This document shows, piece after piece, positions 1 through 30,061 of a stretch of 30,061 nucleotides of DNA. The stretch is taken from positions 1 through 30,061 of the IMG/VR virus record IMGVR_UViG_3300025450_000950. One strand, 5' to 3'. Under the pieces are notes generated by a model, which saw nothing but the letters and a program-made list of their open reading frames with translations, was not told the origin of the DNA and did not search any database. This DNA is from a virus. Positions within the stretch are counted from its first letter, which is position 1. Each line of letters begins with the position of its first letter. Position numbers and translations under genes: made by a program.

Positions 1-1
1 C

Positions 2-328
2 GGTCAAGATGTCATGAGCCACGCCGTCAAGGTGGCTGAGGCTCGTATGGATGGCGTTGCAAACCGTGCCGACGCTATTCGTATGGCACAGTTTCACAAC
101 CAAGAAGCCATGAATGCTAGCAACGCTCGTAATAAGGCGTTCGCAGAGGGCAAAGACGGTAAGGGTGAGGAACTAGACAATCTTACCCAAGCCCACCTTC
201 GGGCTGCAAAAACGTGGAACAAGGTTGCCGACTACGGCAATCGGAACATCGTGTTTGACGCTTCTAAGGCAATTCGCCAAACACAGGCTGCGCTCAATCA
301 CCATGCCAACGACTACCTCAATGCATAA
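2..328 (+). CDS. helical His/Ala-rich protein, 5' end outside window
   Basis: The reading frame is open from the window edge, so this is the C-terminal part of a longer protein; the first internal Met is at 14. About 108 residues are visible. They are rich in Ala, Asn, His and Lys and look all-helical, with no membrane segment or catalytic motif. The segment AHLRAAKTWNKVA resembles AHLKAADGWGKLA in the next gene, so the two appear to share a helical-bundle module. The stop at 326-328 lies 11 nt before the next ATG and overlaps its AAAGGA ribosome-binding site, so the genes look co-transcribed. I infer that it ends another protein of the same cargo family. No function can be assigned. Confidence 0.75.
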   Translation, partial: GQDVMSHAVKVAEARMDGVANRADAIRMAQFHNQEAMNASNARNKAFAEGKDGKGEELDNLTQAHLRAAKTWNKVADYGNRNIVFDASKAIRQTQAALNHHANDYLNA

Positions 329-339
329 AGGATTTGGAA

Positions 340-1452
340 ATGTCTGACCTGAATAGTGAAATCACAGAGTGGATTGCCATCGCTAAGGGCGATAAGTGTC
401 CTCTCTGCAAGGGAACCGGCTCTATTCGGGGCGGACACGTCACTTGCCCTAAGTGTGGTGGAAAGAAAGTAGCCAAAGACGCTAACGAGTCACTTGCTAC
501 CGTTATGCGCCACGACCAAGACCACGACAACTGGCACAAGATGCACGGCGACGCACCTTGCACCTCAGAGGCAGATTGCGCTCAAAAGCGAGCCAAATAC
601 GCAGAGGTTCAGGCAGAGCAGGTCGCAAAGGGTGACGTGGATGGACACCCCTTTCACGGAAACCAATGGTCTAGCGGTGCTGGTGAAATCAACGACAAGA
701 AAGACCAAATCCGTCGTTTGATTAGTTCAGGAACTCGCAAATCGCAAATCGCACAGCGAACCGCTAGGCGCATTTCCAACCTTCACGGCGACATTGCTGG
801 CAAACTTGCCGACGCTGGAAAGTTGAACGAGGCGCAAGCACACCTAAAGGCTGCTGACGGCTGGGGCAAGTTGGCTCGCCCACCTATTGAGGGTGAGCCT
901 AATGCGTGGGGTGAAATCGGTAAGCCTGAAACGAACCCCGTCAATATGTCCGACCACGCCCTCAACGACTTTGAGCCGTGGATGAACAAGTCTGCTGAAA
1001 TCCTAAAGGGCGACGTTGTCGGACACGCATTTCACGGGAATCAATACACCGAAGCCCGAAAACTGAACGACACTCTAAAGATTGCTAACAACATGCACCT
1101 TCAGCACAGCGAGGGAGCCGACCCAGAGAGCGTGTCGGCAGAGCACGAAATTGCTGCTGCTTTGCACCGTGGTATGTCGTCGGATTTGCGTGGTTTGGCT
1201 CAACACGCCCTCGACACCGGACACCCCATAACCAGCAGTGCGCTACGTCACGCTGCTGAAATGCACACGACTGCGGCACAGGCTCACGAAGAGGCCGCCA
1301 AAGTAACTGACGAACAGGGCGTTGGACAACGGAGCGTTGACGCTGCGTTCCCTGCTGTTCGTGCCAGCCGTGAGGCAACTGAGGCAACTGACCAAGCCCT
1401 TAACATGGCACAGGACACGGGCGCAGCGCCAGTACCCCGTCTAAGTTTCTAA
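340..1452 (+). CDS. modular cargo-type protein with CPxC zinc pairs and two KGD-GH-FHGNQ motifs
   Basis: 370 residues from ATG 340, chosen because AAAGGA lies 7 nt upstream and because the N-terminus (M-S-D-L-N-S-E-I) matches that of the next gene; an in-frame TTG at 334 is less likely. In order: a short amphipathic leader; a CPLC...CPKC pair (about residues 20-45) resembling a DnaJ-type zinc ribbon; a first KGDVDGHPFHGNQW (about residue 97); a helical segment; a second KGDVVGHAFHGNQY (about residue 223); and a C-terminal helical domain rich in His and Ala. I know of no enzymatic activity for this arrangement. The repeated motif at each domain start suggests a mosaic assembled from exchangeable units. 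A virion-cargo role is inferred from the neighbours. Confidence 0.8.
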   Translation: MSDLNSEITEWIAIAKGDKCPLCKGTGSIRGGHVTCPKCGGKKVAKDANESLATVMRHDQDHDNWHKMHGDAPCTSEADCAQKRAKYAEVQAEQVAKGDVDGHPFHGNQWSSGAGEINDKKDQIRRLISSGTRKSQIAQRTARRISNLHGDIAGKLADAGKLNEAQAHLKAADGWGKLARPPIEGEPNAWGEIGKPETNPVNMSDHALNDFEPWMNKSAEILKGDVVGHAFHGNQYTEARKLNDTLKIANNMHLQHSEGADPESVSAEHEIAAALHRGMSSDLRGLAQHALDTGHPITSSALRHAAEMHTTAAQAHEEAAKVTDEQGVGQRSVDAAFPAVRASREATEATDQALNMAQDTGAAPVPRLSF

Positions 1453-1469
1453 GGATTGGAAACCTATAA

Positions 1470-2966
1470 ATGCCTGACTTGAATAGTGAAATCCAACAAT
1501 GGGTTGATTTTGCCAAAGGCGACTTTGAGGGCCACCCTTTCCGTGGTAACCAGTACGCCACGGAATCAAAAAACCTTTATGATAAGGCAGACAACATTGA
1601 GTACGCCCACAATAAAGTTGTTGACGGATATGGTTTAACCAAAAAAGAACTTTTGGCTCGACGTTCAGCCAGCCGTGCTGACGACATACAAGCGCACGAG
1701 GCGGCTGTAAAAACGCACACGGAGGTCGCACAAGGTCACCGTGAACTTGCTGAAAAACTACGTGCTGAACAGCAACGCCTAACTAAGCCGGGTAGTAAGC
1801 GAGATGCTAAGCGTATTGGAAAAGTGGCTTCCATTCACGAATCAGCCGCTTGGTATCACGATAAGGCTGCTGAAATAAACAAACAAGCGGCAATATACGC
1901 CAAAAGCATTAAGCCTATTGACTATTCGGGAGACGGGTGGCAACGCTCCGACTTTGATGGTGATGCCAGCGACGCAACGGCAACTGCCAAATATGTATCC
2001 GAGCAAGCGCACAACGCAACACTCGCTTTGGGGAATATCACCAAGTCTTTTGGTTTCCAAGTAATGACTAAAACGGACAGTGAAATCCTAAAGGGCGACA
2101 CACCCGGCCACGCATTTCACGGAAACCAATGGACTTCGTTAGGTGATAAGGCAGGCGCAATCCGTCAAGCCGACAAGTCATTGTCCTCACGTTCCACCCC
2201 AGAGGAACTGCGTCAGGTGGCTCAATGGCATCGTGACATTGCCAGTCAGCACCAGACCGCAGCACACCAGCACGAGGAAATGCCACACTTGACTAGTGCT
2301 AGTGAAATCGGTCAGGCTCGATACGATGCACTTCGCTCACACGCCGCTTCAGAAATGGGCAAGCACGATGCTGCGTCGTATCTGCACAACAAGGCGGCTG
2401 GTGAATTGGAACTTGCTGCCAAACTCAAAGAGGAACACTTGCCCAGCGGTTCATACGGCGTTCTTAGGACTGCCCAGCACACGGGCAAGCAAGCGTTCTC
2501 GGCTAGTTCAGCGGTGGAAAGCCACCCTGTAGGCGACCCAGAGTTTGCTGACCACGAAAAGGCGCAGATGGGTTCAGACCTTGCCGAACTGGGCAAGAGT
2601 GCTAAAACCATTACTGATTGGCGCAAGGAAAACAACTCACCCGGCGCACACCCCATTGAGGCAAAGCCAGCGTTCGTTCCTTACACGCCACCTGCCACCC
2701 CTGACGAGCCAATGCCTGCTGATACGTCGGGAACATCGGGAACTGACTACGGGCAGAGCGACGATTTCAGCAAGGCTATTGCCATTTGGAAAGCCAAGCA
2801 AGACCCCCGATACACAACTATCAACGTTTCACCAGACCACATGGAGGACTGGGGGCATCAGGGCTGGAACGGCGTTGATGAAAACGGCGTGGTGCGTGGC
2901 GCAAACGATTTGGATGAATCGTCAGAGGAACCCGGTCAGATGCCCATTATGGGCGTGGTGGAATAA
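1470..2966 (+). CDS. modular His/Ala-rich helical protein with two KGD-GH-FHGNQ motifs
   Basis: 498 residues. The start ATG 1470 is supported by the N-terminus M-P-D-L-N-S-E-I-x-x-W, almost the same as the preceding gene; an AAGGA lies 14 nt upstream, rather far. KGDFEGHPFRGNQY follows directly (about residues 19-32). Then comes a helical domain with a repeated A-x-x-H pattern, a second KGDTPGHAFHGNQW (about residue 209) and another His/Ala-rich helical domain. The end is a Pro-rich acidic tail (about residues 390-498) containing a QDPRYTTINVSPDHMEDWG segment. There is no signal peptide or membrane segment. The stop overlaps the Dps start as TAATG, implying translational coupling. Function unknown; probably the same class of particle-associated protein as its neighbours. 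Confidence 0.8.
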   Translation: MPDLNSEIQQWVDFAKGDFEGHPFRGNQYATESKNLYDKADNIEYAHNKVVDGYGLTKKELLARRSASRADDIQAHEAAVKTHTEVAQGHRELAEKLRAEQQRLTKPGSKRDAKRIGKVASIHESAAWYHDKAAEINKQAAIYAKSIKPIDYSGDGWQRSDFDGDASDATATAKYVSEQAHNATLALGNITKSFGFQVMTKTDSEILKGDTPGHAFHGNQWTSLGDKAGAIRQADKSLSSRSTPEELRQVAQWHRDIASQHQTAAHQHEEMPHLTSASEIGQARYDALRSHAASEMGKHDAASYLHNKAAGELELAAKLKEEHLPSGSYGVLRTAQHTGKQAFSASSAVESHPVGDPEFADHEKAQMGSDLAELGKSAKTITDWRKENNSPGAHPIEAKPAFVPYTPPATPDEPMPADTSGTSGTDYGQSDDFSKAIAIWKAKQDPRYTTINVSPDHMEDWGHQGWNGVDENGVVRGANDLDESSEEPGQMPIMGVVE

Positions 2967-3409
2967 TGAGCCAAGAACTTGCCGTAGCCCTTTCCGGCTG
3001 TCTCGCAGACGTGACGGTTATGTATCACCGCACTCACGGGCATCACTGGAACGTTGTCGGCACGGACTTTCCGCAGTATCACCTAAAGTTTGAGGAAATC
3101 TACACAGACGTGTATGAATCAATCGACCCTCTTGCTGAAAACATCCGCAAGTTGGGTGTGTTTGTTCCGTTCCGCCTCAAAGACCTGTCGGCAATGGCTT
3201 CCACCCCCGACGACGCAGTAAGCGGTTATCACCACGAAACGTTGGTTGCCGACCTCGTTTCGGTTAACGCAGAGGTGCTTCGTAGCCTCAACGTGGCTTT
3301 CCAAATCGCTAGTAGTGAAAACCAGCAGGGTATCGCTAACTTCCTCGCAGACCGCATTGACAGCCACCAGAAATGGGCGTGGCAACTCAATGCCTCGCAA
3401 CAAGGATAA
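2966..3409 (+). CDS. dps: Dps-type ferritin-like protein
   Basis: 147 residues, close to the usual Dps length. Dps proteins form 12-subunit shells that oxidise and store iron and protect DNA. The signature region HHWNVVGTDFPQYH is present. The spacing of His27, His39, Glu43, Asp54 and Glu58 matches the E. coli Dps ferroxidase ligands His51, His63, Asp67, Asp78 and Glu82, with Glu replacing the first Asp, so the site looks intact. No Lys-rich DNA-binding tail is seen. The gene overlaps the previous stop (TAATG) and is followed 2 nt later by another cargo-type gene, so it is embedded in that operon. Unlike its neighbours it has no KGD-GH-FHGNQ motif. Role inferred: protecting phage DNA from iron-driven oxidative damage, either in the cell or in the particle. 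Confidence 0.88.
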   Translation: MSQELAVALSGCLADVTVMYHRTHGHHWNVVGTDFPQYHLKFEEIYTDVYESIDPLAENIRKLGVFVPFRLKDLSAMASTPDDAVSGYHHETLVADLVSVNAEVLRSLNVAFQIASSENQQGIANFLADRIDSHQKWAWQLNASQQG

Positions 3410-3411
3410 CT

Positions 3412-3933
3412 ATGGAAAATCTTGACGCTGAAATCATTGCGTGGGTTGAGTTTGCTAAGGGCGGGCCGGGTTCTGGTGCGCAAGGTGGTCACCCCTTTGA
3501 GGGAAACCAATACACCAGTTCAACGGGCAAGCCCCTTTTGCCCAATGGTCATGATTTTCATCCCAATGGTCGCCCAATGCTAGACCGGACTAGAAGTTAT
3601 GGTTCTGTTTCTAAAAAAACTTGGGGCGACCGAAACAACACGCCAGAGGCATTATCAGGGATTACAGCAAAAGACCACGCTTCAGATTGGAATCAAGTCA
3701 AAATGACGGACACCGCCGCCAAAATTATGGAAGCGGAAAGCCGTCACTTTGACGCTCACCCTTACGCCCCCATTGGCAAGCCCGACATGAGTGGTGACGA
3801 ACGCTCGGCAGACGCTATTCCAAAGTGGCTGGTTCAGAGCGCAACCCCCAAAGACCTTGATGCCCTGACGGACAACAACTTTCACTCGTCAGTTCGCTAC
3901 ATTGAGAGCCAACGCCCCGACCTCGCTCAATAA
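3412..3933 (+). CDS. cargo-family protein with GGPGSG-type motif
   Basis: 173 residues from ATG 3412, chosen over an upstream in-frame ATG at 3373 that lies inside the Dps gene; AAGGAT precedes it. The N-terminus M-E-N-L-D-A-E-I-x-x-W-V matches the leader of the genes at 340 and 1470. It is followed by the variant linker KGGPGSGAQGGHPFEGNQY. The remaining 145 residues are hydrophilic, with HDFHPNGRPM near the start and a DNNFHSSVRYIES segment near the end. I do not recognise the domain. The 69-bp gap to the next gene contains an ATTTCACC (3971-3978) but no convincing terminator, so transcription may continue. Confidence 0.78.
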   Translation: MENLDAEIIAWVEFAKGGPGSGAQGGHPFEGNQYTSSTGKPLLPNGHDFHPNGRPMLDRTRSYGSVSKKTWGDRNNTPEALSGITAKDHASDWNQVKMTDTAAKIMEAESRHFDAHPYAPIGKPDMSGDERSADAIPKWLVQSATPKDLDALTDNNFHSSVRYIESQRPDLAQ

Positions 3934-4002
3934 AGGTTCCGCAACCATATTTCCAAAATCACGGTGTAGTATTTCACCGAATAGCCGAAAGGATTACCCC
4001 CT

Positions 4003-5451
4003 ATGATTCGCACTAACAACGCAGAGCCAACAACCGTATCGTTCGTCCAAAAGGGCGACGACAAGAACGCATCAGCAATCGCCAAGTCGCAGATTGCTCG
4101 TTTGAGCCGTGACGAGGTTGTTGCTGCTGGTCAGGTGGAAACCGCTAACTACCACTTGGTCAAGGCAACTGAGGCACTGAAGTCTAGTGAAATCGCTTAC
4201 TTCACGGCAGTTGAGAAGGCCGCTCCAAACGTGGCTGAACTGCGTAAGGCTTACAACAACGCTTTGGCTGGTCACCGTGACGCTGACAAGGCAGTCCGAA
4301 CCGCTGGTGAAACCCTGAACCTTGCCAAGTCTGCCCTCGCTGGCGTTCTTGCTGTTGCTAAGGGTCAGATTGAGAACCGCTACGGACAAATGGTGGATGA
4401 CGACTCCAGCGTTCCAAAGGCGAACGACACCACCAAGATTGACGACATTGTTGAGGTTCCGCCACGCATGATTATGAACGTAGACGGCGTTATGGTTCCC
4501 GACTTTTCACTAACGAAGCGAGCATTTTCGGCAGAGAAGCGTCAGGCTTTGGCTTCTGCTGGAAAGGCATTGCCAGACGGCTCTTTCCCAATTGAGAACA
4601 AGGGCGACCTTGCGAACGCTATTCAGGCGGTTGGTCGGGCAAAGAACCCAGCGCAAGTAAAGGCGCACATTATTACGCAAGCAAAGGCGTTGGGGGCGAC
4701 GGACGCTATCCCAGAGAGTTGGACAGGAGCCGACAGCAGTATGACTAAGAGTATTGAACGACAAATCGCTAAGGGCGCAGTGCTTGTCCTTTGCCCATCG
4801 TGTATGTCGGGTGACGACAGTTCTTGCCCGATGTGTCAGGGTATGAACGACGGTATGGTTCCACAGTCGTGGGTCACCGGCAACGAGGACGGCGACTACG
4901 AGGACGACTCCAGCGCAGACGACAGCACCCCAATGGCTAAGGCGTTCAGCACCGAGAGCCTGCTTACCCGTGAGTTTGAGAAGTCGGCTGGTTTCCTGTC
5001 CTACATCGCTAAGGGTGGCCCCGGTTCGGGCGCACAGGACGGACACACGTTCAACGGCAATCAGTGGACGGGTGGTATAAAGGCTGGCGCAAACCTGATG
5101 CACGAGCGTGAGGGTTGGAAGAACACCATCAAGCGATACAACACCAACGCTGCCGAAATGCGCAAGGAAGCCGACAGTCACGTCAAGGCTGGCGACATTG
5201 CTTCCCGTGCTGGTGACCACCGCACCGCAGCCGACCACTACCGTGCCGCCGCCAAGTCCTACATGAAGGCTCAGGGAACACAAAAGGGCAATGAGATGGT
5301 TATGCGTCTCAAGGCTGATGAGGGTCACCCCGACGCTTCACACACCGAAGCCAACGCCTACCAAGAGAACGCTCGCACCCTGCGCACCCTTTCCGCTGGC
5401 GCATCAGCAAAGGCTGACGCTGAGGAACGTGCTTTGGCGCAGACCGCCTAG
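4003..5451 (+). CDS. DUF6582-like modular cargo protein with zinc pair and GGPGSG-GH-FNGNQ motif
   Basis: 482 residues from ATG 4003, with GAAAGGA 9 nt upstream. In order: a helical N-terminal region (to about residue 125); a segment with the hallmark pattern of DUF6582, a domain recurrent in phage and mobile-element proteins (SAEKRQALASAGKALPDGSF, then AIQAVGRAKNP and ALG, about residues 175-245); a CPSC...CPMC pair (about 266-278) likely to bind zinc; an acidic linker; the motif KGGPGSGAQDGHTFNGNQW (about 337-355); and a C-terminal helical bundle rich in Ala and His. The protein therefore repeats the construction of its neighbours. The gene is followed by a strong terminator, so it closes this transcription unit. 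Biochemical role unknown. Confidence 0.8.
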   Translation: MIRTNNAEPTTVSFVQKGDDKNASAIAKSQIARLSRDEVVAAGQVETANYHLVKATEALKSSEIAYFTAVEKAAPNVAELRKAYNNALAGHRDADKAVRTAGETLNLAKSALAGVLAVAKGQIENRYGQMVDDDSSVPKANDTTKIDDIVEVPPRMIMNVDGVMVPDFSLTKRAFSAEKRQALASAGKALPDGSFPIENKGDLANAIQAVGRAKNPAQVKAHIITQAKALGATDAIPESWTGADSSMTKSIERQIAKGAVLVLCPSCMSGDDSSCPMCQGMNDGMVPQSWVTGNEDGDYEDDSSADDSTPMAKAFSTESLLTREFEKSAGFLSYIAKGGPGSGAQDGHTFNGNQWTGGIKAGANLMHEREGWKNTIKRYNTNAAEMRKEADSHVKAGDIASRAGDHRTAADHYRAAAKSYMKAQGTQKGNEMVMRLKADEGHPDASHTEANAYQENARTLRTLSAGASAKADAEERALAQTA

Positions 5452-5466
5452 TTTCCAAACTAAGAC

Positions 5467-5510
5467 AAGCCCCCTGTGCCTAGTGAAATAGGTATGGGGG
5501 GCTTTGTCTT
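5467..5510 (+). terminator. intrinsic terminator after the DUF6582-like gene
   Basis: Outer arms AAGCCCC (5467-5473) and GGGGCTT (around 5498-5504) enclose an inner stem CCTA/TAGG closing a GTGAAA loop. The U-rich stretch CTTTGTCTT follows. The loop and inner stem together spell a copy of the dispersed 9-mer TAGTGAAAT (5481-5489). Confidence 0.8.
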
Positions 5511-5513
5511 TGG

Positions 5514-5519
5514 TAAGAT
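5514..5519 (+). promoter_or_regulatory. candidate -10 element (TAAGAT) for a leaderless start
   Basis: TAAGAT is followed by 7 nt and then ATG 5527, the spacing expected if transcription begins at or next to the start codon. No clear -35 is seen. GGTAAG (5512-5517) could instead act as a weak ribosome-binding site. Confidence 0.35.
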
Positions 5520-5526
5520 GTTTGCG

Positions 5527-5781
5527 ATGAACATTATCTACTTCTACTCAATGGGTATGCCGAGTGAAGGCTCAACGGGTCTTATCTCTATAAACAACGG
5601 AACCATTGCTGAAATCGCTGGCACGGCAAAAGTGTTTGTATCTGCCTATCGCAAGAGCAACCCTGCTGAAAGCGACCAGCAAGTATTTGATTACTTTTCC
5701 GACAACTGGACTGACGGCAATACTTTCACCTTGCCTATGCTTTTGACGGGCGATGAGGTCAAGGACTTTCTAGGTTTCTAA
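5527..5781 (+). CDS. hypothetical 84-residue protein
   Basis: 84 residues from ATG 5527; an in-frame ATG at 5518 is also possible. The sequence begins M-N-I-I-Y-F-Y-S-M-G and ends D-E-V-K-D-F-L-G-F. It is neutral to acidic and soluble, with no motif I recognise and no KGD-GH-FHGNQ element. It stands alone between a terminator and the next cargo gene, and a -10-like hexamer is placed for leaderless transcription. It could be a small accessory or regulatory protein, but no function is supported. Confidence 0.6.
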   Translation: MNIIYFYSMGMPSEGSTGLISINNGTIAEIAGTAKVFVSAYRKSNPAESDQQVFDYFSDNWTDGNTFTLPMLLTGDEVKDFLGF

Positions 5782-5839
5782 TGGGGATTTCACCAAACCC
5801 GTAGTAAAGTAATGCCGATAAACCACTATGGAGTTCGGT

Positions 5840-7168
5840 ATGACTAACGAAATTGCTATTCACAAGGCTGGGAACCCCCAAGCACTTCGTGACTGGTATA
5901 ACGCTGGTGCTGATGGACAAATCAACTGGGGGCAACCCGGCGACTTTGAGGACTGCGTTGCTATTGCCGGTCAACACATTGACAACCCAGAGGGTTTTTG
6001 CCAACTTCGTCACATTGATGCCACTGGCGAGCCAGCAGGCAAGGCAAGTGGTGAAATCGCTAAGGCAGACGAGCCTGACTACACAAAGTTGATTTCTGAC
6101 CGCAAGGGCGAGCCGGATGACCAAGACCTCTACAACAAGGTGATTTCAGAGGCAAAGAGCAAGTTTGACGTGTATCCGTCGGCTGTCGCTAACGGCTGGG
6201 TCGTTCAGGAATACAAGCGTCGTGGTGGAACGTATCACAAGCCCGTAGAAAAGGGCGATTTGCCGGGGCATGAGTTTCACGGCAATCAATACACGTCTGC
6301 TCTCAAGGGTGCTGGAATCGACCCCAAAGAAGCCGTCACGGACAAGACCGATATTCACGGCGTTCTAGACAAGATGACTAATGCTGAAATCGGCAAGGGC
6401 TACGGCTATCTGGGCGAGCGTGGCAACTACCTGCGTTCCAACGGCATTTCAGGTGCTGACCGTATCAAGTTGGCGGACAAGTTGATTCAGGCAACCGCTA
6501 TCAAGAACGGGTGGAATCACCACGACTTAGCGACCTTTGTGGATAGCAAAAATGGCAGGCACTTTGGCGACGTAATGTTCGGTCAAAGCGAGGCTGGCGC
6601 ACTTGAGGAAGGGCAACGCTTCCTAGACAGGGAAATCGTGGGTATGGGTCTAAAGAAGTCCGCCCCGTTCTCTGGCGACCTTCCAAATCAGCCCAACCCC
6701 CGAACTGCGACATATATCGCACAGGCAAAGGCTCTTTCAGCACAGGGCGACGGACTTCGCCGTTTGGAAAAGTGGCAAAGTGCCTCTTTTACGCACAGTG
6801 ATGCTGCGGATGCGTATCGCAAGGCCGCACAGGGAGAAACTGGTGGAAACGCCGACATTCTCAATTCCCACGCTGACGCACAAGACCAACTTGCCAAGTA
6901 TTGCTCTTTCCTAGACAACAACACAGAACAACACAGCCCTGCTGAAATGGCTAAGGCGAACGGGGCGGTTCCTGCCTACCCCGGAACGCAGTATCAGAAC
7001 CCACCTTTTCAGCAAGGGGCGCAAGACTGGGGCTGGCTCGGTGAGGGGCAATCAACGCACACCCCCGAATACAACCCAAACCCCACGGGAACTGACCTCG
7101 TTCCCGACGACACAAGTGATTCGAGTGCTGAACCACACTCGGACTGGACTAGCGAGGATGCTCAATAA
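5840..7168 (+). CDS. modular phage protein with INWGQPGDF and YPSAVANGWVVQEY domains
   Basis: 442 residues. ATG 5840 is preferred over ATG 5828 because GGAG at 5830-5833 is ideally spaced for it. The first 60 residues carry INWGQPGDFEDCVAIAG followed by NPEGFCQLRH, a domain recurrent in phage head-associated proteins. A second recurrent domain has YPSAVANGWVVQEYKRRGG (about residues 112-131). KGDLPGHEFHGNQY begins at Lys138 and starts a helical region of about 150 residues. A further helical domain follows, and the tail is Pro/Gln/Asp-rich. No catalytic residues are apparent. The stop overlaps the next ATG (TAATG). It is built like its neighbours and likely shares their fate; the molecular role is unknown. 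Confidence 0.78.
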   Translation: MTNEIAIHKAGNPQALRDWYNAGADGQINWGQPGDFEDCVAIAGQHIDNPEGFCQLRHIDATGEPAGKASGEIAKADEPDYTKLISDRKGEPDDQDLYNKVISEAKSKFDVYPSAVANGWVVQEYKRRGGTYHKPVEKGDLPGHEFHGNQYTSALKGAGIDPKEAVTDKTDIHGVLDKMTNAEIGKGYGYLGERGNYLRSNGISGADRIKLADKLIQATAIKNGWNHHDLATFVDSKNGRHFGDVMFGQSEAGALEEGQRFLDREIVGMGLKKSAPFSGDLPNQPNPRTATYIAQAKALSAQGDGLRRLEKWQSASFTHSDAADAYRKAAQGETGGNADILNSHADAQDQLAKYCSFLDNNTEQHSPAEMAKANGAVPAYPGTQYQNPPFQQGAQDWGWLGEGQSTHTPEYNPNPTGTDLVPDDTSDSSAEPHSDWTSEDAQ

Positions 7169-7575
7169 TGGCAAGCGCAAACGATTTCACTAGAGACAGC
7201 CTTCTCGGCACAGAGGGCGTATATGCCGAGTTCTACAAAGGCGACTTTCATGGTCACGTCTTTCGTGGCAACCAGCACTCATCCGGCGGTATTGGACACT
7301 TTGACCCTTACAACGCCGTTTTCACCACCATTTGCGCCTCTGGGCATCAGAACACAGTCAAGGTGCCGCCAGCGTGGATTGGTCGCAACGCCGACGGCTC
7401 GTTCAATGGCTCTTTCACCTCTGGGGCAAGCCAAAAGAACGTCTGCGCTACTTGCTCACGCCCATTGGCAAACCGTTGGCGTTTGGTAAATGGTCGTCAG
7501 TTCTTGCCCAAGCCAACTCCGCCTACCTCTGTCGAGCAGTGGCTCGCCACCTCAACGCCCAAGTATGTCAAGTAA
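7168..7575 (+). CDS. small KGD-GH-FRGNQ protein with zinc-ribbon-like cysteines
   Basis: 135 residues, starting inside the preceding stop. A short leader is followed by KGDFHGHVFRGNQH (about residues 24-37), the shortest carrier of this motif in the window. The rest contains C-A-S-G-H and, 40 residues later, C-A-T-C, a plausible zinc ribbon. The C-terminus ends KPTPPTSVEQWLATSTPKYVK in two short pieces, a likely flexible tail. The next gene starts at 7565, overlapping by 11 nt. With one motif and one small domain, this protein shows the basic unit from which the larger neighbours appear to be assembled. Confidence 0.72.
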   Translation: MASANDFTRDSLLGTEGVYAEFYKGDFHGHVFRGNQHSSGGIGHFDPYNAVFTTICASGHQNTVKVPPAWIGRNADGSFNGSFTSGASQKNVCATCSRPLANRWRLVNGRQFLPKPTPPTSVEQWLATSTPKYVK

Positions 7576-10500
7576 TGGGTTCGTAGGTTTCACTAACACC
7601 GATATTGTTAGTCGCCAGCCGTCGTCAGAACACTTTGAGGGCAACCAGAACGACGGGTTCAACGTAGTTCGCTTTGCTGATGGCTCGTTCGGCATTGAGA
7701 AGTCAATGAAGGACTGGGTGGGCAACAAGACGGGGCGCAACTATCCTGCTGAACTACTAGCCGCCCAAGAATACTTAGCCGCCCGTGTAGGACAGGCTCT
7801 TGACGCACCCGTTCGTGACTGCCTTTTCACCTCAAAGAACGCCGACAGTGTGATTATGCCGTTCGTGGTTGGGCAGTCTGGCAAGGACTTAGGTGGAAAA
7901 GACGTTCCAAACGACCCACAAGGTATCCAACTACAAATCTTTGACCACTTTGTTGCTAACTCTGACCGCCGACCAAAGAACCTTATGTTCACCTCAAACG
8001 GCATTGTCGGCATTGACCACGCTCTCTGCAACTTCCGCCTTCGTCCCCCAAAGCCTGAACTGCTGGCAAGCCTATACAACGAGGGTGTGACATCTGACGA
8101 CGTTCGTGCCATACAACCACTGCTGGAAACCACGAAGCCGTATTTCGCCCAATTACAAATGATGGACAAATACGAGAATATGCTGGCAAACCTCGCCAGT
8201 CTTGCTGCGGATTTACAAATCGTGGAACAGAGCGTAGTGAAAAAAGGTGACGTTTCAGGTCACGAGTTTCACGGAAACCAATTTGTCAAACTTGGGTCTA
8301 CCGAAATAAAAGATTCCACCAAATACGCTTTTGAGGGTGGCGCACAGGCAAAGGCGATGGAAAAAGTCACGCTGGGTAATGGCGAAAAGGGCATTGTCAA
8401 GGTATTCCAAAATGACGGTTGGGGCGGCCCATCAGCAAAGCGTCAAGCGTGGAACGAAGCCCTTGCCGCAAAGGTTGGCAAAGCACTAGACATTCCAATT
8501 CGTGATGCCGTTCGCATTGACGGGCGACCAGATGCCATTCTGCAACCACACTTAGAAGGACAGTCGTGGCTTGATTTAGGTTCAGAAACACCAACTGCCA
8601 GCCCCAAAGACGTACCGGAGAAGTTTCGTCAGCAAATGGGCGAACTAGCCCTGTTTGACACGTTGATTTCTAACCCAGACCGTCATGGTGGAAACGTAAT
8701 GGTCACCGGCATTGACCCCAAAGAACCGTTATTGCGTTCAGAAGCCGCCAAGATTTCTACCGCACGTCTTGTTGGCATTGACCATTCATCAGCATTCAAC
8801 GATGAAAATTGGGCGCAACCACGTCAACTTGCTGCGGTGGCGAAGGAATGGAAGATATCACCAGACCGTCTTAGTGAAATGGGCAACGCACTTCACGATT
8901 TCCAAAATGACCCCACCCTTAGTTCCGGTGAAAAAGAATACGCCGACGCTATGGTGGCAACCTTTGACAAGGCATTTCCACAAACCATAAAGAAAGACGC
9001 TTTCACGCCACCGCAGGGTGTTCAAGACGCAGCCAAAAAGGCTTTGGAGTGGATGGCTGACGGCAAGGCTGGTTCCGGTTTCACCTCTGTCGGTCGCAAG
9101 CGAGCCTCTGACCTCGCTCGTGGGGCAAGCGTTTCAGAGGTGACTATCCGACGGATGAAGGCATACTTTGACCGCCACCAGCCAGACAAGAAATCACCTC
9201 ACTGGGATGAGCCAAGCCCCGGCAAGGTGGCGTGGTATGCGTGGGGTGGCGACGCAGGCTATTCGTGGGCTAAGTCAGTGGTGGAAAGACTGAACAAGGT
9301 TCAAAAAGGCGATGTTCAAGGGCACGAGTTTCACGGGAACCAGTGGACAGAAACAGGAACCAGCGTTGGATACGGGAACAAGACGTATCACCACGCCGAC
9401 CTAACCACGTCTGACGGAACGGTTTTACACGCAACTGCGATGCCACACGTCGATGGCGGAACATTTGCCGAAGTGTCTGGTGAAAAAAATGGATACACAA
9501 TTAGGCATACGCAAACCGACGTTGGCGGTGGTCAGAGTTACTACCAAGTAACGGCTCACGACGCTAATGGAAATGTTGTGGGTCACCTTGACTATGCCGT
9601 AGCCGACGGCGAAAAGACCCCCCACATTCAAATGGTGGAAACCAGCCCAAGCGCACGGGGCAATGGCTTGGCAACCTCTATGTATCACGTCATGGCGGCG
9701 AACAACCCCGGCGCAACACCCGAACAAGGGATGCTCACCGATGACGGCTCTAAGTGGTGGAATAGCCCCCAAATGGCACAAGCCCGTTCTGAATCCAGTT
9801 CTTTTACGGAATACAAGCCAAACGTTTCCAAATCAGTTATCACCAAAGGCGACGACCCCGGACACCCGTTTCACGGCAATCAGTGGACTACGGGCGAGGC
9901 TGGTGTAAAAGACCTCTCGCAACACATTGACACGGTGGACATGAGCGACATTGAGGCATGGCGAAACCGCCGTAATGGTGGTGGAACCACAACTACTCGC
10001 ACCCCATCTGCCCCAAAGCCAGCACCGGCTCCTCGTGCGCCTCGACCAGCAACAGCACCCAAGCCTCAACCTGCCCCCAAAGCCCCCCAAACGCCCTCTA
10101 CAGCCGAGAAGGGCTTACCAGCAGGCTGGCACACCGTCAGCAAGGCAGACGGGCGTATAACGCTAAAGAGTGACGCAGGGAACTCGGCGGTATTTTCCAC
10201 TAGAGGGTCGTGGAAACCATCCGACCCCGAAGCCCACACAATGCTTCAAACGATAGACAAGTATGCGACGGGCAAGACCATCAACTTCGCCCCGAAAGAC
10301 ATTACTAGGGGAACCTCAAACGCTCTGGGCTACGTCAGTTCCAAGAACCCGAACACCGTTGAGATTATGCCTAAGAGCCGTGTGGATGGTGCGTTAGAGC
10401 GCACAATGTCGAACTTCAAGACAGGTGGAAACTCGCCAATGGAACAGGCGTTGCGTGAGGCTCACGACCAATCTATTTCACCATCGGCGTTCGCCAACCA

Positions 10501-12103
10501 ATTCGCTAGTTATACCTGCTTTGCCACCAAAGACAAGGCTCTAGAGGCAATCGTCACCCACGAACTCGGACACTCGGATTTCTTTAGTCGGGGTCTGTCT
10601 ATGGACAGCGTATATAAGGGTCTGGCTAGTCTCGGCGGTCATCTCAATGAGGAACGTCTGTCAAGTGCTGAACGTCAGGGCTATCGGAACCAAATGGGTC
10701 GAAACTCTAGTTTCCGTATGCCCGACGGCACGCTGAAAGACCGTGCTGGCGCATTGGATTGGCTTATGAAAAACGGTGCTGGCGGTGCTGATTTGCAGGG
10801 AACCGCCGTCGCCTCGTGGATTGCCGAACGGGGTATGTCCGAATACGGAACCACGTCACTTGCGGATACCGTTGCTGAGGCGTATTGTGCATACCGTATG
10901 CCAGAACTGCCCAAGACCGACGCAGTGAACGCCCTCGCTAGCGCACTCGGCTGGACGCAGAAGGCCGTGTCTAGTGAAAACGCACCGACGGATTGGTCGG
11001 GTGGCGTTGGCTTTACCGACGGCTTTGACGGGCCGACAATGATTCTGGGAGACAAGGCATACGACTACGCCACAGGCGAGTGGTCAGAAGCCTTTGAGCC
11101 GAACCCCGAACTGGCGGACGATACCCCAAAAGGTGAAATAACAAAGGCGACTAAATGGTGGAGCCTTTGGAAAAAAGAAAAAGAAGCCGAAAAGTCTGGT
11201 GATGCTGACGAAGCGAGCCAAATCCACTATCAACTTTTGAACGCCGTTTATGACGACCAAGAGGTGAAAAAGGGCGACGTTCCGGGTCATGAATTTCACG
11301 GCAACCAGTACGAACAAGGCAACGGCATGGATGCCATTGAGGCGTGGCGTAATCGTAGGGCTGGTGAAAACATTACGACAACGCCAAAACCGCCCCGTGA
11401 ATCGAAAGCCCCTAAAATTGTCGAACCGCCAAAGAGTTCGTTTGTCGGTCTAAAGTCGACAGAGGTTGCTGAAACCTTGACCAGACGGGAAAAGTGGGGC
11501 GGTGCGTTGAACAAAGGATTTGACACGGTGCGCCTCAAAGACGGCTCTATCGGTGTAGTGAAACACAACGAGACTGCCGAAAACGCCGACGCAGAGGTTC
11601 TACAAGCCCGTATCGGCAAGGCAATTGGAACACCTATCCGTGACGCAGCGTTCGTCGCCGGTAGCAACAAAGACACCATACACCCCTACATTGAGGGTCA
11701 CACAACGATTACATCACCATACGCCGAACGTATGTCCGTAATGATGAGTGAAGGCATGGGGCAAATTAGGTGGCTGGATACTGTCACTGGAAATTACGAC
11801 CGTAATCGTGGAAACATTATGGTTCAGAAAGACGGTAGCGTTCTGGGCATTGATGGTGGAAACGCTTTTCACGGAACGCCCTCGCCAGAAGATTTGTTCA
11901 AGGTCATACGAACGAGCAACATTGACCAAGCAACGGTGAGCCGGACGAACGACGCTATCAACGGTCTGCTGAAAATGAAAGACTTGACGGACAACCAAAA
12001 GAACATTGTTCTCAATGAGGTGTTGCCTTCGTGGAACGACTTTTGGAACAACGGCGGTTCTGAATACGTCAAGTCGGGAACCATACCGCCACAACCCCGA
12101 TAA
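7565..12103 (+). CDS. 1512-residue polyvalent protein: three kinase-like domains, GNAT-like segment, HELGH metallopeptidase
   Basis: Start ATG 7565 overlaps the previous gene by 11 nt; an in-frame ATG at 7490 would overlap by 86 nt. Kinase-like domain 1 has Lys46, NSDRR (132-136), Asn139 and IDH (Asp151). Domain 2 has Lys279, NPDRH (370-374), Asn377 and IDH (Asp406). Domain 3 has Lys1333, NYDRN (1410-1414), Asn1417 and IDG (Asp1430). All share [AIT]P[VI]RD and a P-x-x-x-G hinge, resembling HipA/PI4K-type kinases. Between them lie a GKVAWYAWGGDAG domain common in phage proteins (479-578), a GNAT-like RGNGLATSMY (about 698), a Pro-rich linker (812-846) and HELGH (999-1003) with Glu1105 as likely third zinc ligand. 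KGD motifs begin at 227, 581, 761 and 1236; a degenerate HFEGNQ is at 23-28. It fits the polyvalent proteins of Iyer, Burroughs and Aravind (2017). Substrates unknown; injection with the DNA is inferred. Confidence 0.82.
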   Translation: MSSNGFVGFTNTDIVSRQPSSEHFEGNQNDGFNVVRFADGSFGIEKSMKDWVGNKTGRNYPAELLAAQEYLAARVGQALDAPVRDCLFTSKNADSVIMPFVVGQSGKDLGGKDVPNDPQGIQLQIFDHFVANSDRRPKNLMFTSNGIVGIDHALCNFRLRPPKPELLASLYNEGVTSDDVRAIQPLLETTKPYFAQLQMMDKYENMLANLASLAADLQIVEQSVVKKGDVSGHEFHGNQFVKLGSTEIKDSTKYAFEGGAQAKAMEKVTLGNGEKGIVKVFQNDGWGGPSAKRQAWNEALAAKVGKALDIPIRDAVRIDGRPDAILQPHLEGQSWLDLGSETPTASPKDVPEKFRQQMGELALFDTLISNPDRHGGNVMVTGIDPKEPLLRSEAAKISTARLVGIDHSSAFNDENWAQPRQLAAVAKEWKISPDRLSEMGNALHDFQNDPTLSSGEKEYADAMVATFDKAFPQTIKKDAFTPPQGVQDAAKKALEWMADGKAGSGFTSVGRKRASDLARGASVSEVTIRRMKAYFDRHQPDKKSPHWDEPSPGKVAWYAWGGDAGYSWAKSVVERLNKVQKGDVQGHEFHGNQWTETGTSVGYGNKTYHHADLTTSDGTVLHATAMPHVDGGTFAEVSGEKNGYTIRHTQTDVGGGQSYYQVTAHDANGNVVGHLDYAVADGEKTPHIQMVETSPSARGNGLATSMYHVMAANNPGATPEQGMLTDDGSKWWNSPQMAQARSESSSFTEYKPNVSKSVITKGDDPGHPFHGNQWTTGEAGVKDLSQHIDTVDMSDIEAWRNRRNGGGTTTTRTPSAPKPAPAPRAPRPATAPKPQPAPKAPQTPSTAEKGLPAGWHTVSKADGRITLKSDAGNSAVFSTRGSWKPSDPEAHTMLQTIDKYATGKTINFAPKDITRGTSNALGYVSSKNPNTVEIMPKSRVDGALERTMSNFKTGGNSPMEQALREAHDQSISPSAFANQFASYTCFATKDKALEAIVTHELGHSDFFSRGLSMDSVYKGLASLGGHLNEERLSSAERQGYRNQMGRNSSFRMPDGTLKDRAGALDWLMKNGAGGADLQGTAVASWIAERGMSEYGTTSLADTVAEAYCAYRMPELPKTDAVNALASALGWTQKAVSSENAPTDWSGGVGFTDGFDGPTMILGDKAYDYATGEWSEAFEPNPELADDTPKGEITKATKWWSLWKKEKEAEKSGDADEASQIHYQLLNAVYDDQEVKKGDVPGHEFHGNQYEQGNGMDAIEAWRNRRAGENITTTPKPPRESKAPKIVEPPKSSFVGLKSTEVAETLTRREKWGGALNKGFDTVRLKDGSIGVVKHNETAENADAEVLQARIGKAIGTPIRDAAFVAGSNKDTIHPYIEGHTTITSPYAERMSVMMSEGMGQIRWLDTVTGNYDRNRGNIMVQKDGSVLGIDGGNAFHGTPSPEDLFKVIRTSNIDQATVSRTNDAINGLLKMKDLTDNQKNIVLNEVLPSWNDFWNNGGSEYVKSGTIPPQPR

Positions 12104-12134
12104 TCACCTCTCATCAGGGGAAACAACTAAATAC

Positions 12135-12164
12135 TTGACTTGGGCTTTCACCTTCGTGTAACCT
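12135..12164 (+). promoter_or_regulatory. candidate promoter for the lysin operon
   Basis: TTGACT (12135-12140), an 18-bp spacer and TAACCT (12159-12164). It lies after the end of the polyvalent gene and 46 bp before the leader ORF. An alternative -10, TATAAA (12167-12172), is too far from this -35. Confidence 0.45.
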
Positions 12165-12209
12165 TGTATAAACGCTTTCGGGCGTGACTACCCAAGAAAG
12201 GTGGTTGCT

Positions 12210-12266
12210 ATGCAATCCATCAACGTAAGTAGAAGTTTGTATTCCCCGACCATTGGGGGCCGATGA
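12210..12266 (+). CDS. 18-codon leader ORF coupled to the lysin gene
   Basis: ATG 12210 follows AAGAAAGG at good spacing and encodes MQSINVSRSLYSPTIGGR, ending in TGA 12264-12266. That stop overlaps the ATG (12263) of the lysin gene as ATGA. The lysin ATG has no comparable ribosome-binding site of its own, so the small ORF probably serves to load ribosomes and couple translation. It may be purely regulatory. Confidence 0.5.
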   Translation: MQSINVSRSLYSPTIGGR

Positions 12267-12859
12267 GGTCGGTGGCTAGAGGGTTGCTTATAGCCCTCAT
12301 AGCCATAATCACGGTCGCAGGACTGTTGAGCAACACGTCGCCAAAGGCGGATGCTGTTCAGCGCAAGACTGCGAGTATTCAGGCAACACGGGCATTTGTT
12401 ATGTCCGTCGTTGTGACCCATCACGCCATCAAGGCAAAGCCAGTCGTGGTGAAGCCAGCAGTAGTGGCAGACCCCATGCCAGAGCGACACTTTACGGCTC
12501 ACGTTTATGGTGAAGGCTATAACGTCGGCATACCCCTGTGGCAGACGTGGAACACAGACCCAACGGCATACGAGCCATCAGCAGACGACCCTATGCGGAT
12601 ACTGCCAAAGTCGGCTCAATACACCTTTGCCTGTATCCGATACGCCGAGAGCCGTAATCACCCCACGTCTGTGAACGTATCGTCGGGCGCAGAGGGTCTT
12701 TACCAGTTCTTGCCCTACATTTGGAAATACGGCGCAAACGCTCTTGGTATTCCTGTTTCTAGTGCCATTTACGCAACGCCAGAACAGCAGGCTGAGGTCG
12801 CTATTTGGTATTACAAGCGTGACGGTTTCAGCCCGTGGTCTAGCGACGGGTGTGAATAA
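12263..12859 (+). CDS. exported lysozyme/transglycosylase-like (Rpf-like) lysin
   Basis: 198 residues. The N-terminus has an Arg, then the hydrophobic run LLIALIAIITVAGLL and a likely cleavage near Ala29-Ala31: an export signal. After a Pro/Val-rich spacer, the C-terminal domain (about 115-198) shows the lysozyme-like pattern CIRYAESRNHP with the probable catalytic Glu129. It continues with GLYQFLPYIW and the closing PEQQAEVAIWYYKRDGFSPW, as in resuscitation-promoting factors and related transglycosylases of Actinobacteria. It would cleave the glycan strand of peptidoglycan outside the membrane, for lysis or cell-wall loosening. The signal peptide suggests export without needing a holin. It is translationally coupled to an 18-codon leader. 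A host-acquired Rpf gene is an alternative origin. Confidence 0.8.
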   Translation: MRSVARGLLIALIAIITVAGLLSNTSPKADAVQRKTASIQATRAFVMSVVVTHHAIKAKPVVVKPAVVADPMPERHFTAHVYGEGYNVGIPLWQTWNTDPTAYEPSADDPMRILPKSAQYTFACIRYAESRNHPTSVNVSSGAEGLYQFLPYIWKYGANALGIPVSSAIYATPEQQAEVAIWYYKRDGFSPWSSDGCE

Positions 12860-12908
12860 GTATTCCGGTGTCTACTATTGCCCCTTAGATTTTTTGTAAG
12901 GTGGAAAC

Positions 12909-14639
12909 ATGACTACTGGCTTACTCAAAGGGAACTGCCTAGAACAACTGTTGCTGATACCAGACAACTCAGTTGATTCGGTCGTCACCGACCCACCATA
13001 CGAATTAAACTTTATGAACAAAGGCTGGGATGCCAGCGGTATCGCCTACAACGTGGAAGTTTGGAAACAATGCTTCCGTGTGCTGAAACCCGGCGGACAC
13101 CTTTTGGCGTTCGGTGGCACTCGCACCTATCACCGTATCGCCGTCGCCATTGAGGATGCAGGGTTTGAAATCCGTGATTCCATCCATTGGACATACGGTT
13201 CAGGCTTTCCGAAATCTATGAACATCAGCAAGGCGATAGACAAGGGCATGGGCGAGAACCGCCAGCGTCAACACCGTTTCGTGGAATGGATGCGCTCAAC
13301 CGGACTAAATGCCAATCAAATAAATGAGGCAATAGGTAAATCTGATGTCGGTAGTCATTATCTTCGCTACGACCAACCGCAAATAGCCACCGCAGACCTG
13401 TTTGACTTACTTCGCCCATTGCTCCCCGAAGTTCCAGAGGAAATCGAGCGACTAGTGGCAGAGCGCACGGGCATCGAGTGGTTTGCCTACAAGAACCGTG
13501 AAGTGGTGGGAAGCGATACTAAGGCTCGAAGCACCACTGGCAAATCGGCGCTGCCTTCAGTCGGTGGTGAAACTGAATACCAAACATGGGACATCACCGC
13601 CCCTGCCACTGACGAAGCAAAGAAGTGGCAAGGCTGGGGAACTGCCCTAAAACCGTCGCACGAGCCTGTAGTTGTTGCTAGAAAGCCTGTTATTGGAACG
13701 GTGGCGAACAATGTTCTGACCTACGGCACGGGCGCACTGAACATCGACGGCACACGGGTTGGAAACGAAGTTCGCAAGAACAACATCAACGATTTCAGCA
13801 ACCAACACGGCAACCAATGGGGAAACGGCGAACCTATTGCCAAGTTAGGTGAAAGCGAAGTTGTCGGTCGTTGGCCTGCGAACACCATCTTGACCCACTC
13901 GCCTGAGTGTGTCCAAATTGGAACCCGCACCAAACAAATGGCGACCAACACAGATTTCACTACGGAGAAGCAAGCCGACGGCTGGGGAACCAACCGTGCC
14001 ATTACCACGCCGACGGAAATCCAAAGCGACGTGTGGGAGTGCGTTGAGGGCTGTCCTGTTCTTGACCTAGACGAGCAAAGCGGTATCCGACCCGGTGGCG
14101 TGTTCCCTGCGGTTCGTGGGCGTAGTGAAATCGGGGCGTTCGGCGCAGGCGGAACTCACAAAGACAAGCCAAATCAAGCACGCACAATGGGCGACAGTGG
14201 CGGTGCGTCACGCTATTTCACCAACACGGGCTACGACGACATTGACTTTCCCCCGTTTATCTACCAAGCCAAAGCCTCTACCCGTGAGCGCAACGCTGGA
14301 CTAGGTGATTTGGAAACCAAGCAAACCGTTGGTGGCGGTGGTCTAACTGAGGCAGGCGACAAGTTCGGCTCCATCAAAGCCCCAGCAAAGAACTTTCACC
14401 CGACAGTAAAGCCCGTAAGCCTTATGCGTCATTTGGTTCGTCTGGTAACACCACAAGGCGGTCTGGTTCTTGACCCGTTCTTGGGAAGCGGAACGACAGC
14501 CGTTGCTGCGGTGCTGGAAAACTGCCAATGGGTCGGTTGCGAACTCACAGAGGACTATTGGGGCATCATTGAGGGGCGCACCGAATGGGCGCAAACGCAG
14601 GTGGAAACGCCTACGACCACGCAAGAGGCGTTGTTCTAA
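12909..14639 (+). CDS. DNA methyltransferase 1 (beta class, N6-adenine/N4-cytosine)
   Basis: 576 residues; ATG 12909 is preceded by GTAAGGTGG. Catalytic motif IV DPPY is at 28-31 and the AdoMet-binding motif I DPFLGSGTT at about 522-530. That is the order of beta-class methyltransferases (PF01555-type), with target recognition in the middle. The segment GGHLLAFGGTRTYHRIAVAI is shared with both following paralogues. Unique here is an insertion at about 115-200 with RFVEWMRSTGLNANQINEAIG, which looks like a helix-turn-helix seen in other phage methyltransferases. No restriction endonuclease is nearby, so this is an orphan enzyme, probably protecting phage DNA. The exact target base and site cannot be read from the sequence. 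It overlaps the next gene as TAATG. Confidence 0.88.
   Translation: MTTGLLKGNCLEQLLLIPDNSVDSVVTDPPYELNFMNKGWDASGIAYNVEVWKQCFRVLKPGGHLLAFGGTRTYHRIAVAIEDAGFEIRDSIHWTYGSGFPKSMNISKAIDKGMGENRQRQHRFVEWMRSTGLNANQINEAIGKSDVGSHYLRYDQPQIATADLFDLLRPLLPEVPEEIERLVAERTGIEWFAYKNREVVGSDTKARSTTGKSALPSVGGETEYQTWDITAPATDEAKKWQGWGTALKPSHEPVVVARKPVIGTVANNVLTYGTGALNIDGTRVGNEVRKNNINDFSNQHGNQWGNGEPIAKLGESEVVGRWPANTILTHSPECVQIGTRTKQMATNTDFTTEKQADGWGTNRAITTPTEIQSDVWECVEGCPVLDLDEQSGIRPGGVFPAVRGRSEIGAFGAGGTHKDKPNQARTMGDSGGASRYFTNTGYDDIDFPPFIYQAKASTRERNAGLGDLETKQTVGGGGLTEAGDKFGSIKAPAKNFHPTVKPVSLMRHLVRLVTPQGGLVLDPFLGSGTTAVAAVLENCQWVGCELTEDYWGIIEGRTEWAQTQVETPTTTQEALF
13746..13813 (+). repeat. 68-bp exact repeat, copy 1 (in methyltransferase 1)
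   Basis: Identical over 68 bp to 15242-15309 in methyltransferase 2, coding for the region from DGTRVGNEVRKNN to NQHGN. A further 26 bp (TTAGGTGAAAGC...) about 35 bp downstream is also identical between the two genes, whereas upstream coding sequence differs at many synonymous sites. Confidence 0.92.
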
Positions 14640-16102
14640 TGTTGCTCAAAGGCGACTGTCTCGTCACGCTGAAATCCCTGCCCGACAACTCGGTCGACAG
14701 CATTGTGACCGACCCCCCATACGAACTTGGATTTATGGGGAAGTCGTGGGATAGCACGGGCATTGCTTACAACGTAGAGGTCTGGTTGGAATGCCTACGG
14801 GTGCTGAAACCGGGCGGTCACTTACTTGCCTTTGGCGGAACACGAACGTATCACCGCATAGCAGTTGCCATTGAGGACGCTGGATTTGAGATTAGAGACA
14901 GTATCCACTGGACATACGGCTCCGGCTTCCCGAAATCGCTGGACGTGAGCAAGGCGATAGACAAGGCGGCCGGAGCCGAGCGTGAAGTGGTGGGTCAAAA
15001 CCGATACGCTGCTAGACGCCCGTCAGAAACGGCAAACTCCCCCGTTGGCTTCTCGGACAGTATGGGTGGCTCGGCAACAGCAAACATCACCGCCCCTGCC
15101 ACCCCCGAAGCCCAACGCTGGCAAGGCTGGGGAACAGCCCTAAAGCCCAGCCACGAACCCATTGTCGTCGCTCGCAAGCCCCTAAGCGAAAAGACCGTCG
15201 CCAAGAACGTAGTGAAATGGGGAACGGGTGCGCTGAACATTGACGGCACACGGGTTGGAAACGAAGTTCGCAAGAACAACATCAACGATTTCAGCAACCA
15301 ACACGGCAATAATTTCGGCAATGGCGCACCGATAGCCAAATTAGGTGAAAGCGAAGTTGTCGGTCGCTGGCCTGCCAACACAATTATCACCCACTCGCCC
15401 CTCTGCCGACAGGTAGGCACAAAGAGCGAAACCGTAGCCATAAACAAAATTGAGGAGTGGTCGGGTTTTGGTCAGGTGAAAAACCCCGACTACGAAAAGA
15501 CAGAATCAAGCGTAGAAAGCACCATTTGGAACTGCGCCGAAGGCTGCCCAGCCAACCTTTTCCCAGAGAGCAAGTCGCCCAGTCCCTATGTTCAGCAAAG
15601 CAAAAGCGTGGGTTTGTACGGGGCAGAAAAACACCATGACCGTCTTTCCACACATCACGCCGACGGCGGTTCAGCCTCCCGTTTCTTTACCCAAACCGAA
15701 TACGACGATGACATAGACTTTCCACCATTTATCTATCAGGCAAAGGCAAGCAAGGCAGACCGAAACGCTGGACTAGAAGGCATGGTGGAACGTCGCCCTG
15801 ATGAACGCACAGAAACGGGTATGGGAACCTTTGCTGAAAAGGGTGTTGCCAAGCAGAGCAACTTCCATCCCACCGTCAAGCCCACGTCGCTTATGCGCCA
15901 CCTAATCCGCCTTGTAACGCCTCCAAACGGTGTAGTGCTAGACCCGTTTCTCGGTTCTGGCACAACGGCTGTAGCCGCCATTTTGGAAAATTGCGAATGG
16001 GTGGGTAGTGAAATCACTCCCGATTATTGGCCCATCATTGATTCACGGGTGGAGTGGGCTAAAAAACAGCGTGACGAAAACACGCAGAATAGGTTGTTCT
16101 AA
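14639..16102 (+). CDS. DNA methyltransferase 2 (beta class)
   Basis: 487 residues starting at the ATG overlapping the previous stop (TAATG); an upstream in-frame ATG at 14585 lies inside methyltransferase 1. DPPY is at 25-28 and DPFLGSGTT at 435-443. Between them are the shared GWGTALKPSHEPIVVARKPL and the GRWPANTIITH segment, which look like framework around the recognition region. The helix-turn-helix insertion of methyltransferase 1 is missing, and residues about 115-155 and 270-345 differ from both paralogues, so specificity probably differs. The central region shares 68 bp of exact sequence with methyltransferase 1, a sign of gene conversion. AdoMet-dependent methylation of adenine-N6 or cytosine-N4 is expected for the family. 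Confidence 0.87.
   Translation: MLLKGDCLVTLKSLPDNSVDSIVTDPPYELGFMGKSWDSTGIAYNVEVWLECLRVLKPGGHLLAFGGTRTYHRIAVAIEDAGFEIRDSIHWTYGSGFPKSLDVSKAIDKAAGAEREVVGQNRYAARRPSETANSPVGFSDSMGGSATANITAPATPEAQRWQGWGTALKPSHEPIVVARKPLSEKTVAKNVVKWGTGALNIDGTRVGNEVRKNNINDFSNQHGNNFGNGAPIAKLGESEVVGRWPANTIITHSPLCRQVGTKSETVAINKIEEWSGFGQVKNPDYEKTESSVESTIWNCAEGCPANLFPESKSPSPYVQQSKSVGLYGAEKHHDRLSTHHADGGSASRFFTQTEYDDDIDFPPFIYQAKASKADRNAGLEGMVERRPDERTETGMGTFAEKGVAKQSNFHPTVKPTSLMRHLIRLVTPPNGVVLDPFLGSGTTAVAAILENCEWVGSEITPDYWPIIDSRVEWAKKQRDENTQNRLF
15242..15309 (+). repeat. 68-bp exact repeat, copy 2 (in methyltransferase 2)
   Basis: Partner of 13746-13813. The identity ends where copy 1 continues with CCAATGG and copy 2 with TAATTTC. 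Confidence 0.92.
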
Positions 16103-17634
16103 TGCTTTTACAAGGTGATTGCCTTGAAACCCTAAAGACGTTGCCCGACAACAGTGTGGATAGCGTCGTCACAGACCCCCCGTATGAATTAAACTTTATG
16201 GGGAAATCTTGGGATGCCTCTGGTATCGCTTATAACGTCGCCGTTTGGCAAGAGTGTCTGCGTGTGCTGAAACCGGGCGGGCATTTGCTCGCTTTTGGTG
16301 GCACTAGGACATACCACCGTATTGCGGTAGCGATTGAGGATGCTGGCTTTGAGGTGCGAGACAGCATCCATTGGACTTATGGTTCGGGATTCCCGAAATC
16401 GTATAACGTCGCCAAAGGCATTGAGGGAACTCTGCTGAACGGGTCTGCGTCGTGGAACGACTTTCACAAACTCAATGGTGAAATCCGTGAGGTGCAGGGC
16501 GGAACAAACAATATGATTACCGCCAACGCCGAACAAGGTAATCGCCCAACCGATTATCAGTCGCACGGCTCGCTTGATTTGGAACCGACCACCGACGAGG
16601 CTAAGAAGTGGATGGGCTGGGGAACAGCACTCAAACCCTCACACGAACCAATCATTGTTGCCCGTAAGCCTTTAGAGGGAACGGTCGCTCGGAACGTTCT
16701 GGCGTGGGGAGTTGGTGGAATAAACATTGACGCAACACGAGTGGGAACCTCTGGCGAAAACTTTGACGACCTAAAGGGTCGCCCTATCGCAAAGTTATCC
16801 ACTCGCCGTGATGGTGAAACCGACGAGGAATACAACGCACGAGTATTGGAAAGCCCCGAACAGCAAGAGGCCTTAGCCAAACTCAAAGAACTTGGTCGCT
16901 TCCCAGCCAACACTCTATTCACTCACGCCTCAGAGTGCCAAAAGGTCGGTGAGGATAGTGAAATCGTAGGCGGTGGCGCAAAGGCGAGTTCGGGATTTGT
17001 AAATGGCTACGAGGGCGACGGTTTTGTCGGACAGAACATCACCACAGAGGTCTGGGAGTGCGTAGACGGTTGCCCCGTCAAGTTGCTTGACGAGCAAAGC
17101 GGATTACGCACGGCTGGACATTGGACTAAGACGACGACCGCTGGTTTTGGTGAGTTCGGTGGTGGAAAATCCACATACGAGGGCGTAGGGCGCAAGAGCG
17201 AAAAGGGCGGTGCAAGCCGTTATTTCACCCAAACGCAGTATGACGACGAGGTTGATTTCCCACCGTTCGTCTATATGGCGAAAGCCAGCAAGAGCGACAA
17301 GAACGCTGGTCTGGGCAAGTTAGACGGTCGTGCTGTTCACCGCTACGGCGCAGGCGTTGGCGAGGGTAAAGACCCCGACGCACCTGCGGTGGAAAAGAAC
17401 TTCCATCCAACGGTCAAGCCAGTAGCCCTGATGCAATACTTGATTAGACTGGTCACACCCTCTGGTGGAAAAGTCCTCGACCCTTTCTTGGGTTCAGGAA
17501 CAACCGCTGTCGCTGCCATTTTGGAAGGTTGCGATTGGGTGGGCTGTGAACTAACCGCTGATTATTGGGCGATTATTGACGCTCGTGTCACATGGGCAAA
17601 GGACAAGGTAGGGGCAAGTGCCACACTCTTCTAG
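16102..17634 (+). CDS. DNA methyltransferase 3 (beta class)
   Basis: 510 residues, again starting within the preceding stop codon (TAATG). DPPY is at 25-28 and DPFLGSGTT at 460-468. It shares the framework of its two neighbours (HLLAFGGTRTYHRIAVAI, ALKPSHEPIIVARKPL, GRFPANTLFTH, C-V-D-G-C-P) but not the 68-bp repeat. Its middle differs at about 115-165 (GTLLNGSASWNDFHKLNGE) and at 215-265, where a charged segment replaces the VRKNNINDFSNQHG stretch. A third specificity is therefore likely. The gene ends in TAG followed in frame by TAA. Its last 17 nt overlap a small downstream ORF. No cognate nuclease is seen. Confidence 0.87.
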   Translation: MLLQGDCLETLKTLPDNSVDSVVTDPPYELNFMGKSWDASGIAYNVAVWQECLRVLKPGGHLLAFGGTRTYHRIAVAIEDAGFEVRDSIHWTYGSGFPKSYNVAKGIEGTLLNGSASWNDFHKLNGEIREVQGGTNNMITANAEQGNRPTDYQSHGSLDLEPTTDEAKKWMGWGTALKPSHEPIIVARKPLEGTVARNVLAWGVGGINIDATRVGTSGENFDDLKGRPIAKLSTRRDGETDEEYNARVLESPEQQEALAKLKELGRFPANTLFTHASECQKVGEDSEIVGGGAKASSGFVNGYEGDGFVGQNITTEVWECVDGCPVKLLDEQSGLRTAGHWTKTTTAGFGEFGGGKSTYEGVGRKSEKGGASRYFTQTQYDDEVDFPPFVYMAKASKSDKNAGLGKLDGRAVHRYGAGVGEGKDPDAPAVEKNFHPTVKPVALMQYLIRLVTPSGGKVLDPFLGSGTTAVAAILEGCDWVGCELTADYWAIIDARVTWAKDKVGASATLF

Positions 17635-17767
17635 TAAAAAGCAAATCCGACGGGAAATCCGACGGGACAACGCCAAGAACCGTTGGGCTAACTGGCGTGA
17701 CGAACTGTATTTCACTAGGCAGAAGCCTGAAAAGGTGACGTGGAAGTTTTGGAAAAATGGTAAGTAA
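17618..17767 (+). CDS. 49-residue basic protein
   Basis: GTG 17618 follows the purine-rich GGTAGGGG and overlaps the end of methyltransferase 3. The product is strongly basic, with KKQIRREIRRDNAKNRWANW near the start and WKFWKNGK at the end: many Arg/Lys residues and five Trp. It resembles a small nucleic-acid-binding peptide, but no family is recognised. The tight overlap with genes on both sides and a fitting ribosome-binding site support it as real. Confidence 0.55.
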   Translation: MPHSSSKKQIRREIRRDNAKNRWANWRDELYFTRQKPEKVTWKFWKNGK

Positions 17768-17912
17768 GGCTGATTGTTCGCATAAGTGGCAAATCATTAC
17801 GAACACAAAGACGTGGGTTCTTTGCTTTGCTTGTGGTTCTCGTTTCCCCGTTACGGCTAAGTATGACGGAACGGCGTGGATAGGTGAAATCCCAGAGGAA
17901 TACAAGCGATAG
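17757..17912 (+). CDS. 51-residue zinc-knuckle protein (CxHxW...CxxC)
   Basis: ATG 17757 overlaps the previous gene by 11 nt. The sequence has C-S-H-K-W (Cys7, His9, Trp11) and C-F-A-C (Cys23, Cys26), a probable single zinc site, and ends IPEEYKR. The same C-x-H-x-W...C-x-x-C module occurs at the C-terminus of the next gene, so the two share a domain. Likely roles are nucleic-acid or protein binding; nothing more specific is supported. Confidence 0.6.
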   Translation: MVSKADCSHKWQIITNTKTWVLCFACGSRFPVTAKYDGTAWIGEIPEEYKR

Positions 17913-17914
17913 CC

Positions 17915-18298
17915 GTGTCTGTCGTGGGCGACAATTTCACTAACCGTAGTGGCGACGATATCTGTCGCTACATCCAATGGCACTGGCGAGAGTTGGGCTA
18001 TGGGCCGAGCCTGCGAGCGATAGCAACAGCATTCGGGATGAACTCAACCTCAACGTGTCTAGACGTAATACGCAATTTGGAAAAGCAGGGCAAGATTGTG
18101 CGAGGGCCGGGATTTCGTACCATTCGGGTCAAGGCGGGGTTTTCACCCGACATTTGCGAACACGATTGGCGTGTGAAAGACCCCGTGCCACAGAACGGCG
18201 AGGTGAAAGTCAAGTGCGTTCTCTGCCAGTTTGAGACAGCCAAAGAGTTTCACCCCGACCCCGAAAACCCGAAAACGTGGTTGCGCTTCGTTCAATAG
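17915..18298 (+). CDS. LexA-type winged-helix protein with C-terminal zinc knuckle
   Basis: 127 residues from GTG 17915, two nt after the previous stop. Residues about 14-72 match the LexA DNA-binding domain: a first helix with ICRYIQWHWRELGYGPS, then LRAIATAFGM and a recognition helix STSTCLDVIRNLEKQG. The LexA protease domain (S24, Ser-Lys dyad) is absent. In its place is C-E-H-D-W...C-V-L-C (about 84-110), the same zinc module as the preceding small protein. The expected function is sequence-specific DNA binding, as a repressor or activator, without RecA-triggered self-cleavage. A phage-specific regulator of the adjacent control region is inferred. Confidence 0.72.
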   Translation: MSVVGDNFTNRSGDDICRYIQWHWRELGYGPSLRAIATAFGMNSTSTCLDVIRNLEKQGKIVRGPGFRTIRVKAGFSPDICEHDWRVKDPVPQNGEVKVKCVLCQFETAKEFHPDPENPKTWLRFVQ

Positions 18299-18317
18299 CA
18301 CAGGTTATCCACAGGGG

Positions 18318-18333
18318 TATGCTATGCTATGGG
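18318..18333 (+). promoter_or_regulatory. candidate promoter region with repeated TATGCT
   Basis: Two overlapping TATGCT hexamers (18318-18323, 18323-18328) followed by TATGGG lie 25-40 bp before GTG 18358. A -35 is uncertain: TTATCC (18305-18310) is 17 bp from TATGGG only. Confidence 0.3.
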
Positions 18334-18357
18334 TAATAAACCACCGTTAGGAGTGAC

Positions 18358-18597
18358 GTGGCAGAAACATTAGACCAGTTCATTGACCGTGTATGGCGTT
18401 CAGCATCAGAGGACGTTTATGAGGCGGGCGATATCGGACACCTCATTAGCCTCGTTCTGAGCCAGAAGCAAGACATTGAGCGTTTGACCGATGCGTTGGA
18501 AACGGCAGGCAAGCACATCCAGCACCTAGAGCGTGTGAGCCAACTGGAACCCTTTACGAACCTTGTTCAATACGCAGAGGAATCAGCAGTTGCGTAG
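18358..18597 (+). CDS. 79-residue coiled-coil protein
   Basis: GTG 18358 follows TAGGAG at 4 nt spacing. The product is acidic and helical, with a probable short coiled coil (about residues 33-62: LSQKQDIERLTDALETAGK and on). No enzymatic motif. It sits in a small-protein cluster between the LexA-like regulator and the control region, so an accessory or regulatory role is possible. No family is recognised. Confidence 0.6.
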   Translation: MAETLDQFIDRVWRSASEDVYEAGDIGHLISLVLSQKQDIERLTDALETAGKHIQHLERVSQLEPFTNLVQYAEESAVA

Positions 18598-18613
18598 ATT
18601 GAGGTGGCAGACG

Positions 18614-18823
18614 ATGCCAATGGGCGAGTTAGAGGCTCGCAGTGGCAACTACAAGTTTGTCATTTGGAACTATGCCGACCACACCGAGTTGCGTTTCTAT
18701 CGCTACGACAGCGTTGGTGTTGGCATAGGCGTTCCGTTCTACGACTTCAGCGTTCAGGTTCGTAGCGAGCGTCGTGCCAAGCGACTTGCGAACTTGCTGA
18801 ACCGTCAGTTTGCTAAGGCATAA
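18614..18823 (+). CDS. 69-residue hypothetical protein with basic C-terminus
   Basis: ATG 18614 is chosen because TTGAGGTGG ends 6 nt upstream. The frame extends upstream as TTG codons (18590, 18599) that are less likely starts. Two beta-rich segments (GNYKFVIWNYADHTELRFYR and VPFYDFSVQV) are followed by a basic helix RSERRAKRLANLLNRQFAKA, suggesting a small mixed alpha/beta fold with a nucleic-acid-facing helix. Function unknown. It is followed directly by the bidirectional hairpin. Confidence 0.6.
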   Translation: MPMGELEARSGNYKFVIWNYADHTELRFYRYDSVGVGIGVPFYDFSVQVRSERRAKRLANLLNRQFAKA

Positions 18824-19087
18824 AGACAAACGCCCCCAACCGAAGTCAGGGGCGTTCACCTCGCCGGACTACTTATCGGACTTCCCGTTTCTTAGGGCTA
18901 ACCGCTTCGCTTCCAACTTCCCGACTTGCTTGACACCCCTACGAGTGCCACCGTCAAGGCTTGCTACACCACTTACGCAGTGCAACTTTCAGTCTGTTTT
19001 GTAATCGGATACTGCCTTACCACACCCCCAGCCCCCGACGACCACTTCCTCGTGGGGTCTTTACATCAGGCGACTGCGGTTACTACA
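18822..19087 (-). ncRNA. candidate minus-strand non-coding RNA of about 265 nt
   Basis: This lies in the only gap over 300 bp. A near-consensus minus-strand promoter (TTGACA, 17 bp, TATAGT) predicts a start near 19087, and a hairpin with a U-tract ends the unit near 18822. No minus-strand ORF of useful length exists inside; the ATGs seen are followed at once by stops. Internal helices include CTTGAC/GTCAAG (18929-18934 with 18953-18958) and a hairpin at 19040-19059. It is the only supported minus-strand transcript in the window. I match it to no known RNA family. An antisense or decoy RNA, or a short leader to nothing, remain possible. Confidence 0.5.
18829..18856 (-). terminator. hairpin terminator, best for minus-strand transcription
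   Basis: Arms AACGCCCC (18829-18836) and GGGGCGTT (18849-18856) with a 12-nt loop. Read on the minus strand it is followed by TTTGTCTTT, a fair U-tract; on the plus strand it is followed by CACCTCG. It could stop transcription both ways but is better placed to end the minus-strand RNA. Confidence 0.6.
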
Positions 19088-19093
19088 TAAACA

Positions 19094-19122
19094 ACTATAC
19101 AGGTGTTTAGTCACAATGTCAA
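19094..19122 (-). promoter_or_regulatory. minus-strand sigma70-type promoter
   Basis: On the minus strand, TTGACA (19122-19117), a 17-bp spacer and TATAGT (19099-19094). Hexamers and spacing are close to the bacterial consensus, making this the best promoter-like sequence I see here. Confidence 0.65.
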
Positions 19123-19131
19123 GTTATCCCA

Positions 19132-19152
19132 CAAAGTTTTTGAGAAACTTTG
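19132..19152. promoter_or_regulatory. inverted repeat, candidate operator between divergent promoters
   Basis: Perfect 8-bp arms CAAAGTTT (19132-19139) and AAACTTTG (19145-19152) around a 5-nt centre. It lies just upstream of the minus-strand -35 and 35 bp upstream of the plus-strand -35, so one dimeric repressor could control both. It lacks a U-tract. Confidence 0.5.
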
Positions 19153-19186
19153 GAACCCCAATAAATACAAGGTGATTGAGGAATAC

Positions 19187-19215
19187 TTGCATTTGTCACA
19201 GGCATACTGTATAGT
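19187..19215 (+). promoter_or_regulatory. plus-strand promoter for the KQ-module/nuclease operon
   Basis: TTGCAT (19187-19192), a 17-bp spacer and TATAGT (19210-19215). The predicted start near 19222 gives a leader of about 35 nt with GAGAGAGG before ATG 19257. Confidence 0.6.
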
Positions 19216-19256
19216 GGTTAGGTAAGGAAATAACGGATAGAGAGAGGTAAATGATT

Positions 19257-19925
19257 ATGAGTGCAGACCGCGTCTTTGACGAGTATGGCAACCCACGCTA
19301 CGGCTACTGCCAGCACGGGGAAGCCAATGGTTTCTGTGACCGTGGCGGTTGCGACGAGTTCTGGGAACACAAGCGTGAGGCTGAAGCCCTTGCGAACAGG
19401 GCATACGAAGTCAAGTATGCGACCGACAAGCAGATTGGTTTCTTGCGTAGCCTTATCAAGCAGACCGAAATCAAGACGACGACCCTCGCTAGTGGCGACA
19501 CCTCGTTGGCTCGCTACCTGCGTAATCGTCAGGACGTAGACCAGAACGAGCCTTACGTTCGCCTCGCATCGCTCGGCGCAACCGTTTGCTACTACAGCCT
19601 CGCTAAGTTCATTGAGCGTCGTGACGCACTTATGACCCGAATCAACAACGGTGAGCGTGTGCTGATGAGCGAGGTGAGTTGGGAAATCAAGACCCACCAG
19701 AATTTCCCTAAGAAGTCGGCTACCCCTACGGTTGCCGTCACCACGTCAAGCGTTGAGGAAGCCTCTGCCAAGCAGAAGGGCTTTATCAAGTCGCTGGTTG
19801 CCAAGAAGCAAATCACCGCCGACATTGAGGCACAGGTTGAGGGTGCGCTCGCAGACAAGCGTAAGGCAAGTGCGTTCATCAGCACCTTGCTCGCCTTGCC
19901 CGACAAAACGGCGGTAGGTGCTTGA
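19257..19925 (+). CDS. protein with two KQ-x2-F modules and a Cys/His-rich N-terminus
   Basis: 222 residues. ATG 19257 has GAGAGG 9 nt upstream; ATG 19251 would be only 3 nt away. The N-terminus contains YCQHGEANGFCDRGGCDEF, a possible zinc site. Two related segments follow: ATDKQIGFLRSLIKQ (about 55-69) and SAKQKGFIKSLVAKKQI (about 167-183). Each is followed by a region ending in a basic helix (KFIERRDAL; DKRKASAFIS). This KQ-x2-F module recurs in phage early proteins and I know of no proven function. The context (own promoter, next to a Fe-S nuclease) suggests DNA replication, recombination or repair. Confidence 0.7.
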   Translation: MSADRVFDEYGNPRYGYCQHGEANGFCDRGGCDEFWEHKREAEALANRAYEVKYATDKQIGFLRSLIKQTEIKTTTLASGDTSLARYLRNRQDVDQNEPYVRLASLGATVCYYSLAKFIERRDALMTRINNGERVLMSEVSWEIKTHQNFPKKSATPTVAVTTSSVEEASAKQKGFIKSLVAKKQITADIEAQVEGALADKRKASAFISTLLALPDKTAVGA

Positions 19926-19957
19926 TACACGTCACACCTACCGAGTAAGGTAGGTAG

Positions 19958-20773
19958 GTGACCTCTCAACCTGTGTATCTAGGCGAAAAGCCCTATGGCG
20001 TATCACCTAGTCGGGTAAATCAGATTGAGACTTGCCCTCGCCAATACCAATACACGACTATTGAGCGACTACCAGAACGCAAGAAAATGGCGACGTATCG
20101 GGGAACGGTGTTCCACGCCATTTTGGAAGAGATGTTTCTGCGCACGGTTGAATCACCACAAGAGCGCACCATAGAACTGACTATGGACATTATGCGTGAG
20201 TTGTTGCCCGACCTGTTGAGCGACGAAATCTGCGCCGAAATGGAACTGGACACGGCTGGTCGTGCCTCGCTCGTCGCTGATTTAGCCAAATACATACGCA
20301 CCTATTTCACGATGGAAAACCCCACAGAGGTCACCACAGAGGGAATCGAAATCCAAGTGGATACCGATATGGGCGGTTTCACCTTGCGTGGCATCCTTGA
20401 CCGCCTAGACCGTGACCCTGACGGCTCGTTGGTTATCGTGGACTACAAGACCGGCAAAGTGCCACAAGACCGCTACAAGGCTTCGGCAACCCTGCCAGCC
20501 AAGATTTACGCCTACCTGTGCGAGAAGCACTTAGGTGAACGCCCGACCAAAATCCGCCTGCTCTACGTCCAGTTTGGAAAGACCCTCACTTTAGACGTGA
20601 CAGACGACGACGTTATCTACGCTGAAAAGCGTGTCCGTGAGGCGTGGAACAAGATTGAGAACTGGTTTGAGGCTGGGTATTTCCCACCCATCAAGAACAA
20701 TCTGTGCGAGAACTGGTGTTCATTCAAGAGCATCTGCCCCCTGTTCACTAAGGCTGACGAATACCCGTTTTAG
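19958..20773 (+). CDS. Cas4/RecB-like PD-(D/E)XK nuclease with Fe-S cluster cysteines
   Basis: 271 residues from GTG 19958, after GTAAGGTAGG. It carries the full RecB-family set: YRGTVFH with His53, LRGILDRLD with Asp148, and IVDYKTGK with Asp162 and Lys164. Four cysteines (Cys26 in ETCPRQY, then Cys250, Cys254 and Cys260 in LCENWCSFKSICP) are arranged as in Cas4 and AddB, where they hold a 4Fe-4S cluster. It should be a DNA exonuclease or end-processing enzyme. No Cas genes or CRISPR array are present, so a role in phage recombination or replication is likelier than spacer acquisition. It probably shares the promoter at 19187 with the preceding gene. Confidence 0.85.
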   Translation: MTSQPVYLGEKPYGVSPSRVNQIETCPRQYQYTTIERLPERKKMATYRGTVFHAILEEMFLRTVESPQERTIELTMDIMRELLPDLLSDEICAEMELDTAGRASLVADLAKYIRTYFTMENPTEVTTEGIEIQVDTDMGGFTLRGILDRLDRDPDGSLVIVDYKTGKVPQDRYKASATLPAKIYAYLCEKHLGERPTKIRLLYVQFGKTLTLDVTDDDVIYAEKRVREAWNKIENWFEAGYFPPIKNNLCENWCSFKSICPLFTKADEYPF

Positions 20774-20777
20774 CCCC

Positions 20778-20795
20778 CAATAGTTTCAACTATTG
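20778..20795. promoter_or_regulatory. palindromic operator overlapping the capsid-operon -35
   Basis: CAATAGTT and AACTATTG form perfect 8-bp arms around TC. The right arm covers the TTG of the TTGACA at 20793, so a bound repressor would block polymerase. Confidence 0.55.
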
Positions 20796-20820
20796 ACAAA
20801 TAAAAATAACCCTCTAGATT
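20793..20820 (+). promoter_or_regulatory. promoter of the scaffold-capsid operon
   Basis: TTGACA (20793-20798), a 16-bp AT-rich spacer and TAGATT (20815-20820). The leader to GTG 20874 is about 47 nt. Confidence 0.65.
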
Positions 20821-20873
20821 TCTAACCGTCAAGACCTATGCATTTTGCGTAGGCAAAGTCGATTAGGAATTTC

Positions 20874-21704
20874 GTGGCTCGCAAGTTAGTGAAACTCAGC
20901 ATTAAGGAAACGTCGGGTGTTGACCACCCTGCGCACCTTACTGAAGGCTGGGTAATCATGAAGTCTGCCGACAACGATTCTGAACTGACCGCCGTTCTTG
21001 ACGAACTGCGAAACTCTGGTGAAATCCCAGCCTCCGACATTGTTGCCAAGAGCGACGAAATCGACGTTGAGGTGGAACCAGAAATCGTCAACGAAACGCC
21101 CGTTGAAGGCGAATCTGCTGTACCAACCATTACGTCAAACGACGTAGTGAAATACCAAAGTCCACAGGAGGACACAATTATGAGCGACGCTACTGAAGTC
21201 GTTGTAATCCCCGGTGAGGCTACTGACGAAGAAATCATCAAGGCTATGCCCGCTGCTATCCGCAAGATGTTGGATGACAGCAAGGCTAACGCTGAGTTGG
21301 CTCTTCGTAAGGCTGCCGCTTCAGAGGCCGCCCTTGAGTCCGAGCGCAACGCTCGTGCTGACGAGGCCGCTGTTCTGAAGGCTGCTGAGTGGTCGCACCT
21401 TTCCATTGACCCAACGATTGTTGGCCCTGCGCTTCGTCGTCTCTCAGAGACGGATGGAACGCTGGCTGGTGAAATCGTCAAGGCTCTTGACAGCGCAAAC
21501 TCGCTGTTGGAAGCCAACGTGGTCTTTACCGAAGTCGGAACTGACGCACACGTTCCCGCTGACGACGCTTTCTCAAAGATGGAATCGCTTGCTAAGGCCG
21601 CTGTTGCCTCTGGCACTGCCCCATCGTTCGAGTCGGCTCTGATGTCGGTCGCCCAGTCAAACCCTGACCTCTACACCGCTTACCTGAATGAGAAGGGTCG
21701 TTAA
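20874..21704 (+). CDS. capsid assembly protein: N-terminal domain plus scaffold-like C-terminus
   Basis: 276 residues from GTG 20874, after TTAGGAAT. The first 30 residues (KLSIKETSGVDHPAHLTEGW and VIMKS) resemble the N-terminus of prohead-assembly or XkdF-like proteins of actinobacteriophages. An acidic linker follows. Then comes a long helical, Ala/Glu-rich region (about 125-170: RKMLDDSKANAELALRKAAA and on) typical of scaffolds. Scaffolds guide capsid shell assembly and leave before DNA packaging. A second start with an ideal ribosome-binding site lies inside at 21180. The gene is immediately upstream of decoration and major capsid genes, which fixes its role by position. I see no clear protease triad. 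Confidence 0.75.
   Translation: MARKLVKLSIKETSGVDHPAHLTEGWVIMKSADNDSELTAVLDELRNSGEIPASDIVAKSDEIDVEVEPEIVNETPVEGESAVPTITSNDVVKYQSPQEDTIMSDATEVVVIPGEATDEEIIKAMPAAIRKMLDDSKANAELALRKAAASEAALESERNARADEAAVLKAAEWSHLSIDPTIVGPALRRLSETDGTLAGEIVKALDSANSLLEANVVFTEVGTDAHVPADDAFSKMESLAKAAVASGTAPSFESALMSVAQSNPDLYTAYLNEKGR
21180..21704 (+). CDS. internal-start scaffold product (nested, in frame)
   Basis: In-frame ATG 21180 is preceded by AGGAGG (21166-21171) with 8 nt spacing, stronger than the site of the full-length gene. Translation from here gives 174 residues: the helical scaffold part without the N-terminal domain. This recalls the lambda C/Nu3 arrangement, where a shorter scaffold is made from an internal start. 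Confidence 0.55.
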   Translation: MSDATEVVVIPGEATDEEIIKAMPAAIRKMLDDSKANAELALRKAAASEAALESERNARADEAAVLKAAEWSHLSIDPTIVGPALRRLSETDGTLAGEIVKALDSANSLLEANVVFTEVGTDAHVPADDAFSKMESLAKAAVASGTAPSFESALMSVAQSNPDLYTAYLNEKGR

Positions 21705-21706
21705 TC

Positions 21707-22486
21707 ATGGCTTTTGAACAGAATCCATACGCTCTCAAGATTTCGCTTGTCCCAGACGTGTCGGGTGTTTCCGCCGTTGCCGGTCAGCGTGTCGCAGTGG
21801 GCATTCCATTTACCGCACAGGTCTTGACCACGGGCAACACCCAGAACCCTCTGGTGTTCACCCCTGCCACCATCGCCTCTGCCTCTGGTCTTACGACGGG
21901 TACTTACACCCTGCCTACGACCGTCACCGCCACCGCCAACCCCATTTTGGTTGGTCAGGTTGTGAACGTTGAGGGTGCGCTGCCTTCTGGCTACAACGGT
22001 CAGTTGTACGTCACCGCAACTGGTGGTTCGGCTTCGGCTTGGACTTTCACTGCGAACCTTGCCACCACCGCTGCCGCTGGTACGCCTACCGCTACGAACG
22101 CTATCGTTCGTGTCGTGACGGCCGCCAACGAGTCGCTCAGCACCTCTGCCAGCGTCACGGCTTCTACGCAACGCCCAATCGGCATCTTGCAGAACCAGCC
22201 TTACGTTTGGTACGACGCTAACGGCAACATTGAAGGTATCTCGGAAGCAGAAGTCACCGTTTCGGGTGTCACAAAGATGGTCGCAGGCGGAACTATCCTG
22301 CCCGGACAGCCTTTGACCATTGACGCTTCGGGTCGTGCGACTGCCTACACCTTCCCAGCAACCGCCCCTTCGGCGGCGACCGCTGTATCAGCACAGTTCG
22401 TCATTGGAACCGCCCTTACGGCTGGTGTCTCTGGCGACCTTATCACCGTAGCGGCAGCGTTCCACAACGCTGCTCGTGGCGCATAG
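21707..22486 (+). CDS. head decoration protein with VGQ-type beta module
   Basis: 259 residues; ATG 21707 is 2 nt after the scaffold stop, with GAGAAGGG upstream. The ends (VAGQRVAVGIPFTAQ near the start; SEAEVTVSGVTKMVAGG, LPGQPLTIDASGRATA and a C-terminal LITVAAAFHNAARGA) resemble small capsid decoration proteins that bind the outer shell. Inserted at about residues 80-140 is a Thr/Ala-rich beta module, VGQVVNVEGALPSGYNG then WTFTANLATT, which also occurs several times in the tail fibre of this phage. The position between scaffold and major capsid supports the assignment. The insert may be an exposed Ig-like appendage. Confidence 0.75.
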   Translation: MAFEQNPYALKISLVPDVSGVSAVAGQRVAVGIPFTAQVLTTGNTQNPLVFTPATIASASGLTTGTYTLPTTVTATANPILVGQVVNVEGALPSGYNGQLYVTATGGSASAWTFTANLATTAAAGTPTATNAIVRVVTAANESLSTSASVTASTQRPIGILQNQPYVWYDANGNIEGISEAEVTVSGVTKMVAGGTILPGQPLTIDASGRATAYTFPATAPSAATAVSAQFVIGTALTAGVSGDLITVAAAFHNAARGA

Positions 22487-22506
22487 TCAGAAAGGACTAC
22501 TGAAAT

Positions 22507-23544
22507 ATGCCACAGCCATCAGTTTCACAGGTTCACATTGACGCAATCTTGACCAACATCTCGGTTGCCTATTTGCAGAACACCAACAACTTCATTGCGG
22601 ACACGGTTTTCCCTGTCATCCCAGTGGACAAGAAGTCGAACCTCTACTTCAAGTACACGAAGGACGACTGGTTCCGTGACGAAGCCCAGCGTCGTGCCGA
22701 CGGAACTGCCTCAGCAGGTTCGGGCTACGGCTTGACCACCGACACCTACATGGCAGACGTTTTCGCCTTCCACAAGGACATCGGTGACCAGACCCGTGCC
22801 AACTCGGACAACCCCCTCAACCCCGACATGGAAGCGACCCAGTTCGTGACCCAGCGTTTGCTGCTCCGTCGTGAGGTTCAGTGGGCTAACGACTACTTTC
22901 AGGGTAACGTTTGGGGAACCACCATTCAGGGTGTAGCCGCTTCGGCAACGCCTACGACTGGTGTTTCCACCTACGTCTGGTCTGACTACGTTGGTGCGAC
23001 CTCTTACAAGTCGAACCCCATCACCGACGTGGAAGTCGCTAAGGCTTACGTCTTGCAGACCACGGGCTACGAGCCGAACACGCTTGTTCTGGGCTACAAG
23101 GTTTTCCAAACCTTGAAGAACCACCCTCTGCTCGTTGACCGCTACAAGTACACGCAATCTGGCGCAATCGTCACTGAGGACTTGCTGGCGCAATTGTTCG
23201 GTGTTGACCGTGTCCTCGTTGCTAAGGCTGTAGTGAACGGCGCACAGGAGCAGGCTCAGACCACCGCTGGTGTTCTGCCTACCAACGTTTCCGCCACGAA
23301 CTACCAGTTCACCGTAGGTAACAACTGCCTGCTCTGCTACACCGCCCCGAACCCCGGTCTGATGACCCCTTCGGCTGGCTACACGTTCATGTGGACGGGT
23401 GTATCGGGCGGTCTTGGAACCACCGTTGGTGTCTCACGCTTCCGTATGGAAGAGTTGAAGGCTGACCGTGTTGAGGGTGAAATCGCCTTCGACAACAAGG
23501 TCGTCGCCTCTGACTTGGGATACTTCTGGCAGAACATCATCTAA
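22507..23544 (+). CDS. major capsid protein
   Basis: 345 residues; ATG 22507 is preceded by AAAGGA. The sequence has the features of the HK97-fold major capsid proteins of the phage-E type: an N-terminal arm (NFIADTVFPVIPVDKKSNLY), a basic/aromatic segment KYTKDDWFRDEAQRRADG, an ANDYFQGNVWG helix region, and the C-terminal EGEIAFDNKVVASDLGYFW. The length is typical for a full capsid subunit. It would form the icosahedral shell, assembled on the scaffold encoded upstream and stabilised by the decoration protein. It is followed by a strong terminator, so it ends the operon begun at 20793. Confidence 0.88.
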   Translation: MPQPSVSQVHIDAILTNISVAYLQNTNNFIADTVFPVIPVDKKSNLYFKYTKDDWFRDEAQRRADGTASAGSGYGLTTDTYMADVFAFHKDIGDQTRANSDNPLNPDMEATQFVTQRLLLRREVQWANDYFQGNVWGTTIQGVAASATPTTGVSTYVWSDYVGATSYKSNPITDVEVAKAYVLQTTGYEPNTLVLGYKVFQTLKNHPLLVDRYKYTQSGAIVTEDLLAQLFGVDRVLVAKAVVNGAQEQAQTTAGVLPTNVSATNYQFTVGNNCLLCYTAPNPGLMTPSAGYTFMWTGVSGGLGTTVGVSRFRMEELKADRVEGEIAFDNKVVASDLGYFWQNII

Positions 23545-23576
23545 GGATGATTTCCGCCTAGCGGTTTCGCTAGTGA

Positions 23577-23612
23577 AATCCCCCTCAGCCTTCGGGTTGG
23601 GGGGGATTTTGC
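23577..23612 (+). terminator. strong intrinsic terminator after the major capsid gene
   Basis: Arms AATCCCCC and GGGGGATT with a continuing inner stem CAGCC/GGTTG closed by a TTCG tetraloop, then TTTT. A copy of TAGTGAAAT (23571-23579) overlaps its 5' base. Confidence 0.88.
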
Positions 23613-23626
23613 TTTGTTGAGTGTGC

Positions 23627-23632
23627 TACAGT
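23627..23632 (+). promoter_or_regulatory. candidate -10 (TACAGT) for a leaderless gene
   Basis: TACAGT ends 7 nt before ATG 23640, and there is no ribosome-binding site in between. No good -35 is visible. A new start of transcription is expected here because a strong terminator lies just upstream. Confidence 0.4.
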
Positions 23633-23639
23633 AATCACC

Positions 23640-23921
23640 ATGACAAAGAACTTTCGTGCCTTAGCATTTCTTGACTTTTACGGTCGCTCATCCATGAACG
23701 CTGGTGAAATCGGCACTTTCAACCCAGAGGATGACGGCTTCAAGGTGCTTATTGAGCGTGGTCTTATTGAGGTTCTGCCAGACACGGTGGAAACCGCACC
23801 AGTAAGCGAGCCTGAAACCGCCCCAACCGATGCTGAAGTCGTTGAGGAAGTAAAGGTCGTTCGCACTGCGAAGCAGACCGCCAAGAAAACTACTGCCAAA
23901 AAGGTTGCCCCAAAGGCGTAG
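23640..23921 (+). CDS. small post-capsid protein with Lys/Ala-rich tail
   Basis: 93 residues. The first 45 (LAFLDFYGRSSMNAGEIGTF then GFKVLIERGLIEVL) resemble small proteins often encoded after the major capsid gene in actinobacteriophages, with a G-x-x-x-x-L...L-I-x-x-G pattern. An acidic stretch follows. The end is strongly basic (KQTAKKTTAKKVAPKA), like a histone tail, and could bind DNA or a partner. The stop TAG is followed in frame by TGA, both inside a TAGTGAAAT copy. A head-completion or DNA-associated role is possible; not proven. Confidence 0.7.
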   Translation: MTKNFRALAFLDFYGRSSMNAGEIGTFNPEDDGFKVLIERGLIEVLPDTVETAPVSEPETAPTDAEVVEEVKVVRTAKQTAKKTTAKKVAPKA

Positions 23922-23931
23922 TGAAATACCG

Positions 23932-23959
23932 TTGACGCTACGGCGCAATGATGTATGCT
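23932..23959 (+). promoter_or_regulatory. promoter with predicted leaderless start
   Basis: TTGACG (23932-23937), a 16-bp spacer and TATGCT (23954-23959). ATG 23966 begins 7 nt after the -10, where the transcript should start. Confidence 0.6.
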
Positions 23960-23965
23960 TTGCGT

Positions 23966-24226
23966 ATGACACTACGGCAAGCGCAACAACTCGTTGTAAA
24001 GACCTCGTATTGTAGAGGTTTCACCTTTATTGATTCGCTTGATAAAGACGACTTGGCAGTATTCAATGAGTGGATAAAGGACAAGAAACCCGCTGGTTTT
24101 ATCGCCCGTGTGGTGAAAGCGGACGGGCGTTTCCTACACGAAAAGACCATGAAGCGTCACCTTGACGGACAGTGCCACTGCCCTGATAAGACCAAGTTCA
24201 AGGGTGTCTATAATGTCTCTGCGTGA
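23966..24226 (+). CDS. small helix-turn-helix-like protein with CxC end
   Basis: 86 residues from ATG 23966; earlier ATGs at 23948 and 23951 would lie inside the promoter. The pattern LDKDDLAVFNEWIKDKKPAG, then FIARVVKADG and LHEKTMKRHLDGQCHCP, resembles small actinobacteriophage proteins with a helix-turn-helix and a C-x-C end found just before metallophosphoesterase genes. A DNA-binding role, possibly as a small terminase-like subunit, is a guess from context. It overlaps the next gene by 14 nt, and the two are probably co-translated. Confidence 0.65.
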   Translation: MTLRQAQQLVVKTSYCRGFTFIDSLDKDDLAVFNEWIKDKKPAGFIARVVKADGRFLHEKTMKRHLDGQCHCPDKTKFKGVYNVSA

Positions 24227-25439
24227 TGCTGAAAAAGTCCTTCCGCAACGGCGGACGAACGCAATCCCCAAAGGCAACGAACTGCAAATCAAGTGGGATG
24301 GCAAAAAGGGCTTTATTGACGCACCGCCAATGGCAGGTGAACCAGATGAGGGCATTTGGGCAGAAGTTATTGCCGACTGGGGCTTAGACCCTAACCTTAC
24401 TGAAATCGTAGAGGGTTCGGTTCACATCCGAGCGTGGGATACGAACGTAGGCGACGGTGAAATCCGTCGTATGAAGTATTACCGAGCGCAGATACGTTCT
24501 CGTGAGGTGACGGGCGATAGAGCCGACATAGAGGCTCTGTGCGCCCTTGTGAGCCGTTATAAGACACCAAAGAAGCGTATCCCTACCGGAACGGGAAATA
24601 GGGCGTTTTTAGCGGTCGTTAGTGACTGGCAGATGGGCAAAAACGAAGGGGGTGGCTCTGAGGTCACCACCGAGCGTATCTTGCTGGCTTTTGACGGTAT
24701 TTTGTTCCGCCTGAAAGAACTAGTGAAATCGGGTCGCACCCCAAACATTATTTACATTGTGGGTCTGGGCGATTTAATTGAGCAATGTTCGGGACACTAC
24801 GCAATGCAGGCGTGGAATACAGATTTAGACCGTCGCTCGCAGATGCGTGTTGTTCGTCGCCTGTTGCTGAAACTTATTGACTTGCTTGTTGATAACTTTG
24901 AGATTCCAATTGTTCTCGCAGCAGTACCGGGTAATCATGGTGAAAACCGCAACAGTTCAGGCAAGGCGTTCACGTCGTGGCTGGACAACGACGATTTGGC
25001 GGTCTTTGAGCAGTTAGGTGAAATCCTAAGCGCAAACCCTGAACGTTATGGGCAAGTAGTTGTTCCTGACTTTGACGAAATCCTGAACAGCGACGACCTC
25101 TCAATGACACTAGAAATCTCTGGCGTTCCCGTATCGTTTATTCACGGACACCAGTGCGCTAAAGGTGGAAAGTCGCAGGCGAAGTTAGAGGGCTGGCTTA
25201 CGGGGCAAGTTATGGGGCGCACACCCGTATCGCAGTGCGCTATCTTGTTCGCCGGTCACCTTCACCACTTCATTTGTTCAGAGGAATCGGGTCGCACCGT
25301 ATTCCAAAGCCCTGCTATGGACGGTGGCTCAAACTGGTTCACGTCAGGCACGGGCAAGAATAGCCCTGCTGGAATGATTACTATTGGCATTGGACTTGAC
25401 TACGGTGTTCGTGGTTGGGGCGATTTGGAAATTATTTAG
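24213..25439 (+). CDS. metallophosphoesterase (calcineurin-like)
   Basis: 408 residues from ATG 24213. A longer in-frame start at 24162 would overlap the previous gene by 65 nt. The metal-binding motifs are in the right order: SDWQ (Asp138), GDLIE (Asp187), GNHGE (Asn241, His242), HGH (311-313) and GHLHH (349-352). These bind two metal ions and hydrolyse phosphodiesters or phosphomonoesters. The N-terminal 110 residues (KWDGKKGFIDAPPM; YRAQIRSR) are a conserved extension found in phage members, probably binding DNA. Its substrate is unknown; nucleic acid or a nucleotide is likely. It follows the HTH-like gene and precedes the DUF1599-like gene by 7 nt. Confidence 0.85.
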   Translation: MSLRDAEKVLPQRRTNAIPKGNELQIKWDGKKGFIDAPPMAGEPDEGIWAEVIADWGLDPNLTEIVEGSVHIRAWDTNVGDGEIRRMKYYRAQIRSREVTGDRADIEALCALVSRYKTPKKRIPTGTGNRAFLAVVSDWQMGKNEGGGSEVTTERILLAFDGILFRLKELVKSGRTPNIIYIVGLGDLIEQCSGHYAMQAWNTDLDRRSQMRVVRRLLLKLIDLLVDNFEIPIVLAAVPGNHGENRNSSGKAFTSWLDNDDLAVFEQLGEILSANPERYGQVVVPDFDEILNSDDLSMTLEISGVPVSFIHGHQCAKGGKSQAKLEGWLTGQVMGRTPVSQCAILFAGHLHHFICSEESGRTVFQSPAMDGGSNWFTSGTGKNSPAGMITIGIGLDYGVRGWGDLEII

Positions 25440-25446
25440 GAGCGTC

Positions 25447-25884
25447 ATGGCAGATACAACTTTCACCACAAATAACGGTATTCGTATTCACGCCTACCAC
25501 CCAGACAACGTAAATATCAACATTGACGACGCAAAGAACCAGTCGTTTGGTGGAAAAGTTGTTCGTGCTGGCTCTCTAGAGCAAGAGTTCCCCGAAGGTG
25601 GCGACCCACGTTTCCGTGCGGTTCTTGCTGAAATGTTGCGTATCCACATTTCCAAATCAAGCGACTACGGCACGGGCGATGACGTGTATGCGAACTACCG
25701 TGCTGCTGAAATCATTGGCGTTCCGGCGTGGAAGTCGTGCTTTGTTCGTGCTTTGGAAAAGGTGCAACGTCTGAACAATGCCTTTGGTGGAAAGAAACTC
25801 AACCACGAAAACATTGACGACAGCCTGCTTGACCTCGCTAACCAAATCGTTATCACGAAGGTTCTGTACGGCTCTAAGGGCTAG
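25447..25884 (+). CDS. DUF1599/Nmad1-like protein
   Basis: 145 residues; ATG 25447 follows TAGGAG. The core SSDYGTGDDVYANYRAAE, then GVPAWKSCFVRALEKVQRL and DDSLLDLANQIVI, matches the DUF1599 domain. That domain is known as nucleotide modification-associated domain 1 and is all-helical. Comparative genomics links the family to modified nucleotides in phage DNA, but its reaction is not established. The first 45 residues look like an unrelated extension. The stop TAG is followed in frame by TGA, both within a TAGTGAAAT copy. With three methyltransferases elsewhere in the window, involvement in DNA modification is plausible but inferred. Confidence 0.72.
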   Translation: MADTTFTTNNGIRIHAYHPDNVNINIDDAKNQSFGGKVVRAGSLEQEFPEGGDPRFRAVLAEMLRIHISKSSDYGTGDDVYANYRAAEIIGVPAWKSCFVRALEKVQRLNNAFGGKKLNHENIDDSLLDLANQIVITKVLYGSKG

Positions 25885-25905
25885 TGAAATAACGAAGTTG
25901 TAGCC

Positions 25906-25911
25906 TAAACT
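25906..25911 (+). promoter_or_regulatory. candidate -10 (TAAACT) for the tail-fibre gene
   Basis: TAAACT is followed by 6 nt (AAGGGC) and ATG 25918. The copy of TAGTGAAAT at 25882-25890 covers the place where a -35 would be expected. Confidence 0.4.
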
Positions 25912-25917
25912 AAGGGC

Positions 25918-28900
25918 ATGGCGTATCCCCTCCCGACAGCGGCTATTTCTGTTTCAGGTGAAGCAGTACCCACATACCTAACGGGTTCGCTGGCGAGTTC
26001 ATACTCAACAGGGCAGACATTTACCCTTTCCACCACGACGACGTGGTTGGAAGTTGGAACAAACGGACAGATTACAGCGAACCCACTCGGAACGTCGGGC
26101 TTGTTTGTTGTGGTTGTTGATTTCGGTCTTTCCACAGAGGAACACATCCTTTGCTCGTCGCTAAACACCTCAACGGGCGTAGTCACGGTTTGGACAGACG
26201 GAACCTACAACGGTCGTGGCTGGGATGGAACGACTATTTCAGCACACTCGGCTGGCTCGTCAAGCAACCTCAACTGCTTTCCAATAGTCGGTGGAACCTA
26301 CTTTGCTGGCTTGTCTAGCGTCATTTCCACGCTTTCCACCACTTACGCACCCTTGCTTTCGCCCAGCGTCACCGCCTCAGCGGCGAGTGCGGTTGGTTTG
26401 ACGGTAAGGGGTGCGGTATCGCAAACTGGTGATTACTTTGACGTAAAAAACTCGGCAGGAACCATCCTCTACAGCATCAACTCGGCTGGTGCGGTCAACT
26501 TCAACGGTTTCACCATCAACACGAACGTTCTGACGGGTCTATCGTCGGTTTCGGCAACAGGCAACCAGACCATTATTCAGCCCGGAACCAACCTAGCCAC
26601 CGTCACAAATGTTGCTACCGCATCGCCGTCGGCAGGCTCACTCACTTTCACCGCCAACAACAACTTCGTGGTCGGGCAAATCGTCACTACGTCGGGCATT
26701 GCCCCGTCGCAGTTCAACATTTCACTACTGACAGTTACGGCAGTTTCCTCAACGGGATTCTCTGTCGCCTCAAATGCTACGGGAACGTATGTTTCTGGTG
26801 GAACCGCAACGGCGTGGGCGAACGACTACGCCCTCACGGTGAAAAAGGCAACAGGCGGTATTTCGTTTCAGGCTGGTAACACTTCAAACATTATTAACGT
26901 CAATGACACAATCAACTCGTCTGGGTCTATGACCCTTGTGGGGGCAGGATTTGGTGGCTCTTTGGCAGTTCAGGGATACGGACAAGCGTATCCAACCATC
27001 AACTCTCAACTTCGTGGCAATAGCGGTCTATTTAGCGATTCATATGTCTCAACGCTTTACTCCAACGCAAACTATCGGCTGTTCCGTGTGGATGGCTGGG
27101 GTCGCCTTGCCTCTCTTGGTGATAATCGCCCAGCAACGGTTATCCCTGTTGCGCCGTCAAACATTACGAGTGTGTCGGGCAACGGCACAACTATTACCGT
27201 CAACACCAATAACCACTCTTTTTCGGCCGGTCAGTATGTAGTTATTTCGGGCATTACGACTACGACGGCATACAACGGCACTTACCAAATCACGGCAGTA
27301 TCAACTGGGCAAATCTTTACAGTTAGTGGAACCGCAACAGGAACCGCTACGTTCGGAACTGCGTCCGTTGCCGTTTCTGCCGTTTCTGCCGGAAACCCAG
27401 CGACAAACTACGTCACATACACAACTTCTACCAACCACGGCTTGTGGATTGGTGCGACAGTCACCGTAGCAGGCATTACGGGTGCGACAGCATACAACAA
27501 CTCAAACGCCGTTGTTCTTTCCATTCCATCACCAACAACCTTTGTCCTTTACAACACGGCAACGGGTGGCTCGCCGGTTTTCACCTCTGCGACCGTTTCT
27601 TACAACACGGCACTTGCCACCCCGTCAAACTCGGCTGGCAACACCACTAACCCGTCGGACACGTTCCAAGTTGTAGACATTTATCAGAACCCCCGATTTG
27701 GTATTTCCAATACGTCGACCGCACTCAACTCGCCTGTCTGGGCGGTCAATGCGTATAGTGGAAAGATAATCAACGTCGCCAACGGCTCGGCAACAGGCGA
27801 CGCTGTGAACTACGGGCAACTTTCCACCTTTGCTGGTGCGACCTCTATTGCTACCGTCGGCACAGTCACCAGCGGAACGTGGAACGCCACGCCCATTTCC
27901 AATACTTACCTTGCTAACTCGTCGGTAACTATTGGCACAACAAGTATTTCACTAGGCACGACCGCCACAAGTATTTCTAGTCTCGTCGCCCCGTCGGCAG
28001 CATTGTTCGCACCAAACATTTCTGTTCCAAACTTTTATGTAAATCCGGGTGGCTACCCATCAGCAATTACTTGGTACACGTATGGAACCACTAACGCCCA
28101 ATACCTCATCCCCGTCGCGAGTGCAACCGGCACATTGACCCTGCCAAACGGCACGGACACCCTTGCTGGAATATCGCTGTCGCAAACCTTGACGAACAAG
28201 ACCATCTCTGGCTCGTCAAACACCCTTTCCAATATCGCCCCAAGTTCCTTGACCGCAAGTGCCGTGACCGTCGGTTCCACCAGCATTGGTTTAGGTGCGA
28301 CCGCCACAACGGTGGCAGGTCTGACCTTGACCTCGCCAACTGCCAATAACGCCATTATTTCCACCACCGCATCAGGGTCAATACCCCTTGTCATTCGTGG
28401 TGTGGTTGCCCAAACCGCTGACCTTGAAGAGTGGCAAAACAGCGCATCAACCGTTTTGGCAAAAATTGACGCTGGTGGAAACCTTGTAGCGCAAAGCATT
28501 ACGCCGTCGGGAATTGGAACCGCCACCGCATCAACTCGCTATGTTGGCGGAACAAACAACGGTTACCCGACGGTAGGAACATTTACGGTCGGTGATTTCA
28601 TTGTCGACCACAGCGCAACCATTTGGGTATGTTCGTCTAGTTCGGTCACTTACGCCCTTACCGCAGCGGTTTCAGGTAGTTCCACCATCACCTACACGAC
28701 AAGTGCGACTTCCGTGCCAAAGGTGGGCGACTACATCACGGTAACGGGTTTTTCACCAACTGCGTTCAACGTCACGGGCTTGGCAGTTATCTCGTCAAAC
28801 TTTGGCGCAAAGCAGTTCTCGGTTGGCGCATCAGCGTCAGGTCTTACCGCCACAGGCACAGGCACGGGTATCACCAACGGGTACTGGTCGCCAACGGAAA

Positions 28901-30061
28901 GCCAATCCGTAACCACACGTTCCAGCGGTTCGGCAACGGCGCAACTTGGAGAACTCACGCTCTTTTCACCATCAGCGACCGCCAACCTGACCTTGACTAT
29001 GCCAGCGAACCCCGTTGCTGGCTCTCAATACAGCGTTATCAACAACAACGCCACCTACTCCGTGAAACTGTCTGGCGCACTTTCACTACAGGGTGTCACA
29101 ACCACCTTGTATTCTGTTGACCCCGGTGAGGCTTATGGGTTCGTGTATGACGGAACGAACTACTGGTACAACACTTGGACTACTGACATCACCAACCTTG
29201 TCGGTATCCTGCCTACAACAAACGGTGGAACGGGTCTAAACGGCTTTACGGCGGCTAACAACGCCCTGTATTCCACCTCTGCCTCTGTCTTGACCGCAGG
29301 CACTCTGCCTATCGTCGCTGGTGGAACGGGTGCTACAAGCGCATCTGGGGTGCTTACAAACATTGGTGCTTCACCAGCCACAGGCTCGTCGTCTATCTCA
29401 ACCGTCGGAACCATCACCTCTGGTGTCTGGCAAGGAACGGCGATTTCCAATACATACATCGCCAACCCCTCTGTGACCGTCGGCTCTACCACGATTTCAC
29501 TAGGCTCAACGGCGACCGCCATTACGGGTCTTACCCTGTCGGGCACGGCGAACACGTTTAGTGGAATCCCTGCGAGTGCGCTCTCTGCGTCGGCAGTCAC
29601 TATTGGCACGACAACCATTGGACTGGGCGCAACTTCCACCACAGTCAACGGGTTGACGATTGCTGGTGCGACGGCGACCAACCCTGCCGGTAGTTACCCC
29701 GGATTTATTGTGTTCTCTAGCGGCCCAACGGGATTTACCCAAATTACAGGGACTACGGCGACGGGAAATAACTACCTTACGTTGCCTAACATTTCGGGTA
29801 GCGACACACTTGTAGCGGTTTCAGTCGCACAAACCCTTACCAACAAGACCCTTACCTCGCCAACTGCCACAAACGCCGTGATAAACACCACAGCGACAGG
29901 CACGGTTCCTTTGACTATCAACGGAATTGCCTCGCAAACTGCCGACTATTTGGACATCAAGAACTCGGCTGGCACAATCCTTTTCAGCATCAGTTCGGCT
30001 GGTTTGGTATCGGCAACGAACTACATTCAGGGCGCACAGGGAATCACCGTAAATACGTCAT
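25918..30061 (+). CDS. modular tail fibre/spike protein, 3' end outside window
   Basis: The frame is open from ATG 25918 to the window edge, at least 1381 residues. The N-terminal 140 residues probably attach to the tail. The rest is Ser/Thr/Gly/Ala-rich and made of repeats typical of long fibres. One type is a receptor-module set with TTNGGTGLNGF and AGGTGATSASG. Another is a pair SGTWNATPISNTYLANSSV / SGVWQGTAISNTYIANPSV (about 650 and 1170). A third is three copies of SQTxDxxxxxNSAGTIL-like units (about 160, 825, 1340). The last is four VGQ-type beta modules with GQ-V-x-SG and FxV patterns. It would mediate host recognition. The extra repeats offer material for recombination and host-range change. 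Confidence 0.85.
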   Translation, partial: MAYPLPTAAISVSGEAVPTYLTGSLASSYSTGQTFTLSTTTTWLEVGTNGQITANPLGTSGLFVVVVDFGLSTEEHILCSSLNTSTGVVTVWTDGTYNGRGWDGTTISAHSAGSSSNLNCFPIVGGTYFAGLSSVISTLSTTYAPLLSPSVTASAASAVGLTVRGAVSQTGDYFDVKNSAGTILYSINSAGAVNFNGFTINTNVLTGLSSVSATGNQTIIQPGTNLATVTNVATASPSAGSLTFTANNNFVVGQIVTTSGIAPSQFNISLLTVTAVSSTGFSVASNATGTYVSGGTATAWANDYALTVKKATGGISFQAGNTSNIINVNDTINSSGSMTLVGAGFGGSLAVQGYGQAYPTINSQLRGNSGLFSDSYVSTLYSNANYRLFRVDGWGRLASLGDNRPATVIPVAPSNITSVSGNGTTITVNTNNHSFSAGQYVVISGITTTTAYNGTYQITAVSTGQIFTVSGTATGTATFGTASVAVSAVSAGNPATNYVTYTTSTNHGLWIGATVTVAGITGATAYNNSNAVVLSIPSPTTFVLYNTATGGSPVFTSATVSYNTALATPSNSAGNTTNPSDTFQVVDIYQNPRFGISNTSTALNSPVWAVNAYSGKIINVANGSATGDAVNYGQLSTFAGATSIATVGTVTSGTWNATPISNTYLANSSVTIGTTSISLGTTATSISSLVAPSAALFAPNISVPNFYVNPGGYPSAITWYTYGTTNAQYLIPVASATGTLTLPNGTDTLAGISLSQTLTNKTISGSSNTLSNIAPSSLTASAVTVGSTSIGLGATATTVAGLTLTSPTANNAIISTTASGSIPLVIRGVVAQTADLEEWQNSASTVLAKIDAGGNLVAQSITPSGIGTATASTRYVGGTNNGYPTVGTFTVGDFIVDHSATIWVCSSSSVTYALTAAVSGSSTITYTTSATSVPKVGDYITVTGFSPTAFNVTGLAVISSNFGAKQFSVGASASGLTATGTGTGITNGYWSPTESQSVTTRSSGSATAQLGELTLFSPSATANLTLTMPANPVAGSQYSVINNNATYSVKLSGALSLQGVTTTLYSVDPGEAYGFVYDGTNYWYNTWTTDITNLVGILPTTNGGTGLNGFTAANNALYSTSASVLTAGTLPIVAGGTGATSASGVLTNIGASPATGSSSISTVGTITSGVWQGTAISNTYIANPSVTVGSTTISLGSTATAITGLTLSGTANTFSGIPASALSASAVTIGTTTIGLGATSTTVNGLTIAGATATNPAGSYPGFIVFSSGPTGFTQITGTTATGNNYLTLPNISGSDTLVAVSVAQTLTNKTLTSPTATNAVINTTATGTVPLTINGIASQTADYLDIKNSAGTILFSISSAGLVSATNYIQGAQGITVNTS

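Follow-up and report, generated by a model that had tools for sequence, protein, structure and literature searches.

Tagged genes of the window

The window analyzed here is a viral record of 30,061 bases, and between positions 334 and 12103 it contains a cassette of nine consecutive genes, seven of which encode copies of a short peptide with the core GHxFxGNQ, hereafter the tag. The initial annotation had counted twelve good copies and one degenerate copy, and both the numbers and the positions hold. All copies are on the plus strand and in frame, with GH codons at 643, 1021, 1530, 2106, 3487, 5041, 6266, 7252, 8258, 9320, 9860 and 11285, and GHxFxGNQ was not found in the remaining 18 kb of the window. 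The back-translated pattern gave 12 forward matches, none on the opposite strand and none with a reversed control. KGD precedes the core in ten copies and KGGPGSGAQ in two, and the latter were read, as first described, in the genes starting at 3412 and 4003. The form FHGNQ[WY], once given as general, was too narrow, fitting just seven of the 12 copies; those outside it read FRGNQ[YH], FHGNQF, FEGNQY and FNGNQW.

The first gene (334-1452) carries copy 1, KGDVDGHPFHGNQW (628-669), and copy 2, KGDVVGHAFHGNQY (1006-1047). The second (1470-2966) opens with an N-terminal leader, MPDLNSEIQQWVDFA (1470-1514), which precedes copy 3, KGDFEGHPFRGNQY (1515-1556), and includes copy 4, KGDTPGHAFHGNQW (2091-2132). 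A Dps/ferritin-like gene (2966-3409), one of the two cassette genes in which the tag is absent, comes next. The gene at 3412-3933 again starts with a leader, MENLDAEIIAWVEFA (3412-3456), before copy 5, which is of the neutral type, KGGPGSGAQGGHPFEGNQY (3457-3513), and copy 6 in the gene at 4003-5451 is also neutral, KGGPGSGAQDGHTFNGNQW (5011-5067). The second untagged gene encodes 101 amino acids (5476-5781). Copy 7, KGDLPGHEFHGNQY (6251-6292), lies 3′ of a DUF5872-like domain in the gene at 5840-7168, and the short gene at 7168-7575 consists of a leader, MASANDFTRDSLLGTEGVYAEFY (7168-7236), copy 8, KGDFHGHVFRGNQH (7237-7278), and a downstream unit.

The last gene of the cassette (7553-12103, where 7553 is a chosen ATG in an ORF that opens at 7490) encodes a polyvalent protein, that is, a phage-encoded chain with several effector domains. 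It combines PI3K/HipA-like kinase modules, a helical domain, a GNAT domain and an HExxH zincin motif, with tags between them. A PI3K-like profile is matched, HipA_2 and GNAT score slightly under their cut-offs, and HExxH was read directly off the sequence. The degenerate tag, ...SSEHFEGNQN, stands near the start of this protein (7610 to about 7651), and relatives have FHGNQND, FFGNQNN or FKGNQNN at this site. Four good copies follow: copy 9, KGDVSGHEFHGNQF (8243-8284), and copy 10, KGDVQGHEFHGNQW (9305-9346), both in predicted disordered segments, copy 11, KGDDPGHPFHGNQW (9845-9886), and copy 12, KGDVPGHEFHGNQY (11270-11311). Head genes are found downstream on the same strand (20874-23544), namely those for a phrog_13547 protein, a head-scaffolding match (phrog_673) and the major capsid protein (MCP; phrog_1005), and all are untagged. 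No MuF match was found in the window.

Structure prediction places the tags outside folded parts. In an AlphaFold2 model of 416 residues of the polyvalent protein (27 sequences), both tags have pLDDT values of 30-40, and the kinase and helical parts are mostly at 85-97; the modelled fold matches the CtkA and HipA kinases. A second model, of the protein encoded at 7168, is weak overall (mean pLDDT 54), its leader and the greater part of its tag scoring below 50. In these models the tag appears as an unfolded linker, in the first of them between confident domains. The motif had been considered as a possible piece of one conserved folded domain; this candidate found no support, since the flanks are unrelated to each other and both copies in the 416-residue model are low-confidence linkers beside confident domains.

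Reach and conservation of the peptide

The motif is present in hundreds of proteins of metagenomic phage contigs that are otherwise unrelated to each other. Three pattern scans of IMG/VR, biased by design toward the searched core, matched at least 118 stretches with the H-type core, at least 119 with the R-type and 36 with the N-type. Among the matches listed there are 702 instances in 492 ORFs, 391 of them with unrelated flanks, and these 391 copies give the consensus [VIL]xKGD[VL][PA]GH[PEA]F[HR]GNQ[YW]TxGxGG. The invariance of GHxFxGNQ is partly imposed, because the scans were seeded with this core; not every scan demanded K, D, T and the glycines that follow. In the same set, conservation fades within about seven residues before GH and 15 after it, a Gly-rich stretch lies 3′ of the tag, and the flanks do not align. 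Moreover, 39 metagenomic phage records, picked for holding the motif, have 1-25 copies each. The reversed-control pattern matches none of them, and so the copies are not there by chance.

Neither 50,697 phage records nor 72,556 plasmids gave a relevant match in a tblastn search, of limited sensitivity with so short a query. The method did recover a control, a peptide from a different recurring phage motif, in 209 phage records; this control is longer than the GNQ core, so the absence of the core is only indicative. Genomes of cellular species yielded 23 matches, most of them chance ORFs and seven of which look real; the real ones are prophage-like genes of Akkermansiaceae and beta-proteobacteria, with candidates in Hydromonas duriensis (L142) and Ideonella livida (L130). 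A query with NFGHAGRPG had zero matches, a literature search by motif string found no mention of the motif among the papers searched, and no NCBIfam family for it was among the 25 listed.

One of the first readings of the tag was a recombination seam, in which the conserved element would be the DNA and a phage recombinase would shuffle the modules. Chimeric proteins that break at the tag fit this reading, and the window encodes a PD-(D/E)XK exonuclease, of the kind used in phage recombination. However, synonymous codons at the invariant residues differ as much as codon usage would lead one to expect. The same-codon rate is 0.518 against an expected 0.512 within contigs and 0.455 against 0.454 between contigs (both among the matches listed), and for copies within the window it is 0.496 against 0.506. 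Since codon agreement equals the codon-usage expectation, selection acts on the peptide and not on the DNA. A DNA recombination site would call for nucleotides conserved beyond what the peptide requires, and the codon test detected none; a conserved DNA seam was rejected on this ground, and shuffling through such an element is highly improbable. A seam does exist at the protein level, where homology breaks at the tag.

Two further properties concern residues inside the tag. First, the acid at position -3 is coupled with a base at +4. Among the matches listed, H or R occupies +4 in 324 of 330 D-tags, and neither does so in 29 of 33 neutral tags (Fisher p about 1e-30, uncorrected for relatedness). 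D-type and neutral tags coexist within single genomes, the window included. Second, copies resemble each other more within contigs (similarity 0.476) than between them (0.344), with a permutation z of 18.7 among the matches listed. Such likeness is what a recognizing partner particular to each phage would produce, and old duplications, shared composition and the drawing of the sample may contribute to it.

Placement, fusion and carriers of tagged units

Among the matches listed, 53% of ORFs have their first tag no farther in than residue 60, against 22% under a uniform distribution, and first-tag positions peak at residues 15-30. N-terminal tags in this set are mostly preceded by a leader of 15-25 residues. 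The kinds of leader are few and interchangeable, for example LxxEIxxWVxxA, NPFSTxxLxPxWxxAxEIL, FxxxxLLKSLSxYPV and GFTTNELLYPL. A pattern like F[ST][TP]xxL, picked after looking, is found in 28% of leaders among the matches listed and in 4% of shuffles. Four proteins (L176, L193 twice, L202) do without a leader and have the tag at residues 2-14, as MGDxxGHPFRGNQ[WY] or MGDxxGHEFRGNQW, 1-4 codons after a stop; judged by eye, an ART- or GNAT-like domain comes next. At the other extreme, six ORFs among the matches listed terminate within 15 residues of the tag. Thus the tag is a short peptide, often N-terminal, as capsid-targeting sequences are, and its carriers would be the cargo.

This placement also bears on the idea that the tag is an interchangeable flexible hinge with no dedicated receptor, which would be kept because domains can be exchanged around it and the chain can still thread through portal and tail. 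Low model confidence at the tags, the Gly-rich 3′ side and the sharp breaks of homology all agree with a hinge. It has no need, however, for an invariant GH-F-GNQ core, for acid/base coupling across seven residues, or for leaders and extreme-terminal positions, and it is an improbable explanation.

When ORFs were cut into units, each consisting of a tag and the part downstream of it, 252 downstream unit families were obtained among the matches listed, so that the tag, like a capsid-targeting sequence, is shared by unrelated proteins, which also belong to many Pfam families. Of the 98 families with several members, 24 were seen both N-terminally and internally, which indicates that internal copies are fused N-terminal units; units are both joined and separated in this way. 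In 87 pairs that share the upstream part and differ downstream, and in 53 pairs with the reverse arrangement, identity falls at the tag to background level. The clearest case is the unit of the gene at 7168. It stands alone with its leader in the window and in several relatives, it is internal with a leader-like stretch retained in L240, L045 and L114, and in L112 the tag connects it to the end of a domain of the 5840 type. Multi-tag proteins are therefore best read, from sequence comparison, as fusions of tagged genes. Such fusion would explain why each copy was described as standing directly before a new domain, a description that applies to the modelled stretch and to many relatives; several downstream segments are unclassified helical regions.

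A Pfam scan covered 134 representative carriers, and a PHROG scan covered 107 of these. Matches to polyvalent, counter-defence or effector families include ART-PolyVal, ADPrib_exo_Tox, DRAT, Zeta toxin, PBECR1/3, DarA_N, DarA_C, Acb1, InPase, LPD3, topoisomerase IB, pentapeptide repeats, HipA/PI3K-like kinases and GNAT. Most downstream units have no match to a named family. Head proteins are also among the carriers, as fusions of portal, MuF or head maturation protease. Checked singly, these have a portal, S78_2 or MuF domain, then the tag, then an extension; for example, portal-tag-Zeta and Portal_Mu-tag-PBECR are found.

The genomic location points to the head as well. In record G006, 11 consecutive tagged genes lie directly 3′ of the S78_2 protease gene and 5′ of an untagged scaffold-like gene and the MCP gene, and gene order is the same in G002 and G038. 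The protease is untagged and directly upstream of the tagged genes in three of four records checked, and it is tagged in G010. Across five records with both markers, which are not independent because two share a cassette, 74 of 86 tags fall within the protease-MCP interval, about 31% of record length, and 12 lie outside the head cluster. Like the carriers of capsid-targeting sequences, the tagged proteins are encoded with head genes and, by family match, are of counter-defence type.

Such an arrangement could mean that the head maturation protease cuts the motif, freeing leaders, cargo domains, and effectors from portal or MuF, the processing site proposed at first. In line with it are the tags that separate C-terminal effectors, for example Zeta toxin and PBECR, from a portal, MuF or protease domain, the disordered Gly-rich linkers beside folded domains, and the S78_2 protease gene immediately 5′ of the cassette in several records. 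Nevertheless, cutting at residues 2-14, or at most 15 residues from a C-terminus, would release nothing useful. Scaffold and MCP are the usual substrates of prohead proteases, and no tag was found in either, in the window or in the fetched records, although their being substrates in these phages is an assumption. As the whole explanation, processing fits poorly with terminal tags and untagged scaffold and MCP, and it is unlikely; it is compatible with loading as an additional step.

A candidate cargo tag and known systems

The peptide is probably a modular tag that marks cargo for the phage procapsid, working like the capsid-targeting sequences of phages T4 and P1. Of the three functions first offered, this particle-loading tag is the best supported, by N-terminal position, leaders, cargo repertoire and head-gene location. 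A cargo protein would carry an N-terminal tag, KGDxxGHxF[HR]GNQ[YW], usually after a short leader and sometimes without one, followed by a flexible Gly-rich stretch. A partner inside the procapsid, presumably a scaffold, portal or core protein, would recognize the tag, so that unrelated counter-defence and effector proteins could be loaded and then delivered with the DNA into the bacterium. Tagged genes would fuse with one another or with portal, MuF and protease genes, and the tags would persist at the joints as disordered linkers, giving rise to multi-tag polyvalent proteins. The tag may be cleaved as well as serving in loading; cleavage alone, with no loading, is less likely. Some observations speak against the cargo tag. 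In proteins fused to portal or protease the tag would be redundant for loading, the Dps-like gene of the cassette is untagged while phage Dps could be a virion protein, and 12 of the tags in the five records are not in the head cluster.

The T4 capsid-targeting sequence (CTS) of the internal proteins and Alt is, like the tag, a short N-terminal peptide common to unrelated defence or effector proteins. Unlike the CTS, the tag is also internal or C-terminal, has many copies per genome and is fused to portal, MuF and protease, and its loading and cleavage are putative. The two are not known to be similar in sequence. The internal proteins of T4 are diverse, and only their CTS is conserved (PMC3012670). 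In P1, the first 30 residues of DarB suffice to bring a reporter into the capsid, the full signal being longer than nine and shorter than 30 residues (PMC9024508), and the inner surface of the capsid is lined by DarA and Hdf (PMC12810830); P1 is not reported to carry the tag motif. Some tagged proteins share DarA_N or DarA_C domains with the P1 Dar system. The P1 signal was described for DarB, whereas a single tag motif is common to many families. The tag is likened to these T4 and P1 signals and not classed with them, since their defining property, encapsidation, is a prediction for the tag.

For polyvalent proteins, virion association was predicted from gene context (Iyer et al., 2017; PMC5512222), and their repertoire is that of the tag carriers (ART-PolyVal, PBECR, InPase, LPD3, DarA). 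The terms GNQ and linker are absent from the main text of that paper, and a tag common to the joints adds to its picture. Similarly, MuF polymorphic toxins join a head protein to a C-terminal toxin (PMC5576092), and tags occur at such joints in relatives; the words motif and cleavage are absent from the main text. If the cargo tag is true, a motif search would list candidate injected proteins of uncultured phages, including unfamiliar anti-defence ones, the tag would be transferable for putting proteins into phage particles, and multi-domain polyvalent proteins would originate from fusion of individually tagged cargo.

More tentatively, uncultured tailed phages may have a general code for addressing virion cargo, with one transferable peptide, a phage-specific partner and modular pick-up, fusion and swapping of injected anti-defence proteins, and with parallel, unrelated codes (RDxxGRWxxGG, KGMKWG) elsewhere. 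The peptide HGVKGMKWG... is present in up to seven copies per genome in Arthrobacter, Gordonia, Streptomyces and Rhodococcus phages, and some carriers are annotated as structural and lie near terminase and portal genes (orf7 of Lactococcus phage 1706 and one in ReqiPoco6). Its sequence differs from that of the tag, and the relation is by analogy only. This peptide and RDxxGR[WF] hint that tags of this kind may have originated repeatedly. RDxxGR[WF], a related but different peptide, was found in 24 places, against one for the reversed pattern.

Gene layout in the cassette

In the gene at 334-1452 of the window, the leader MSDLNSEITEWIAIAKGD is followed by a zinc-module insertion with DnaJ/anti-TRAP-like CxxC and no GHxF at that point (334-630), and the tag comes only behind the insertion. 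The cassette also includes a Dps/ferritin-like gene without the tag (2966-3409); untagged genes with similar N-termini occur in the cassettes of two metagenomic phage records, G002 and G038.

Portal fusions and other recurring peptides

In three stretches of Akkermansiaceae genomes (L141, L143 and L145), the tag joins a Mu-type portal to PBECR nuclease domains, and in the metagenomic phage record G009 an ORF of 2,646 aa has portal matches and six tags in a single chain (C1:40566-48503). A variant in which GNG replaces GNQ, KGGPGSGxxxGHPFRGNGxT, is found in L247, L248, L254, L257, L261, L262, L112, L125, L084 and L095, and its carriers, ORFs of about 200-300 aa, apparently form one family. Another recurring junction peptide, FDPNQxRDxxGRW[TV]xGG, is present in phages from the tag-bearing set (L212, L242, L239, L197 and L194), with 24 places against one for the reversed pattern.

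Two cultured phages, Rhodococcus phage ReqiPoco6 (L265) and Lactococcus phage 1706 (L266), carry a recurring HGVKGMKWG-like peptide, with one carrier apiece annotated as structural. This peptide could possibly serve experimentally in place of the tag.

Methyltransferase genes

Three consecutive DNA methyltransferase genes (window 12909-17634) share the near-identical stretches GGHLLAFGGTRTYHRIAVAIEDAGFE[IV]RDSIHWTYGSGFPKS and are apparently tandem paralogues.
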